Program-made: the position numbers and the translations under genes | Notes under the pieces: generated by a model | The model's database searches: none | Seen by the model: the letters and a program-made list of their open reading frames with translations, nothing else | Told to the model about the DNA's origin: nothing | DNA from: Streptomyces sp. NBC_00659 | Lineage (GTDB): Bacteria > Actinomycetota > Actinomycetes > Streptomycetales > Streptomycetaceae | Reading direction: 5' to 3' | Length of the DNA: 64,000 bases | Assembly: GCF_036226925.1 (NCBI RefSeq) | Contig: NZ_CP109031.1 | Coordinates: 434,001-498,000, forward strand | Shown: positions 1 through 64,000 of the stretch, piece by piece | Position numbering within the stretch: the stretch's first letter is position 1 | Layout of the letters: every line of letters starts with the position of its first letter

Positions 1-763
1 CGGGCCGTTGCAGGAAGTGCAGCGGGGAGAAGAGGGTGGCGGTCACGCCGAGGTAGGCCGCGTTCAGGACGGGACCGATGAGGCCCATGTCGTGATAGAC
101 GGGCAGCCAGCTGACGAAGAGTTCATGGTCGTACTCCTCGATCACGTCGGGAGTGTGGCCCATCCGCTCGGTGATGACCCGCTCGTTGTCCAGCAGATTG
201 CCGTGGGTCACCATCACCCCGCGCGGGGCGGAGGTGGATCCGGAGGTGTACTGGAGGAAGGCGACGGAGTCGGCGGTGAGGTCGGGTTCACGCCAGGAAC
301 CGGCCGCCTCGTCGGGGATGTCCTCAGTGGCGACGCAGGTGATCCCGGCCAGTTCGGGCAGGTGTTCCGTCATCGTGGCGAGGGCCGCGATCACCTCGCG
401 GCCGCCCAGGATCACCTGGGCGTCCGCGTCGGCGATCAGGCGCTTCATCCGGAGCAGGGCACGGTGGTTCTGTGACCGGCCGTGCGGCGGCAGGCCCGGC
501 ACGGCGACGACCCCGGCCGAAAGACAGCCGAGATAACCGCAGATGAACTCGATGCCGGGCGGATACAGCAGCATGACGCGGGAACCGGCAAGGCCGCGCT
601 CCTGGAGCCAGGCGGCGATGGCCCGGGACCGCTCGGCGAGCCGCGCGTAGGAGATGTCCTGGATCTCTCCGTCGCAGTCACCCGTGACGAGGTACCGGTA
701 GGCAGTCCGGTCGGGTTGCCGGGAAGCGTGCAGAGTTAATAGATCGACCAGGGAACGAGCCAT
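1..763 (-). CDS. Fatty acyl-AMP ligase (FAAL), N-terminal part, cut by window edge
   Basis: Adenylate-forming enzyme expected to activate a fatty acid as acyl-AMP and pass it to an acyl carrier protein. The reverse strand reads MARSLVDLLTLHASRQPDRT from an ATG at 761-763 and stays open to base 1 (254 residues). Seen: the AMP-binding P-loop YTSGSTSAPRGVMVTHGN near residue 170 and SWLPVYHDMGLIG near residue 220, a motif typical of FAALs rather than acyl-CoA synthetases. The full family is about 570-600 residues, so more than half lies outside. FAALs usually start lipopeptide or polyketide assembly, but the partners would be beyond the left edge. Family call is firm; substrate unknown. Confidence 0.9.
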   Translation of the reverse strand, partial: MARSLVDLLTLHASRQPDRTAYRYLVTGDCDGEIQDISYARLAERSRAIAAWLQERGLAGSRVMLLYPPGIEFICGYLGCLSAGVVAVPGLPPHGRSQNHRALLRMKRLIADADAQVILGGREVIAALATMTEHLPELAGITCVATEDIPDEAAGSWREPDLTADSVAFLQYTSGSTSAPRGVMVTHGNLLDNERVITERMGHTPDVIEEYDHELFVSWLPVYHDMGLIGPVLNAAYLGVTATLFSPLHFLQRP

Positions 764-1163
764 AAGACGAGTCTCACCTGTTCGGATGAGTGAGCGGGAA
801 GACTGGAGTTCGAAGGCCGCGTCATGGGTACGCGCAGATACCGCGTCCGCCTGGCCCCCTTGCCAGAACGTCCGTCTCGGCCAATCCGCCCAGGCAGCGC
901 CGACGACTTACGCGCCGGCCTCCCGGGGCCCCCTACGGATTGCTACCAACGAGTAACACGATAGCAAGCTCGATCGACAAGACAGATGTAACCCCGGGTA
1001 CTAAATGCCGAATTGGCCGTCCTGACGGTCGGTCACCACACATGAACCGAGCGAAGTGGCTGGTAAGCGGGGTGCACTGGGAAAACATGTGTGCCGCATC
1101 ACGTGCTCCGAACAAGGTTCGAGCCATCCGGCCACCTCGTGACCCCGCCGCGACCGTCGCCAT

Positions 1164-1247
1164 GGCAGCGGCAGCGGCAGCGGCAGCGGCAGCGGCAGCG
1201 GCAGCGGCAGCGGCAGCGGCAGCGGCAGCGGCAGCGGCAGCGGCAGC
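1164..1247. repeat. Perfect hexanucleotide repeat, (GGCAGC)14
   Basis: Fourteen uninterrupted copies of GGCAGC lie in the roughly 640-bp non-coding stretch between the divergent side of the FAAL gene and the convergent end of the LAETG protein gene. It can be read as poly-Ala or poly-Gly-Ser in some frames, but no ribosome site or codon bias supports a gene here. The rest of 764-1400 shows no feature I can support. Confidence 0.95.
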
Positions 1248-1400
1248 GGCACAACGCAACACAGGTGCTTCGCCCCGGCTCCCCACTCCCGGCCCCCGAC
1301 CAGACAGCTCCGCCCGCAGGTCGACGCGAGTGGGCGTCGATGTCCTGCGGGCGGAGCCTGCGAACTACCTAGCGTTCGGGAGTGATCCCGGGTGCCTGCG

Positions 1401-2309
1401 TCAGGAGCGACGCGCGCGGCGGGACATGACGACCGCACCGGCTCCGGCGACGATCACCACGGCCGCACCCCCCGCGATGGGGCCGAGCGGGCCGCTCGCA
1501 CCGGTCTCGGCCAGCGGCGGCGTGCTGTCGCTGGGCGACGGCGACGGGGTGGCGGGCGGCGTCGACGTCAGCGGGGGCACGTCAGGCGTCGTCGAGGGGG
1601 TGCTGGACGGCTTGGGGCTGGCGGGCTCCGTCGTCTTGTCGGCCGGCGGCTCGCTCGCCGCGGGGGTCGTGGGCGTGGCGGGGGCGGACTGCGACGGGGA
1701 GGGCGAGTCCGGCGTCGCGGGGGTGCACGGCTTCTCGCCGCCGTTCCACGCGGCTATCAGGTGGTACGGCGTGGCGATGTTGTCGGGCTGGTAGGGCAGG
1801 GGGCCGTGACCCTCCCCGGTCTTTCCGTCGTACGAGACGTCGTCACCGTACAGGTCGATCTGGCCGTAGCAGTCGGGCGCCCGCACCTCGAGCTTCTGCC
1901 AGGTCTGCTTCGCGTCGCCCGAGTCCGCGACGTCCGCGGCGGTGAGGTAGACGGTGGCCTTGTCGACCAGGGCCTGGTGACCGGAGACGAACCAGTTCGG
2001 CCCCTCGGTGGTGTATTCGGCGAGGGAGACGGGGTACTTGCAGCCGTCACCGACGCTCTGGCCGGGAGCCAGCCGGACCTCCACCGTTCCCGGGACGGCG
2101 TCCCACTGGTGGAACCCGCCCTGGGAGGACCAGTCCGCGCCCACGGGCTTTCCGTCGGCGTCGACGATGCGGTACTGAACCGTGGCGGACTGGCAGTCGC
2201 CGGACGTCGTGGCGCTTGCGGCCCCTGCCCCGACGAGGGGAACCACGGCACCGGCGAAAGCCGTTGCCGCGAGGGCGGTGAGGAATCGTGTTTGTTGCGA
2301 ACGCGACAA
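1401..2309 (-). CDS. LAETG-motif sortase-dependent surface protein
   Basis: Secreted, wall-anchored protein of 302 residues. A signal peptide (hydrophobic residues about 9-32, ending GAASA) precedes a globular part of about 170 residues with Cys pairs. Then comes a Pro/Ser/Thr-rich spacer (about 195-265), LAETG, a hydrophobic helix and a basic tail RRARRS. LAxTG is the signal used by the class E sortases of Streptomyces, which cut between Thr and Gly and attach the protein to peptidoglycan. The start is a TTG at 2307-2309 with AGAGG six bases upstream; no in-frame ATG is available. The globular domain is not one I can name. It probably sits exposed on aerial or vegetative hyphae. Confidence 0.85.
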   Translation of the reverse strand: MSRSQQTRFLTALAATAFAGAVVPLVGAGAASATTSGDCQSATVQYRIVDADGKPVGADWSSQGGFHQWDAVPGTVEVRLAPGQSVGDGCKYPVSLAEYTTEGPNWFVSGHQALVDKATVYLTAADVADSGDAKQTWQKLEVRAPDCYGQIDLYGDDVSYDGKTGEGHGPLPYQPDNIATPYHLIAAWNGGEKPCTPATPDSPSPSQSAPATPTTPAASEPPADKTTEPASPKPSSTPSTTPDVPPLTSTPPATPSPSPSDSTPPLAETGASGPLGPIAGGAAVVIVAGAGAVVMSRRARRS

Positions 2310-2768
2310 GATGAGCCTCTGTGAAGGTCAAGGGTGTGGGAGGTGGCAGAGTGCGAGCGGGCGGTACGGACGGGTGCCATGAAGACATGACCGACGAAGA
2401 CGTGGACGCCTGTGTCACTCACGTCGCTCGCGTCACTTCGCTCTCTTCAGACACAGCGAAGCGAGCCACATTCTTGTCGCGTTTCACAACTCCCGTCAAT
2501 TCTGCACGGGTTGAGCACAGCCACCCTCTCGACGGGCGGCATCCCTGTCGGCGACCGACAGTGCGAAGCCGACTCGGTTGGCGGCCAGGCCGCCATCTGC
2601 CGCACGATGGGAAGCCGGCTGCCAGGACGTGGGCAGAGGACGGTCGGCTGCCCGCCCATGACGAACCGGCCGCACACACGCCTCGGAGCCAAGTGGCGCA
2701 GGCAGCCACGGGCGCGGCAGCAGTGCGGATCCCGGCCCATAGGCTGCCCGGCAGGAAGACCACAGGGG
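2310..2768. other. Non-coding stretch upstream of the LAETG gene
   Basis: 459 bases without a convincing gene. It must hold the promoter of the minus-strand LAETG gene and the end of the LuxR gene. I see no clear hairpin terminator, operator or remnant; the open frames here lack ribosome sites and recognisable domains. Confidence 0.5.
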
Positions 2769-4451
2769 TCAAGGAAGCTGTCCGCCCGTATGAACGGGAG
2801 GGAGATCGGGCTCCAGGTGCCGGGCCAGGGCCACCCGGGAGCGCACTCCGAGTTGGGTGAAAATGTTGCGCAGGTGGTACTCGACGGTACGGGTGCTGAT
2901 CGACAACTGGCGTGCCACTTCGCGGTTGGTGGCGCCCTGGGCCACCGAGTGGGCGATGCGCAGTTGCTGCGGGGTGAGCGGCGTCAGCGGTCCCGTCCCG
3001 GATCGGGGGGTGGGCACGACGGTGGGCGTCTCGCCGGCCGCTCTGAGCTCGGCGTCCGCCTGTTCGGTCCAGACGTCGGCACCGCACTGGTCGAAACCCA
3101 TGACGGCACGGCGCAGCTGGGTACGGGCCTCCACGGGACGGCGTCGGCGTCGCAGCCACATCCCGTACGCAAGGTGGGTCCGGGCGTGCTCGTAGGGGCT
3201 GTCGACCTTCTCGTGTCGGGCCAGGGCCGCGGTGAAGAGGCCTTCGCTGTGCTCGTTGCCAGCCACCATGGCCCGGCAGCGCAGGACGACCGCCGGGGCC
3301 TGTGGGTCCGCGCCCAGCGAAGCCCACCGGGCATACTGGCCGATCAGGTGTTCCACGTCCGCGTCCACGTCGTGGCCTGCGAGGACCGCGGCTTCGACGT
3401 AGCAGGGGACCGCCATCATCCACAGTCCGAAATGGCCCTGCCTCGGTCCCGCCCGGACGAGCGGGGCCAGTCGCGCGGCGGCGTGTTCGGGGTTGCCGTG
3501 GCCCAGGTCCGCGCGGGCCCGGGCCCATTCGGCGAGTGTTCTCGCCTGACTGAGTCCGTGGGCGTGGGCGATGTGCAGAGCCGACTGCGCGTGCGTGGCG
3601 ACCACGGCGGGGTCGCCCGCGATGGATGCGGCCAGGGCGAGGACCGCGGACAGTCCGGCCGTCACATTGCTCTGCGGGTGTTCGGCGGCGGCTTCCAGAC
3701 CGGCCTCCGCGTGGACGCGGGCCTGGTGGTATCTGCCCTCCCGCAGTTCGGCGTAGGAGAGGTGTTCAAGGATGCGGGGAAGGAACGTGGGCGCCGGATC
3801 GGAGCGGGCGGTGGCCAGCGCGAGGCCGAGGACCTGTCGTGCCGCCGCGAGGTCGCCCAGCATGAGCGCGATCGTGCCCGCGGACAGGAGCCGCGAGGCC
3901 TCCTGCTGTGTCTTCAGTACGTTCAGTATGGGGCCGAGCAGCACGTTGGCGCGGTCGAAGTCGCCGTGCAGGGTGCTGCGCATGCCGTCGCGGTAGGCAC
4001 GCCAGAAGGACTCGACCGGACCGTGGCCGTCTTCCTCGTCCCGCCCCCCGTCGGGGGCAACGGCAGGAGGGCACAGCGCGTCGAGCGCTGAGAGGTAGCC
4101 CTCGCGGTCACCTCCCGACCAGGCCGCCAGGGAGGCCTGGACGCCCGCCTCGCGCGAGCGGGCCACGTCGGTCGTCCGCAGAGTCCTGGAGGCGAGAAGC
4201 AGAAGGTTGTGGGCGTCGGAGACGGGACCGTCACGCAACAGGCGGAGGCCGAGCGTCATCTCCTCGTGCGCGGGCGGTAGTTGCTCGGCTCGCGCGGGGG
4301 GAGCGTCCCGTTGGCCGGGATCCGTGCCGGTTGCCTCATGCCCCACGCGCACCACCGTTCTCTGTGGTCTTGCTGTGCCGATGGTAGCGAGCGGCCGACA
4401 GGTGCGGGCCCGGATCCGCGGCATTGCCGACTGTCCCTCCACCAGGGGCAC
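2769..4451 (-). CDS. LuxR-family transcriptional regulator with TPR-like region
   Basis: Regulator of up to 560 residues. The last 65 residues form a LuxR/FixJ winged HTH (LTPQQLRIAHSVAQGATNRE, then TVEYHLRNIFTQLGVRSR). The preceding about 400 residues are helical and Ala/Leu-rich with TPR-like repeats, as in the C-terminal half of LAL regulators, but no Walker A motif is present. It therefore looks like a LAL relative without the ATPase. The start is uncertain: the first 64 residues are Arg/Pro-rich and may not be translated. Candidates are GTG codons near 4349-4355 and the ATG at 4257-4259. It is divergent from the cutinase gene, which makes that gene a possible target (inference). Confidence 0.75.
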   Translation of the reverse strand: MPLVEGQSAMPRIRARTCRPLATIGTARPQRTVVRVGHEATGTDPGQRDAPPARAEQLPPAHEEMTLGLRLLRDGPVSDAHNLLLLASRTLRTTDVARSREAGVQASLAAWSGGDREGYLSALDALCPPAVAPDGGRDEEDGHGPVESFWRAYRDGMRSTLHGDFDRANVLLGPILNVLKTQQEASRLLSAGTIALMLGDLAAARQVLGLALATARSDPAPTFLPRILEHLSYAELREGRYHQARVHAEAGLEAAAEHPQSNVTAGLSAVLALAASIAGDPAVVATHAQSALHIAHAHGLSQARTLAEWARARADLGHGNPEHAAARLAPLVRAGPRQGHFGLWMMAVPCYVEAAVLAGHDVDADVEHLIGQYARWASLGADPQAPAVVLRCRAMVAGNEHSEGLFTAALARHEKVDSPYEHARTHLAYGMWLRRRRRPVEARTQLRRAVMGFDQCGADVWTEQADAELRAAGETPTVVPTPRSGTGPLTPLTPQQLRIAHSVAQGATNREVARQLSISTRTVEYHLRNIFTQLGVRSRVALARHLEPDLPPVHTGGQLP

Positions 4452-4573
4452 CGGTGGCCGACTGGTGATTTCACCGATCCGTGCGGGGCGCGGCGCTTCC
4501 TACGGTGCTGTTGCGCTCGGCGAACGGACCCCGTCACCAGCGCTCGTACCACCGCTCGAGAAAGAGGAACCCC

Positions 4574-5239
4574 ATGTCCCGTCACGCGTCACGGCGTCGT
4601 CTCACTCTCGTGTCCCTCGCAGCCGTCGGTGCCCTCAGCGCGGCCGGCCTCTCCCTGCTGCCCTCCATGGCGTCCGCGGCCCCGTGCTCCGACGTCGAGG
4701 TCGTCTTCGCCCGCGGTACCGGGGAAGCCCCGGGTCTCGGCATCACGGGAACCCCGCTCGTGAGGAACATCAAGAGCGCCCTGCCGGGCAAGACCGTGTC
4801 GTCGTACGCCGTCGACTACGCGGCGAACTTCTCCCAGACGAGTGCCGGGCCCGGCGCCACCGACATGACGGACCGCGTCAAGTCCACGGCGGCCAACTGT
4901 CCCGGCACGTCCTTCGTGCTGGGCGGATACTCCCAGGGCGGCAGCGTCACCGACATCGCCCTGGGGATCCCGACGCGGCTGGGCACCGGCCGCACCATCC
5001 CCAAGGGGCTGGCCGCTCGCGTCAAGGCGGTCGTCGTCTTCGGCAACCCCCTGCGGCTGTCGGGCCGCACCGTCGCCTCGGCCAGTGACCTGTTCGGGCC
5101 CAAGGCCAAGGAGTTCTGCAACACCGGCGACCCGGTCTGCGGCAACGGCCGCAACAGCGCCGCGCACCTGACCTATCACCTCAACGGCAGTGTCGAGCAA
5201 GGAGCCAGGTTCGCCGCCGAGCGGCTCGGCCGAGACTGA
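4574..5239 (+). CDS. Secreted cutinase family esterase
   Basis: Extracellular serine esterase of the cutinase/acetylxylan esterase fold, 221 residues. A signal peptide (MSRHASRRRLTLVSLAAVGA through ASA, about 35 residues) is followed by a mature part starting PCSDVEVVFARGTGE. Seen: nucleophile motif GYSQGGS, a Cys-flanked Asp segment (TGDPVCGNG) and a C-terminal His (HLTYH), which together give the Ser-Asp-His triad. Cysteines in PCSD, NCPG, EFCN and PVCG would form the two usual disulfides. The start is the ATG with AGAGG upstream at 4563-4567; an upstream in-frame ATG at 4481 lacks a ribosome site. Substrates are likely polyester, cutin or short esters. Confidence 0.9.
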   Translation: MSRHASRRRLTLVSLAAVGALSAAGLSLLPSMASAAPCSDVEVVFARGTGEAPGLGITGTPLVRNIKSALPGKTVSSYAVDYAANFSQTSAGPGATDMTDRVKSTAANCPGTSFVLGGYSQGGSVTDIALGIPTRLGTGRTIPKGLAARVKAVVVFGNPLRLSGRTVASASDLFGPKAKEFCNTGDPVCGNGRNSAAHLTYHLNGSVEQGARFAAERLGRD

Positions 5240-5371
5240 GCCGCCGACCCGACAGCCCCGCTACGGCCTAGGCAGGCCAGTGCCCTGAATCCACCGTGCC
5301 GCACTCCACACCGCATCACATTCCGCCGATCGCTCGGGCCTGGCCACCTACCCGTGAGCCTGCCCAGCCCC

Positions 5372-5545
5372 CTACGAGGATCCGGCACCCCCGTCCAGAG
5401 TCTCGGGCGAAGGATCCCCGGCCGTGACACGGGCCAGCAGTTCCCGCGCTTGGCGTATACGTGGATGGGCGGGATGGAGGAACTGCTCGCACTCGGCCAG
5501 TGCCTGACGGGCAGTCATCTCGGCTTCGTCGCGGCGGTTCAGCCC
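5372..5545 (-). pseudogene. Remnant of the C-terminus of a TPR protein
   Basis: A minus-strand frame of about 55 codons reads LNRRDEAEMTARQALAECEQ, then FLHPAHPRIRQARELLARV. This is the signature of the last TPR unit in the large NB-ARC/TPR or kinesin-light-chain-like proteins of streptomycetes (GRxDEAExxxRQALxxxE...PxHPxxxxAR). Nothing upstream continues it, so only the tail of the gene remains between the cutinase and the next secreted protein. The promoter of the following plus-strand gene overlaps it. Confidence 0.5.
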
Positions 5546-5591
5546 GTGACCGGCTGTGTAGTCTCTCCTCCCACATCTCAGGGGAGGGATC

Positions 5592-6377
5592 ATGCGAGGC
5601 AGAACGGCCAGAACGGCCTGTGTTTTGGCGGCTGGTGCGTCGACATTGACGCTATTGGCGGCGACCGGGGCTCACGCGGAAGGCAGAGGTGACATCCGCG
5701 TCACCAAGACGGTCGTGAATGGTGGCAACAATGTCATCATCGGCACCACGAAGCGCGTCACCTATCCGATCGCCATCACCATCCGGGACAACTCCGGTGT
5801 GAAGGGCCTGTCGCACGTCGATGTGTTCAACAAGACGAACGGCTGGGGATACAGCGACTGGGTGGACACCCGGTGCGAGAAGAAGAGTTCCACCACGTCG
5901 GTCTGCACGGCCACGATGACGATCGTCCCGGCGTGGCTCCCGAACAGCCTGCCCGAGGACGTGAACCACACGGCAGGCGTCTGGGAGGTCAGCGCCAACG
6001 TCAAGGCCAACGACGGCGACTACTGGATCGCCGACCACATCGCCGAGTTCAAGATGAAGCGCGCTTCCCAGCTCACCACGAACGCGGCGCCTGAACCCGT
6101 GGCCAGGGGAGCCAAGCTCACCATCACCGGCAAGCTGTCCCGGGCCGACTGGGAAGACCTGAAGTACCACGGTTTCACAGGCCAGGACGTGAAGCTCCAG
6201 TACAAGAAGGCCGGCACCGCTCACTACAGCACGGTCAAGACAGTGAAGACGGGCGAAGCCGGCCACCTCAGCACCAAGGTCACCGCCACCTCGGCGGGCA
6301 GCTGGCGCTGGTACTTCCCCGGCACGACAACGACCGCTCGAGTCGTGTCCACCGGGGACGCAGTCAAGCTGAAGTAG
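5592..6377 (+). CDS. Secreted protein of unknown function
   Basis: 261 residues with a clear signal peptide (MRGRTARTACVLAAGASTLT to GAHA). The mature part is beta-rich with two probable Ig-like modules. The first (about 35-150) contains one Cys pair (DTRCEKK, TSVCTAT). The second (about 155-261) begins TTNAAPEPVARGAKLTITGK and ends in a strand-rich tail, as in repeats of extracellular adhesion or Ig-like bacterial proteins. The ATG follows GGGGAGGG at 5581-5588. No catalytic motif seen. Exported by Sec; function not recognised. Confidence 0.75.
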   Translation: MRGRTARTACVLAAGASTLTLLAATGAHAEGRGDIRVTKTVVNGGNNVIIGTTKRVTYPIAITIRDNSGVKGLSHVDVFNKTNGWGYSDWVDTRCEKKSSTTSVCTATMTIVPAWLPNSLPEDVNHTAGVWEVSANVKANDGDYWIADHIAEFKMKRASQLTTNAAPEPVARGAKLTITGKLSRADWEDLKYHGFTGQDVKLQYKKAGTAHYSTVKTVKTGEAGHLSTKVTATSAGSWRWYFPGTTTTARVVSTGDAVKLK

Positions 6378-6397
6378 CAGCCACGCAAAAGCGCAGC

Positions 6398-6432
6398 ACC
6401 CAGGTCACGCCATCCACCGACGGGACCTGGGT
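6398..6432 (+). terminator. Hairpin after the secreted-protein gene
   Basis: ACCCAGGTC at 6398-6406 pairs with GACCTGGGT at 6424-6432 around a 17-base loop, 20 bases after the stop codon. An outer CAGCC/GGCTG pair could extend it. Likely rho-independent type without a T tract, common in Streptomyces. Confidence 0.6.
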
Positions 6433-6598
6433 CGGCTGTGGGTCAAACACAGCACGGGCGAATGTTCACGAAATTCGGCGACACGGCACTCGCGTCGCCG
6501 GTCGAGTGCCATGATCACTCAGCGGCCTCACGCCTCGGCACGTCTTCCGGCGGCTCGGGGGCGCCTCGTGACGACGTAACCACCGGAGGGAACCCGGC

Positions 6599-7195
6599 AT
6601 GCGCAAACTCGTCCACTACATCGCCACCACTCTCGACGGCTTCATCGCAGGCCCCGACGGCGACGACCCCACCGGGCCGAACGGCTTCTGGCCCATACCG
6701 GCGGACTACATAGAGCATCTCGTGGCCGAATACCCGGAGACCTTGCCGGTCCAGGCCCGGCAGGCACTGTCCGTGACGACGGAGGGCACGCACTTCGACA
6801 CTGTTCTCGAAGGGCGACGCAGCTACGAGATCGGCCTTGCGGCCGGAATCACCGACGCCTACCCCCACCTGCGCCACCTGGTGTTCTCCCGGACCCTGGC
6901 CGAAAGCCCGGACCCGGCCGTCGAACTGGTCGCCGACGACCCGGTGGCGACCGTACGCGAGCTCAAGCGGCAGGACGGCAAGGACATCTGGCTGCTCGGC
7001 GGCGCAGAGCTCGCCGGCTCCCTGTACACCGAGATCGACACCTTGATCCTGAAAATCGGCCCCCTGACGGTGGGCAACGGGATCCCTCTGTTCTCCCGCA
7101 AGGCCGCCTTCGACCCCAGCACCTGGACACTGGCGGACCACACCGTCCTCAAGAGCGGCGCGGTGTTCCTCACCTACACGCGCGTGGGCGGCTGA
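6599..7195 (+). CDS. Dihydrofolate reductase family protein (RibD C-terminal domain)
   Basis: 198-residue cytoplasmic reductase of the DHFR/RibD-C superfamily. It starts RKLVHYIATTLDGFIAGPDG, the usual first strand and glycine loop. It has the NADPH-site strand DIWLLGGAELAGSL near residue 125 and ends in paired strands (GAVFLTYTRVGG). Members reduce pterin- or flavin-like substrates, but most Streptomyces paralogues of this length have no assigned substrate. The ATG follows GGAGGG at 6588-6593. A perfect hairpin terminator follows, so it looks monocistronic. Confidence 0.85.
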   Translation: MRKLVHYIATTLDGFIAGPDGDDPTGPNGFWPIPADYIEHLVAEYPETLPVQARQALSVTTEGTHFDTVLEGRRSYEIGLAAGITDAYPHLRHLVFSRTLAESPDPAVELVADDPVATVRELKRQDGKDIWLLGGAELAGSLYTEIDTLILKIGPLTVGNGIPLFSRKAAFDPSTWTLADHTVLKSGAVFLTYTRVGG

Positions 7196-7256
7196 GGGCG
7201 CTACGGGCCGGCGGCGCTTGTGCGAGCCGGAGCGCCGGGCGAGGCTGCCGGCACTT

Positions 7257-7291
7257 CTCATGCCCCCGGCTGGGGCTGCCGGGGGCATGAG
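7257..7291 (+). terminator. Perfect 14-bp hairpin after the DHFR-like gene
   Basis: CTCATGCCCCCGGC (7257-7270) is followed by a 7-base loop and its exact complement GCCGGGGGCATGAG (7278-7291). It lies about 60 bases past the stop codon. Confidence 0.75.
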
Positions 7292-7835
7292 TGGCCTGGG
7301 ACATCGGCCTGGCCGTGCTCTCCGCCGACGGCAGGCGCCTGGCCGGCCTTGCCGCGACCGATACCGATACCGATACCGACTGAGGTTCCCACGGGCACTC
7401 CGCACGGGTTGCGGAACGGAATGCAGAGTCGGCCCTTGTAGTTGTACGTGCCGTCAACTGCCGTCCGGCGAACTCCCCTTCGGTCGCGCTGGTCCAGCCC
7501 TGCGGGCACGTTCGGCGCCCTGCATCGGACGAGCGTCCCGCGCTCCGACTACAACCATGGACCAACTTCGGGTGTCTTCTGGGTGAGCGGAAGAGGGCGT
7601 CGTTCTCACCGCACTGTCGGACCAGGGGGCCTTGCATGACTCCATGCCGCGTCGCGGCGGGCACCACGTCCTTCCGAGCCTCTACGACCACCAGCACCCA
7701 CAGCGTTCTGTTCGGCGGTGTCGCCGGTGAACGGCCGGCTGCGTACGTGCACCGCCCCCAGGACCCGTCCGACCCCTCCGCCTCGGCCGAGCAGGACGCC
7801 GCAGGCAATCCGGAAACTCAAGGAGGTTGGCTCCT
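7292..7835. other. Non-coding stretch with a short GATACC repeat
   Basis: About 540 bases with no supportable gene. A short hexamer run, (GATACC)-like, sits at about 7355-7380. The promoter of the FG-GAP protein gene must lie near the right end; a strong ribosome site AAGGAGG is at 7820-7826. Confidence 0.5.
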
Positions 7836-9338
7836 GTGCGTCACATCACCAGCGCGGCCCTGACAGCCGCGGCAGTGTTCGCCCTCGGTGGCGGCGCGAT
7901 GATCGCGGCCCCCGCGGCACAGGCCGTGGCGCCCTTCCCGTCCATCGGCTGGCAGCAGCACAACTGCGACTTCGACGGCAACGGGTTCGACGACGTGCTG
8001 ATCGGCGCCCCGGGCGCCACGGTGAGCGGTGCCAAGGCCGCGGGCTACGTCTCCGTGCAGTACAGCTCGTCGAGCGGCCTCAGCACCACCAAGAAGAGCG
8101 TCCTTCACCAGAACACCTCGGGCGTTCCGGGTGCCTCCGAGGCCGGCGACGGCTTCGGCGGCGCCGTGGCCTCCGGTGACCTGGACAACGACGGCTACGA
8201 CGACGCGATCGTCGGCATCCCCGGCGAAGATCTGGCCGGACTGTCCGACGCGGGCGGTGCCGTCGTCTTCTGGGGCTCGCCGAGCGGGCTGCACGGGTCC
8301 GACAGCACCTGGCTGGAGGACACCGGCCGATCGCGGGCCGGCGCCAGGTTCGGTCTGGCCATCGAAGCGGCCCGGTACTTCGCCCCGGACCCGGCAGACC
8401 CGGACGCCGGTCCGCGCGACAGCGTCGCCGTCCTGGAGAACGACACGCTGCTGTTCTTCACCTCCGCGCCGACAGCGGCTGCCCGGCAGCTGAAGGCGGT
8501 GGACGCGGGAGTCCGTGCCCGGGACGTGAGCCCGCTGGAGACCGGCTTCGCCTTCCGGAGCCTCAGCCACGGCAACTACAACGAGGACTCCTGGGCCGAC
8601 CTGGCGATCTCCGGTGTGACCACCGGCGACCGGCCCGGCATCGGTGCCACCCAGGTGCTCCACGGCGCGCCCGACGTCGAGGCGCTGGGCGACGGCGGCG
8701 CGTTCGAAGGTGGTCCCGCGGTCGTCTCCAGCGACTTCAACCACGACGGCCAGGACGACCTGGCCATCGGCGACACGGGGGTCGGCTCACCCCTCGGTGG
8801 GTCCGTCTCCGTCTACCTGGGCAAGGGCGACCTCTCCGGCCTCGACCCGGCCCCGGCCCAGACGTGGACGCAGGACTCCCCCGGCGTCCCCGGCACGGCC
8901 GAGGCGGGCGACCGGTGGGGTGCCGAGCTGTCCTCCGGTGACACCGACGGCGACGGCCGCCCGGATCTCGCCATCGGGGCACCCGGGGAGGACGTGGGTT
9001 CCGTGTCCGACGCGGGTGCGGTCTGGACGCTGCGTGGCGCACCGGGCGGGCTGACGGCGACCGGGGTGCGCAGCTTCGACCAGAACTCCTCCGGTGTTCC
9101 CGGCGCGGCGGAGGCCTCGGACCGCTGGGGCGGCCAGGTGCGGTTGATCGACGCCAACGCCGACGGCCGCTTCGGTCTGCTGGCGGCGGCACCGGGTGAG
9201 AACACGGACGACGGTTTCGTATGGGTCCTTCCCGCGTCGTCCTCGGGACTCACCGCCACGGATTCGTGGACCTATGGCGGGGCGCGCCTCGGAGCCACAG
9301 CGGCCAACGCGCGGTTCGGCGCGGCGATCGACGAGTAG
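7836..9338 (+). CDS. Secreted FG-GAP repeat (integrin alpha-like beta-propeller) protein
   Basis: 500-residue exported protein. A signal peptide (MRHITSAALTAAAVFALGGG to AQAVA) is followed by about seven FG-GAP/VCBS-type repeats. Each has a calcium-binding-like DxDxDGxxD loop (CDFDGNGFDDVLIG, GDLDNDGYDDAIVG, SDFNHDGQDDLAIG, GDTDGDGRPDLAIG) and the link GDRWGxxLSSGD. This is the family of single-blade-per-repeat propellers with integrin alpha similarity. The start is GTG at 7836 with AAGGAGG nine bases upstream; a TTG at 7827 is too close to that site. Extracellular binding is the likely role; ligand unknown. A hairpin terminator follows. Confidence 0.88.
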   Translation: MRHITSAALTAAAVFALGGGAMIAAPAAQAVAPFPSIGWQQHNCDFDGNGFDDVLIGAPGATVSGAKAAGYVSVQYSSSSGLSTTKKSVLHQNTSGVPGASEAGDGFGGAVASGDLDNDGYDDAIVGIPGEDLAGLSDAGGAVVFWGSPSGLHGSDSTWLEDTGRSRAGARFGLAIEAARYFAPDPADPDAGPRDSVAVLENDTLLFFTSAPTAAARQLKAVDAGVRARDVSPLETGFAFRSLSHGNYNEDSWADLAISGVTTGDRPGIGATQVLHGAPDVEALGDGGAFEGGPAVVSSDFNHDGQDDLAIGDTGVGSPLGGSVSVYLGKGDLSGLDPAPAQTWTQDSPGVPGTAEAGDRWGAELSSGDTDGDGRPDLAIGAPGEDVGSVSDAGAVWTLRGAPGGLTATGVRSFDQNSSGVPGAAEASDRWGGQVRLIDANADGRFGLLAAAPGENTDDGFVWVLPASSSGLTATDSWTYGGARLGATAANARFGAAIDE

Positions 9339-9407
9339 CGGAAATCCCAGGGAGGCCTGAGAGTTCGCCGGATTCGGGTCAGAACTCACCCTTCCTGTTC
9401 CAACCTT

Positions 9408-9438
9408 ACGGGCCGGTGCGAGCCATGCACCGGCCCGT
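9408..9438 (+). terminator. Perfect 12-bp hairpin after the FG-GAP gene
   Basis: ACGGGCCGGTGC (9408-9419), a 7-base loop, then GCACCGGCCCGT (9427-9438). It sits 70 bases after the stop codon and before the next gene on the same strand. Confidence 0.75.
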
Positions 9439-9543
9439 TGGTCCGTGCGTGTTCATGATCCCCTGACGCTGTCGATCAGCCATGGGTCGGCGTCGGGGCG
9501 CAGGGTTATGGTCGTGGATGCGGTGGTTCCGGGGAGAGGACGA

Positions 9544-10356
9544 GTGGTGCAGACGGCGTTCGACGAGTCCGAGCGGCGGACGTGGACGGGGCGGGCCGAT
9601 GCCTATGCCGCGAGTTTCGCCAAACTCTGCGCGTATCCGGTGCCTGTGCTCCTCGACGCGGCTGGGGTCGCGGAGGGAGTACGGGTCCTCGATGTCGGGG
9701 CGGGCACGGGTACCGTCGCCGCAGCCGCATATGCGCGGGGAGCGAAGGTGACGGCGGCGGATGCCGAACCAGGCATGGTCGCCCGGGCCGCGTCGGCGGT
9801 TCCGGAAGCTGACGTGCGGCTTGCCGCTCTGCCCCGCCTGCCGTTCGCCGACGACGCGTTCGACGCCGTGGTCGGCAACTTCGTCCTCAATCATGTCGGA
9901 CGGCCTCGGGACGCCCTGACGGAGTTGCGAAGGGTGACGCGGCCCGGCGGGCGGATCGCCGTCACCATCTGGGCGCTTCCCCCGGCCGCCGGGCAGGCCC
10001 TGTTGGGCAGAGCTGTCCAGGCGGCAGGTGTCACGCGGCCGGCTCACCTGCCGGTCCTTGCTCCCGAGGACGACTTCCTCCGTACGGAACAGGGCTTCGC
10101 CGCGCTGCTCGGTGAGGCGGGTCTGACAGACGTCGTCTGCGACACCTTGGCCTGGGACCATCGGACGACGGTTGAGGAGTGGTGGAGCGGAGCAGCCGCC
10201 GGAGTGGCGACGATCGGCCAGATCGTGACGAGTCAGAAGCCGGCGGTCATTGCCGCGATCAAAGACCACTTCGAGTCGTCGTGCGCGGAGTTCACGGGTC
10301 CGGGCGGTGTACTGAGTCTGCCGCACGCAGCGCTGATGGCGCATGGCCAGGCTTGA
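9544..10356 (+). CDS. Class I SAM-dependent methyltransferase
   Basis: 270-residue UbiE/Methyltransf_11-type enzyme. The SAM site is VLDVGAGTGTVAAAAYARGA near residue 45. The acidic-loop strand VTAADAEPGMVARA follows, then FADDAFDAVVGNFVLNHV and LRRVTRPGGRIAVTIW (post-motif III). The start chosen is GTG 9544, four bases after GGGGAGAGG (9531-9539); GTG 9547 is equally possible and an upstream ATG at 9508 lacks a ribosome site. Substrate cannot be told; small metabolites are usual for this class. Confidence 0.85.
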   Translation: MVQTAFDESERRTWTGRADAYAASFAKLCAYPVPVLLDAAGVAEGVRVLDVGAGTGTVAAAAYARGAKVTAADAEPGMVARAASAVPEADVRLAALPRLPFADDAFDAVVGNFVLNHVGRPRDALTELRRVTRPGGRIAVTIWALPPAAGQALLGRAVQAAGVTRPAHLPVLAPEDDFLRTEQGFAALLGEAGLTDVVCDTLAWDHRTTVEEWWSGAAAGVATIGQIVTSQKPAVIAAIKDHFESSCAEFTGPGGVLSLPHAALMAHGQA

Positions 10357-10363
10357 CGTTGCC

Positions 10364-10383
10364 CGGCCCGCGTGAACGGGCCG
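10364..10383 (+). terminator. Short hairpin after the methyltransferase gene
   Basis: CGGCCCG (10364-10370), a 6-base loop, CGGGCCG (10377-10383), eight bases after the stop codon. Confidence 0.55.
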
Positions 10384-10528
10384 CACCCATGGGCCTCGAC
10401 CGGTCAGACTGCCCTGCCTCCGCCTTTCGGACCCGACAGCCGGACCGTGCCGGCCACCGACGCCATGCAGCCCAGGACGAAGAACCACGCGCCTGAATCG
10501 AGGAAGGACAGGTCCCCCGCCCTCCGAG

Positions 10529-10609
10529 GCCCATCTCGCCGGCCCCCAGCAAGCCCGCGATGCGGTACCGGCCCACCTGCTGCGGATCGGTCGGTTTCAG
10601 CCCCTCCAT
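10529..10609 (-). pseudogene. Truncated start of a Ser/Thr protein kinase gene
   Basis: An ATG at 10607-10609, preceded by GGGGGAG, opens a frame reading MEGLKPTDPQQVGRYRIAGL, then LGAGEMG. That is the standard N-terminus of Hanks-type (PASTA/PQQ) kinases of Streptomyces, ending inside the glycine-rich ATP loop (usually LLGxGGMGxVY). Homology stops at about 10529 and the frame continues as unrelated sequence. A hydrophobic stretch in another frame (10420-10500, GAWFFVLGCMASVAG) may be the tail of a second lost gene. No kinase activity is possible. Confidence 0.6.
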
Positions 10610-10700
10610 CAGGCTCCCCCTGACTCCCCCGAATCACTGTGCAGGCGCCATTGGAAGCCAGCGGGTCACCGGTGCCCTCACAGGTCACCGTCCTCTGGTC

Positions 10701-13196
10701 TCAGGCCCGCCCATCACGCAGTACGGCGCGAGCGGGAAGGCTGACGGCGAGCAGGCCGAGGCTCACGGCGGCCGCGGCGAACGCCCCGTACACCAGCGGG
10801 GGCACGTACGGGGACTCCCCCGTCAGGCCGCGCATCATCGGGACGAGCGTGGCCGCGGCGATGGCCGTGCCCAGGACCACGCCCGCCACGGCCACCAGCA
10901 GACCCTCCCAGCGGAGCATCCGCATCACCTGGAGCCGGGTGGCGCCCACGAGGCGGAGCATGCCCAGTTCGCTGCGTCGGGCGAGGACGGTCATCACCAG
11001 CGTGTTGGCGGAGGCGACGGCCGCGAAGCCACCGAGGACACCGGCCATCGTGTAGTTGGCCCAGGCGTTGAGCTCGCGCTCGGTGTCCCGCCCGACGGCG
11101 TAGCCGGAAGCGTCGGTGACCTTGCCGAGGGGAGCCAGGGCTCGGGCGTCGCCGCCCCGTACCAGCAGCGTGCTGTCGAAGCCCGATGTGACGTGGGCGA
11201 CCAGAGTGGCCCGGTCCATGGTCACCGTCGCGAGACCGAGGCCGCGGCCGTACACGGCGACGACTTCGGGGCTGACCCTGGTGCCGTCCGGGAGGTGGAG
11301 CGGCAGCCTGTCGCCGATCTCGACCTTCGCCGACGTGGCGAGCGTCCTGTCGATGGCGATCCGGCCTCTTTCGACCCGGTCCAGGCTGCCGCTGAGCACG
11401 TCGAGGTCCTGCACCTTCGCGAGCTGCGCGCCGGAGCCGGAGATGCCCTGGGTCGCCGCGCCCTGGAGCCATCGGTCGCCTCCGGAGCCGACCGGCACGA
11501 GGACCTGCGTGTCGAGCAGGCCCACGGCCACGTCGACACCGGGCACCCGGGCGGCCCGGGTGACCGCGTCGGCGGGCAGTCCGGCCGGATCCGTGACCAC
11601 GTGGTCCGCGGTGACGCCGGCGCGCACCTGCTGCGCGGCGACGTGGCTCTCGCTCGTGTGCATGAAGACGAGCGTCGACGCGAAGGCCACGGCCAGCACG
11701 ATCGGGGTGATCGCGGACGCCAGCCGCCGGGCGTTCGTACGGGAGTTGGCGGCCGCGAGCGAGGCCGCGGCGCTGCCCTCGCGCAGCGCCAGTGAGAACA
11801 GCGTGGCGCACAGTCGCGCCACCGGAGGGCCGAGGAGCGCGACGGCGAGCATGAAGAGCATGACGACGCCGAGAGCGGCGTTGGCGGCGTCGTCCCCGGC
11901 CGAACGGGCGGCGAGGCCGGTGAGGAACCCGCCCCCGGCGAGGGCGCCGACGCCCAGCCCGGTACGGATCACACCGGGCCGCAGGCGCTCCACCGACGCC
12001 TCGGTGAGCGCCTGTCCCGGCTTGATCTTCGAGGGCCCCCGGCCGGCGGCCCAGCCGGCCGCGAGAGCGGTCAGCAGTCCGACGCCGACGGCGACGACGA
12101 GCGGGATGAAGGACACGTGCAGGTCCACGGCCTGCGGGACGGCGCCACGGTCCTTCAGCTGCCCGAACCACCAGTGCGCGAGGCCGACCCCGGGCAGGCA
12201 GCCGACCAGCCCCGCGGCGGGCGCGATGAGCAGCGCCTCGGCGGCGACCGCGCGGCGGATCTGCCGCGGGGTGGCCCCGATGGCGCGCAGCAGCGCGAAT
12301 TCCCGGGCGCGCTGGGCGACGGACAGCGCGACCGTGCCGGCCGCCGTGAAGACGGCGACCACGGCGGCGATCCCGCCGAAGGAGCCGCCGAGGCCGGTGA
12401 GCGTCTCCTTCGCGTACCCGAGGCCGCGCTCCTCCACGGCGCCACGGTCCTCGCCGGTGTACACCTTGGCGCCGGAGCCGGCGAGCGACCTTTTCACGTC
12501 GGCGGCAAGGGCGTGGGTGTCCACTCCGGTCCTCGCCAGTACGGCGATCGCGTCGGCCCTGCCCGGATGCCCGGCGAGGGCTGGGGCTTGCGCGTCGGCG
12601 AACCAGCCGGTGGCGGCCCTGGTCACGTCGCCGGATCCGGCCTTCGCCACTCCGGAGATTCTGAAGTCGGCACGCCCGGTGGCGGTTTCGAGCGCGACCG
12701 TGTCGCCGATGCCGGCCTTCGCGGTCCTCGCGGCCCGGGCGTCGAGCACGACCTCGCCGGTACGGGGCGCGGCCCCGGAGACGAGCGCCGCGCCGGTGAA
12801 GGCGTGCGATCCCCAGCCGTGCCCGGTCAGCGTGCCGTCGCCCTGACGCACCGGGAACGCGAAGTCCGGCACCGCCGCCTTCACGCCGGGCACGCGGGCC
12901 GCCTCGCGCGCCAGGGCGCCGTCCACGCGCGCCGTGTCCGGCAGCGGTGCCGGGGAGTCCGACCGGCTGTCGCCGCTGCCCGTGACCAGGTGGGCGTACT
13001 GGTCGGCCGCCACGACGACCGGCGCCCTCGCGTAGCGCTCCGCCGGTACCGAGGCACGGGCGCCCGTCTCCAGGAGGATTCCGCAGGCGGAGACGATCAG
13101 CGCCGACATCATCAGCGCGATGAACGTGCCCGCGAACGAGGCGGGTTTGAAGCGCACGGCCGCACGGGCGAGGCCGTTGGGAGCGAGGCTCCTCAC
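10701..13196 (-). CDS. ABC transporter permease, FtsX/MacB type, two FtsX domains
   Basis: 831-residue membrane protein with a short N-terminus, TM1 (about residues 20-42) and a large extracytoplasmic domain to about 255. A three-helix FtsX domain (about 265-390) follows, then a central TM pair, a second extracellular part, and a C-terminal FtsX domain with the last helices near 740-825. The motif ALLRAIGATPRQIRRAVAAE and its second copy MLRLVGATRLQVMRMLRWEG are the cytoplasmic coupling helices of this family. Such permeases do not import; they drive peptide or lipoprotein export or signal mechanically. It overlaps the ATPase gene by four bases (ATGA), so the pair is translationally coupled. 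Confidence 0.9.
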   Translation of the reverse strand: MRSLAPNGLARAAVRFKPASFAGTFIALMMSALIVSACGILLETGARASVPAERYARAPVVVAADQYAHLVTGSGDSRSDSPAPLPDTARVDGALAREAARVPGVKAAVPDFAFPVRQGDGTLTGHGWGSHAFTGAALVSGAAPRTGEVVLDARAARTAKAGIGDTVALETATGRADFRISGVAKAGSGDVTRAATGWFADAQAPALAGHPGRADAIAVLARTGVDTHALAADVKRSLAGSGAKVYTGEDRGAVEERGLGYAKETLTGLGGSFGGIAAVVAVFTAAGTVALSVAQRAREFALLRAIGATPRQIRRAVAAEALLIAPAAGLVGCLPGVGLAHWWFGQLKDRGAVPQAVDLHVSFIPLVVAVGVGLLTALAAGWAAGRGPSKIKPGQALTEASVERLRPGVIRTGLGVGALAGGGFLTGLAARSAGDDAANAALGVVMLFMLAVALLGPPVARLCATLFSLALREGSAAASLAAANSRTNARRLASAITPIVLAVAFASTLVFMHTSESHVAAQQVRAGVTADHVVTDPAGLPADAVTRAARVPGVDVAVGLLDTQVLVPVGSGGDRWLQGAATQGISGSGAQLAKVQDLDVLSGSLDRVERGRIAIDRTLATSAKVEIGDRLPLHLPDGTRVSPEVVAVYGRGLGLATVTMDRATLVAHVTSGFDSTLLVRGGDARALAPLGKVTDASGYAVGRDTERELNAWANYTMAGVLGGFAAVASANTLVMTVLARRSELGMLRLVGATRLQVMRMLRWEGLLVAVAGVVLGTAIAAATLVPMMRGLTGESPYVPPLVYGAFAAAAVSLGLLAVSLPARAVLRDGRA

Positions 13197-14008
13197 GCCG
13201 CGGCCCTCGCCATCGCGCCCGTCCGGGAGGTCAGGGCGGCCATCCGCGCCGCGATTTGCTCCGGCGAGCCACGGTCGAGGCCGCCGGCGAAGACACCGTC
13301 CACGAGGAACAGCACGCGGTCGGCCCAGGCGGCCGCGGCGGGGTCGTGGGTGACCATGACGACGGTGGCGCCGAGGGTGTCCACGGCGTGCCGGAGCAGG
13401 CCGAGGACCTCGGCGGCCGTGGTGGAGTCCAGGGCGCCGGTGGGCTCGTCGGCGAAGATCACGTCTGGGCGGGCGACGAGCGCGCGGGCGATGGCGACGC
13501 GCTGCTGCTGGCCGCCGGAGAGCTGGCCGGGCCGACGCCCGGCCTTGTCGGCGAGCCCGACCTGCGCCAGCATCTGGGCGGCGCGGCGGCGGTCCCGGCG
13601 CTGTCCGGCCAGACGCATCGGGAGCAGCACGTTCTCCTCGACGGTGAGGGACGGCAGCAGGTTGAAAGCCTGGAAGACGAAGCCGAGGCGGCTGCGGCGC
13701 AGTTCGGTGAGCTGGTTCTCACGCATACGGGTGATCTCCGTGCCGCCGAGGCGCACGGACCCGGCCGACGGCCGGTCGAGGCCGGCGGCGCACTGGAGGA
13801 ACGTGGACTTGCCGGAGCCGGACGGGCCCATGACCGCGGTGAAGGTACCGCGGGACAGGACGAGATCGACGCCGTCGAGGGCGTGCACGGCGCTCTTGCC
13901 GCGGCCGTACTGCCGCCGGACGCCGCACAGTTCGACAGCGGGACCGGACGTGCCCTGAGGCTCCGGCTGGTCGTCCGTCTTCCGGCGCCTGTTCCCGCGC
14001 AGCCTCAA
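13193..14008 (-). CDS. ABC transporter ATP-binding protein, MacB/LolD type
   Basis: 271-residue ATPase. Walker A MGPSGSGKSTFLQ near residue 62, signature LSGGQQQRVAIARAL near 163, Walker B VIFADEPTGALD and H-loop VTHDP. This is the MacB/LolD/FtsE class that pairs with FtsX-type permeases, here the adjoining gene. In Streptomyces such pairs often export antimicrobial peptides or confer resistance to them, and are often next to a two-component system; none is present here. It is first in a two-gene unit. Confidence 0.92.
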   Translation of the reverse strand: MRLRGNRRRKTDDQPEPQGTSGPAVELCGVRRQYGRGKSAVHALDGVDLVLSRGTFTAVMGPSGSGKSTFLQCAAGLDRPSAGSVRLGGTEITRMRENQLTELRRSRLGFVFQAFNLLPSLTVEENVLLPMRLAGQRRDRRRAAQMLAQVGLADKAGRRPGQLSGGQQQRVAIARALVARPDVIFADEPTGALDSTTAAEVLGLLRHAVDTLGATVVMVTHDPAAAAWADRVLFLVDGVFAGGLDRGSPEQIAARMAALTSRTGAMARAAA

Positions 14009-14277
14009 AGTTCCGCCCTCTCACGATCTTCGCGTAGCGATACCTCGAAGCTACGGATCGCGGTCACGGCGGACCATGGCGGCTGCTGGCGGATCGGGGG
14101 TGGGGTTAACCCGAAGCCGGGTGACGACGCGGCTGCTGCCGTACACCTGGGCGTCGGACCGACAGGGCGCACCCGTCCCGCCGGAACCGCCGACGGGCGG
14201 GACTGCGGGGGTCACGGCTTGCGGGCCGCTTCGCCGCCGGGGCCCGCCTCGCCGTAGAGGCCCACTTCCTGACGCCG

Positions 14278-15096
14278 TCAGGCCTTGCGGGCCATCCCGG
14301 CGGCGATGAGGTGTTCCCAGACGGTGAGTTCCCGCTCCCCGCCGTCGCCCCACGGCTTGCCGACCTCTGCGGGGCGCCACAGGGAGGCGGGGACGACTCC
14401 CGGATCAAGGATCTGCAGACCGTCCAGCAGGGAGGCTATCTCCTCGTCGGTGCGCCAGCGGCCGCGGCCGAACGTCTGCTGGAGGACCTTCTCCGCCTCG
14501 GCCGTCTCCGGGTTGTTGCCGGAACGGAAGTGGCTGACGAAGAAGTAGCTTCCGGAGGGCACGCGGTCGCGCCAGTAGCGGACGATCGCGGCAGGGTCCT
14601 CCTCGTCGTTGACGTGGTGGAGGATGGCACTGAACACGACGGCGACCGGGCGTTCGAAGTCGATCATTTCCCGGGTCTCGGGGTGGTTGTAGACGGCCTC
14701 GGGGTCACGGACATCGGCCTCGATGACCCGGGTCCGGTCGTTCTCCTCCAGCAAGGCCCGCCCATGGACGAGCACTTGAGGGTCGATGTCGACGTACACC
14801 ACGCGGGACTCCGGGGTATGGCGTTGCGCCACCTGGTGCACGTTGTCGGCGGTCGGCAGACCACTGCCCAGGTCGATGAACTGGGTCACGTCGGTGGTCG
14901 TCGCTATCTCCGCGATGGCCCGGGTCAACGCGGAGCGGTTGGCGAAGGCGATCGCGACCGAGCCGGGAAGGTCGCGTTTGAACACGTCGCCGATCTCCCG
15001 GTCCACGGCGTAGTTGTCCTTGCCGCCCAGCAGATAGTCGTAAACACGCGCGATACTGGGCTTGGTTGCGTCGATCGAGGTGCCTTCGCTCGTCAT
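14278..15096 (-). CDS. SAM-dependent methyltransferase, PF04672 (DUF574) family
   Basis: 272 residues. The family hallmark opening ATKPSIARVYDYLLGGKDNY is followed by IDLGSGLPTADNVHQVAQRH, the SAM-binding segment. Also seen: VVYVDIDPQVLVHGRALL and VVFSAILHHVNDEEDP. The family is abundant in actinomycetes and its substrates are mostly unknown. The start is the ATG at 15094-15096, with GGGGAGG upstream; the longer open frame has no ribosome site and is Pro/Arg-rich. Likely monocistronic. Confidence 0.88.
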   Translation of the reverse strand: MTSEGTSIDATKPSIARVYDYLLGGKDNYAVDREIGDVFKRDLPGSVAIAFANRSALTRAIAEIATTTDVTQFIDLGSGLPTADNVHQVAQRHTPESRVVYVDIDPQVLVHGRALLEENDRTRVIEADVRDPEAVYNHPETREMIDFERPVAVVFSAILHHVNDEEDPAAIVRYWRDRVPSGSYFFVSHFRSGNNPETAEAEKVLQQTFGRGRWRTDEEIASLLDGLQILDPGVVPASLWRPAEVGKPWGDGGERELTVWEHLIAAGMARKA

Positions 15097-15184
15097 GACG
15101 ACCATCCTCCCCTGCGCGAGATCCCGCTGCCCAGCACTTCGGACGATCGAACCGGCCGCGGGGTCTGGCATCTTGTGCTTCTCT

Positions 15185-16021
15185 TCAGCCCGGGTACGAG
15201 ATCGAGCCCAGCGGCGGACAGGGGCTGAGCGCGGTGCCGACGCCGGGGCGTTCGACGAAGGCCCGTGCAACGGCGGCTTGTCGGCGCTGGGATTCCAGCT
15301 CGTCGGCCCGCCAGGCATCGCGCCTGGCGCGCGAGTAGTCCCACGAGTCGTCGATGACACTCAGGCTGATGTTGCCGGAGCTGCGCTGGATGTCCGCGTT
15401 CGTGGCGGCCTGTTGGAGCGAGGTCTGGGCCGCGGCGAGATCGATGCGGGTGATCAGGACGCCGGCGGTGTTCGGTGTGCGGGTCGGGAGGGGAGCCTGG
15501 GGCAACAGCGACACCCCGACGTCGTGGCGGCCGATGTTGTCGATGCTCGCCCTCTGGGCGTCTCGTGACATGACCTGCATCTCCTGATGCAGCCAGAAGA
15601 ACTCGTCGAGGTCGGCAGGTGTGACGCGCATCCGCTGGTACACGGCGCGGAAGTGGGGATCGTTGTGCAGCGGTTGCAGAGCGGGCATGTGGAGCGCCAC
15701 GCAGTCGTTGTAGCCCGCTGTCACCGCCACGTCGAGGTGGGAGAGCGCCTGCCCTGTCTGTCCCCGCGCGACGGCCAGGCCGGCGAGCCCGGCGTTGCCC
15801 GCGGCGACGAGCCAGGTGCCGTCGGGGCCGAGCGCCGCGGCGCGCGCGACGACGTCGTGGAAGCCCGCGGTGACGTCGACCTGCTGGGGGACACCGAGGA
15901 ACGTACGCGCGAGCGAGGAGAGGACGCTCTGTCCCGGAACCACCGCGGCGGCAGCGTTGGCCATGTTTGCCACCAGCAGTTCGTGAACACGTGCGGCCAG
16001 TGAGTTGACCGTGTCGACCAT
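15185..16021 (-). CDS. Protein of unknown function with a TPR-like segment
   Basis: 278 residues starting MVDTVNSLAARVHELL at an ATG preceded by GAGGAAATCC. Residues about 60-130 resemble the sequential-load part of TPR proteins (GQTGQALSHLDVAVTAGYND, HNDPHFRAVYQRM). The second half is charged, with a helix that could coil (RIDLAAAQTSLQQAATNADI) and an Arg/Asp-rich segment DSWDYSRARRDAWRADELES. No signal peptide, membrane segment or catalytic motif. Not recognised as a named family. No partner gene is obvious. Confidence 0.65.
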   Translation of the reverse strand: MVDTVNSLAARVHELLVANMANAAAAVVPGQSVLSSLARTFLGVPQQVDVTAGFHDVVARAAALGPDGTWLVAAGNAGLAGLAVARGQTGQALSHLDVAVTAGYNDCVALHMPALQPLHNDPHFRAVYQRMRVTPADLDEFFWLHQEMQVMSRDAQRASIDNIGRHDVGVSLLPQAPLPTRTPNTAGVLITRIDLAAAQTSLQQAATNADIQRSSGNISLSVIDDSWDYSRARRDAWRADELESQRRQAAVARAFVERPGVGTALSPCPPLGSISYPG

Positions 16022-16205
16022 GGATTTCCTCGGATCTCGGTGCTGAACAGTGCCTGCACGGAATTCTTTCCAGGGGACGAACCGGGGAAGATCAAAACGG
16101 CCGAATCCGGGATCGCACGAGCCGCCCGGTGGTAGGCCGCCGAGGCCGAGGGCCCCGGGATCAAACCGTTGGCCTGCCACGAGCCGCTCCGGCGAGAATG
16201 GGCGG

Positions 16206-16354
16206 ATGATCGCCGCCTCGCCCGGAGGACCCGTCGAGCCTCCACGGATCGTCACCGAGCTCGCGGCGGGTTGGTCGGCACGGGCCGTATGGGAGAACGA
16301 GCTCGGCGGACTGACGTTCCGGATCAGCTCCGGTGACACGCAACGGTTTGTGAA
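16206..16354 (+). pseudogene. 5' fragment of an aminoglycoside phosphotransferase gene (APH(3')-like)
   Basis: The frame from ATG 16206 reads IVTELAAGWSARAVWENELG, then GLTFRISSGDTQRFV. That matches the start of Streptomyces APH(3')-type kinases, which phosphorylate kanamycin/neomycin-type drugs. It stops at the right end of the TnpB element, where TGA appears two codons after FV (family: FVKW). A matching 3' fragment lies at 17928-18044. About 180 internal codons, including the catalytic HGD-type loop, are missing, so it is non-functional. Confidence 0.7.
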
Positions 16355-16500
16355 TTGACATCCTCCCCCTCTTAAACGAGGGGGATTCCAACCCGGCTGG
16401 GTTGAGGTTCACGGACGCTCGACCGCTGTTCGGGCGGTGTCGTCCCTCCGGCACCGGCTGTTCGCCGGGGGCGGGGGATCCCGCCCTGTCCTGCCGCGAC
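16355..16500 (-). ncRNA. Probable omega/reRNA at the right end of the TnpB element
   Basis: In IS200/IS605 elements the 3' end of the tnpB transcript plus the right end forms the guide RNA of TnpB. Here the tnpB stop codon lies inside the right-end hairpin (loop 16372-16377), and the RNA would run out into the aph fragment. The first guide bases would be TTCACAAACCGTTGCG, complementary to the aph coding strand. The 5' boundary is a guess. Confidence 0.4.
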
Positions 16501-17661
16501 GTTGACTGCTGCGTTGGTATCGGCGTTGCAGGCGAAGCCGCAGAAGGAGCAGACGAACTCGGCTTGGCTCTTGCGCGAGTTCTTGTCGATCCAACCGCAG
16601 ACACTGCAGCGCAGACTGGTGTAGGGGGCGGGGACGTCTTCGACCCGGCCCGGGGCCTTGTGCCCGGTGCGCCGGCGGAGCAGGCCCCAGCCCCGGGCCA
16701 GGATCGCCCGGTTCAGCCCGGCCTTCTGCCTGACCTGCCTGCCGGGCTGCTCGGTGGTTCCCCTGGCCGAGCGGGTCATGTTCTTGATGTTCAGCTTCTC
16801 GAACCGCACCAGGCCGTAGGTGCGGGCCAGCATCGTCGAGGTCTTCTCGCACCAGTCCTTGCGCCGGTCGGCCTCACGCGCTTTGAGCCTGGCCACCTTG
16901 GCGTACTCGGCGCTCTTCTGCTCGCTTTCCTTCGGGGCACGTGCGGCACGTCGCTGGTGTTTACGGACCTGCGCGCGTTCCTTCACGGTGAGCTGCGGGC
17001 AGTTCAGCATCCGCCCATCCGAGAGGGCGGCCGTATTTTTCACGCCCCGGTCGATACCGATGACCTCTCCGGTGCCGGGTGCGGCGAGCGGTGCGGGGAT
17101 GACCGCGAAGGCGATGTGCCACCGGCCGTTGCGCAAGGTGACACGGAACGTCTTCGCGGCGGGCAGCGCGGTCCGGGTAAGGCGGAAGCGGACCCAGCCG
17201 CAGCCGGGCACCTTCACCCGCGCCCACCGGCGGTTCAGCTTCTGCACCACCACCAAGCGGCCCATGACCTGCCTGCCGGTCTTCGCGTTCAGCTTCGGTG
17301 AACCGTCCTCGGCCAACTCCGGGACGCGGTCGGTGCCGATGACACGAAAGCCCTCATGCACGAACTTCTTGCGCCAGGTCGGCTCACCGAACCCGGACGT
17401 GAAGCGGGCATTCTTCGCTGTGGTGAAGTCCTTCAGGGCCTGTTGCTGCACGTCCGCGTTCCCCATGCCGAGCCACTCGTTGTCGCGCCGGGCCTCGGTG
17501 AGCTGGCGGCACTGCCCGGCGAAACCCGGCGCTGACCTGCGGCCCGGGCGCCAGTGCGCATGCTGTTCGACCGCCAGGTTCCACACGTACCGGGCGTGCG
17601 CGCAGTGCAGCAACATCTGCTGCTCCTGCGCGCACGTGGGGTACATACGGAACCTTGCCAT
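16372..17661 (-). CDS. tnpB: TnpB, RNA-guided nuclease of an IS200/IS605-type element
   Basis: 429-residue RuvC-like nuclease, ancestor type of Cas12. Seen in order: N-terminal RFRMYPTCAQEQQML, central beta domain, RuvC I GIDRGVKNTAALSDG, RuvC II Glu in VRFEKLNIKNM, zinc finger CSVCG...CSFCG, and RuvC III Asp in CNADTNAAVN. All three acidic residues and four cysteines are kept, so it may still cut DNA. The start is ATG 17661, which gives the normal family N-terminus; ATG 17691 would add ten residues. It ends within the right-end hairpin, as usual for the family. The flanks are the two halves of a broken aph gene. Confidence 0.9.
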   Translation of the reverse strand: MARFRMYPTCAQEQQMLLHCAHARYVWNLAVEQHAHWRPGRRSAPGFAGQCRQLTEARRDNEWLGMGNADVQQQALKDFTTAKNARFTSGFGEPTWRKKFVHEGFRVIGTDRVPELAEDGSPKLNAKTGRQVMGRLVVVQKLNRRWARVKVPGCGWVRFRLTRTALPAAKTFRVTLRNGRWHIAFAVIPAPLAAPGTGEVIGIDRGVKNTAALSDGRMLNCPQLTVKERAQVRKHQRRAARAPKESEQKSAEYAKVARLKAREADRRKDWCEKTSTMLARTYGLVRFEKLNIKNMTRSARGTTEQPGRQVRQKAGLNRAILARGWGLLRRRTGHKAPGRVEDVPAPYTSLRCSVCGWIDKNSRKSQAEFVCSFCGFACNADTNAAVNVAAGQGGIPRPRRTAGAGGTTPPEQRSSVREPQPSRVGIPLV

Positions 17662-17927
17662 GCCGTCACTGTAATAGCGCAATAACGCCATAACGGAGGA
17701 ATGTTCAAATTCACGCTTCGCATCCCGAAGAACCCCACGCCCGGCTCACCGCTCAACCGGCCGCCGACCGGCGGCCCCCTCGACGCCGAGATCCTGCACC
17801 TGCTCGATATCGCCCTCGACACCGTCAGGGCGACGACGAATCGCCCTGACAGCGATTCCTCTGCCCCTGCCCTGCTCCACAGGGACTCGCATTCACCCCC
17901 GGCCCGAAGGCCAGGGCACCCTGCAAG

Positions 17928-18044
17928 GAAACGCAGTGGAACTACGGTCCGGGATGGGAGGAACCGCTGCTCGAAGCCTACGGGGTCGAGCCGGACCGGA
18001 AACGGATCATGTACTACCGGCTGTTGTGGGAACTCTCGGACTGA
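17928..18044 (+). pseudogene. 3' fragment of the same aminoglycoside phosphotransferase gene
   Basis: The frame ending at TGA 18042-18044 reads TQWNYGPGWEEPLLEAYGVE, then PDRKRIMYYRLLWELSD. This is the C-terminal helix region of APH(3') enzymes (WNYGPGW...LLxAYGV...YYRLLWDL). It is on the same strand as the 5' fragment at 16206-16354. The segment 17701-17927 between the tnpB start and this fragment matches neither aph nor anything else I recognise. Confidence 0.65.
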
Positions 18045-18159
18045 GCGGTGCGTCCGGACCGACCGATTGATGATCCGTCGTACCGGGCAGGGGTGGGATT
18101 CGGCGGTGAGTCCGCAGGTGATGAGGTCGACCACCGCGATCTCATACCCCCCATGACAC

Positions 18160-18905
18160 TCACGGTGTGCCGCGGAACTCGTCGTACAGCTGCGGTAGGA
18201 AGCCCGCGAGATGATTCATCTCCGATGCGCAGTGGTGCAGCATGTCGGTGCCCAATGTGCTCGGCATCAGGCGCGGCGCGAGGACGGGCAGCGGGGTACG
18301 GCCGATGCGGCGCCCCAGGGGGAGGCGAGCGCCCGCCCGCCGGCGGACGGCGACAACGAGCAGGCGGGGAGGTCGAGGATGCCGGTGTCGTTGAGGAAGA
18401 ACCGGGACCGCATCTCGGCTCCGTCGTCGGTCGGGCGTACCTGGTGGATGAGCCAGCCGATCGCGACGGGGTGGGTGCTGAGGGTGACCCGGGCGCAGAT
18501 GTGCGTGGTACCGGACGATGCGGGGATGCCCATCTTCTCCGGATCGAGGAACCGGATGGCCAGCTTCTGGAGACGGCCGCCGATGTACTCGTCGACGTAG
18601 GAAACGTTGCCGATGTAGCGCTGCCGGTCGGTCAGGGTCCGGTCCGCGCTGCGGTCCTCCCCGAGCGCCGCGTACTGGTGGGCGTCGGGGAACCACAGTT
18701 TGTAGCGGGCGCTCTCCGTGCTGTGCCAGCCGAACCACCAGTCCCACATCTTTGCGGTGACGCCGGGCATGGGCGTCAGGACGCCGACCATGACCACGCC
18801 GCTGGACAGTCGGGTCCAGCCGCTCTCCAGGTGCTCGTAGCCGGGCCGGGTGATCCGGTCGGCCGGAAGAGCCGCACGGTCAGCGGTGCTCAGCTCGTAC
18901 AGCAT
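18160..18905 (-). pseudogene. PhlG-type acylphloroglucinol/phloretin C-C hydrolase, frameshifted
   Basis: DAPG-hydrolase family gene, last in the aromatic operon. The first about 190 codons read MLYELSTADRAALPADRITR, then KMWDWWFGWHSTESARYKLW FPDAHQY. This is the family core with its zinc-ligand His and Glu region, down to RFFLNDTGILDLPA. That frame then runs into Arg/Ser-rich sequence and stops. The expected C-terminus, DMLHHCASEMNHLAGFLPQL then YDEF, is in the next frame and ends at 18160. A one-base indel near 18300-18350 explains this. The end without the indel would be a protein of about 245 residues, close to family length. It may be a true frameshift or a sequencing error. PhlG enzymes remove an acyl group from phloroglucinol rings. 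Confidence 0.7.
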
Positions 18906-18965
18906 CGGGAGTCTCCATGCGGGCTCGCGACGCGCGAGCAGGGCGGGATCGTGGGGCGAACCGAG

Positions 18966-20942
18966 TCATGTCGATCGGTCTCTGCGTTCGGTGCCCAGGC
19001 GGGCGTAGTAGTCGATGAGGTCGGGAGCGTCCACCGTGGCCGGGTTGACGACTTCTTCGGCCGGGGCGCCCTGGAGGAGGCGTTTGACGGGGACTTCCAG
19101 CTTCTTGCCGGTGCGGGTGTGCGGGATGCCCGGCACTTCGAGGATCTCGTCGGGGACGTGGCGGGGCGATACGCCGCTGCGGATCGCGTCCTTGATCTGC
19201 CTGCGCAGGTCGTCGCCCAGGACGGCTCCGGCCGTCAGGGTCACGAACAGCGGCATCCAGTAGCCGCCGTCGGGCTCTTCCGCGCCGATGACGAGGGCTT
19301 CGGTGATCTCGGGGAGGCGTTCGACGATGTCGTGGATGTCGGCGCTGCCCAGGCGGACGCCGTTGCGGTTGAGGGTGGAGTCGGACCGGCCGTGGACGAT
19401 GACCGAGCCGTGCCGGGTGAGGGTGATCCAGTCGCCGTGGCGCCAGATGCCGGGGTAGGCGGTGAAGTAGGCGTCGCGGTAACGGGTGCCGTCGGGGTCG
19501 TTCCAGAAGTACAGCGGCATGGACGGCATGGGGCGGGTGACGACGAGTTCGCCGACCTGGCCGGTGACGGGGAGCCCTGCGGTGTCGTAGGCGGCCAGCG
19601 CCACACCGAGGTTGGGTGCCGAGAGTTCTCCGGCCCAGATGGAGGTGCTGGGTGCGCTGCCGGCGAAGCCGGAGACGATGTCGGTGCCGCCGCTGGTGGA
19701 GGCGAGCAGGACGCCCTCGCCGACGTGGTCGCGGACCCAGGGGTAGGCGGAGGCGGGAAGGGCGGAGCCGGTGCAGCCGACCACGCGGACGGACGACAGG
19801 TCGTGGACGGCGGGATCGATGCCGAACTTGGCCATGCCCAGCAGGTATTGGGGGCTGGTGCCGAAGACGGTGACGCGGTGACGGGAGGCCAGTTTCCACA
19901 GGATGTCGGGTTGTGCGAAGGGTGCTGGGCTGCCGTCGTAGGTACAGGTCGTGGCGCCGGTCAGGAGGGTGGAGGCGATCAGGTTCCACATCATCCAGTG
20001 GGTTGTCGTGTACCACAGGAGGCGGTCTGCGGGACCGAGGTCGGAGTGCAGGCCGAGGGTTTTGAGGTGCTCCAGCAGGACACCGCCGTGGCCGTGCACG
20101 ATGCCCTTGGGCAGGCCCGTGGTGCCGGAGGAGAAGACGACCCACAGGGGGTGGTCGAACGGTACGGGGGTGCAGGTGAGTTCTTCCGAGCGGCTGGAGG
20201 CGTCCGTCCATGGGACGACGAGCGAGGGATGGTCGCGGGACGGCCAGGGCAGGCCGACGTGGTCCACGAGCAGGGTGGCCTTCAGTGTGGGCAGCGCGCC
20301 GGCCAGTTCGAGGGCGGCGTCGCGCCGGTCGTGTGTGGTGCCGTTGAAGAGGTAGCCGTCGGCGGCGACCAGAACGGTCGGCTCCAGCTGGGCGAACCGG
20401 TCGGCGGCCGCCGTGGGGGCGTAGTCCTGCCCGCACACCGACCAGACGGCCCCCAGGCTCGCGGCGGCCAGGAACGCGACGATGGCGTGCGGCGTGTTGG
20501 GCAGGTAGCCGACGACGCGGTCGCCGGGCCGGACACCCAGGTCGCGCAGGGTGGCTGCGACGGAGGCGACCTGCGCGCGCAGCTGCCTGCCCGTCAGCTC
20601 GTAGGCGGCTCCGGTCTCGTCCAGGGCGATGACGGCGCTCTGGTCGTCGGGGAGATGACGCAGGGCGTGGTGGGTGTAGTTGAGGGTGGCTCCGGTGAAC
20701 CAGCGGGCGCCGGGCATGGTCTCTTCGGCGAGCACCTGCTCGTAGGAGGTGTCGGCGTCGATGTCGAAGTACTCCCACACGGCACGCCAGAAGCCTTCCA
20801 GGTCGGTGACCGACCAGTGGTGCAGGGCGGCGTAGTCGGTGCCGTCCAGTCCGGCGTGGCGGGCGAAGTCGGCGATGCGGCTGTCGGCGACGTCCTTCGG
20901 GTCGGGTGTCGTGAAGGGGGCCGGGTCGGGGCTGGTGGTCAT
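18966..20942 (-). CDS. Acetoacetate-CoA ligase (acetoacetyl-CoA synthetase)
   Basis: 658 residues, normal for the family. The N-terminal cap domain has HHWSVTDLEGFWRAVWEYFD; the acyl-AMP P-loop is VVFSSGTTGLPKGIVHGHGG near residue 265. Then come HWMMWNLIAS, STSGGTDIVSGF and the C-terminal lid with GRSDSTLNRNGVRLGSADIH and a lysine in HTRTGKKLEVPVK. The reaction is acetoacetate + ATP + CoA to acetoacetyl-CoA. In this operon it would capture acetoacetate released by ring degradation and feed thiolysis (inference). It overlaps the upstream FAD-hydroxylase gene by four bases (ATGA) and has GAGGAG before its ATG. Confidence 0.9.
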   Translation of the reverse strand: MTTSPDPAPFTTPDPKDVADSRIADFARHAGLDGTDYAALHHWSVTDLEGFWRAVWEYFDIDADTSYEQVLAEETMPGARWFTGATLNYTHHALRHLPDDQSAVIALDETGAAYELTGRQLRAQVASVAATLRDLGVRPGDRVVGYLPNTPHAIVAFLAAASLGAVWSVCGQDYAPTAAADRFAQLEPTVLVAADGYLFNGTTHDRRDAALELAGALPTLKATLLVDHVGLPWPSRDHPSLVVPWTDASSRSEELTCTPVPFDHPLWVVFSSGTTGLPKGIVHGHGGVLLEHLKTLGLHSDLGPADRLLWYTTTHWMMWNLIASTLLTGATTCTYDGSPAPFAQPDILWKLASRHRVTVFGTSPQYLLGMAKFGIDPAVHDLSSVRVVGCTGSALPASAYPWVRDHVGEGVLLASTSGGTDIVSGFAGSAPSTSIWAGELSAPNLGVALAAYDTAGLPVTGQVGELVVTRPMPSMPLYFWNDPDGTRYRDAYFTAYPGIWRHGDWITLTRHGSVIVHGRSDSTLNRNGVRLGSADIHDIVERLPEITEALVIGAEEPDGGYWMPLFVTLTAGAVLGDDLRRQIKDAIRSGVSPRHVPDEILEVPGIPHTRTGKKLEVPVKRLLQGAPAEEVVNPATVDAPDLIDYYARLGTERRDRST

Positions 20943-22543
20943 CGGGTGGCGCTCCTCAGCGAGCTCTTCCGGGCGGTCCGTGGGCGGGGGCGAGGGCGAG
21001 GGCTGCGCGTGGTGTGCAGGAGGAATGCCCAGGCGGCGGTGTCGGTGAAGGAGTCGCTTCCGGTGGGGATGACATCCAGGACGACGCGGTCGGGGCGCAG
21101 GAGGACGGCGTCCGCCCGGCCGGCGCGCAGCCAGGCGGCGAGGGTGCCGTCGTCGCCCAGTTCGGTCACGCGGATCGGGCGGGCGCCGAGGCTGTCGGCG
21201 AGGGCGCTCAGCGAGGGGGTGGGAACGTCGGCGGTCAGGATGGTGAAGGAGTCGCCGAGCAGGTCGTCGAGGCGGGTCCTGCCGGTGTCGGTGTCGGTGT
21301 CGGTCCACGGCTGCGGGCAGTGGGTGCCCGCGAGGCCGCGCCGGCCGGGCCGCGTCCGGCGTCGTACGAGCGGCCCGGTGGTCAGGGCTGGACTGAGGTC
21401 GCGGCCGGCCGCTGCGGTGAGGCCGGGTACGCGGCAGGCCGCGGCCAGGAGTCTGCGGCGGAGTGCGGCGGCGCCGTCCTGGCCGCCGGTCATGGCCCAG
21501 CCCATGGCGACCGCGAGGCGGATCATGTGCCGGGCGTGTGGTCTGCGTTCGCTCTCGTAGGTGTCCAGCAGCCGTTCGTCGGCGCCCTGTCCGAGGACGC
21601 GGGCCAGTTTCCAGGTGAGGTTGTAGGCGTCGCGCAGGCCCGAGCACAGCCCCTGCCCGACGAAGGGCGGAGTCAGGTGGGCGGCGTCGCCCAGGAGGAA
21701 GACCCGTCCGCTGTGCCACCGGTCGGCGACCAGCGCCCGGAAGGTGTACCGACTCTCGCGGACGACCTCGAAGTCTCCTTCGTACGAGGGTGGCAGCCAT
21801 GGGGCGAGGAGTTCTCGGACCGTCTCGTGGCCGTCTTCCAGGCGGAACTCCCAGCGGTAGCGGTCCTCGCCGACGCGCATGAAGGTGGCCGGCCGGTGGG
21901 GGTCGCAGATCTGCTCGACGCCCTCCCAGCAGCGGACGTCGGCATCGGTGCGGATGTCGAGGACGGTCCAGCGCTCTTCGAAGCGCAGGTCTTCCCAGGC
22001 GGCGCCGATGGCGGTGCGGGTGATGCTGTTCGCACCGTCGCAGCCCAGGACGGCCTCCGCCCGCAGCTGGTGCTCGCCGTGCTCGTCGCGGTAGGTCACG
22101 CGGACGGGGCCCGCGCCGTCCGGGCGGATGGCGGTCACTTCCGCGCCGCTGCGCAGTTCGCACTCCGGGCGCAGGGTGAGGGCGTCGCGCAGCAGCCGCT
22201 CCAGCTCGGGCTGGTCGAACATGCTGGTCTGCGGGTAGCCGTGGTGGCCGAGCGCCGCTCGCGGGAACTCGGCCATCACCCGGTGCCGGGCGTCCAGCAG
22301 CCGCAGTCCGCGGGCCGGGCGGCTGATCGCGGTGAACTCCTCACCGACACCGGCGGCCTGGAGGATCCGGTGGACCTCGTCGTCGGCTGCGACGGCGCGG
22401 GGCAGCGGGTAGGGGGCGTGGTGGCGTTCCAGGACGACGGTGCGTACTCCGCGCCGGGCCAGGAGGAGGGCGGCGGTCACGCCCACCGGTCCGGCGCCGA
22501 TGATCACCACGGGTATGTCGGCCGGGATGTGCTCGACGGTCAT
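20939..22543 (-). CDS. FAD-dependent aromatic hydroxylase (MhpA/PheA-like)
   Basis: 534-residue flavoprotein monooxygenase. Rossmann motif VVIIGAGPVGVTAALLLARR near residue 12, DG-type motif VLGCDGANSITR near 165, and the ribityl-binding GDAAHLTPPFVGQGLCSGLR near 290. The C-terminal thioredoxin-like domain (about 430-510) is typical of the MhpA and polyketide-hydroxylase branches, which add an ortho hydroxyl to phenols using NAD(P)H and O2. The place in the operon suggests it prepares a catechol-type diol for the extradiol dioxygenase. The last about 15 residues are unusually Arg/Pro-rich. Confidence 0.88.
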   Translation of the reverse strand: MTVEHIPADIPVVIIGAGPVGVTAALLLARRGVRTVVLERHHAPYPLPRAVAADDEVHRILQAAGVGEEFTAISRPARGLRLLDARHRVMAEFPRAALGHHGYPQTSMFDQPELERLLRDALTLRPECELRSGAEVTAIRPDGAGPVRVTYRDEHGEHQLRAEAVLGCDGANSITRTAIGAAWEDLRFEERWTVLDIRTDADVRCWEGVEQICDPHRPATFMRVGEDRYRWEFRLEDGHETVRELLAPWLPPSYEGDFEVVRESRYTFRALVADRWHSGRVFLLGDAAHLTPPFVGQGLCSGLRDAYNLTWKLARVLGQGADERLLDTYESERRPHARHMIRLAVAMGWAMTGGQDGAAALRRRLLAAACRVPGLTAAAGRDLSPALTTGPLVRRRTRPGRRGLAGTHCPQPWTDTDTDTGRTRLDDLLGDSFTILTADVPTPSLSALADSLGARPIRVTELGDDGTLAAWLRAGRADAVLLRPDRVVLDVIPTGSDSFTDTAAWAFLLHTTRSPRPRPRPRTARKSSLRSATR

Positions 22544-22589
22544 GTGCGGCTCGTTTCGGGTTCAGTTCACGTCGGTCACGTCGCGTCGG

Positions 22590-23528
22590 TCACTTCGCGT
22601 CGGACACGGAATTGCGTTGCTCGCCGAGGTCGATGCGCCCGTCCGGGGTGGCGATGGTCGCGGTCACGATGTCGCCGGGGCGCAGGTAGTGAGGATTGCG
22701 GGCCTGGCTCTTGAAGAACGTCTTCCATTTCACTGCGGGCGGCAGGAGGGCGCCGATCTTCTCGATGGCCTTCGGCGGGGCTTTGAGAGCGGTGCCGCCG
22801 GGGGTGCCGGTCAGCAGGAGGTCTCCGGCGTCGAGGGTCTGGAACCGGGCGAGGAGTGTCAGCGCCTCGGCCGGCCACACGATCATGTCGGTGAGGGTGC
22901 GGTCCTGGCGGAGGTCCCCGTTGACGCTCAACTTCAGTCGCAGGTCGAGGAGGTGGGCGAAGTCTTCCGCGTCCAGCAGGGCCAGGTGGGGGCCGGTGGG
23001 CGTGAAGGTCGGGTACGACTTGCTCTCGTAGAACTGCGTCTTGGTCAGCTGCACGTCCCGCGCGCTGACGTCGTTGGTGATGACGAGGCCGGCGACGTAC
23101 GAGGGCAGGTCGCCCTCCTGGACGACGGTGCCGACGGGCAGCGGCGCGGCCATGACCAGGCCGAGTTCCACCTCGTAGTCGAGGAACCGTACGTGCCGGG
23201 GGCGGACGATGGCATCGCCCGGGCTACTCACCGAGCCGGACGCCTTGCGGAAGAAGGCGGGCGGTATGTCGCCGGTGAAGCCCGAGTCGCGGGCGTGGCT
23301 GCGGTAGTTGACCATCTGGGCGACGACCCGGCAGGGGGTGGTGACCGGGGAGAGGGCGGCCAGGTCCGCGACGGGCGTGCCCGCCGCGGTGCTCTCGGCG
23401 GCCTCACGGACGGCCTGGCGGTCGGCGATCAGGTCCGCGGTGGTGACGGCCTTGGTGTCGATGAGAACGGCGTGCTCGTCGCGCACCACCCACCAGCCGT
23501 CGGCGGTGCGCAGGATGTTGGTACTCAT
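22590..23528 (-). CDS. Fumarylacetoacetate hydrolase (FAH) family protein
   Basis: 312 residues. N-terminal small domain, then the FAH catalytic domain: VVAQMVNYRSHARDSG, the metal-binding acidic cluster DYEVELGLVM, TNDVSARDVQ and LLLTGTPGGTALK. Members hydrolyse or decarboxylate the dioxo acids made by ring cleavage, using Mg2+. The gene lies directly after the extradiol dioxygenase, so it would process the ring-cleavage product, possibly giving acetoacetate for the ligase downstream. ATG 23526-23528 is preceded by AAAGG. Confidence 0.88.
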   Translation of the reverse strand: MSTNILRTADGWWVVRDEHAVLIDTKAVTTADLIADRQAVREAAESTAAGTPVADLAALSPVTTPCRVVAQMVNYRSHARDSGFTGDIPPAFFRKASGSVSSPGDAIVRPRHVRFLDYEVELGLVMAAPLPVGTVVQEGDLPSYVAGLVITNDVSARDVQLTKTQFYESKSYPTFTPTGPHLALLDAEDFAHLLDLRLKLSVNGDLRQDRTLTDMIVWPAEALTLLARFQTLDAGDLLLTGTPGGTALKAPPKAIEKIGALLPPAVKWKTFFKSQARNPHYLRPGDIVTATIATPDGRIDLGEQRNSVSDAK

Positions 23529-23554
23529 GTCGGTGCCTTTGTGAGGGGGCGGGG

Positions 23555-24700
23555 TCAGGAATTGATGGCCTTCATCAGGCCGAGCAGACGGGCGGGGTCC
23601 AGCTCGTTGTCGCCGCGCAGGGCCTGGATGACGTCGCGGATCCGTTGCGGGGAGGGGCTCGCGCCGAGGAAATCGCGGGTGGCGGGCGGCCCCCACTGGG
23701 CCAGTCCGCTGGTCGACATCGGCGCCCAGCCCGGTTCGAGGTCGCGGGAGAACAGGTCGCCGTCGGCGAAGTGCTCCAGCATGAAGCGGTCGGGGTCGCG
23801 CCAGTAGTCGAACAGCTGACTGCCCTGGATGTGCCGGCCGATGCCCCAGCTGCGCTTGTAACCGCGCTCGCCCAGGTATTCGCCGCCTGCCGCGATCGAG
23901 TCCAGGTCGGTGACCTGGTAGGCGGAGTGGACGTATCCGTTGGCGGGGCCGAGGTGCATGGCCAGGGTGTGGTGGTCGACGGGCAGACTGCCCTGGTCGC
24001 AGCGGATGAACGCCATCGTCGGACCGCGCCCGCGCTGCCCGTCCAGGAACAGGAAGTCCGACACGATCATGCCGAGGGTGTCGAGGTACCAGTCCAGTGC
24101 CCTCGCGAACACCCGCGTCTCCAGCACCACGTGTCCCAGGCGCTGGATCCGGGACGGCTCCCGCGGCGGGCGCTGGGTGGCGTCGGTGCGACGCCGCTCG
24201 GTGCCGGAATTGAGGAGCTGCGGCTGCTGCCCCGGCAGTTCGGGGAGCGGTTCCGCGCAGTGCACGACCCGTACCGGAAAGCCGGAGGGGTCGAGCAGGT
24301 CGACCACCGTGCCGCCGCCGGGCACGTCCGCGCCGCGCACGTCCGCACCGGTGGCGCGCGCCAGGCGGTCCAGGTCGCCCCGTTCGGCCGCGCGGAAGGC
24401 GGGGCCGATGAAGCGGGACGTGCGGCCGCGCCGGATCACCATGCAGGGCGATCCGGAGAAGGTGCCCCGCAGCCACAGTTCGTGCTCGGTGCGCGCGGCG
24501 GTCCGGAAGCCGAAGTCGCGGGCGAAGACTTCCGCCCGCTCCAGGTCCGGCTTCTCGAATTCCAGCCAGGCCAGGTCCGCCACCTTGATCACGGGGTTCC
24601 GGGAGCGTCCCGGATGCTCACCGCGCTGGGCACCCTGCTCACTGTGGAGGTCTTGATGGGCCGTCTTTGCGTCAGTCCCGTCGAGGCGGGTTTCAGACAT
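23555..24700 (-). CDS. Extradiol (catechol 2,3-) dioxygenase, two-domain VOC fold
   Basis: 381 residues, first gene of the aromatic operon. Two VOC modules: N-terminal from VADLAWLEFEKPDLERAEVF and catalytic C-terminal from RLGHVVLETRVFARALDWYL. The likely Fe(II) ligands are His in GHVVLE, His in HHTLAMHLG and Glu in FMLEHFADGD, the 2-His-1-carboxylate set of type I extradiol enzymes. It would open a vicinal diol ring with O2. The start is the ATG at 24698-24700 with GGGAGGACACC; longer frames cross the promoter and operators. Expression is probably controlled by the divergent TetR. Confidence 0.88.
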   Translation of the reverse strand: MSETRLDGTDAKTAHQDLHSEQGAQRGEHPGRSRNPVIKVADLAWLEFEKPDLERAEVFARDFGFRTAARTEHELWLRGTFSGSPCMVIRRGRTSRFIGPAFRAAERGDLDRLARATGADVRGADVPGGGTVVDLLDPSGFPVRVVHCAEPLPELPGQQPQLLNSGTERRRTDATQRPPREPSRIQRLGHVVLETRVFARALDWYLDTLGMIVSDFLFLDGQRGRGPTMAFIRCDQGSLPVDHHTLAMHLGPANGYVHSAYQVTDLDSIAAGGEYLGERGYKRSWGIGRHIQGSQLFDYWRDPDRFMLEHFADGDLFSRDLEPGWAPMSTSGLAQWGPPATRDFLGASPSPQRIRDVIQALRGDNELDPARLLGLMKAINS

Positions 24701-24727
24701 GGTGTCCTCCCAGCAACATCGCCGTAA

Positions 24728-24741
24728 TGATGAAATCATCA
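24728..24741. promoter_or_regulatory. Palindromic operator, copy 1, on the operon's -10 region
   Basis: TGATGA AA TCATCA: six-base arms around AA. It overlaps the predicted minus-strand -10 hexamer at 24735-24740 (GATGAT). That pairs with -35 TTGACG at 24758-24763 (minus strand) at a 17-base spacing. Binding here would block the dioxygenase operon. Confidence 0.65.
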
Positions 24742-24781
24742 ACTGTGACGGTTCCGTCGTCAATACGTTCGCGACGAGAAA

Positions 24782-24795
24782 TGATGAGTTCATCA
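24782..24795. promoter_or_regulatory. Palindromic operator, copy 2, upstream of tetR
   Basis: TGATGA GT TCATCA: same arms as copy 1, centres 54 bases apart (about five helical turns). The tetR gene downstream has TAGAAT at 24824-24829, six bases before its ATG, so its transcript may be leaderless; copy 2 lies just upstream of that promoter. Confidence 0.65.
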
Positions 24796-24835
24796 GGACT
24801 GCGGCAGTCATCGCCTCGGCGGTTAGAATCTGCGC

Positions 24836-25483
24836 ATGCCTACGTCAGCCCCGCCCGGCAACCGTTTCGACCGGCGCCGCGCCAAGACCCGCGGCGCCCT
24901 CGTCCACGCGGCCCGGCAGATCCTTGCCGAATCCGGGGACACCAGCGCCAGCATCCAGGTGATCGCCGAACGCGCCGACGTCGGCTTCGGCTCCTTCTAC
25001 AACCACTTCCAGTCCAAGACGGAGCTGTTCGACGCGGCCGTGGTCGACGCCCTGGAGGAGTTCGGCAGGACCTTCGACGAGCGCCTGACCGGCATCGACG
25101 ACCCGGCCGAACTCGTCGCGGCCGGTTTCCGCCTCAGCGCCCGGCTGACCACGTCCCACCCGGACCTGATGCAGGTCCTGCGCCGCTGCGGCCTGTCCCA
25201 CATCCACTCCGAGAACGGCCTGGCCGCCCGGGCGGTGCGGGACCTCCAGGCGGGTATGGCCTCCGGCCGCTTCACCGCCCTCGATCCGGCGGTCGCCCTC
25301 ACGGCGCTGGGCGGAACCCTCCTGTCCCTGGTGGAGCTGCGGTTCGCGCGCCCCGACCTGGACGGGGACGAGGCAGCGGCGAACCTCGCCGAGATGGTCC
25401 TGCGCATGCTGGGCGTCCCGCCGGACGAAGCCCGCGAGGTCGCCCGACGCCCGCTTCCCGACCTCGTCTCCCCCGTCGCCTGA
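24836..25483 (+). CDS. TetR/AcrR-family repressor of the aromatic operon
   Basis: 215 residues. N-terminal HTH: RRAKTRGALVHAARQILAES, then IQVIAERADVGFGSFYNHFQ SKTELF. The C-terminal half is the helical ligand domain. The gene is divergent from the five-gene aromatic operon, and two copies of a TGATGA-N2-TCATCA palindrome lie between them. The natural reading is autoregulation plus control of the operon, released by a phenolic substrate (inference). The ATG has no clear ribosome site, consistent with a leaderless mRNA. Confidence 0.88.
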   Translation: MPTSAPPGNRFDRRRAKTRGALVHAARQILAESGDTSASIQVIAERADVGFGSFYNHFQSKTELFDAAVVDALEEFGRTFDERLTGIDDPAELVAAGFRLSARLTTSHPDLMQVLRRCGLSHIHSENGLAARAVRDLQAGMASGRFTALDPAVALTALGGTLLSLVELRFARPDLDGDEAAANLAEMVLRMLGVPPDEAREVARRPLPDLVSPVA

Positions 25484-28689
<3,206 letters not shown>

Positions 28690-28900
28690 GCCCGGAGCCG
28701 GGCCCAGGTACTCCCTCGCACCGCCGGTGCAGGGGCCGGTCCGCCGATCCAGGCGGCTGGGCGGACCGTTCGCAGGGCGCGGACACCCGGTGACGCGACC
28801 GGCACGCGGCGGTCACGACTACGCGCCGCACGGGATTCGGGGCCGCCCGTTCCCGGCGGACGATCAACCGGTCGGAAATCGTCCGAAGACGGGAGCACCC

Positions 28901-29725
28901 ATGCCGTACGTCACCGCGGCCGACGGAGCGCGGATCCACTACAAGGACTGGGGTCAGGGCAGGCCGGTCGTGCTCAGCCACGGCTGGCCGCTGAACGCCG
29001 ACAGCTGGGAGGCGCAGCAGCTGTTCCTCGCCGCGAACGGCTTCCGCGCCATCGCCCACGACCGGCGCGGGCACGGCCGTTCCGACCAGACCTGGAACGG
29101 CAACGAGATGAACACCTACGCCGACGACCTCGCCACCCTCATCGACACCCTCGATCTGCGCGACGCGACGCTCGTCGGCTTCTCCACCGGCGGCGGCGAG
29201 GTCGCCCGCTACGTCGGCCGGCACGGCACCGCACGCCTCGCCCAGCTCGTCCTGGTCTCCGCCGTACCGCCCTTCATGCTCAAGACCGACGACAACCCCG
29301 GCGGTGTGCCGATCGAGGAGTTCGACGCGCTGCGCGCCGGTTCCCTCGCCGACCGCTCGCAGCTCTACCACGACCTCGCCGACGGACCGTTCTTCGGCAA
29401 CAACCGGCCCGGCGCCGAGGTCTCGCAGGGCATCCGGGACGCGTTCTGGCGGCAGGGTCTGGAGGCGGGACACCGCAACGCCTACGAGTGTGTCGCGGCG
29501 TTCTCCGCCACCGACTTCCGGTCCGACCTGGACGCCTTCGACGTCCCCACGCTGGTCGTCCACGGCGACGACGACCAGGTCGTGCCGTTCGAGGTCGGCG
29601 GCAAGGCGTCGGCCGCCCGTATCAAGAACGCGACCCTCAAGGTCTATCCGGGCGCACCGCACGGCATCACGGACACGCACAAGGACCAACTGGGCGCCGA
29701 TCTGCTGGAGTTCCTCAACTCCTGA
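28901..29725 (+). CDS. Alpha/beta hydrolase, non-heme chloroperoxidase type
   Basis: 274 residues. The opening [30 protein letters not shown] is the cofactor-free haloperoxidase/esterase signature. Nucleophile elbow GFSTGGGE near residue 97, Asp in [13 protein letters not shown] and His in [10 protein letters not shown] give a complete triad. Such proteins are esterases or perhydrolases; halogenation is a side reaction through peracid. The ATG follows GGGAG. Cytoplasmic. Confidence 0.88.
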
Positions 29726-29929
29726 GCGGGAGCGAGTGAGTCGGCCGCGCCAGGAGGGCGTGACGGCCGGGACGCGCCTTCGCGCGTGTGCCACAGGCGT
29801 CCGCCGCGACCGGGTGAACCGGTCTGCCCCGGCCCGCAGTTACGGGCCGTCGCGGAGGCGGAGGCCGACGCGGTCACCGCCCACCACTGCCGGACGGCAC
29901 CTCGTCCCTGCCACACCCCGTCGAGCCCC

Positions 29930-30062
29930 TCTTCGCCCCGCCCTCACCCCGTGGGGCGACTCTTCGCCCCACCCACACCCCGCCGGTCGCCTTTTCGCCC
30001 TGCCCTCACCGCGTCGGGCGCCTCTTCACCCTTCCCGCATCGCGCCGGGCGACTTCTCGCCC
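29930..30062 (+). repeat. Four tandem 31-bp degenerate repeats in an intergenic region
   Basis: Units at 29930-29960, 29961-29991, 29992-30022 and 30023-30053, then a 9-base partial unit. Each starts with TCTTCGCCC or a near copy and ends with G(G/T)(C/G)GCGAC or a near copy. A weaker fifth copy of about 30 bases precedes them (29900-29929). They fill most of the 385-base gap upstream of the Tat-type hydrolase gene. No spacers, so not CRISPR; no terminator hairpin found. Confidence 0.75.
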
Positions 30063-30110
30063 GCTGTCCGGCGCGGTCCTCCCGCCCGCTCGAGTCGAAG
30101 GAGCCACACC

Positions 30111-30944
30111 GTGACTTCCCCCGCCCACCCCCGCCGTCGTGTCCTCGGCGGCCTGCTCGCGACCGGTGCGTTCACGCTCGCCGGCGGCACCGCGTCCGCC
30201 TCCGCGACGGCCCGTACCGGCGACGCGAGCAGACCGACCGTCGTCCTCGTCCACGGCGTGTTCGCCGACGCGTCCGGGTGGAACGACACCATCGCCCGGC
30301 TCCAGAAGGCCGGATTCCCGGTCATCGCCCCCGCCAACCCGCTGCGGGACCTCGCGGGCGACTCCGCTTACGTCTCCAGCGTCGTCGACACCGTTCCGGG
30401 TCCGGTCATCCTCGTCGGGCACTCCTACGGCGGTGAGGTCATCACCAACGCGGGACGCGGGCACACCAACGTCAAGGCACTGGTCTACGTCGGTGCGTTC
30501 GCGCCCGACGAGGGCGAGAGCGCGCTGCAACTCGCCTCGATGTTCCCGGGCAGCATGCTGCCGGACGCGCTGCTGACCCGCCCGTTCCCCCTGCCGGACG
30601 GCACCCTCGGCGGCGTCGACGGATACATCGACCCGGCCAAGTTCCACGACGTGTTCGCGCAGGATCTCCCGCACTCCGTCACACGGCTCATGGCGGCGAC
30701 CCAACGCCCCGGCTCCGTGGGCGGGTTGGGCGCCGGAAGCGGTGTCCCGGCCTGGAAGAGCCTGCCGTCCTGGTACGTGATCCCGACCGCCGACCACGTC
30801 ATCCCGCCCGCGGCGCAGCGCTTCATGGCCGAGCGGGCGGGCAGCGCGACCGTCGAGGTCAAGGGTGCCTCGCACGTCGTGATGATGTCCCACCCGGACG
30901 TCGTGGTCCGCCAGATCCAGGCGGCGCACCGCGCCACCCGCTGA
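30111..30944 (+). CDS. Secreted alpha/beta hydrolase with Tat-like signal
   Basis: 277 residues. The N-terminus SPAHPRRRVLGGLLATGAFT, with the hydrophobic stretch ending at ASASA, looks like a Tat signal. The hydrolase core begins PTVVLVHGVFADASGWND; elbow GHSYGGEV near residue 105; a late Asp in IPTADHVIPP and His in GASHVVMMSHP complete the triad. This HHL-type subgroup is close to plant esterase/hydroxynitrile-lyase-like and PF12697 proteins. GTG start with GAAGGAG at 30097-30103. Likely acts outside the membrane. Confidence 0.87.
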   Translation: MTSPAHPRRRVLGGLLATGAFTLAGGTASASATARTGDASRPTVVLVHGVFADASGWNDTIARLQKAGFPVIAPANPLRDLAGDSAYVSSVVDTVPGPVILVGHSYGGEVITNAGRGHTNVKALVYVGAFAPDEGESALQLASMFPGSMLPDALLTRPFPLPDGTLGGVDGYIDPAKFHDVFAQDLPHSVTRLMAATQRPGSVGGLGAGSGVPAWKSLPSWYVIPTADHVIPPAAQRFMAERAGSATVEVKGASHVVMMSHPDVVVRQIQAAHRATR

Positions 30945-30973
30945 CACCTGTCATCGCTTCCCGAGGAGCTCCC

Positions 30974-31777
30974 ATGAGCACTGCCCCCGACACCATCGTC
31001 CTGATCCACGGTTTCTGGGTCACACCCCGCAGTTGGGAACACTGGATCGACCGCTACGAGAAGCAGGGCTATCGCGTGATCGCTCCCGCGTACCCCGGCT
31101 TCGAGGTGGAGGTCGAGGCACTGAACGCCGACCCGGCGCCGATCGAGAGGATCACCGCCCCGCAGATCATCGAGAGCCTGGCGAACGTGGTCCGCGGGCT
31201 CGACAGGCCGCCCGTCCTGATCGGTCACTCCGCCGGCGGTGCCTTCACGCAGGTCCTGCTCGACCACGGCTACGGCGCGGCCGGCGTCGCCATCAACTCC
31301 GCCCCCACCGAAGGCGTGTCGGTGGTGCCCCTGACGCAGGTGAAGGCCACCTTTCCGGTGCTGAAGAACCCGGCGAACCATCACAAGGCCGTCGGCCTCA
31401 CCCATGACGAGTGGCACTACGCCTTCACCAACACGTTCACGGAGGAGGAGTCCCGCGCGCTGTACGAGCGCTACGCGGTCCCCGCCTCCGGCCGCATCCT
31501 GTGGAACAGCGTGCTGGCCAACCTCCAGCCCGGCCACCAGGACATCTGGGTGAACTACCACAACGACGACCGCGCGCCGCTGCTCTTCCTCTCCGGCGAA
31601 CTCGACCATCTGATGCCGCCCAAGGTCCAGCAGTCCAACGCCCGGCACTACAAGTCGGACACCGTCACCGAGGTGAAGGTGTATCCCGGCCAACCGCACC
31701 TCATGCCGGCCTCGCCCGGCTGGGAAGAGGTCGCGGACCACGCCCTGTCGTGGGCACTGGAGCACGCCGTCCGCTAG
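30974..31777 (+). CDS. Alpha/beta hydrolase
   Basis: 267 residues, no signal peptide. Core opening TIVLIHGFWVTPRSWEHWID, elbow IGHSAGGAFTQ near residue 88, Asp in LFLSGELDHLMPP and His in GQPHLMPASPGWEE. Begins 29 bases after the preceding hydrolase gene with GAGGAGC before the ATG, so the two are probably one transcript. Substrate unknown. Confidence 0.87.
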   Translation: MSTAPDTIVLIHGFWVTPRSWEHWIDRYEKQGYRVIAPAYPGFEVEVEALNADPAPIERITAPQIIESLANVVRGLDRPPVLIGHSAGGAFTQVLLDHGYGAAGVAINSAPTEGVSVVPLTQVKATFPVLKNPANHHKAVGLTHDEWHYAFTNTFTEEESRALYERYAVPASGRILWNSVLANLQPGHQDIWVNYHNDDRAPLLFLSGELDHLMPPKVQQSNARHYKSDTVTEVKVYPGQPHLMPASPGWEEVADHALSWALEHAVR

Positions 31778-31875
31778 ACGGAACCGAACGGCACGGCACG
31801 GAACAGCCCGGCCGGGGCGGACGTACGCGATCCGTCCCGGCCCGGGGGACCGCCTGCGTCCGACACCGCATACGG

Positions 31876-31985
31876 TGACACCGCGATCGGCCGGGCGGTA
31901 CAGGTGACACCTCGAACGGCCGGACCGCACAGGCGGCACCGCGGACGACGAGACCGGACGACACGACAGCAGACGACACGACAGC
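31876..31985 (+). repeat. Short tandem repeats upstream of the metallo-hydrolase gene
   Basis: Two 29-bp units begin with TGACACC (31876-31904, 31905-31933) and differ at a few bases. They are followed by a run built on ACGACACGACAGC (31956-31985). The stretch is low in complexity and non-coding. Confidence 0.6.
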
Positions 31986-32015
31986 GGACGACGACGCTGT
32001 GAACGGGGACCCGGC

Positions 32016-32807
32016 ATGAGCGAAGCACGCATCACCCACATCGGCGGTCCGACCACCCTGATCGAGGCCGGTGGCTGGCGGCTGCTCACCGACCCCACCT
32101 TCGACCCGCCCGGCCACCGCTACCGCTTCGGCTGGGGAACGTCCTCGTACAAGACGGCCGGCCCCGCGCTCACCCCCGCCGAACTCCCTCCGATCGACGC
32201 CGTTCTGCTCAGCCACGACCACCACGGCGACAACCTGGACCTCGCGGGACGAGCTCTGCTCGCCTCGGCGGACACCGTCCTCACCACGCCGTCCGGCGCC
32301 CGCCGCCTCGGCGGCAACGCGCGCGCCCTCGCTCCCTGGACGACCCACCGCCTGGAGGCTCCGGGCCGACCGGCCATCACTGTCACGGCGACCCCCGCGC
32401 GCCACGGCCCACCGCTGTCCCGCCCCTTCACGGGCGAGGTGACCGGCTTCGCCCTGCACTGGGAGGGGCAGCGACACGGGGCCCTGTGGATGTCGGGCGA
32501 CACCGTCCTGTACGACGGTGTACGGCAGGTGGCCCGGCGTCTGGACGTGGGCACGGCCCTGATGCACCTGGGCGGTGTCCGCTTCCCGTTGACCGGCCCG
32601 GTCCGCTACACGATGACGGCGGCCGAGGCCGTGGAACTCTGCCGTCTGCTCGCCCCGCGCACCGTCATCCCGGTCCACTACGAAGGCTGGCACCACTTCC
32701 ACGAGAGCCGCGCGACCATGGAACGGCACCTGGCCGCCGCCCCCGAGGACATCCGGGACCGCTTCCGCCTGCTGCCCGCCGGGACGGGTGTGGACATCAC
32801 CCTGTGA
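32016..32807 (+). CDS. MBL-fold metallo-hydrolase (UlaG-like)
   Basis: 263 residues. Metal motif LLSHDHHGDNLD near residue 68, later ligands in TPARHGP, MSGDTVLYDG and VIPVHYEGWHHF. This arrangement resembles the UlaG/RomA-type branch of the metallo-beta-lactamase fold, which acts on lactones, phosphoesters or N-acyl lipids. It opens ITHIGGPTTLIEAGGWRLLT DPTFDPPG, the usual beta-hairpin of this branch. Substrate unknown. Confidence 0.87.
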   Translation: MSEARITHIGGPTTLIEAGGWRLLTDPTFDPPGHRYRFGWGTSSYKTAGPALTPAELPPIDAVLLSHDHHGDNLDLAGRALLASADTVLTTPSGARRLGGNARALAPWTTHRLEAPGRPAITVTATPARHGPPLSRPFTGEVTGFALHWEGQRHGALWMSGDTVLYDGVRQVARRLDVGTALMHLGGVRFPLTGPVRYTMTAAEAVELCRLLAPRTVIPVHYEGWHHFHESRATMERHLAAAPEDIRDRFRLLPAGTGVDITL

Positions 32808-32878
32808 CGGTGAACGATGGCGCCAACGCCAGGTCCCTCGACGGTCGGACCGGCGGGTACGCCGCCACACGAAGAGCT

Positions 32879-33739
32879 CTAGGCACCTCCGCCGCCACGC
32901 GGCCCGTCCAGGGCGATGTCATCGGCGTAGTACGTGCCCTGTGCGTACCAGCCGTGCACGTAGATCGTCGCGCTGGTCTGGGAGGCCTTTGTCGTGAAGG
33001 AGACGGTCAGTGGGCTGTATCCGGAGGGGGAAGTGGTCCAGGTGGAGGCACCGCCGTTCACGCCCAGGTAGACGTTGGAACCGCGGACCCAGCCGCTGAG
33101 TGAGTAGGTGGTGTCGGGCCGTACAGCGACGGTCTGGTCGCACTGCGCGGTGTCGCTCGAACTCACCGTCCCCTGGAGGGCCTTGGAGCCCGCGTGGACA
33201 GGGGAGGAGACGATCGAGCCCAGGTTGCCGGTGCACCTCCACGGCGAGAGGCCGCCCGACTCGAAGCCCGGGTTGGTCAGGACGTCGGCGGCCCCGGCCG
33301 CACCCGGGGCGGCCGATGTCGGGGCCGACGACGCGCTCGCCTCGGGTGCGGCCGGGGTGGCGTCGGTGCGGCTGGGGATCAGGAGGGAGCAGCCGAAGCC
33401 GACGACGGCCGCCGCGACGACCGCGATGACCACGGCTGCCCGGCGCTGTCCGGGCCCGAGACGCGGGCGGCCCAGCGAATGCGGCGGGCGGGCGTCGCCG
33501 TCGGGTGCGGGAAGCTCCTCCGTCCTGCCGCCGGGGACAGACTGGAGTTCCTCCGTCTCGCCGCCGGTCCGGGTATGCGGGTCGGGTGCGGCCACGGTCT
33601 CGTGGCCGCGGTAGTCCTTGTCCTGGCGTATCTCGTCGAGCAGCTGGGCCAGCGCGTCGGTGCGGCGCGGGCGCAGCACGCGGATGGGCTCCAGCGCTTG
33701 GTCGTCGTCCGGTGAGTCGGACGCGGGCGGTGTGGGCAC
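32879..33739 (-). CDS. Membrane-anchored protein with C-terminal carbohydrate-binding-like module
   Basis: 286 residues. An acidic cytoplasmic N-terminus with LRPRRTDALAQLLDEIRQDK is followed by one TM helix (RRAAVVIAVVAAAVVGFGCS, near residue 105). A Pro/Ala/Ser linker leads to a jelly-roll module of about 135 residues, from LTNPGFESGGLSPWRCTGNL to YYADDIALDGP. That module is the CBM4/9 or CBM16-like fold, with W and Y residues that could bind sugar. GTG start at 33737-33739 with GGAAGGAG. A type II orientation would put the module outside the cell, bound to wall glycans or chitin. Confidence 0.8.
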   Translation of the reverse strand: MPTPPASDSPDDDQALEPIRVLRPRRTDALAQLLDEIRQDKDYRGHETVAAPDPHTRTGGETEELQSVPGGRTEELPAPDGDARPPHSLGRPRLGPGQRRAAVVIAVVAAAVVGFGCSLLIPSRTDATPAAPEASASSAPTSAAPGAAGAADVLTNPGFESGGLSPWRCTGNLGSIVSSPVHAGSKALQGTVSSSDTAQCDQTVAVRPDTTYSLSGWVRGSNVYLGVNGGASTWTTSPSGYSPLTVSFTTKASQTSATIYVHGWYAQGTYYADDIALDGPRGGGGA

Positions 33740-33884
33740 GGTGCTCTCCTTCCGTCCCGTGGTGGAGACCTGAGCTGTCCCTCTGGGATGGATACGCAAC
33801 GCCCGCTCCGGAGGTTCAGCCGACGTCGGCGCCTGGGGAAGCCGCACGGTTGCCGCTGATTCGGCAGGTCCTTCACCACCGGGC

Positions 33885-34733
33885 TCACTCGGCGCGCTGC
33901 CCGACACGGAGGACGCTGAGGTAACGGCGTGGTGCTCGGTCGCCCATCCGCGTGCGGATGCGTTCGGCGATCGCGTCGAGCAGGGGCTCCCGGACGTCGC
34001 GGTCGAGCCTCCGGTACAGCGACGTCGAGCGAAGAAGATCGGCGAAGCCGTCGCCGTCGACCCACTGAACGGTCGGGTACCAGCGCACGATCGTCGGGCC
34101 GAACAATCCGCCGGGATCTTCGACCAGTCCCCAGCCCTCGTCGGTGGTGCGCACGGCGTTCTCCAGCGGCGGATGACCCCAGCCGGGGTTCCCGGGGCAG
34201 AACCGCTCGTGCAGATCGGCGGTCTCGGCGTACACCTCCGGCTCTCCCGTCCGGCGGACGACGACGTTGCCGAGCAGTGCCATCCAACCTCCGGGATTCA
34301 GCACGTCGTGCGCTCGTCGCCAGCCGATCGACGGGTCGACCCAGTGCCACGACGACGCGGCCACGAGGACATCGAAGCGTCCACCGCGGTCGTCCCACTC
34401 CTCGAACGTCGACGTCTCGACCTCGACGTTGCCGAAGGCCGCGACGTTGCCGAAGGCGGCGATCCGTCGGCGAGCGAGTGCGGCCATTTCCTCGCCCGGT
34501 TCTACAGCGGTCACGGAGCATCCGAGCGCCGCCAGCGAGCGCGTCGCCTGACCGGTGCCGCAGCCCACCTCCAGCACCGACGACCGCTCGTCCATGCCGG
34601 TGACCGTGGCAAGGTCCGCGAACAGCTCGTCGGGGTATCCCGGCCGGACCCGGTCGTAGAGCTCCGGCACCTCGTTGAACAGCCGCCCGAGGTCTTGTCG
34701 ATTCGGGCGCGTCTTCGGGTCGTCGTCAGTCAT
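33885..34733 (-). CDS. Class I SAM-dependent methyltransferase
   Basis: 282 residues. GRLFNEVPELYDRVRPGYPD is the typical N-terminus of this Methyltransf_11 group; SAM site VLEVGCGTGQATRSLAALGC near residue 47; FDVLVAASSWHWVDP and LNPGGWMALLGN follow. An in-frame 18-bp duplication at 34424-34459 makes the peptide FGNVAAFGNV, lengthening the loop after the second strand. Substrate unknown. ATG 34731-34733 has only a weak ribosome site. Confidence 0.82.
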   Translation of the reverse strand: MTDDDPKTRPNRQDLGRLFNEVPELYDRVRPGYPDELFADLATVTGMDERSSVLEVGCGTGQATRSLAALGCSVTAVEPGEEMAALARRRIAAFGNVAAFGNVEVETSTFEEWDDRGGRFDVLVAASSWHWVDPSIGWRRAHDVLNPGGWMALLGNVVVRRTGEPEVYAETADLHERFCPGNPGWGHPPLENAVRTTDEGWGLVEDPGGLFGPTIVRWYPTVQWVDGDGFADLLRSTSLYRRLDRDVREPLLDAIAERIRTRMGDRAPRRYLSVLRVGQRAE

Positions 34734-34841
34734 GAGGGCCCAAGCTATGCGGCGCGTCGACGGGTACGCCAACTGGTTTGGCGACAGCTCGGGGGGAGGG
34801 GAGGACGTCATGTCGGTGAGCTCGCCACGGCGGCCACAGGA

Positions 34842-35207
34842 TCACGGGGTCGACGGGTCCGCTCGGCGGGCTTCCGTTCGCAACGTGCGCGCTCGCTCGG
34901 CCGGGTCGTAGTCCGGACCGACGCCCTCGATCAGCACCAGGTCGCCCTCCACGTGGTCGGTACGCAAACGCAGGATGGCCCGGTAGGCGGGAGAGTCGTA
35001 CCAGGCACGGGCTTCGGCCAGGCCGGGGAACTCGATCAGCACCATGCTGCCGGGCCACGTACCCTCGACGACCTCGACCGGCGGACCGTGGATGACGAAG
35101 CGGCCGTCGAAGGGATCGAGGGTTGCCTGGATGCGCTCCAGGTACTCGATGATGTCGGAGTGATTCCGGCGGCTGCGGAGATGAGCGAAGCCGTAAGCGG
35201 GCACCAC
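34842..35207 (-). CDS. DUF1330 domain protein
   Basis: 121 residues with the alpha-beta ferredoxin-like DUF1330 pattern: AYGFAHLRSRRNHSDIIEYL, then GRFVIHGPPVEVVEGTWPGS MVLIEFP and ARAWYDSPAYRAILRLRTDH. The fold is a dimeric alpha-beta barrel related to monooxygenases of the ABM type, but function is not established. Start ATG 35205-35207 with AAAGGAG upstream. Alone in its unit. Confidence 0.85.
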   Translation of the reverse strand: MVPAYGFAHLRSRRNHSDIIEYLERIQATLDPFDGRFVIHGPPVEVVEGTWPGSMVLIEFPGLAEARAWYDSPAYRAILRLRTDHVEGDLVLIEGVGPDYDPAERARTLRTEARRADPSTP

Positions 35208-35389
35208 AGGGCTCCTTTCGTTCCGGGGTGTGTGCGATGACCGGAACGTAGCCGAGGGTGGTTGGCCGGTGCGATTACCTCGGGGGTAATCGCCGGGCGT
35301 CGCGTCGAGGACGCGTGCCGAGGCCGGAACCCGCCCAGGCGTTCTGCCGCGTTCCGCTTCTCACGGCGTGTGTGCCGAAACCCCCTGCT

Positions 35390-36061
35390 CTAGAGCACGC
35401 GCAGGACGCCGACCACCTTGCCGAGAATGCGCGCGTCGTCACCGGGGATCGGGGCGAAGGACGCGTTGCGCGGCATCAGCCACACCTGTCCGTCCTGCCG
35501 GTGCAGGACCTTGACGGTGGCCTCGTCCTCCAGGAGAGCGGCGACGATATCGCCGTGCTCGGCGGTGTCCTGCTTGCGGACGGTCACGATGTCGCCGTCG
35601 CAGATCGCCGCGTCGATCATGCTGTCGCCGGACACGGTCAGGGCGAACAGCTCCCCCTCCCCGACCACCTGACGGGGCAGGAAGTAGACGTCCTCGACCA
35701 TCTCGTCGGCGAGCAGGGGCGCGCCGGCCGCGATCCGTCCGACGAGCGGCACCTCGGCCGGCTTCGAGCTCCGGGCGGCGAGCTCGGGGGCCCAGGAAGG
35801 GCGCACACGGTAGGCGCGGGGACGGTGCGGGTCGCGGTAGAGCACACCCTTGTGTTCCAGTGCGCCCAGTTGGTGGGAGACCGAGCTGGTGCTGGAGAGC
35901 TCCACGGCCTGGCCGATCTCGCGCATCGACGGCGGGTAGCCCTGCCGGGCGACGGACTCGGTGATGTAGCGGACGATGGCCGCCTGGCGGGCCGTCAGCT
36001 CTCCTTCGACGGCCTGTACGCCCGGGGGTCGTCCCCGGCGTACTGGCGTGCTGTTCTCCAT
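35390..36061 (-). CDS. lexA: LexA repressor (SOS regulator), possibly a second copy
   Basis: 223 residues. Winged-helix N-domain: [40 protein letters not shown]. Cleavage-site region [13 protein letters not shown], then the S24 peptidase domain with Ser in [16 protein letters not shown] and Lys in [11 protein letters not shown]. All parts for RecA-stimulated self-cleavage are present. ATG 36059-36061 with GGGGG upstream. Core streptomycete lexA lies beside nrdR, not in a region like this, so it may be a paralogue. I found no convincing SOS box (CGAAC-N4-GTTCG) just upstream. Confidence 0.88.
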
Positions 36062-36195
36062 CCCCCGGCCCCTCCGTACATGATCCTCGCGGAACCCGAC
36101 CCTAACCCGCCATCCCGTGTATGGGGAACGCCGGGATCGGAAACGCTGGCTGCCGGGACACGGAAGGGACTTCTCGGCACGGGGTCGCCTGTACG

Positions 36196-36384
36196 TCACC
36201 AGTGGGGTGTGGGGACGGTCGGCGAGTCGTCGTCGCCCTCGCGCACCGGGCGCGGAGGCTGATCGAGGATCTCGCGCGCCGTGGCGCCGGCGCCACCGCC
36301 CCGGCGCCGCCGGGCACGCACCCGGTGGCCGAGTACGGTGAAGCGCTCGAAGAGCAGGATGAATGCACCTTTGGCCGGTTTCAC
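36196..36384 (-). CDS. Small basic hypothetical protein, divergent from the TrmB/LuxR gene
   Basis: 62 codons from GTG 36384, seven bases after GGAAGGA. Starts [20 protein letters not shown], then a basic run and an acidic Pro-rich tail ending TPTPHW. A short amphipathic hydrophobic helix at residues 4-16 is followed by RVRARRRR. No family recognised. The good ribosome site and divergence from the regulator at 36483 favour a real gene; codon bias is fair. Confidence 0.45.
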
Positions 36385-36482
36385 AGTGATTCCTTCCGAG
36401 GGGGTCTGGGAAACTCCATCGCACATCTGAACAATGGACACAGCAGCGACTGCTGAGGTCTTGTGCCTGATGAGGGGGCTGG

Positions 36483-37544
36483 GTGGGCGGCATCGGTGAG
36501 GACGGCACGGTTCCGGACCTGCGTACGGCGGCGGGGTGGCCGTCGCACGAAGCGCAGTTGTCCGAGGACGCCGTCCGGGTGTTCCGGTGGGTGAGCGACC
36601 AGGGATCGTGCGACGCGGGGACGCTGGGCGCGACGCTGGGGCTGCCGGAGGGCCGGGCGGCCTCGGCGGTGGCGACGCTGACCGAACTCCTGCTGCTGCG
36701 CCGCCTGCCCGGGGACCCCGACCGGTTCGTGGCGATGGCGCCGGACTCGGCTCTCGCCGCGCTGGTCGCGCCTCGGGAGGCGGGATTGCGCCGGCAGCTC
36801 GCCGAGATCGATCGGTTACGGGCAGAACTTTCCCTCCTGGCGCCCTTCTATACGGAAGGCCGGCGGCAGTGGCAGGGGCGGGCTCCGCTGACGGAGATCA
36901 CGGACCTGAAGACCGTCGTGGGAATGATCACCGAGGCGACCATGCGGTGCCGGAAGGAGGTCCGCACCTGTCACCCCGGCGGCGGCCGCTCCCCGGCGCT
37001 GCTGGAGCAGGCGTTCGTACAGGACCGCGACATGCTGCGCCGCGGCATACGGATGCGCACCCTGTACCAGCACACCGCCCGCTACCACCTGCCCACGCAG
37101 GAGTACGCGCGGCGGATGACCGACGAGGGCGCCGAGATCAGGACGCTGAGCGAACTCTTCGGCCGCATGGTCGCCTTCGACGGGGAGACGGTGTTCATCC
37201 CGCACCAGGACGACCTGGACGCGGCCATCGTCATCCAGGAGCCGTCCACTGTCTCCTATCTCTGCGCGACCTTCGATCACGCCTGGTCCCTGGCCGAGCC
37301 CTATCAACCGGCCTGGACGGAGAGTTCGGCGCGGGACGAGGTGAAGCAGGCGATCGTCCGGCTGCTGGCCGAGGGCATGAAGGACGAGATGGTGGCCCGG
37401 CGGCTGGGGATGTCGCTGCGCACCTGCCGCAAGCACATCGCCGAGATCATGGAGCAGTTGGGCGCGGCCAGCCGCTTCCAGGCCGGATATCTGGCCCGTG
37501 TGCAGTCCTCCGGTCCGGCCTCGGCCACGACGGGCGGAGCCTGA
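36483..37544 (+). CDS. Transcriptional regulator, TrmB-like N-terminus and LuxR HTH
   Basis: 353 residues. A winged helix at about 15-75 ([20 protein letters not shown]) and an HKD/PLD-like effector region (about 120-280, [40 protein letters not shown]) precede the C-terminal LuxR HTH with [33 protein letters not shown]. This two-HTH architecture is common in Streptomyces, often near small-peptide or secondary-metabolite genes. GTG 36483 follows GAGGGGG; no ATG fits better. It could control the divergent small gene. Confidence 0.8.
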
Positions 37545-37590
37545 GAACCCTCCCGGCGCAAGCCTCGGGCCGCTGAGGGCTGAGCGACAC

Positions 37591-37694
37591 GCCGATACCG
37601 ATACTGGTGCCGATACGGAAACCGGTGCCTGTGCCTGTGCCGATACGGAAATCGGTGCCGGTGCCGGCACCGGCACCGATATCGATCCCGGTGC
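37591..37694. repeat. GGTGCC/GATACC hexamer run containing a perfect 30-bp palindrome
   Basis: Between two convergent genes. 37651-37680 is a perfect loop-less palindrome, ATCGGTGCCGGTGCC followed by its reverse complement. The flanks are degenerate GATACC/GGTGCC hexamers. It can serve as a bidirectional terminator for the LuxR and SARP genes, though the hexamer build-up looks like slippage. The rest of 37545-37895 has no feature I can support. Confidence 0.7.
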
Positions 37695-37895
37695 GGAGCC
37701 GGCCTCACTCGCCACGACACGTCGGCCGCCCCAGCACGGCCGTGGCCACCGTCGTCGGCCTCCTGATCCCGCTCCCGGGACATCGCGGACTCGGCCTGGG
37801 GTCTGTCGTCCGGATCAGGTGGCGCCGAGACGCGGCACCTTGCCGGCCGGGCCGGGCGGGCCCCGCGTCCCGCCGTGTGATCCGGACGACACGCC

Positions 37896-39791
37896 CTAGC
37901 ACCGCTCTCCCGACGCGGCTGCCTGCTCGCGCGCGAACAGCAGGGTCAGCCAGGGCAGTTCGTAGCACACCGTCTCCGGGGCCGCGGCCGTGTGCGCGGT
38001 CACCTCGGGCAGGGACGGCGGTGGCAGGACGCCGACGTCGATCAGTTCCTCCAGGGAGCGCTGCGCGTCCCGTCCGGCCTTGCCCAGGACGCGGGCGGCG
38101 GAGGGGAGGGTGAAGGAGACGTCCGGCAGTGCGGCCAGCGCGTGGAGGGAGTCACGGGCGGGAGCGGGCAGCCGGGCCCAGGCCCCGGCGAGACGCGCGC
38201 GGACCCCGAGGCCGCCGGACGCCAGTTCGTCCAGCGCCTCCAGAGGATGTTCGAGGCGGTCCGCGTACTGGCCGAGCGGCATGTGGCGCAGCACGGACAG
38301 GCGGTTTCCGGCCGCTCGCAGAGCGAACGGGAGGAATCCCGTGGCCGCGACGATACGTTCTGCCGCCGCGCGCTCGGCGGCCAGCCGGGGCCGCCCGACG
38401 ATTCCTCCGAGCAGGTCCTGTGCCTCCTCGGGGGACAGCGGCGGGAGTTCCACCCGGTGCGCGCACTCCAGACAGGGCAACCGGCCGCGGGAGGTGACCA
38501 GGGCTGCGGCGCTGCCCGACGGCGGCAGCAGCGGGCCGAGGGCGGTGGCGTCGGGTGCGTCGTCCAGGAGCAGCAGGATCCGGCGCCCGGACAGCCAGGC
38601 GCGCCAGACGGTGGCGGCCTCCTCCCGGTCGGCGGGCAGCCGCTCGGTACAGCCGAGGGATCGGGCCAGCTCCGCCAGTACCGACGCCCAGGGGCGCGTC
38701 GAACCGTCCTCGGCGCAGAGCCGGGTGGCGACCATGCCGTCGGGGTAGTGCGCGGCGAGGCTGTGCGCGACGTGTACGGCGAAGGCCGACTTGCCGACGC
38801 CGACCGCGCCGGTGACGAGGACCGGGGGGCCGCCCTCGGTCTCCAACTGGGCCCGGACGGCCTCCAGTTCCCCGGTGCGCCCGGTGAAGTCGGCGAGGTC
38901 CGGCGGGAGCAGCAGCCGTGATCCGGTGGGGCCGCCGCGCGGTCGGGAGGGGGCCATGTCGTCCAGCAGGGAGCGGTAGGCGCCGTGGAGCGCCGCACCG
39001 GGCTCCAGGCCCAGTTCCCGGGACAGCCGTTGACGGCAGTCGTCGTAGGCGGCCAGCGCCTCCGTTCTGCGGCCCACCTGGTTCAGCGCGGTGAGCTGGG
39101 CGGCGCGCAGCCGCTCCCGCAGCGGGTGGCGGCTCACCATCTCGTCCACGGTGTCCGCGACCGGGCCCGGGTCCCCTATCTCCAGCTGCGCTTCCGCCCA
39201 GGCCTCGTAGACGGCCAGTCGCCGGGCGTGCCGGCGTTCGACGGCGGCGCGCAGCACGTCGGCACGGGGGGCCAGGTCACTGAAGGGGTCGTGCCGCCAG
39301 AGGTCCAGCGCCTGGCGGTACGTACGGGCCGCGTGACTCGGCGCGCCCGCGCGCGCCTCGGTGTCGCCGCGCCGGGCGAGTTCGTCGAAGCGCAGGGTGT
39401 CGCATTCGTCCGCGGTGAGGTGCAGTACGTAGCCGCCGGGACCGTGGCTCAGCCGGCCCAGGTCGTCGGGGTCGAGCACGCGGCGCAGGACCGACACGTA
39501 CGCCTGAAGGTTCTTGCGGGCCGTACGGGGCGGGTCGTCCGGCCAGAGGGCATCGGTCAGTTCCTCCACCGACACCGGCGTGTTGGGGCGCGTGAGCAGA
39601 ACCGCCAGGACGAGGCGCTGCTTCATCGGTCCGAGCGCGAGCGGCAGGCCGCCGCGGGAGGCCCGGAGCGGACCGAGGAGGGTCAGCCGTAAGGGGGCGG
39701 CGGCGGTTTCGCCGCCGACTTCAGCGGCCGGCTCTCGCGGAATTCCGGGAGCGGACGCCATGCCGCGGCTTTCCGTGAGCGCTTCGGCCAT
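37896..39791 (-). CDS. SARP-family regulator with BTAD and NB-ARC ATPase domains (AfsR-like)
   Basis: 631 residues. An OmpR-like winged helix (LRLTLLGPLRASRGGLPLAL; LVLAVLLTRPNTPVSVEELT DALWPDDPP) is followed by the BTAD domain (RYDEL-type FDELARRGD to about 275). Then comes an NB-ARC ATPase with Walker A VTGAVGVGKSAFAVHV and Walker B RILLLLDDAPDA. The TPR tail of AfsR is missing. ATG 39789-39791 with GAGGGGG. It is divergent from the radical SAM operon (locus A), which is the obvious target. The 408-base gap holds repeated GGAATTC heptamers that could be its binding sites. Confidence 0.87.
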   Translation of the reverse strand: MAEALTESRGMASAPGIPREPAAEVGGETAAAPLRLTLLGPLRASRGGLPLALGPMKQRLVLAVLLTRPNTPVSVEELTDALWPDDPPRTARKNLQAYVSVLRRVLDPDDLGRLSHGPGGYVLHLTADECDTLRFDELARRGDTEARAGAPSHAARTYRQALDLWRHDPFSDLAPRADVLRAAVERRHARRLAVYEAWAEAQLEIGDPGPVADTVDEMVSRHPLRERLRAAQLTALNQVGRRTEALAAYDDCRQRLSRELGLEPGAALHGAYRSLLDDMAPSRPRGGPTGSRLLLPPDLADFTGRTGELEAVRAQLETEGGPPVLVTGAVGVGKSAFAVHVAHSLAAHYPDGMVATRLCAEDGSTRPWASVLAELARSLGCTERLPADREEAATVWRAWLSGRRILLLLDDAPDATALGPLLPPSGSAAALVTSRGRLPCLECAHRVELPPLSPEEAQDLLGGIVGRPRLAAERAAAERIVAATGFLPFALRAAGNRLSVLRHMPLGQYADRLEHPLEALDELASGGLGVRARLAGAWARLPAPARDSLHALAALPDVSFTLPSAARVLGKAGRDAQRSLEELIDVGVLPPPSLPEVTAHTAAAPETVCYELPWLTLLFAREQAAASGERC

Positions 39792-39845
39792 CTGCCCCCT
39801 CAGCCCCTTCCCCAGCCGGTGTCGTCGGAGGTCTGACAGAGGAAG

Positions 39846-39935
39846 GGAATTCTGTGCACGAAAGCCTCCGAGGAGCGGCAGGGGATGGGGGAATCCGCGA
39901 GGAGCCGTGAACCCTTCGGGAATTCGGTGGAATTC
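39846..39935. promoter_or_regulatory. Repeated GGAATTC heptamers in the SARP/radical SAM intergenic region
   Basis: GGAATTC occurs at 39846-39852, 39919-39925 and 39929-39935; the last two are direct repeats ten bases apart. SARPs bind heptameric direct repeats at about 11-bp spacing, so this is a candidate binding region, though the spacing is one base short. The remainder of 39792-40199 shows no gene. Confidence 0.3.
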
Positions 39936-40199
39936 CTTCGGCCTTCACAGGATGCGCACGGGCCGGTTCCGGGGCCATGGACTCGAGGATGGCTCAAGGT
40001 GCATGCAGCAACACACCCGCCGGGATAAAGACCGAACAAGCGTACAAATCTGTGCGTATCAACCAGCCGTGCCGCGGTCCGTCCCCACGGCCGGTCCGCC
40101 CCGCGCCGCGTACCGGCTCCGAACCGTCCGCCAACCACGACCGAACCGGTGCCCCGCACGCTGAGCCCGCACGTCCCGGTGGCCTACGGAGGTGACGAG

Positions 40200-41267
40200 A
40201 TGCGGCTGGCCGAGATCATCGAGCTACGTCCGGTGCCGGCGGCCGGGGTCCTCGCCACCCTCACCAGGCGCTGCCCGCTGAGCTGTGCCCACTGCTCCAC
40301 CTCGTCGGGGCCGCGCGGCGAGGACACCCCGGCCGAGGCACTGCGCCGCTTCGTCGGCGGCTTCGCCCCCGGCGACCGTCCGGAGGTCCTCATGCTCACG
40401 GGGGGCGAGCCGCTGCTGCGGCCCGCGCTCGTGGCGGACCTCGCGGCGCTCGCGGCGGCGGCCGGAACGCGTACGTCGGTACTGAGCGGCATGTTCTTCG
40501 CCGCCGACGGCCGGGTCCCTGCCCGCATCCTGCGCGCCCTGCGGCACGTCGCCCACTTCTCGGCGAGCATCGACGTGTTCCACGAACGTGAAGTACCGCG
40601 CGCCGCGGTCTTTCGCGCGATGCACCGCATCAGGGAAAGCGGAATCGACGTGAGTTTCCACGTGGCGGGAACACCGGCGGACGACGCCTATCTCGCGGAC
40701 ATCACCGCGTCCATTCGTACAGAATTCCACGACCAGGCGGCCGTCCTGGTCAATCACATCCGGCCGGTGGGCCGGGCGGCGGGCTGGGCGTCCGCACGAA
40801 CCGTCCGGTTCCGGGGCGCCGCGGAGGAGAGTTCCTCCGAGTCGCCCCCGGCGCCGTGCGCGATGGCCGCCTGGCCGACCGTGGCCTTCGACGGCACCGT
40901 CGCGGCCTGCTGCAACCAGCGTGTGGTGGACGCCCGACCCGTCCCGGAACACCTGCGCCTGGGGCACATCGCGCAGGACGACTGGGCCACGATACGGCGC
41001 CGCTGCCAGGCCTCTCCCGTGCTGCGCACCATCCGTACCGCCGGAGTCGGATCGTGCGCGGACTGCCGGAGCCTGGCCCGGCGGCCCGCGGCCCTGGACG
41101 CGGCCGAACGGTCCGGTTCGCGCCCCGCGGCCGGGGCCATGGACGCGCTCGGCGCCCGGCTCCAGCACGACGCGGGGGCCGCCTCACTACTGCGACGGTA
41201 CGGAAGCGACCGGTACGCACCGCTCGTGCTGCTCGGCGGTCCCGGGGACGAGGAGGTGTCCGGGTGA
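40200..41267 (+). CDS. Radical SAM enzyme, peptide-modifying type (locus A)
   Basis: 355 residues. [4Fe-4S] motif CPLSCAHC (Cys 25, 29, 32), GGEPLL SAM-binding motif in LMLTGGEPLLRPALV, then a TIM-barrel core. A C-terminal region holds further Cys (APCAMAAWPTVAFDGTVAAC C, GSCADC), a SPASM/twitch-like site for an auxiliary cluster. First gene of six that overlap end to start; the third encodes a 69-residue peptide that is the likely substrate. The start is ATG 40200 with ACGGAGG; an upstream ATG at 40149 lacks a ribosome site. A C-C or C-S crosslink is a plausible product (inference). Confidence 0.85.
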   Translation: MRLAEIIELRPVPAAGVLATLTRRCPLSCAHCSTSSGPRGEDTPAEALRRFVGGFAPGDRPEVLMLTGGEPLLRPALVADLAALAAAAGTRTSVLSGMFFAADGRVPARILRALRHVAHFSASIDVFHEREVPRAAVFRAMHRIRESGIDVSFHVAGTPADDAYLADITASIRTEFHDQAAVLVNHIRPVGRAAGWASARTVRFRGAAEESSSESPPAPCAMAAWPTVAFDGTVAACCNQRVVDARPVPEHLRLGHIAQDDWATIRRRCQASPVLRTIRTAGVGSCADCRSLARRPAALDAAERSGSRPAAGAMDALGARLQHDAGAASLLRRYGSDRYAPLVLLGGPGDEEVSG

Positions 41268-41956
41268 GCCCGTCGGCCGTCGCGAGCCTGCGACTCGAAC
41301 TGTCCCTCGTACGGCCCGTGTTGTGGACCGCCACCGCGCGCATGTGGCGGTCCGACTCCGGGCTCCCCGGCCGCTATCGGCGCTACCTGTGCGCCATGCA
41401 CCAGGTGATCCGTGCCTCCGTTCCGCTCATGGAGCGGGCCGCCACCCGGTGCGAGGCCCTGCCGCGGGACCCGGTGGCACGCCCCCTCGCGCGGTACCTG
41501 CGGGCGCACGCCGAGGAGGAACGCGGCCACGACGACTGGCTGCTCACCGACGCCGCGGCGGCCGGGACGCCGTCGGAGGAGCTGACCGGCACAGTGCCTC
41601 CGGCCCATGTGGCCGCCCTGGTGGGGGCCCAGTACTACTGGATCGAGCACAGTCATCCGGTGGCCCTGCTCGGCTACATCGCGGTACTGGAGGCCAACGC
41701 GCCCGCTCCCGGCCTGGCCGGCCGGCTGGCCCGCGAGACCGGGCTTCCGCCGGCCGCCTTCGAGACCGTACGCCTCCACGCGGACCTCGACGACGGACAC
41801 AGCGCCGACCTGGACCGGCTGATCGAGCGGCTGCCGCTGGACGCCGCACAGCGTTCCCTGGTCGCCGTCAGCGCGCTGCACACGGTCGCCTCCCTCGCCG
41901 AGCTGTTCGACCGCATCACCGCGGCACCAACCGAATGGGAGAGCACCGATGACTGA
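41264..41956 (+). CDS. Heme-oxygenase-fold iron-containing redox enzyme (HDO-like, locus A)
   Basis: 230 residues, all-helical. Motifs HAEEERGHDDWLL near residue 88 and HADLDDGHSADLD near 175, plus Glu in IAVLEANAPA. The pattern of paired ExxxH/HxxxE helices matches the heme-oxygenase-like diiron oxidases (TENA/CADD/PqqC relatives), which oxidise or cleave peptide-bound or free substrates with O2. The GTG start overlaps the radical SAM stop (GTGA), so they are coupled. It likely acts on the same peptide after or before the radical SAM step. Confidence 0.78.
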   Translation: MSPSAVASLRLELSLVRPVLWTATARMWRSDSGLPGRYRRYLCAMHQVIRASVPLMERAATRCEALPRDPVARPLARYLRAHAEEERGHDDWLLTDAAAAGTPSEELTGTVPPAHVAALVGAQYYWIEHSHPVALLGYIAVLEANAPAPGLAGRLARETGLPPAAFETVRLHADLDDGHSADLDRLIERLPLDAAQRSLVAVSALHTVASLAELFDRITAAPTEWESTDD

Positions 41957-42158
41957 CCCCGCACCCGATCGCGACCGCCTCCGCGCGCTGGAGGACGCCG
42001 GGTTCCCCCTGCACAGCCTCTCCCCCGAGCAGCGAGAGGTGCTCCAGGACCTCAGCGCACAGGAGCTGACCCTGTTGCTGGGCCTGAAGGAGCGACTGGA
42101 CGCGGCCGAGCCGGAGGTGCAGGCGCACAGCGAGATCGCCGGCGGAGCGCTGTTCTGA
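41949..42158 (+). CDS. Candidate RiPP precursor peptide (locus A)
   Basis: 69 residues. Leader-like, acidic and helical: LRALEDAGFPLHSLSPEQRE, VLQDLSAQELTLLLGLKERL, then EPEVQAHSEIAGGALF. The pattern 'L..AG.P...LSPEQREVLQ.LS..E...L...K.RL' with an EVxxH motif before a short Gly/aromatic tail resembles small Streptomyces peptides that databases place in 'aroma-sacti' radical SAM clusters (from memory). Its core would be the last 8-9 residues, SEIAGGALF, with a single Phe. The gene overlaps the oxidase by eight bases and the next gene by one. Confidence 0.75.
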   Translation: MTDPAPDRDRLRALEDAGFPLHSLSPEQREVLQDLSAQELTLLLGLKERLDAAEPEVQAHSEIAGGALF

Positions 42159-45100
42159 TGACGGGCGCGATGACCGGCGCCGCGCGCGTGAAGTGCCCGC
42201 GCTGTCCCGAACCCCCACCGGACGGCGCGGCGTTCTGCCCCCGGTGCGGAACCGCGTGCGTGCCCGCGGGCGACGCCGCCGCGGCCGAGGAGCGCCGCGT
42301 GGTGACGGTGCTCTTCTGCGACCTCGTCGGATCCACTGCCCTGTCCGGGCGGCTCGACCCCGAGACCCTGCGCACGGTCACTCTCCGGTACTTCGCGCTG
42401 ATGCGGGCACGGATCGAGGAGCACGGCGGCACGGTGGAGAAGTTCATCGGCGACGCGGTGATGGCGGTGTTCGGGGTGCCCGTGCGCCACGAGGACGACG
42501 CCCACCGGGCGCTCGCAGCGGCGCGCGGCATGGTCACCGGACTCGACGGGCTCAACGCCGAGCTGGAGCGCGAGCACGGCGTGCGGCTCGCCGTGCGCAT
42601 CGGTGTGAACACCGGTGAGGTCGTCGTGAGCGTCGATCCCGCCGCCCGGCAGGCCCTCGTCTCCGGCGAGGTCGTCAACATCGGGGCCCGGCTCGAACAG
42701 CACGCCGGCGCGGGGGACATCCTGATCGGCCCCGCCACGCTCGACGCCGCCGGTCCCTCGGCGGTCACCGAATCCGCGGGATCGCTGTCCCTCAAGGGCG
42801 TCGGAGTCCCCGTCCCGGCCCACCGCCTGGTCGCACTCCACGAGGACGACCCGGAGCGGGTACGCCGGTTCGACACCCCCTTCATCGGACGTGAGCAGGA
42901 ACTGGCCGAACTGCGCCTGCTGTCGCGCAAGCTGGAGACGGACCCGCGTTCGCACCTGGTGACCGTCTATGGCGAGGCGGGCCTCGGCAAGACGCGCCTG
43001 CTGCGCGAGTGGCTGCGGGACGGCCCGGCGTACGGCGAGGGCCGATGCCGGCCCTACGGCGAGTCCGGCTCCCTGTCACCGCTCGCCGAAGCGGTGCGCC
43101 AGGTGCTCGCCGCCGTCGGCGAGGACACGGCCCTCGCCGCGCTGCCGGCCCCCGAGCGGGCGGAGGCGGAACAGGCGCTGCGCCTGCTGCGGACCGGTCT
43201 GCTCGCGGACGGCACGCCCAGCCCTTCGGCGGACGACACCCTCATGGCCCTGGCCTGCCTCCTGGACGCGCTGTCCCGTGAGCGGCCCGTGGTGCTGGTG
43301 CTGGACGACTGCCACTGGGCGTCCGGGCCGCTGCTCGACCTGGCGGACCGGCTGCTGGACGAACTCGACCGCTCCCCCGTGGCCCTGGTCTGCGTCGCGC
43401 GTCCCGAGCTCCTGGAGACCCGTCCCGGCTGGGGCAGCGGGCGGATGCGGTCCGCGTCGCTGCTGCTCACACCGCTCACCCGGGAGGAGGCCGCCGCACT
43501 CGCCGGGGAGCTGGTCGAGGTGGCGGCCCACCGGCAGGACGTGCTGGAGGGCGCGCTCGACCGCGCCGAGGGCAATCCGCTGTACCTGGAACATCTGACG
43601 GCGATGGCCGCCGAGGGCGACGACCTGCCGCTGACCGTGCACGCCCTGCTCGGGGCCCGCATCGACGCGCTGCCGCCCGAGGAGCGGACGCTGCTGCAGG
43701 TGGCCGCCGTCCTGGGAAGGGAGTTCCAGCGCGCCGACCTGACCGAACTGGCCACCGTCGAGGAGCCCGGAGACCCGGCGGAGTCCCCCGGCGGCCTGCT
43801 GCGCGGCCTCGTGCGACGGCGGCTCATCGAGGCCGGCGGCCGCGCCCGGTCCACCGGCTCCGTACTCCGGTTCGGCAGCGCGCTGGTGCAGGAGACCGCG
43901 TACCGCGGGATGGCCAAGAAGGTACGTGCCCGGCGCCACGAGCACGCCGCCCGGGTCCTCGTCCGCCACGAAGCGGGCGACGCCGCCGTCGGCTCCCATC
44001 TGGCCCGCGCCCACCGTCTGCTCAGCGAACTGGGCATCCACGACGGCGACACCGACGCGTTGCGGACTCGCGCCGCCGCCCTGCTCACCCGGGCCGGTGC
44101 GGCCGCCCTGGCGCGTTCCGACCTGCCGTGGGCCGACGACCTGCTCACCCAGGCCCTGGACCTGGCCGCTCCCGGCGAGCCCGTCGCCCGCGCGGCCGCC
44201 CGCCGGCTCGGCGAGACGAAGGCCGCCCGCGGTGAGCCCGAGCGCGGCCGGGAACTGCTGGCGGACGCGCTCGACGCGGCGGACCGGGCCGGGGATCCGC
44301 TGGACGCCGCCCATGCCCGGCTCGCGCTGACCGCGCTCGACCCCCGGCACGGTTCCGCGGCCGAGGTGGCGCAGGCCGCCCTCCCGCTGTTCGACCGGGC
44401 GGGCGACGACCAGGGCATCGCCCGTGCCTGTGTCCGTATCGCCCAGGACCGTCAGCGGCGCGGACTGCACGCCGAGGCCGAGGAATTGCTCCACCGGGCC
44501 CTGGAGCACGCCGACCGTGCCGACGCCGAACCCGAACGGGCACTGGCGCTCGGCGCGGTCGGCATCTCCCTGTGGCGTGGACCCACCCCGGTCGCGCTTG
44601 CCGTCGGGCGCTGCGAGGAACTGCTGTCGGCCCACGGCGCCGGCCGACCGACCGTGCGCGCCACGCTGGGCTGCCCGCTCGCCGTGCTCCTGGCGCTGCA
44701 GGGCCGGCACGAGGAGGCACACGAGCGGCTGGCCGAGGCGGCGCGACTGGCGCGCGGTCTCGGTTACGCGGAGAGCGCGTTGTTCATCCCGCTGTTCGCC
44801 GCGGAGGTCGAGGTCCTGAGCGGTACACCGGCCCGTGGTCTGGCCCTGCTGGAGGAGGCGGAACGCGCGGGCCGCGAACTCGGCGCCACGGGCGCCCTGC
44901 CGGGCATCGCCCGGGAGCGGGCGCGGATCCTGCTGGACCGGGGAGAGCCGGCGCAGGCACTGGCTCTGCCGGACCCCGAGCGGTCCGCGCTGCCCCCGGC
45001 CGAGTCCGCCGACGCGTACGGACTGCGGGCCCGTGCTCTGGCGCTCGCCGGTGAGCCGGACCTGGCGCGTGTCTGCGCGGGCCGGGCCGTCGCCGCGGCG

Positions 45101-45334
45101 GGTGAGACGGACTCCCCGGTCGTACGGGGCACCGCGGCCCTCGACCTCGCTCACACGCTGCGCGCACTCGGCCTGGCCGCGGACGCGGCGCGGGAAGCGC
45201 ACACGGCACGGGGGCACTTCGCCGCCAAGGGGCACCGGCCGGGCACGGACGGCGCGTCCGTGTTCGCCGACGAGACGACGGCCACGGTCCGGGGCGCGGA
45301 ACGCCCGGCCGGACGGGAAGGCAGGACCGGATGA
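42158..45334 (+). CDS. Zinc ribbon-cyclase domain-ATPase-TPR regulatory protein (locus A)
   Basis: 1058 residues. A zinc ribbon (CPRCPEPPPDGAAFCPRCG, residues about 13-31) precedes a class III nucleotide cyclase domain (VVTVLFCDLVGSTALSGRLD, FIGDAVMAVFGVP). An AAA/STAND ATPase follows (Walker A YGEAGLGKTRLLREW, Walker B VVLVLDDCHWASG), then about 400 residues of TPR-like helices. No DNA-binding HTH is present, unlike LAL regulators. Such cyclase-STAND proteins are signal-transducing ATPases; the cyclase metal Asp residues (CDLVGS, GDAVM) are kept, so cAMP production is possible. The ATG overlaps the peptide stop (TGATG). Confidence 0.85.
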   Translation: MTGAMTGAARVKCPRCPEPPPDGAAFCPRCGTACVPAGDAAAAEERRVVTVLFCDLVGSTALSGRLDPETLRTVTLRYFALMRARIEEHGGTVEKFIGDAVMAVFGVPVRHEDDAHRALAAARGMVTGLDGLNAELEREHGVRLAVRIGVNTGEVVVSVDPAARQALVSGEVVNIGARLEQHAGAGDILIGPATLDAAGPSAVTESAGSLSLKGVGVPVPAHRLVALHEDDPERVRRFDTPFIGREQELAELRLLSRKLETDPRSHLVTVYGEAGLGKTRLLREWLRDGPAYGEGRCRPYGESGSLSPLAEAVRQVLAAVGEDTALAALPAPERAEAEQALRLLRTGLLADGTPSPSADDTLMALACLLDALSRERPVVLVLDDCHWASGPLLDLADRLLDELDRSPVALVCVARPELLETRPGWGSGRMRSASLLLTPLTREEAAALAGELVEVAAHRQDVLEGALDRAEGNPLYLEHLTAMAAEGDDLPLTVHALLGARIDALPPEERTLLQVAAVLGREFQRADLTELATVEEPGDPAESPGGLLRGLVRRRLIEAGGRARSTGSVLRFGSALVQETAYRGMAKKVRARRHEHAARVLVRHEAGDAAVGSHLARAHRLLSELGIHDGDTDALRTRAAALLTRAGAAALARSDLPWADDLLTQALDLAAPGEPVARAAARRLGETKAARGEPERGRELLADALDAADRAGDPLDAAHARLALTALDPRHGSAAEVAQAALPLFDRAGDDQGIARACVRIAQDRQRRGLHAEAEELLHRALEHADRADAEPERALALGAVGISLWRGPTPVALAVGRCEELLSAHGAGRPTVRATLGCPLAVLLALQGRHEEAHERLAEAARLARGLGYAESALFIPLFAAEVEVLSGTPARGLALLEEAERAGRELGATGALPGIARERARILLDRGEPAQALALPDPERSALPPAESADAYGLRARALALAGEPDLARVCAGRAVAAAGETDSPVVRGTAALDLAHTLRALGLAADAAREAHTARGHFAAKGHRPGTDGASVFADETTATVRGAERPAGREGRTG

Positions 45335-46191
45335 CCACAGGAACGGCGGGAGGGCTCACCTGGAGCCTGCGTGACCGCTCCCCCGAGGACCTCACGATGC
45401 TCGCCGACACGGTGCCGGATCTGCCCGCCGATCCCTCGGCGTGGTCGGACGGCGCCGGGGTGCGGGTGTGCGTGGTCGACACCGGGGTGGAGTGCGGCCA
45501 TCCCTCGGTCGGCGCTGTCCAGGGCTCGTACGAGGTGTCGTCCGCCCCCGACGGCACCCTGCGCGTCGTCGACAGCGGCCCGCTGCCCGACGGCGCCGGC
45601 GACGGCTGCGGGCACGGAACGGCGTGCGCCGGCATCGTCCGGCGCGTGGCACCGGGCTGTGAGCTGTACAGCGTGCGGGTGCTGGGCGAGGGCTTCACCG
45701 GCACGGGCGAAGCCCTGCTCACCGGGTTGCGGTGGGCCGTCGACCAGGGTTTCGACGTGGTCAACCTCAGTCTGTCCACGACCCGTCCGAAGTTCCTCGA
45801 AACGCTGCGGGCCCTGGCCGACCAGGCGTTCTTCACCGGGACCACGCTCGTGGCGTCCGCCCACAACACGCCGGTGGAGAGCTTCCCCTGGCGGTTCTCG
45901 TCCGTCATCTCGGTCGGTACGCACCGCGAGGACGACTCCGGGCTCTTCCTCTACAACCCGGCGCCACCCGTCGAGTTCTTCGCACCGGGCCAGAACGTGC
46001 AGGTGGCCTGGACGGGCGGCAAGACCATCCGCACCACGGGCAACAGCTTCGCCACCCCCTTCATCAGCGGGATGTGCGCACGCCTGCTCGGCACGCACCC
46101 GAAGCTGACACCGTTCCAGATCAAACACGCGCTCTACCTCTCCGCCGCGAACGTGCGCATCGGCGAACCAGGAACCCGAGGTGAATCATGA
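45331..46191 (+). CDS. S8 (subtilisin-like) serine peptidase, cytosolic (locus A)
   Basis: 286 residues. Catalytic Asp in VCVVDTGVECGHP, His in GCGHGTACAGIVRRVA and Ser in TTGNSFATPFISGM; the oxyanion Asn is probably in VASAHNTPVE. No signal peptide or propeptide, so it is intracellular. This fits release of a leader peptide from the modified 69-residue precursor, or processing of the peptide during export. ATG overlaps the upstream stop by four bases (ATGA). Confidence 0.85.
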   Translation: MTTGTAGGLTWSLRDRSPEDLTMLADTVPDLPADPSAWSDGAGVRVCVVDTGVECGHPSVGAVQGSYEVSSAPDGTLRVVDSGPLPDGAGDGCGHGTACAGIVRRVAPGCELYSVRVLGEGFTGTGEALLTGLRWAVDQGFDVVNLSLSTTRPKFLETLRALADQAFFTGTTLVASAHNTPVESFPWRFSSVISVGTHREDDSGLFLYNPAPPVEFFAPGQNVQVAWTGGKTIRTTGNSFATPFISGMCARLLGTHPKLTPFQIKHALYLSAANVRIGEPGTRGES

Positions 46192-46799
46192 GCCAGTCCC
46201 CCGGCCTCGTCCCCGCCCCAGGCGTGGACCCCGCGACAGGCGCCGGCAGCGCGGAGCACGATCTGCTGCAGTCCGTCGTCGACACCGCGCGGGCCATCTT
46301 CGGCGCCGCGGCCAGCTCCGTCCTGCTGCACGACCGGGAGACCGACGAGCTGGTCTTCCAGGCCGTGGCCGGGGAGGGAGAGGACTCCCTCGTGGGCTCG
46401 AGGTTCCCCGCAGGGCGGGGCCTTGCGGGCTGGGTGCTCGTCTCGGGTGAACCCATGATCGCGGACGACCTCCGGGAACAGAGCATGTTCGCCGAGGATG
46501 TCGCGAAGTCGACCGGGTACGTGCCGGACGCGCTGATGGCGGCGCCGCTCGCCCATCGCGACCGGGTGCTCGGTGTCCTCGAAGTTCTCGACCCCGCCGA
46601 ACAGTCCCGTTCCAGCCTCTCCGAACTCGACCTCCTGGCCCTCTTCGCCCGTCAGGCCGCGGCGGCGCTCGCGGTCATCGCCGACCGGCGCCACGAGGAG
46701 ACACCGTCGGCGGTACGGGCGCGGGGCCTGGAACTGGTCGCGGCGCTGCGGGACGTACTGCTCGAAGGAGTGCCGCCGCAGGGGTCGCACGAGGGGTGA
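46188..46799 (+). CDS. GAF-domain protein (locus A)
   Basis: 203 residues. GAF signature: SSVLLHDRETDELVFQAVAG, GRGLAGWVLVSGEPMIADDL, then APLAHRDRVLGVLEVLDP. The N-terminal 20 residues are low in complexity; no output domain follows, so it probably senses a small ligand and acts through a partner, such as the cyclase-ATPase. The ATG overlaps the S8 stop by four bases. Last gene of the unit. Confidence 0.82.
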   Translation: MSQSPGLVPAPGVDPATGAGSAEHDLLQSVVDTARAIFGAAASSVLLHDRETDELVFQAVAGEGEDSLVGSRFPAGRGLAGWVLVSGEPMIADDLREQSMFAEDVAKSTGYVPDALMAAPLAHRDRVLGVLEVLDPAEQSRSSLSELDLLALFARQAAAALAVIADRRHEETPSAVRARGLELVAALRDVLLEGVPPQGSHEG

Positions 46800-47016
46800 G
46801 GCCCCGGGCTGCCGCAGGTGTCGAACAACCTTGGCCTCCCCTCCCGTGGGAGTGAACGGCGTCCCGCACGAGGGAACTTGCGGCCCGCCCCCTGACAGTC
46901 CGGGGGGTGCGGTGCCGCGCGGCCGTCGGACGTCGGGCCGACTCCGCACACCGGGCCCCTGGCGGTCGTCGATCCTCACCGATGTACGGCACGCCGATTG
47001 GCCACTCGCAACGCTG

Positions 47017-47300
47017 TCAGATCGCCCCCGCAGGTCCAGGGCGAGGACAGCCCGCCGTCTGCGCACACCACACCCGCGTGTCACCCATCGCGAACCGGAA
47101 GACCGTCGAGTCGCGCGCCGTGAAACCGAGCCGTTCATAGAGCCGATTCGCTGCCTCACTGTCCGGACGGGAGGTGAGATCCACAGTCCTCACTCCCGCT
47201 TCACGAGCCAACTCCAGAGCTCGCTGAGTGAGCAATTCCGCGATCCCCTGCCACCTTGCCCCGCTGTCGACGACTACATCCTCCACACGCGCCCGGAGTC
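47017..47300 (-). pseudogene. C-terminal remnant of a GNAT acetyltransferase
   Basis: The frame reads LRARVEDVVVDSGARWQGIA, LLTQRALELAREAGVRTVDL TSRPDSEAANRLYERLGF. This is the acetyl-CoA-binding half of a GNAT protein (VVVDxxxRGxGIG in intact members). About 60 N-terminal residues are missing; the upstream part of the frame is unrelated Arg/Pro-rich sequence. The Q/R-x-x-G-x-A loop is already degraded (RWQGIA). Non-functional. Confidence 0.55.
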
Positions 47301-47410
47301 CGGACGGCAGGGGTCGGCGCAGCAAGCGCCCGCGCGATTGACCTGGGCTGAGACCACAGCCGGTCGTCCCGGGCGGGCCGCCTTCCGCAGGGGTGCGGGC
47401 CCGCACCCGC

Positions 47411-48790
47411 TCAGGGCCGGTGGCGCACGAAGCCGGCATAAACGAACCCTTCGCCCGCGCGTGGCGCCCGGGTCCAGGACCGGGTGGTGAAGGTGCGAAG
47501 TCTGCCTTGGGTCAGCGCGAAGCGGGGGAGCGAGAGCCCGAGCTCGGTGTGCAGGGCCTCCAGCACACGCAACTCGTTGTCCAGTTCGGTGTCCTGCGGG
47601 TGGAACAGCCGTGCGGGGTCCAGCGCCTCGGGTATTGCGCCGGAGCGCTGGATCTCCGTACCCCGCACGGTGAACGCGTAGAGCTCCTCGCCCTGTTCGG
47701 CCACCGACAGGTGGAACGCGGCCGGGTGGTCACCCGGCGACGAGCCCCTCGGCTCACGCCACACCACCACCGCGCGGCCGGACGAGGAGGCAGCCGGAGC
47801 GGGGGACAGGAACAGCTTGTTCAGGTGGTGGGGGTGGCCGTCGAAGGCGAAGACCCACCCTTCGGCGGTACGGCCGACGGCGACCACGGCCCGGTCCTCC
47901 CAGAGTTCCACGCCCTCCCGCTCGCGAGGCCGGGGTGCCCGCCAGGACGCCTCACGCTGATCCGTGGGCGCGCTCAGTCGGGTGCCCTCCTCCCCGATCA
48001 GGGCGGGAAGTCGGGCGGGATCGATCCCCTCCACCCAGACACAGCGGTATCCGTCGAGCGGCCGCCGGCTCGCCGCAGGCTCTGCCAACCAGGCGAGTCC
48101 CGGCGGGTCGAGGTCGGGCACCGGCTCGGGAGCGGGACCCCGCTCCCCGGCCCGCGGTGTCGCGAGGATTTCCCGCCCACGCTCCGGGGTGACCAGCGGA
48201 CCCAGGACCGGATCGGCGAGCAGGCCGATCGGGGCGATCAGCAAGGGCCCGGGAGCCTCCCACAGCGGGAGCGCGTCCCGCAGCACCCGCCACGCGGCGT
48301 CGGTCGCCCCCCAGCGGGCTGATTCCCGGGCCTCGGCGACGGCCCGGCCCCATGGACCGGGAGGCGTGTAGTGATGGGTGCCGTCCCGCATCGTGCTCAG
48401 TACGGCCTCGACGGTCTTCCGGGCGGCCCCGCGGGCGGTCATCATCCCGAGCCAGTGGTCATCCCCGCCCGGCCGCCGTTCGCCGCGCGCTGGCGCCATG
48501 GCATGCACGGGCAGAAGCTCGGGCAGGTAGCGCGGGTCGGCCACCAGGTTGCCGTAGTCCCGGGAGCTGCACGGAGCCAGCAGATGCCGGAGCTGGTTCA
48601 GGAGGACGGCGCTGCGTGGCCGTCCGAAGGACAGCGCTTCCTCGAGCAGGGGCAGGGCCTCCTCGTACCGTCCGCGCAGGGCCAGCAGGCGGGCCTCCTC
48701 CACATGGACATCCTGGGCGCGCGTGGTCGTGTTCACGAAGTCGGGCCGCTCCACCCGGTCCGAGTGGAAGCTGCGGTACATGGCCTCCAT
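47411..48790 (-). CDS. C-terminal part of a split SUKH-associated protein, unknown function
   Basis: 459 codons. Opens MEAMYRSFHSDRVERPDFVN, then EEARLLALRGRYEEALPLLE (a TPR-like unit). The large remainder has no recognised motif. It shares its reading frame with the SUKH gene upstream. The six codons between (P S F C A Y) make a natural link, interrupted only by TAA at 48809-48811. It is thus probably the downstream 460 residues of one original protein of about 625 residues. A ribosome site before ATG 48790 is not evident. Confidence 0.7.
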   Translation of the reverse strand: MEAMYRSFHSDRVERPDFVNTTTRAQDVHVEEARLLALRGRYEEALPLLEEALSFGRPRSAVLLNQLRHLLAPCSSRDYGNLVADPRYLPELLPVHAMAPARGERRPGGDDHWLGMMTARGAARKTVEAVLSTMRDGTHHYTPPGPWGRAVAEARESARWGATDAAWRVLRDALPLWEAPGPLLIAPIGLLADPVLGPLVTPERGREILATPRAGERGPAPEPVPDLDPPGLAWLAEPAASRRPLDGYRCVWVEGIDPARLPALIGEEGTRLSAPTDQREASWRAPRPREREGVELWEDRAVVAVGRTAEGWVFAFDGHPHHLNKLFLSPAPAASSSGRAVVVWREPRGSSPGDHPAAFHLSVAEQGEELYAFTVRGTEIQRSGAIPEALDPARLFHPQDTELDNELRVLEALHTELGLSLPRFALTQGRLRTFTTRSWTRAPRAGEGFVYAGFVRHRP

Positions 48791-48808
48791 GTACGCGCAG
48801 AACGACGG

Positions 48809-49294
48809 TTAGCGGTCTGGCAGTTCACCGCCCCAGCCCTTGTAGAGGTAGAGCGCCCACTCACCGTCCTGGTCACTGTCGCCCGGGTCGAGCAGGGCGT
48901 ACGACATGTCGGAGTCCGTCTCCAGCCGTAGCGCCCGTTGCCACATCCCGGCCAGCAGGATGTCCTCCTCGCGCGGGTCGTCGCCCAGGTTCTCCTCGTA
49001 CAGCGAGGTCATGTCGAACGGATCCTGGAACCAGTCGATGTCCGCGGCGCCGCCGAGCTGATAGACCCCGGCCGTCTGGTCCACGTGCCACCCGTCGCTC
49101 ACGGCCAGGAACTCCCGGTACGAGGGCGGCAGCCGCCGACCCAGCCGCTCCTCGGCCGCAGCGATCGCCGCCTCGTCCGCCCCTGGCCTGCCGGGGCGGA
49201 CACGGGAATGCTCGCCGTCCTCGTCCGCGCGCGGAACCCACTCCTCCTGCCACCGTCCCAGGAACTCGTGCCAGTTGAAAGACTCATCACTCAT
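48809..49294 (-). CDS. SMI1/KNR4 (SUKH) family domain protein
   Basis: 161 residues. SUKH features: EAAIAAAEERLGRRLPPSYR EFLAVSDGWHVD near residues 40-70, then DIDWFQDPFDMT and a C-terminal strand set (DQDGEWALYLYKGWGGELPDR). SUKH proteins are best known as immunity proteins against polymorphic toxins, but many are free-standing. The frame ends at TAA, and the next codons continue as the start of the downstream protein. It was probably the N-domain of a longer protein. Confidence 0.75.
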   Translation of the reverse strand: MSDESFNWHEFLGRWQEEWVPRADEDGEHSRVRPGRPGADEAAIAAAEERLGRRLPPSYREFLAVSDGWHVDQTAGVYQLGGAADIDWFQDPFDMTSLYEENLGDDPREEDILLAGMWQRALRLETDSDMSYALLDPGDSDQDGEWALYLYKGWGGELPDR

Positions 49295-49618
49295 GGCCGG
49301 ATGGTGTCATCCGGCACCGACAACGGTGTCGGCCCTTTTCTCGTCTGGCTGCGGCCAGGTGGCGCCTGTAGCCATCCGTCTTGATCAGCGGTCTGGGCCG
49401 TTCCAGCAGGGACGGCCGTGTTGTCACCGTCGAGCTGCACGCATGTACCGCGGTAAGCCCAGACGGGCCGTCGCTCTCCGGTACATGTCTGTCGGCCGTA
49501 GCTATGCGAGAACCCGGCCACCAAGGCGCTGAGCTGCACAACTGCACCACAGCAGTAACGATCTTGAGATCGATGTCAAAGCTCAAGCCAAAGGACTTCC
49601 GGAGCAGCCTCAGGGAAA
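49295..49618. other. Stretch without a supported gene
   Basis: 324 bases upstream of the SUKH gene and downstream of the glycosyltransferase gene. AAAGACTCATC before the SUKH ATG is not a strong ribosome site. No hairpin or remnant was found. Confidence 0.4.
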
Positions 49619-50740
49619 TCAGTGTGCCGCCGATTCCACGGCGTCGGCTGCGCGGGTTTCGCTCTTGCCCTCGGCGAGCAGGCCGCCGATCTCCTCGGCG
49701 CGCGCCCTCAGTCGGGGATCGCGCGCTGTCGCCTCGACCGCGGCCCGCAGTTCCGCGGCGGAAGCACCCGGCTCCGGCAGCCTGCGGGCGACGCCGGCGC
49801 GCAGGCAGCCGGCGGCGAGGACCTGCTGCTCGGACCCGTTGGGGGCGACGAGCAGCGGCTTGCCGCGCAGGAGGGCGGCGAGTACGGGGGCGGAGGTCGC
49901 GTTCGTCAGTACGAGGTCGGCCCGGTCGACGAGTGGGCCCATCCAGGGGCGGCGGCCGACGATCAGGTCGGCGTCGGCGGCGGCCTCGGGCGCACCCGAC
50001 CGTCCCAGTTCCACGACGGCCCGGTAAGTGCCCGCGGTGAAGGCCGCGTTGAGCCGCGGCCAGAGGGAAGCGCCGCCGAAGGTCCGGCCGAGATGGACGT
50101 AGGCCAGGGGTTTGGAATCCGGCAGCGGTTCGGTGGACGAAGGCTCAGGCTCCCACCAGCAGGGACCGACATGCCGTACGGCCGGGGGCAGTTCGGCGTC
50201 GGCCGGTTCCAGAACGGGGTGGCCGCGCAGCAGGAAGGTGGTGCCGAGCAGCGGGGTGTCGGGGAAGCGGTCGTGCCGTGGGGCGAGGCCGGCCGCCTCT
50301 CGTACCGCTCGGTAGTGCTTCAGGGTCTCCGTGAGCCGCCACGCGCGGTCGTGCGCGTCCGCCGGCCCGGCACCGCCGTCGCGGTAGGGCCACAGGTGTG
50401 CCGCCAGTCCGAGCACCACGACCGGCAGGCCGACGGCCTCGGCGGCCACGAGCGCGCCGTGGCAGAGCACGGAGGTGACCAGGACGTCGGGCCGCAACCG
50501 CCGCACCGCCCGCGCCACCTCGGTGTGCTGCTCGGGGGCACGGACCGTCCATTGGGCCACCGACAGGGCTGTGGCGTCGGTGACGGCGGACACCTCCAGA
50601 CCCGCCGCGGTCGCAGGCGGAGCGGCTCGCGGCCCGGCGAGGACGTGCACCGTATGGGCGCGGCGGCGCAGTTCGCGGCCGACCGCGAGGGCGGGGTACA
50701 GGTAGCCCGGGTCGTTGAGCGGGCACAGCAGCACGTTCAT
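49619..50740 (-). CDS. GT-B (family 1-like) glycosyltransferase (locus B)
   Basis: 373 residues. N-domain NVLLCPLNDPGYLYPALAVG RELRRRAHTVHVLAG; C-domain with VVELGRSGAPEAAADADLIV, VDRADLVLTNATSAPVLAAL LRGKPLLVAPNGSEQQVLAAG. This is the NDP-sugar-binding half of MGT/GT1 enzymes; the usual HGG is replaced by TNATS. Antibiotic glycosyltransferases of this class add deoxysugars or glucose. Last gene of the minus-strand unit, ATG one base after the POP stop. It might glycosylate the peptide on Cys, Ser or His (inference). Confidence 0.85.
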   Translation of the reverse strand: MNVLLCPLNDPGYLYPALAVGRELRRRAHTVHVLAGPRAAPPATAAGLEVSAVTDATALSVAQWTVRAPEQHTEVARAVRRLRPDVLVTSVLCHGALVAAEAVGLPVVVLGLAAHLWPYRDGGAGPADAHDRAWRLTETLKHYRAVREAAGLAPRHDRFPDTPLLGTTFLLRGHPVLEPADAELPPAVRHVGPCWWEPEPSSTEPLPDSKPLAYVHLGRTFGGASLWPRLNAAFTAGTYRAVVELGRSGAPEAAADADLIVGRRPWMGPLVDRADLVLTNATSAPVLAALLRGKPLLVAPNGSEQQVLAAGCLRAGVARRLPEPGASAAELRAAVEATARDPRLRARAEEIGGLLAEGKSETRAADAVESAAH

Positions 50741-50741
50741 G

Positions 50742-52871
50742 TCAGGCGTCCCCCGACAGTGGAAGGCCCAGATGGTGGGCGAAGAAGGCCATGACGTCCG
50801 CGTAGAGGCGGGCGCTGCGCGAGGCGGCACGCGCGCCGTGTCCGACGCCGTGCTCGGTGCGCAGCACGACCGGCGCGTCCCCGGTACCGGCCCGTTGCAG
50901 GGCGGCGCACATCTTGCGTGCGTGCGCGGGGTCGACGCGTGTGTCGCCGTCGAAGACGGCCAGCAGTACGGCCGGGTAGCGCGCGCCCTCGCGGACCTGG
51001 TGGTAGGGCGAGTACGACAGGAGCCGGGCGAACTGAGCGGGGTCCGCGGCGCTTCCGTACTCGTCGCGCCAGCTCGCCCCCATCCCCGACAGTTCGTAGC
51101 GCACCATGTCGAGCAGGGGTGCCGCGCAGACGACGGCCGCGTAGGTCTCCGGACGGCGGGTGAGCGCGGCGGCGGCCAGCAGGCCGCCGTTGGAGCTGCC
51201 GAGGACGCCGAGCCGGCCGGGCGCGGCCCATCCGTCACGGAGCAGATGGTCCGCCGCGGCGTCGAAGTCGTCGAAGGTGTTGAGCTTGTGCTCGCGGCGC
51301 CCGGCGCGGTGCCACTCCTCCCCCTCCTCTCCCCCGCCTCGCACGCAGGCCACCGCGTACACGCCGCCCGCGCGCACCCAGGGCACGGCCTGGGGGGTGA
51401 AGCCGGGGGTCATCGAGGCGCCGAAGCCGCCGTAACCGGTGAGGACGGCGGGGCGGGGTCTGTCGGGGCGGCCCGTGGGGGACATCACGAACATGCGCAC
51501 CTCGGTGCCGTCGCGGGAGCGCAGGACCTCCTGGGTGACGTTCACGCCTTCGACGGGGGCCACCGCCGGGAAGTGGCCGGGCCAGGGGCTCAGGCGTTCG
51601 GCGGCGGCGTCGTAGTACAGGACGACGGTGGGCGTGACGTGGTCGGTGTACGCGAACCAGAGTTCGTGGCCAGGCTTTTGACGTGCGGTCAAGGAGGTGA
51701 TCGTCCCTCGTCCGGGCAGGGGTACGGTCCCGGTACGGGCGCCGGTCCGGGCGTCGTGCAGGGTCAACTCGCCGACGGCGTGCCGGGTTCGTACGACCGC
51801 CAGCAGGGTCCGGTCCAGCGCCGGGCCGTCCAGGACCGCGAAGTCCTGGAGTACGGTGCCGGGTTGCTCGGGGACCAGGGTGCGCCACCGGCGCGGATCC
51901 GTGGCGCCGGGAGACGCTGCGGCGATCCGGCCGCGCGGCGCGCCGGCGGTGGTCCTCAGCAGCAGCGGTCCCCCGCCCGGCCTGAGGCGGACCGCGGTGT
52001 GGCCGTCGGTGCCGTGCTGGAGGCGGCGCAGGTCGGGCCGGTGGGGACCGGTCCCGGTCAGGTCTGCGGTCCAGAGATCGGTGCGCGGGGAGGTGCCCTC
52101 GCTGGCGCCGACGGCCAGGAGCCGGCCGTCGGGGGCGGTGGCCACGGTGTAGTACTGGGTGTCCGACCGTCCGGCCCCGAAGATCTCCGCGTCCTGGTCG
52201 GCCGGTGTGCCGACCTGGTGCAGATACACGCGGCGGCAGGGCCCCGCCCCGGCGGCCGGGTGCCCGGACGGGAGGCGGCGTACGTAGTAGAAGGCCCGGC
52301 CGCCCGGCAGCCATGCCACGGGGGAACGGCGGACCCGGTCCACGGGCCCGTCGAGCGTCCGGCCCGTCGCCGTGTCGAGCACACGCAGCATCGAGTGCTC
52401 CGTACCGCCCGAGGACAGCTGGACGGCGACGAGGTCGCCCTCCCAGGAGGGTTCCCAGGCGTCGAGGACCGTCGTACCGGACGGATCGGTGTCCAGCGGG
52501 TCGAGCAGGATCCGCGTCCGGCCGGCCTCGCGCACGGCCAGCACGGCGAGTTCGCGCCCGGGTTCCCTGCGCAGGTGGAACTCCCGCCCGCCGCGCGCCA
52601 CCGGCGGACGGGCGCCTCCTGCGGCGAGCAGGGCGGTCATCCGCACGAGCAACGCATCCCGGGCCGGCCAGCGGACCTCCTCCTCGGCGTAGAGCAGATC
52701 CTGGGCGGCGCACCACGCGGCGGTGGCTGGGTCCTGCGGATCCTCCAGCCAGCGGTAGGGGTCGGCCACCCGCACTCCGTGGATGATCTCCTCCGGTCCG
52801 CTGCGCGGGGCGGGCGGGTAGGTGTACGGGGCGGGCGCCGACCTGGCGTCGCGGGGCGGGGACTGGGTCAT
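50742..52871 (-). CDS. Prolyl oligopeptidase (S9) family peptidase (locus B)
   Basis: 709 residues, typical for the family. Beta-propeller gating domain (about 50-420), then alpha/beta hydrolase. Nucleophile GSSNGGLLAAAALTRR, Asp in FDGDTRVDPAHARKM, His in EHGVGHGARAASRS. Signature LNTFDDFDAAADHLLRDG is present. S9A enzymes cleave small peptides after Pro or related residues and are used as leader peptidases in some RiPP pathways. No signal peptide, so cytosolic. GTG 52898 is an alternative start, adding nine residues; ATG 52871 has GGAG seven bases upstream. Confidence 0.85.
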   Translation of the reverse strand: MTQSPPRDARSAPAPYTYPPAPRSGPEEIIHGVRVADPYRWLEDPQDPATAAWCAAQDLLYAEEEVRWPARDALLVRMTALLAAGGARPPVARGGREFHLRREPGRELAVLAVREAGRTRILLDPLDTDPSGTTVLDAWEPSWEGDLVAVQLSSGGTEHSMLRVLDTATGRTLDGPVDRVRRSPVAWLPGGRAFYYVRRLPSGHPAAGAGPCRRVYLHQVGTPADQDAEIFGAGRSDTQYYTVATAPDGRLLAVGASEGTSPRTDLWTADLTGTGPHRPDLRRLQHGTDGHTAVRLRPGGGPLLLRTTAGAPRGRIAAASPGATDPRRWRTLVPEQPGTVLQDFAVLDGPALDRTLLAVVRTRHAVGELTLHDARTGARTGTVPLPGRGTITSLTARQKPGHELWFAYTDHVTPTVVLYYDAAAERLSPWPGHFPAVAPVEGVNVTQEVLRSRDGTEVRMFVMSPTGRPDRPRPAVLTGYGGFGASMTPGFTPQAVPWVRAGGVYAVACVRGGGEEGEEWHRAGRREHKLNTFDDFDAAADHLLRDGWAAPGRLGVLGSSNGGLLAAAALTRRPETYAAVVCAAPLLDMVRYELSGMGASWRDEYGSAADPAQFARLLSYSPYHQVREGARYPAVLLAVFDGDTRVDPAHARKMCAALQRAGTGDAPVVLRTEHGVGHGARAASRSARLYADVMAFFAHHLGLPLSGDA

Positions 52872-52922
52872 CGCGGCGCTCCAGGGAGAACGGATCACGT
52901 CGGTCGCGTGAGGGGGACGGGC

Positions 52923-54533
52923 TCAGGCGTCACCGGCGCCGGGGCGTTGCGCGGGGGACGCCGGAGACGGGTCCTCGGGCCCGGAGCCGTCGGCCGGGGC
53001 CGGTTCGCCGTGCGCCTCGACCGCCGGCCGCTCGGCACGGCTCGTGCCCGCGAGGGCCGGAGTGTTCAGGAAGCCGGAGGAAGCGATGGTGTCCACGGGC
53101 TCGGGCGCGTCCGGGAGACCGGCGGGACGGGCACTTCTCGCGTCGGCCGCCACGGCGTCGAGGTCGGACCTGATCGCGTCGGTGGCGACGGCGTCGAGGC
53201 CGGACCTGATCGCGTATGGGGCGTCGGCGTCGGGGCCGGTCTTCCTCGCCTTGTCCTCCATGGCATCGGGGCCGGTCCTCTTCGCCTTGTCCTCCACGGC
53301 ATCGAGGCCGGTCTTCTTCGCGTCGTCCGTCACGGCGTCGAGGCTGGTCTCGCGCAGCAGGGGCACGGAGGACACCACCGTGACGACCGCCGCGGTTCCG
53401 GCGAGTGCCAGCCAGGTGTGGCTCGCCCCCAGGGAGTCCACGAAGGAGCCGGCCAGGAGCGGTCCGAGGGAGGCGAGACCGGCCATGAGCAGTCCGGTCG
53501 CGGTGCTGACCCTGCCGAGCAGGTCCCGTGGTGCGAGCACCAGCATCGCGCGGCCCACGACGATACCCGCGGGCGGGCTGAAGAAGACGACCACGACCAG
53601 CACGGGGCCGATCGTCCAGGGGTGCGTGGTCCCGGAGAAGACGGCGAGGCCGATCGCCCACACGGCGCCGATGAGCAGGAACAGACGGGCGGCGGGGATC
53701 CTCTTCATCAGCCATGGCGCCGCGGCGGCGCCCAGCATCGCCCCGATGCCCGCGCAGGCCATCACCGCTCCGATCGCCGTCCCCGCGGCGCCGCTCTGCC
53801 GCAGGGAGACGACCATGGTCGTCTGCGCCGCCGCCGAGACGACGTTGATGCCCGCGGCGAACAACAGCGCCGCCAGAAGCGCGCGTTGGTGCGTCAGCCA
53901 GCGCAGCCCGGCCGTGAGCCGGTCGTCGCGGTCGGTCGCGGCGACGTCTCGGGGAGGTTTGGTGGCGATCCGCAGCAGCAGCACGGCGGACACCCCGTAG
54001 GAGAAGGCGTCGGCGGCGAACGGCAGCATCGGGTCCATCGTGTACAGCCAGCCGCCGAGGAACGGGCCGATGAGCGAGCTCGTCGCCATGGCAGCCTGGC
54101 TGCGGCTCAGCGCGTCGGTGAGGTCCTTCTCCGGCACCACGTCGCGCACGGCGATCGTGGCCGCGGGTGCGAAGAGCGCGGTGGCCGCGCCCTCGACCAC
54201 GGCGACGCCGAGGAGGTGTACCTGCCCGAGGTCTCCCAGCGCCGACACCAGGGGAATGCTGGCCAGCGCCACGAGTCGTACCAGATCGGTCCCGACCATG
54301 ATCATCCGCCGGTCGAACCGGTCGGCCAGGTGGCCCGCCGGCAGGCGCAGCAGGGTCCGGGTCACCAGCGAAAAGGTCGCGACCGTACCGGCTTGGGCCG
54401 CGCTGCCACCAATGGACAGGACGAGCAGCGGGAAGGCGAGCAACGACAGCTGCGAGCCGAGGGTGGACAGCGTCGAACTGAGCCAGTAGCGGCGGAAGTC
54501 GGCGTTGGTGCGCAGGATGCCGGCGCTCTTCAT
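52923..54533 (-). CDS. MFS exporter with repetitive C-terminal tail (locus B)
   Basis: 536 residues. About 400 residues carry 11-12 TM helices of the DHA3/NarK-like MFS group: the first helix after LRTNADFRRYWLSSTLSTLG, signature GHLADRFDRRMIM in the 2-3 loop, last helices near TAAVVTVVSSVPLL. The tail of about 130 residues has six 12-residue repeats of the form (T/S)G(L/P)DAxxxxAxx and ends in Pro/Ala-rich sequence. The ATG overlaps the radical SAM stop by four bases. Likely exports the mature product or gives self-resistance. Confidence 0.85.
   Translation of the reverse strand: MKSAGILRTNADFRRYWLSSTLSTLGSQLSLLAFPLLVLSIGGSAAQAGTVATFSLVTRTLLRLPAGHLADRFDRRMIMVGTDLVRLVALASIPLVSALGDLGQVHLLGVAVVEGAATALFAPAATIAVRDVVPEKDLTDALSRSQAAMATSSLIGPFLGGWLYTMDPMLPFAADAFSYGVSAVLLLRIATKPPRDVAATDRDDRLTAGLRWLTHQRALLAALLFAAGINVVSAAAQTTMVVSLRQSGAAGTAIGAVMACAGIGAMLGAAAAPWLMKRIPAARLFLLIGAVWAIGLAVFSGTTHPWTIGPVLVVVVFFSPPAGIVVGRAMLVLAPRDLLGRVSTATGLLMAGLASLGPLLAGSFVDSLGASHTWLALAGTAAVVTVVSSVPLLRETSLDAVTDDAKKTGLDAVEDKAKRTGPDAMEDKARKTGPDADAPYAIRSGLDAVATDAIRSDLDAVAADARSARPAGLPDAPEPVDTIASSGFLNTPALAGTSRAERPAVEAHGEPAPADGSGPEDPSPASPAQRPGAGDA
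53133..53348 (-). repeat. Six tandem 36-bp repeats in the MFS gene (12-residue peptide repeat)
   Basis: Encodes TSLDAVTDDAKK, TGLDAVEDKAKR, TGPDAMEDKARK, TGPDADAPYAIR, SGLDAVATDAIR and SDLDAVAADARS in order, cytosolic after the last TM helix. Period exactly 36 bp. The amphipathic D-A-x-x-x-x-A-K pattern favours helices. Confidence 0.85.
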
Positions 54534-55726
54534 CCCAGCCGCCCGACGGCGTGGAGGCTGTCCAGGACTCCGGCGTCGACCCGGTCCTGGAAGACGGCGC
54601 GGACGGCGGCTTCCTCGTCGTACTGGTAGTGGTCGTGGCAGCTGACCCAACGGCCCTTCGTCTGCTCGGCATCGAGATAGCCGTCGGTGATGGTGCCGAC
54701 CTCCATGCCGGGCTTGCCCGCGGTCTCCCAGCAACTGGCCAGGACCCCATCGGCGTTGACGACCGCGCCGTAACGGCCGTCGGCGAAGGAGCAGGCCTGG
54801 CAGGGGACATGGGCGCGCGGACGGGCCACCGTGAAACCGAGTTCCAGTGCGCGGGCGTTCCAGCGGACGAAGTCGTCGACGAGGCCGTTCTCGTGCAGCA
54901 GGTTGTTCGCGTAGCCGACGCCGACGTCGCCGACGCGGGCGAAGTGGATGCCGCAGCGGGCCGGATCGAGCTGTGCGCCGAGCCGTTCGACCAGTTCGTC
55001 GACGCCGTGGCTGTTCAGGTGCGAGACGTTGACCCGCAGCATCCAGCGCAGGGACGTCTTCTCGATGGCGCGCGCGATGTTGGAGACGATGACGTCGAAG
55101 GTGCCGCCTCCGGAGCGGCGTACCCGGATGGCGTCGTGGTCGGCCCGGTCGCCGTCGAAGGTCACCTGTACCGAGCCGAGGCCCGCCGCATTGAGCTCCT
55201 TGGCGATCAGCGGGGTGAGCAGGGTGCCGTTGGACGTCATCGACGCGGTGAGGGCGCCGAGTTCCCCGGCCCTGGTCAGCAGGTCGCGGCAGCCTCGCGG
55301 GTTGAGCAGCGGCTCGCCGCCGAAGAGCAGCAGCGACAGCTTGTCCATGCCGGCCGCCGCCATGCGCTCGCGGGTGAAGTCCAGGACCTGCCCGACGGCT
55401 TCGGGGGTCAGCCGGGCGTGCTGGATGCGGGGCGGCCGGCTTCCTCCCTTGGGGTCCTGGGCGGTGTTCTGGAAGCAGTAGCCGCAGCCGAGGTTGCAGT
55501 CCGTGCTGGTCAGTACGGTCAGCGAGTACGAGTTGTACGGCTTTACGTCGTACAGGCCCGCCTCGCGGAGATAGCGTTCGGCGGAGGGCCGCAGGGTGCC
55601 GTCGGGCTCAATCTGGCCGGGACGCATCAGTGCGTATCCGCCGGCGCCCAGGAACCACCACCCCCTGCCGGCCTGGATCAGACGGGCCCCGGCGGCGGGG
55701 ACGGCGACGGACTGCGTACCGGGCAC
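54530..55726 (-). CDS. Radical SAM/SPASM-type peptide maturase (locus B)
   Basis: 398 residues. [4Fe-4S] motif CNLGCGYC (Cys 77, 81, 84) followed by FQNT, GGEPLL in LLLFGGEPLLNPRGC, and a barrel with VQVTFDGDRADHDAIR. The C-terminal Cys set (VPCQACSFADGRYG, LASCWETAG, GRWVSCHDHY) points to SPASM-type auxiliary clusters. The N-terminal 70 residues may hold a peptide-binding region. GTG 55724-55726 follows GGAGG seven bases upstream; longer frames run antisense to the precursor region. It lies 104 bases downstream of the precursor gene and overlaps the MFS gene. Confidence 0.87.
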   Translation of the reverse strand: MPGTQSVAVPAAGARLIQAGRGWWFLGAGGYALMRPGQIEPDGTLRPSAERYLREAGLYDVKPYNSYSLTVLTSTDCNLGCGYCFQNTAQDPKGGSRPPRIQHARLTPEAVGQVLDFTRERMAAAGMDKLSLLLFGGEPLLNPRGCRDLLTRAGELGALTASMTSNGTLLTPLIAKELNAAGLGSVQVTFDGDRADHDAIRVRRSGGGTFDVIVSNIARAIEKTSLRWMLRVNVSHLNSHGVDELVERLGAQLDPARCGIHFARVGDVGVGYANNLLHENGLVDDFVRWNARALELGFTVARPRAHVPCQACSFADGRYGAVVNADGVLASCWETAGKPGMEVGTITDGYLDAEQTKGRWVSCHDHYQYDEEAAVRAVFQDRVDAGVLDSLHAVGRLG

Positions 55727-55830
55727 GGCAACCTCCGGAGCGGGGGCGGGAGTTGGAGGGCGGGCGCGGCCCGGTCGCGGCGGTGTCAGGCGCCACCGCG
55801 ACCGGGAGGACCGCGCCGGGGGTGAGCCGA

Positions 55831-56106
55831 TCAGGCGTTGTGCTCCTGGTGGACGCCGCACCAGGGGGTGTCCTCGCCCTCCTCGGAGTGGGCGATCACC
55901 TCGGGCTCGTCGACGGCGGACTCCTGGTGCACGCCACACCAGGCGACGTTCGACGCGGCGTGCGCGACCACTTCGGGCTCGTCGACGGCGGACTCCTGGT
56001 GCACCCCGCACCAGGCGACGTTCGACGCGGCGTGCGCGACGACCTCGGGAGTCTCCTCCGCGGGCGTCTCGGTGGTCTCCTCGTTGGGCTCGACGTTCTC
56101 GGCCAT
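55831..56106 (-). CDS. Multicore RiPP precursor with three WCGVHQE repeats (locus B)
   Basis: 91 residues, ATG 56104-56106 with GGAGGACCATC. A very acidic leader (AENVEPNEETTETPAEETP) is followed by three modules: EVVAHAASNVAWCGVHQESA, the same again, and EVIAHSEEGEDTPWCGVHQE HNA. WCGVHQE falls at residues 32-38, 56-62 and 82-88. Only three Cys in the whole peptide, one per module, all between Trp and Gly. A 72-bp DNA repeat underlies modules 1 and 2. The neighbouring radical SAM enzyme, P450, peptidase and glycosyltransferase make a modified, multicore peptide product likely. I do not know a described family with this core. Confidence 0.85.
   Translation of the reverse strand: MAENVEPNEETTETPAEETPEVVAHAASNVAWCGVHQESAVDEPEVVAHAASNVAWCGVHQESAVDEPEVIAHSEEGEDTPWCGVHQEHNA
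55901..56044 (-). repeat. 72-bp tandem repeat in the precursor gene
   Basis: Two nearly identical 72-bp units (about 55901-55972 and 55973-56044) with only a few third-position differences. They encode the 24-residue module with WCGVHQE. Module 3 has diverged between EVIAH and PWCGVHQE. Confidence 0.8.
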
Positions 56107-56494
56107 GATGGTCCTCCATACGACGGGCGTTCGGGACGACGGACGGCAGCGGTGCGCCGACCGGCAGGAAGCTAGGAGGAGGGGGTTCGACACCGGTTCA
56201 CCGCCGGTTGGCCCCTGGTGAAACCCCTGGTGGGCGCGTGGGCTCAGCCCATGGCGGCCGGCCGGAACCGCGACGGAGACGGCCGTGGGGCTGATCCGGG
56301 GTTCGGACGGTCGCTCCCGCTACTGGGGCGGGGCGATGGCATCTCGGGGGTGTCGCCGACGAGGTGGCGCCGCGTCGGCGAGGTGGCGCCGCGTCGGCCG
56401 CATACCGGAATCGCACCGGTCGCGAACCGGCGGGCAACCGGCCGTTCCTACGGTGGCCGCCGCACGCTCCGCGACCGCGAGAGGACGCCTCCGT
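56107..56494. promoter_or_regulatory. Divergent promoter region of precursor operon and P450, with 19-bp repeat
   Basis: 388 bases serving both locus B transcripts. A 19-bp unit, CGAGGTGGCGCCGCGTCGG, is tandemly duplicated at 56360-56378 and 56379-56397 on the P450 side. Near the precursor, GGTTCACC (56196-56203) and GGTGAAACC (56217-56225) form an imperfect inverted repeat. No -10/-35 pair could be assigned with confidence. Confidence 0.45.
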
Positions 56495-57769
56495 ATGGAC
56501 ACCGAGCCCGTCGTCACGGCCGCGCCGTCCCCCCGGCCCGCGCCGTCCGCCCAGCCCGCGGCAACAGGACGGCAGCGGCTGCCGGAGCCGCTCGGGGCCG
56601 GATTCCTGGCCCGTCCGGAGGAGACGCTGGCCGAGATCCGGGAGACGTGTCCCGTGGCCCGGATCAGGACGCCCGCCGGACGGCCGGCCTGGCTGGTGAC
56701 CCGTGCCGAGGATGTGCGGGCCGGGTTCCTGGATCCCCGCCTGTCCTTGAGCGGCGGCCACGTTCCCGACCCCGGCGTGCGCCGACGCGCGCTGGACGTG
56801 ACGCTGGTCAACTACGATCCGCCGGACCACACGCGGATCCGCCGTCTGGCGACCCCGGCCCTCACCCCGGCACGCATGGCCGCCCACCGGGAGCGCATCG
56901 AGGAAGCCGCCGGTGAACTGCTCGACGCGGCGGACGCGGCGCGGGGGCAGGGGCCGCTGGAGCTGATGGACGCCTTCGCGCGCCCGTTCGCGTTCCGGTC
57001 GCTGTGCGAGGTGTTCGAGGTGCGTGAGGAGGAGCGGGCCGCGCTGTACGCACCGGTGGCGCTCCTCGCGGACAAGACGGGCTGCTCCGCTCGCACCGTC
57101 GAGGAGAGCGTGGCTCATATCGACGCGTTCGTCCGCGGCGAGATGGCCCGCCGCGCGGCCGCTCCGGGTGACGACGTCGTCTCGCGCGTCCTCGCGGCCT
57201 GGCGCCAGCAGGGCGGCGCGACCGAGGACGAGGTCGCCTCCCTCCTGGCGATGCTGCTGCTGGCCGGCTTCGACAGCACGGTGCAGGCGATCGGCATGAG
57301 CGTGGTGGCGCTGCTGGGCCACCACGACGTACAGGACTCCCTGCGGGAGGAGCCGTCGCGGATTCCGCGCGCGGTGGACGAGTTGCTGCGCTGGGACACC
57401 CCGGGCCCTTTCAGCACCAAGAGGGTGGCGCTGGAGGACGTCCGGTTCGGGGACACGGTCATTCCGGCGGGCAGCGGAGTCCTGCTCTCCGTGGCGGCGG
57501 CCAACCACGACCCGCGCTGCCATGCCGACCCCGGCACGCTGGACCCGGACCGCAGCACCGCCGGCCGTCATCTGACGTTCGGTCTGGGCCCGCACTACTG
57601 TCCCGGATCGGCGCTGGCCCGCCTGGAGCTCACGGTGGCCCTGACCGTCATCCTCGGCCGCTGGCAACGGCTGGAGCCGGCGGTGCCGCTCAACGAGCTG
57701 GCCTGGGGCGGCGGCTATCTGCACCGCCGTCTGGCCGCACTGCCCGTGCTGCCCCACGGGTCGGGGTGA
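56495..57769 (+). CDS. Cytochrome P450 (locus B)
   Basis: 424 residues. I-helix oxygen motif LLLAGFDSTVQAI, ExxR in AVDELLRWD..., and heme loop FGLGPHYCPGSALARLE with the axial Cys. The first about 45 residues are Pro/Ala-rich and precede the fold at PLGAGFLARPEETLAEIRET CPVARI. ATG 56495 follows GAGAGGA. Bacterial class I P450, soluble, needing ferredoxin supplied elsewhere. Divergent from the precursor, so likely a pathway enzyme: aryl crosslink, hydroxylation or S-oxidation of the Trp/Cys/His cores are options. Confidence 0.88.
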   Translation: MDTEPVVTAAPSPRPAPSAQPAATGRQRLPEPLGAGFLARPEETLAEIRETCPVARIRTPAGRPAWLVTRAEDVRAGFLDPRLSLSGGHVPDPGVRRRALDVTLVNYDPPDHTRIRRLATPALTPARMAAHRERIEEAAGELLDAADAARGQGPLELMDAFARPFAFRSLCEVFEVREEERAALYAPVALLADKTGCSARTVEESVAHIDAFVRGEMARRAAAPGDDVVSRVLAAWRQQGGATEDEVASLLAMLLLAGFDSTVQAIGMSVVALLGHHDVQDSLREEPSRIPRAVDELLRWDTPGPFSTKRVALEDVRFGDTVIPAGSGVLLSVAAANHDPRCHADPGTLDPDRSTAGRHLTFGLGPHYCPGSALARLELTVALTVILGRWQRLEPAVPLNELAWGGGYLHRRLAALPVLPHGSG

Positions 57770-57904
57770 CAGGACGGCGGGGTGCCGACGTTCCTGTCCG
57801 CCGGGTCACCTGACGGTGCGGGGCGTGGGCGGTGGGGGCGGTAGAGCGGGGACGCTCTCGCCCTGGCCTTCGGCGCCACCGGCTCCGTCCGGGACCGCCG
57901 TCTG

Positions 57905-59179
57905 TCACACCACGCTGACCGGATGCCGTACCACCGCGCCGAACAGGTATCCCTGTGTGTTCGGTACGGCGGTGTCCGGCTGGGTCCGGTCGGCTGTGTC
58001 CGTGGCGCGCGCCAGCAGCTGGGTGGCGCCGGGTGTGTCGGGCCGCCAATCGAGGGACCACCGGGTCCAGGTGCCGGCCCGGGGCCGGTCGTGCAGCCGC
58101 GCGGGCCGCCAGTTGGCACCGCCGTCCGTACTGACGTCGACCTTGGCGACGCCTCCCGCCCCCGACCATGACCGCCCGTGCAGGACGTGCCTGCTTCCGG
58201 CCGTGAACGTGGCCCCGCTCGCCAGCTCGAAGGCGCTCTTCGTGGCCTGCCGGGTCAGCGGAGCACTCCCGCCCTCGGGATAGGCGGGGCCGAACAGCCG
58301 GTAGAAGGTGGTGTTCCAGGGCGAGTAGAGCGGCTGTGCGGACACCTCGATGTCGCCGACCCACTTGATCGACGCGATCCCCACCCAGGAGGGCACCAAC
58401 ACCCGCACCGGATAGCCGTGGTCGTACGGAAGCGACTCGCCGTTCATCTCGTACGCGAGCAGGACGTCGTCCAGGGCCTTGGCCAGCGGCAGCGGACGTC
58501 GTACCCGCCCCAGGCTCTCGCCGCCGCTGACGTACTCGGCGTCCAGACCGCGCGGCTGCACGTCCACGGCGCGCGGGGACAGCCCTGCCCTGCGCAGCAC
58601 GTCGCCCAGCCGCACTCCGCGCCAGCGTGCGACGCCGATCGCTCCCAGGGTCCACGCGGTGCCGGTGACCGTCTCCCCCTGTTGCGTCGTGTAGTAGGAG
58701 CGGCCGTTCCCGGCGCATTCCACGAACGCTGTCCGGGTGACGGCCGGCAGTGCGCGCAGATCGTCGTAACCGAACTCCACCGGACGGTCCTCGCCGTGGT
58801 TGCCGCGCAACCCGCTCCCCCACAGCCGCAGCCGCCAGTCGTCGGCGTTCAGGACGGGTGTGGCGGTGTGGTTGCGCACGAAGAACAGGTCGTTGGGGGT
58901 GTGGTGGCCGGTTCCGCGCAGCGCCTCCCATCGGGTCTCGGCGTTGGTGCCACGCGCGATGAACCACTCGGCGGGCAGCGGCTTGACGATCGGTGTGTCG
59001 GCGGCGTGGGCGGGCCCCGGGGTGCCGAGTGCGGTTCCGGCGGCGGCAGCGGTGAGCAGGGTGAGCAGCCGACGGCGGGTGACCCCCTCGGCTCTGGCCT
59101 CACCAGCGAGCCACTGGCGCAGCCTGCGGCGGTCGTACTCGGTTTCGTAGCGGCGGCCGGCGGGGGCGGGCGAAGGCAT
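57905..59179 (-). CDS. Tat-exported molybdopterin-dependent oxidoreductase (sulfite oxidase fold)
   Basis: 424 residues. Twin-Arg signal VTRRRLLTLLTAAAAGTALG cleaved near AHA. The sulfite-oxidase fold shows the molybdenum-ligand Cys in AFVECAGNGRSYY, TGTAWTLGAIGVARWRGVRL, and the C-terminal Mo-co dimerization domain (KVDVSTDGGANW). No heme domain. Substrates in this group are sulfite, sulfoxides or other S/N-oxides; folded protein with cofactor is exported. ATG 59177-59179 with GAGGAC. A short leader-peptide ORF lies upstream on the same strand. Confidence 0.87.
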   Translation of the reverse strand: MPSPAPAGRRYETEYDRRRLRQWLAGEARAEGVTRRRLLTLLTAAAAGTALGTPGPAHAADTPIVKPLPAEWFIARGTNAETRWEALRGTGHHTPNDLFFVRNHTATPVLNADDWRLRLWGSGLRGNHGEDRPVEFGYDDLRALPAVTRTAFVECAGNGRSYYTTQQGETVTGTAWTLGAIGVARWRGVRLGDVLRRAGLSPRAVDVQPRGLDAEYVSGGESLGRVRRPLPLAKALDDVLLAYEMNGESLPYDHGYPVRVLVPSWVGIASIKWVGDIEVSAQPLYSPWNTTFYRLFGPAYPEGGSAPLTRQATKSAFELASGATFTAGSRHVLHGRSWSGAGGVAKVDVSTDGGANWRPARLHDRPRAGTWTRWSLDWRPDTPGATQLLARATDTADRTQPDTAVPNTQGYLFGAVVRHPVSVV

Positions 59180-59307
59180 GGCGGGTCCTCGTCATAACGG
59201 GGCGAGAAGAACGAGAGGCTCGGCACAAGTCGGCGCGGGCATACGCGCGGGCGGTCGTTGCATGCTCGACCGGCTTGTCCGGAGCGGAAGTTCGCGGAAG
59301 CGCGTGA

Positions 59308-59391
59308 TCAGCCGGTCGTCCGACACAGCGTGGCGGCGACGCGGACGAGGTCCACGGCGCGGCGGCGGGTCAGTGGCTCCGACATCGGCAT
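59308..59391 (-). CDS. Putative leader peptide upstream of the molybdopterin enzyme
   Basis: 27 residues: MPMSEPLTRRRAVDLVRVAA, then TLCRTTG. The pattern (T/S)RR-x(1-2)-VDL-x-R-xxxxLCR is that of short Streptomyces leader peptides found 5' of sulfur-assimilation genes, where a single Cys codon near the end may sense cysteine supply (from memory of the family). It sits 128 bases before the enzyme start. Ribosome site weak. A Met at 59385 is an alternative start. Confidence 0.55.
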   Translation of the reverse strand: MPMSEPLTRRRAVDLVRVAATLCRTTG

Positions 59392-59560
59392 GGCGGGATG
59401 AAAGCACACGGGGCGGAGGGCGTCAACGGGGCATCCGTGCCGGTGAACCAGGCGTCCAGGCAAGTCGGTTGGCGTGGCGGCCGCGACTCGCCGGTCCCGC
59501 ACCTGACCGGCGGGCCGGCGCGAAGGTGTCAATTCCTGAACGCCGGCTCTCCCCCGCCGT

Positions 59561-59642
59561 GACGGCGGCCGGCCCGTGTCCCCGACACGACCGCGGCCGA
59601 CCCCGTGTCCCCGACATGACGGCGGTCGGCCCGTGCTCTCCG
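59561..59642 (+). repeat. Three degenerate 28-29-bp tandem repeats
   Basis: Units at 59561-59588, 59589-59617 and 59618-59642, built on GACGGCGGCCGGCCCGTG and TCCCCGACA. Non-coding, between the two leader-peptide ORFs. The region 59180-60214 otherwise contains only the leaders and no further supported gene. Confidence 0.6.
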
Positions 59643-59848
59643 GCGGAGTCCGGTGCCGCCATTGACGTACGTCAGAACCGCTCCGTACGATCACGAACGG
59701 CATCGAGTGTCAGCGTCAAGCCCTGGCTTGCTGACCGGCAACCCTCCCGCGCGGTGGGGTGCTCCAGGTGAAAGCCCGGCGGGATCAGCGACGATCCGCG
59801 CAAGCGCGTGGCCCCATGACCGGGGCCGGAGATGGGGGGAGGACCGTT

Positions 59849-59965
59849 ATGCGACACAGTGGTGACCCTCGTGCCTCCTTCTCCGTCGCCATGGTGTTCT
59901 CCCGGCTGGCGCGCCGACGCCACATCGATCTGAAGCGCTCGACCAGCTGCTTCTGTCAGGCCTGA
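59849..59965 (+). CDS. Putative leader peptide upstream of the ABC importer
   Basis: 38 residues: MRHSGDPRASFSVAMVFSRL, then ARRRHIDLKRSTSCFCQA. The RRHIDLxR...CxC ending is the same class of short leader seen before sulfur-uptake genes in streptomycetes, here with two Cys codons right before the stop. GGGGGGAGG at 59834-59842 gives a strong ribosome site for ATG 59849; ATG 59891 has none. It ends 249 bases before the ABC operon. Translation-coupled attenuation by cysteinyl-tRNA level is the likely mechanism (inference). Confidence 0.7.
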   Translation: MRHSGDPRASFSVAMVFSRLARRRHIDLKRSTSCFCQA

Positions 59966-60214
59966 CGGCCCTTTCCGCAGCGGAGCGCTGACGGGCCTGC
60001 CCGCCGAGGGTCCCCGTCCGTGACCAGCGATCGGGGTATGTGTCCCCGCCCGGGTCCCGCTTCCTCCTGATCCTTCGGATCCACCTTCCGCCTGGCCCCT
60101 GTCCGCAGGGCATTCCCCCCGTCACGGCACCGCGCCGACCGGGCCCGCACCCCTGTGCGTGGCCGTGCCCCGCGCGGTGTCCCGTGCCTGGCGACACCAT
60201 GAGGAGAACCCTCC

Positions 60215-61834
60215 GTGAGAGCACTTCCGGACTTCAGATCTCCCCGATGGGCGGCGCTCACCGCCCTTCTCACCACCAGCGTGCTGCTGACCGCCTGCGG
60301 GTCGGGCACCGGCGGCTCCGGCGCCGGTGACGGCAAGCCGCGTTCCGGCGGAACCCTGACCTTCGCCGTGGGATCGGACGCCGGCTGTGTGGATCCCCAG
60401 CAGGTCGGCAGCAACGACACCATCTACTCGGTGCGCCAGGTCGTGGACTCCCTGACGGACCAGGACCCCAGGACCGGCAAGATCGTGCCGTGGCTGGCGA
60501 AGAGCTGGGACATCAGTGCCGACGCGACCGCCTTCACCTTCCACCTGCGCTCGGGTGTCACCTTCAGCGACGGGTCCCCGCTGACCGCCCAGGTGGTCAA
60601 GGACAACTTCGACGCGGTGCCCCATCTCGGTGTCCTGGGAACCCTGGCCGAGGGCTACCTGAGCGGCGTCAAGAGCACCACGGTGGTCGACCCGCTCACC
60701 GTCAAGGTCACCTTCGAACAGCCCAACGCCCAGTTCCTGCAGGCGACTTCGACACATTCCCTGGGGATCGAGTCGTCGGCGAGCGCGAAGAGGTCACCGC
60801 AGCAGAAGTGCAGCGACGGGGTCATCGGATCCGGACCCTTCGTACTCAAGCAGTACGTACAGAACCAGTCGGTCACCCTGGCCAAGCGCCGCGGCTACGC
60901 CTGGGGCTCCTCACGGTGGAACAAGAAGGGCGAGGCGTACCTGGACAAGCTCGTGTTCAAGGTCGTGCCGGAAGCGGGCGTGCGCGCCGGCAGTCTCCGC
61001 TCCGGCCAGGTGGACGCGATCGGCAGTGTGGGCCGGGCCGACGAGGCGGCGCTCAAGGGCGGCCAGGTCACCCTCCAGAGGCGGGCCAACCCCGGCATCG
61101 TCTTCGGGCTCGGCTTCAACAACGCGCGGCCCCTCCTGAAGGACGCCAGGGTCCGCCGGGCGATCCTGGCCGCCGTCGACCGCAAGCAGATCGCCGACAC
61201 CGTCTTCCCCACCGGCACCCGGGCAGCGACCAGCGTCCTCGCACACACCACGCCCGACTACACCAACCTCGCCCCGGATCTCGCCTTCGACGCGGCCAAG
61301 GCGAAGTCCCTGCTGGACGAAGCCGGTTGGAAGGCGGGCGGCGACGGCACGCGCACCAAGGACGGCAAGAAGCTGAACCTGACCATCGACTGGGTTCCCA
61401 ACGCGGCCACGAACCAACCCGCGTTGGAGTTGATACAGCAGCAACTGAAGGCTGTGGGGGTTCAGGTGACCCTCAAGCAGCTCCAGCTCACCCAGCTGAC
61501 ACCGACACAGCAGTCGGGCGAATTCGACGCGACATGGGGGAACATCACCCGCGCCGACCCCGACATCCTGCGCAGCTCCTTCTCCACGAAGCTGGCCAAC
61601 TTCTACCGCGTGCCGGCGAGCGGCCTGGACAGGACCCTGTCCGCGCAGGCCGCGACCACCGACCCGGAAGGGCGCAGCAAACTCGTGACCCAGGCACAGC
61701 GGTCGATCGTGCGCGACGCCTACAACGTGCCGGTGGTGGAACTGCAGACCCAGCTGGGCCTGTCCACGAAGGTGCACAGCCTCGCCTTCGACGCCTCCAG
61801 CCGGATCCAGTTGCACGACACCTGGATCGGCTGA
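60215..61834 (+). CDS. ABC importer substrate-binding lipoprotein, Dpp/Opp (SBP family 5) type
   Basis: 539 residues. Lipoprotein signal with lipobox LLTACGSG (Cys at residue 28), then SGGTLTFAVGSDAGCVDPQQ, the typical N-terminus of SBP_bac_5, and TFEQPNAQFLQ and DGVIGSGPFVLKQYVQNQSV. It would sit on the outer membrane face and deliver a peptide-like or sulfur-containing ligand. GTG 60215 with GAGGAG at 60201-60206. First of at least four genes; the others are two permeases and an ATPase. Confidence 0.9.
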   Translation: MRALPDFRSPRWAALTALLTTSVLLTACGSGTGGSGAGDGKPRSGGTLTFAVGSDAGCVDPQQVGSNDTIYSVRQVVDSLTDQDPRTGKIVPWLAKSWDISADATAFTFHLRSGVTFSDGSPLTAQVVKDNFDAVPHLGVLGTLAEGYLSGVKSTTVVDPLTVKVTFEQPNAQFLQATSTHSLGIESSASAKRSPQQKCSDGVIGSGPFVLKQYVQNQSVTLAKRRGYAWGSSRWNKKGEAYLDKLVFKVVPEAGVRAGSLRSGQVDAIGSVGRADEAALKGGQVTLQRRANPGIVFGLGFNNARPLLKDARVRRAILAAVDRKQIADTVFPTGTRAATSVLAHTTPDYTNLAPDLAFDAAKAKSLLDEAGWKAGGDGTRTKDGKKLNLTIDWVPNAATNQPALELIQQQLKAVGVQVTLKQLQLTQLTPTQQSGEFDATWGNITRADPDILRSSFSTKLANFYRVPASGLDRTLSAQAATTDPEGRSKLVTQAQRSIVRDAYNVPVVELQTQLGLSTKVHSLAFDASSRIQLHDTWIG

Positions 61835-61837
61835 CCC

Positions 61838-62797
61838 GTGCGCGGCTATGTACTCAAACGGCTCGCGCAGGCGGTCGGGGTGCTGTGGGCGGCGTACACC
61901 GTGTCGTTCCTGGTGCTGGACTACCTGCCGGGCGACCCGGTCACCGCGATGGCCGGTGCCGGAATGGACTCGGGGCAGGTCGATCCCCGGCAGATCGCCG
62001 CCCTGCGGCACGAGTACGGCTTCGACAAGCCGGTGCTCACGCAGTACGCCGAGTACCTCGGCCGCGCGGTGCGCGGGGACTTCGGCAACTCGGTCGCCAC
62101 CGGCCGCCCGGTCGCCTCGACACTGGCCGACGCGCTGCCCCAGACCCTCCAACTGACGGCTTCGGCACTGCTGTTCGCGGTGGTCCTCGGCGGCGGGCTG
62201 GCGGTGACGGCCACGTACACCACACGGCGCTGGCTGCGGCAGCTGCTGCTGTCGCTGCCGCCGCTGGGAGTGTCCGTCCCGACGTTCTGGGTGGGGCTCC
62301 TGCTGGTCGAGGCGTTCTCCTTCCGGCTGCGCTGGTTCCCCGCGTTCGGCAACGACGGGCTGAAGGGGCTGGTGCTGCCGGCGCTGACCCTCGCGGTCCC
62401 GACCGGCGCTCTGATCGCGCAGGTGCTGGCCAAGAGTCTGCTCACCGCGCTCGACCAGCCGTATGTGGAAACCGCCCGCGCGAAAGGCGCGGGCCGCTGG
62501 CGGGTCCATCTGCGGCACGCGCTGCGCAACGCGTCCCTGCCGGCGCTGACGGTCGCCGGACTGCTGGTGGGGCAGCTGATCGCCGGTTCGGTCGTCGTCG
62601 AGACGGTGTTCTCCCGTGACGGCCTGGGCCGCGTGACCGCGGCGGCCGTCACGGCCCAGGACATCCCGGTGGTCCAGGGGGTGGTGGCGTTCGGCGCACT
62701 GATCTTCGTGACGACGAACCTCGTCGTCGACCTGGTCTATCCGCTGCTCGACCCCCGAATCGTGGTGGCCTCGGAGAGAAGGGCACGCATCGCATGA
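61838..62797 (+). CDS. ABC importer permease, DppB type
   Basis: 319 residues, six TM helices. First helix after RGYVLKRLAQAVGVLWAAYT; the DppB insertion LPGDPVTAMAGAGMDSGQVD and EYGFDKPVLTQYAEYLG; EAA loop YVETARAKGAGRWRVHLRHA LRNASLPALT. GTG start four bases after the lipoprotein stop. Forms the channel with the next permease. Confidence 0.9.
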   Translation: MRGYVLKRLAQAVGVLWAAYTVSFLVLDYLPGDPVTAMAGAGMDSGQVDPRQIAALRHEYGFDKPVLTQYAEYLGRAVRGDFGNSVATGRPVASTLADALPQTLQLTASALLFAVVLGGGLAVTATYTTRRWLRQLLLSLPPLGVSVPTFWVGLLLVEAFSFRLRWFPAFGNDGLKGLVLPALTLAVPTGALIAQVLAKSLLTALDQPYVETARAKGAGRWRVHLRHALRNASLPALTVAGLLVGQLIAGSVVVETVFSRDGLGRVTAAAVTAQDIPVVQGVVAFGALIFVTTNLVVDLVYPLLDPRIVVASERRARIA

Positions 62798-63717
62798 GCC
62801 AGAGTCTTGTCGACGACCCCGCCGAGGCCGCGCTCGGTCTCGTTCGGCCGGTGGGACCACCGCAGGATCCCGCACCAGGGCGCCGCGTCCGCGTACGGCG
62901 GGTGCTGCGGTTCCTGCTGCGCCGCCCCGGTCTGCTGCTGTCGATCGGCGTCCTCGTGCTGGTGGTGCTGGCCTCGTTCCGGCCGCAGCTGTTCACTTCT
63001 CGCGATCCGCTGACAGGGGTACCGGCGCAGAACTTCCGGGGCCCGAGCGGCGCGCACTGGTTCGGCACGGACGAGCTGGGGCGCGATGTGTTCTCCCGGG
63101 TGGTGCACGGCGCACAGCTGTCCCTGAAGGCCACACTGATCGCGGTGCTCGTGGCGTTCGTGGTGGGCGGCCTGCTCGGCGTGGTCGCCGGGTTCGTCGG
63201 CCGCTGGGTGGACGACGTGCTGATGCGCTTCGTCGACGTCCTGCTCGCCATCCCCGCGCTGTTCCTGTCGCTGGCCCTGGTGACCGCGCTGGGATACGGG
63301 ACGGTGAAGGTGGCCGTCGCGGTCGGCATCGCCAGTGTCGCCTCCTTCGCCCGGGTCGCCCGCGCCGAGGTGCTCCGGGTGCGTCAGGCGGTGTTCGTCG
63401 AGGCGTCGCGCTCCTGCGGGGCCCGCTGGTACTCGGTGCTGGGCCGGCATGTGCTGCCCAACGCCGCGGGCCCGGTGATCGTCCTGGCCACGCTCGACTT
63501 CGGCGCCTCCATCCTGGCCGTGTCGGCGCTGAGCTTCCTCGGGTACGGCGCTCCCCCGCCGGCCCCGGAGTGGGGCACGTTGATCTCCGAGGGCCGCAAC
63601 TACCTGGCCAACGCCTGGTGGCTGACCGCGCTGCCCGGACTGGCGATCGCCGCGACCGTACTGGCCACCAACCGCGTCGCGAGGGCGCTGGACGGCGAAT
63701 GGTCCCGGCAGCGATGA
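62794..63717 (+). CDS. ABC importer permease, DppC type
   Basis: 307 residues. N-terminal helix LLSIGVLVLVVLASFRPQLF, DppC hallmark HWFGTDELGRDVFSRVVHGA, EAA loop FVEASRSCGARWYSVLGRHV LPNAAGPVIV. ATG overlaps the DppB-type stop (ATGA). Pairs with the previous permease. Confidence 0.9.
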   Translation: MSQSLVDDPAEAALGLVRPVGPPQDPAPGRRVRVRRVLRFLLRRPGLLLSIGVLVLVVLASFRPQLFTSRDPLTGVPAQNFRGPSGAHWFGTDELGRDVFSRVVHGAQLSLKATLIAVLVAFVVGGLLGVVAGFVGRWVDDVLMRFVDVLLAIPALFLSLALVTALGYGTVKVAVAVGIASVASFARVARAEVLRVRQAVFVEASRSCGARWYSVLGRHVLPNAAGPVIVLATLDFGASILAVSALSFLGYGAPPPAPEWGTLISEGRNYLANAWWLTALPGLAIAATVLATNRVARALDGEWSRQR

Positions 63718-64000
63718 CCGACGAAGCCGAGAACGGTGAGGACATGACCACACCACTGCTGGAGATCCGCGGCCTGTCCGTCTCGTACCGCACCCGCGGC
63801 GGTGGCGGCGTGGCGGCCGTCCGGGGCGTGGATCTCGACGTATGGCCGGGACAGGTGACCGCGGTGGTCGGTGAGTCCGGCTCCGGCAAGAGCACGACCG
63901 CGCACGCGATCACCCGCCTCCTCCCGGACAACGGCGTCATCGACGCGGGCTCGGTGCGCTTCGGCCGGCACGACCTGGCCACGCTGTCGGAGGCGGAACT
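63714..64000 (+). CDS. ABC importer ATP-binding protein, DppD/F type, 5' part
   Basis: 95 residues before the window edge. LLEIRGLSVSYRTRGGGGVA and Walker A VVGESGSGKSTTAHAITRLL near residue 55. ATG 63714 overlaps the permease stop (ATGA); an alternative ATG at 63744 would remove ten residues. The signature and Walker B lie outside. A fused DppD-DppF form is possible. Confidence 0.9.
   Translation, partial: MTDEAENGEDMTTPLLEIRGLSVSYRTRGGGGVAAVRGVDLDVWPGQVTAVVGESGSGKSTTAHAITRLLPDNGVIDAGSVRFGRHDLATLSEAE

Follow-up and report, generated by a model that had tools for sequence, protein, structure and literature searches.

Among known enzymes, the nearest to the radical SAM protein rSAM1 of this locus is CteB, both by sequence profile and by predicted fold. 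CteB-type maturases of ranthipeptides form non-alpha thioethers, and the systems are alike in a radical SAM RiPP enzyme, a Cys donor and a polar acceptor, the latter two being predicted here. Ranthipeptides, or SCIFF peptides, have six Cys in 45 residues, whereas the precursor described here has one Cys per module, with the candidate acceptor at +3. Among the best 25 of 51 matches to NCBIfam maturase models (TIGR04463, CefB, geopeptide, PapB, SCIFF, FxsB and others), rSAM1 stayed well below every cut-off; its best score was 107 bits against a cut-off of 525. Streptosactin (GggA/GggB) has unnested rings from Cys to i+3 (PMC8172795). The spacing equals that proposed here, but its alpha thioethers are on Ser and Gly. 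We know of no tag, prolyl oligopeptidase (POP), P450 or glycosyltransferase (GT) in that system. The NxxcA beta-thioether peptide has Asn and Cys three apart (PMC8326336); there Asn precedes the Cys, whereas the acceptor candidates of the rSAM1 family follow it. Clusters of StsA-related sactipeptides and aroma-sacti peptides resemble the locus in that a neighbouring peptide has an aroma-sacti domain. They differ in that the WCGVHQE precursor matches neither the aroma-sacti nor the StsA-related NF045559 model, and the neighbouring peptide reaches 32 bits on NF045559 against a cut-off of 75. Work on StsB by Precord et al. 2023 reportedly distinguishes six further sactipeptide groups, and the rSAM1 family could be one of these. 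For class III lanthipeptides, PMC10885120 describes two proteases, AmyP, an S8 enzyme with an EVE motif, and FlaP, a POP cutting after Pro. Here, an S8 protease and a POP would act on radical-SAM peptides instead. In the open-licence literature, we found no naming or description of the rSAM1 family, no mention of the WCGVHQE core or aroma-sacti, and none of VVAH with RiPP terms; among the matches listed for EVEAH, EVVAH and EVQAH, no title was that of a RiPP paper. The locus is a real RiPP locus, most like ranthipeptide and sactipeptide systems, and it reaches the cut-off of no listed named family.

The window, the whole stretch of 64,000 nucleotides that was analysed, contains every gene named in the first-pass annotation: a peptide with three WCGVHQE copies, the radical SAM enzyme, an MFS protein, a POP, a GT and a divergent P450 (Table 1). 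Downstream of the precursor gene come rSAM1, the MFS gene, which overlaps the rSAM1 stop, then POP and GT. The EVVAH tag, an S8/GAF/cyclase module and an adjoining second RiPP had been overlooked. Two genes flank the locus. A SUKH/SMI1-type protein (48809–49294, minus strand) was matched in L007 only, among 62 loci, and a molybdopterin oxidoreductase (57905–59179, minus strand) in 0 of 62, so both are probably unrelated.

Table 1. Features of the RiPP locus and its neighbourhood, in window positions.
Feature	Position	Strand	Remarks
BTAD/NB-ARC regulator	37896..39791	-	
rSAM2, second radical SAM enzyme	40149..41267	+	YydG-like, below cut-off
Haem-oxygenase-like enzyme (PF14518)	41261..41956	+	start not fixed
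Second precursor, aroma-sacti domain	41949..42158	+	ends EPEVQAHSEIAGGALF
Cyclase/AAA/TPR protein	42158..45334	+	
S8 subtilase, proposed reader of EVxAH tag	45331..46191	+	PF00082, E 5e-26
GAF-domain protein	46188..46799	+	
Macrolide-type glycosyltransferase	49619..50740	-	NCBIfam macrolide-GT models below cut-off; CalG2
Prolyl oligopeptidase (S9)	50742..52871, or start GTG 52898	-	GxSxGG present
MFS exporter (predicted)	52923..54533	-	overlaps rSAM1 stop
rSAM1, radical SAM enzyme, 398 aa	54530..55726	-	C-terminal Cys C309, C312, C332, C363
Precursor peptide, 91 aa, three modules	55831..56106	-	
Core 3, WCGVHQE	55843..55863	-	
Tag 3, PEVIAH	55888..55905	-	
Core 2, WCGVHQE	55921..55941	-	
Tag 2, PEVVAH	55960..55977	-	
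Core 1, WCGVHQE	55993..56013	-	
Tag 1, PEVVAH	56032..56049	-	motif common to relatives
Cytochrome P450, divergent	56495..57769	+	haem motif FGLGPHYCPG

The precursor gene starts with ATG behind a GGAGG and encodes three Cys in 91 residues. Its full repeat is larger than WCGVHQE and consists of PEV(V/I)AH, a spacer and the core, three times over. The three WCGVHQE copies differ by synonymous changes only, which argues for selection acting on the peptide. All nine nearest loci (L001–L009, rSAM1 86–94% identical) have a WCG(V/I)HQ peptide with two to three cores adjoining the rSAM1 gene; the precursor is therefore not a chance ORF. It may be read as a chain of modules, each with an EVVAH tag, a spacer, Pro/Ala and a core beginning near Trp-Cys. 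Between 55700 and 56520 of the window, no promoter or terminator consensus was found. None of seven precursors compared scored above any NCBIfam cut-off.

A scan of reference genomes with rSAM1 yielded 62 loci. Together with the window and 30 regions added from 28 of 36 rSAM1 genomes, and after removal of ten duplicates, these gave 83 distinct loci. A candidate peptide is present in 79; in three of the other four loci the contig stops close to rSAM1, and the fourth is an outgroup of 35% identity. The peptides of G134, L041, L050 and L051 were added by hand, unrelated ORFs of L025 and L054 were removed, and the assignment for L047 is doubtful. Distant loci have other multicopy cores (WCFSNSG, WCVINTG, WCGVNTG) behind a mostly shared leader; further cores include a single GCIINNS, CGVQFG in three copies and others. 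The tag is missing from the peptides of L050 and L051, whose cores read CGIQIGA. An alignment of 31 short peptides shows no variation at M1, V21, A23 and C35 and very little at V22 and H24. The residue at +3 after Cys, in 171 cores, is Asn (75), His (46), Gln (19), Tyr (9), Phe (7), Asp (4) or another (11), so that 144 cores read C-x-x-[N/H/Q/D]. This core and the leader tag EVVAH are common to the rSAM1 family. By sequence, WCGVHQE is one version of the C-x-x-[N/H/Q/D] core and was rejected as a conserved unit, with WCG(V/I)HQ in just 11 of the 83 loci. The multicore RiPP pathway read from the sequence in the annotation is supported. It had named homologous loci lacking WCGVHQE as grounds for refutation, and literally 72 of the 83 loci are such, four of them with no recognised peptide. 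In the remaining 68, candidate peptides are present and almost always share the leader motif, so the pathway reading stands. Two precursor types per locus occur in L048, L052 (= G096), G126 and G179, where a PWCIG(D/N) peptide adjoins rSAM1 and a multicore CxxQ peptide lies about 7 kb off. A divergent rSAM1 branch of 43–44% identity (G019, G121, G223) combines CGV(F/Y)DK cores with a GT.

Co-occurrence was scored in 249 genomes of the family with E-value cut-offs of 1e-60 for rSAM1, 1e-3 for the precursor profile and 1e-50 for S8. As the annotation had expected, precursor and rSAM1 are conserved together: rSAM1 is in 36 genomes, the precursor profile in 26 and both in 25 (Fisher 1e-24). A single genome matched the profile but not rSAM1, and its completeness is 71%. 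Seven of the 11 genomes with rSAM1 only were inspected (G019, G030, G047, G121, G155, G179, G223), and all seven have peptides undetected by the profile.

The rSAM1 gene starts with GTG behind a GGAGG. The radical SAM domain (PF04055, E 2e-13) has a CxxxCxxC motif whose three Cys are kept in 104 of 105 relatives. A Pfam SPASM match is absent; the predicted fold is CteB-like, and of the C-terminal Cys, C309, C312 and C363 occur in 105/105 relatives and C332 in 100/105. From sequence and predicted fold resemblance, the best reading of the rSAM1 product is a side-chain thioether from Cys to i+3. The Cys sulfur would be joined to the side chain of the +3 residue in a four-residue ring, with His as the likely acceptor in the window peptide and Asn, Gln or Asp in relatives. 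A sactionine, with sulfur bound to the alpha carbon of the +3 residue, would match the spacing of the streptosactin rings Cys25–Ser28 and Cys31–Gly34 (PMC8172795), and SkfB is among the fold matches of rSAM1. This is unlikely in view of the +3 residues: the usual ones have activated side-chain carbons, as do the Asn, Asp and Thr acceptors of non-alpha thioethers (PMC8326336), and Gly or Ala occurs in 0 and Ser in 2 of 171 cores. Less probable still is an oxidation of Cys or another core residue without a crosslink, as anSME performs with Cys or Ser, since the +3 residue is likewise constrained across cores and the best sequence matches of rSAM1 are RiPP maturases and CteB. A three-residue cyclophane is unlikely because the cores have no conserved aromatic residue. 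With the side-chain thioether as the preferred product, rSAM1 probably staples the repeated peptide, and two proteases probably release the product.

Flanking genes were counted up to a distance of 16 kb from rSAM1. Loci of reference genomes reach about 10 kb per side at most, so presence was always counted and absence with at least 8.6 kb on the left and 5 kb on the right. The P450 (at least 44% identity, which excludes a 33%-identity P450 of L056) is present in 24 of the 83 loci, absent in 47 and unscored in 12; the GT is present in 59, absent in 18 and unscored in 6. Both are optional in the family. The P450 co-conservation anticipated by the annotation holds for part of the family. Trp or Phe stands directly before a core Cys in 24/24 P450 loci; Trp is at this position in 10 of 47 P450-absent loci. 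This association is suggestive, because the P450 changes just three times on the tree. The P450 may oxidise the Trp beside the Cys after the rSAM1 step. Within the P450 group, 14 of the 15 loci with His at +3 have a GT, against 0 of 8 loci with Asn (Fisher 2e-5); one more GT-less P450 locus has Cys at +3. The link of the GT to His versus Asn is a lead only, as these traits change just two to three times on the tree. The GT, for which no Pfam match was found, may attach a sugar. A sugar on Cys, as the annotation had suggested, was rejected because the Cys is the likely donor of the crosslink.

True prolyl endopeptidases are the closest matches of the POP (2bkl, E 2e-116), well ahead of oligopeptidase B (E 8e-41). 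Its presence tracks Pro or Ala just before the core, a pattern defined after inspection: one of these residues lies two or three positions before Cys in 50 of 55 POP loci versus 6 of 20 POP-absent loci (Fisher 5e-7). Independent pairs (200 draws) gave means of 3.9 pairs changing the same way, 0.1 opposite and 2.0 without difference, with a median sign-test p of 0.125. This co-variation suggests a cleavage by POP after the Pro or Ala directly preceding the core. The MFS protein would export the product.

The conserved neighbourhood reaches to about 37.9 kb of the window. A second RiPP locus (40149–46799, plus strand) extends from rSAM2 through GAF, and the AGGALF end of its aroma-sacti peptide is conserved. 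Of the 70 full-flank loci, 58 have S8 at most 16 kb away from rSAM1, and 58 have the cyclase in this range. Among the 249 genomes, S8 is present in 79 and rSAM2 in 49, including S8 in every rSAM1 genome (36/36) and every rSAM2 genome. rSAM2 was missed in L001–L009 because of the short span of reference-genome loci. Of 25 aroma-sacti peptides, 20 end EVxAH...AGGALF, 14 of them with rSAM2 and six in loci that end short of it. The other five end EVEGH with a different tail, and rSAM2 was not found at their loci. The S8 module would serve the adjoining aroma-sacti peptide too, and sensing and control are the probable roles of the cyclase, GAF and BTAD proteins. PEVTAH occurs close to the C-terminus of the BTAD regulator (ORF piece from 38282), and GEVTAH is found again in regulators of related loci, by chance or as a protease site.

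The tag is also found with class III lanthipeptides. The 38 S8 regions examined were hand-picked, mostly from rSAM1-negative genomes; a class III lanthipeptide synthetase is encoded in 27, with RamC_N confirmed in three, and 11 are without LanKC. An [E/D]VxAH precursor, for example ...TPEVEAHSVLDLQ..., is present in 27/27 of these class III loci (EVxAH 26, DVxAH 1) and in 0 of 39 S8-less class III loci, the members of both groups being related by descent. The tagged loci comprise 19 with EVxAH by a strict filter, six by a looser filter, G187 (counted once) and L179 with the variants DVEAH/DVQAH; in L181, the S8 gene sits on another contig. The controls, a first 19 that were mostly SapB-like and 20 others added later, have another precursor in 34 cases and none recognised in five. 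Some lanthipeptides (L175, L178, L180) and the aroma-sacti peptides have the tag directly before the C-terminal segment. The tags at the window locus are EVVAH and EVQAH and those of class III relatives EVEAH, similar and not identical to (T/S/A)EVE, the substrate motif of AmyP-type S8 proteases. Peptides of the S8 regions G103, G085 and G046 are counter-examples with EVEGQ or AVEGQ. In L126–L145 and L165–L183, the S8/GAF/cyclase module adjoins class III genes, and the precursors have EVEAH before, or EVxAH after, an LxLQ motif. Elsewhere in the genome of the window, a class III lanthipeptide synthetase is encoded (G000:C1:612897-613466, L186), with no precursor recognised.

S8, GAF and cyclase, and not the modifying enzymes, are common to the RiPP types, which makes the S8 protease the likeliest reader of the tag. 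EVxAH is probably the tag of this protease in three RiPP classes. Co-occurrence suggests that the subtilase recognises or cuts at EVxAH and frees the modules, and that in other genomes the module also serves class III lanthipeptides carrying the tag. AmyP would be a precedent by analogy (PMC10885120). Alternatively, S8/GAF/cyclase could be an independent neighbour, with EVxAH for enzyme docking, export or another use. S8 without rSAM1 in 43 of the 249 genomes agrees with this, as does its position away from rSAM1 in G166, G194 and G223, although the latter also indicates that the S8/rSAM1 link holds in trans. It is rather unlikely given the S8 gene in all rSAM1 genomes, its usual proximity, and a tag that tracks S8 over three RiPP types with differing modifying enzymes.

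With S8 as the probable tag reader, we consider it fairly likely that the locus belongs to a broad actinobacterial radical-SAM RiPP family matured by staple, P450, POP and S8 as proposed. More tentatively, EVxAH may be independent of class, one S8 serving three RiPP types in superclusters, with a Cys-to-His thioether beside an oxidised Trp here. The types meant, also tentatively, are radical-SAM thioether peptides, radical-SAM/haem-oxygenase-like peptides and class III lanthipeptides, the S8 gene lying together with those of a cyclase/GAF signalling module. Of most interest is the connection between EVxAH and S8 in several RiPP classes. If true, actinomycetes would gain a RiPP family whose ring is a minimal C-x-x-[N/H/Q/D], and EVxAH together with an S8 gene would be a handle for RiPP discovery across classes. 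Whether a single protease serves several unrelated RiPP pathways becomes a testable question. It is relevant to RiPP production in foreign hosts, where a missing protease is a common obstacle.
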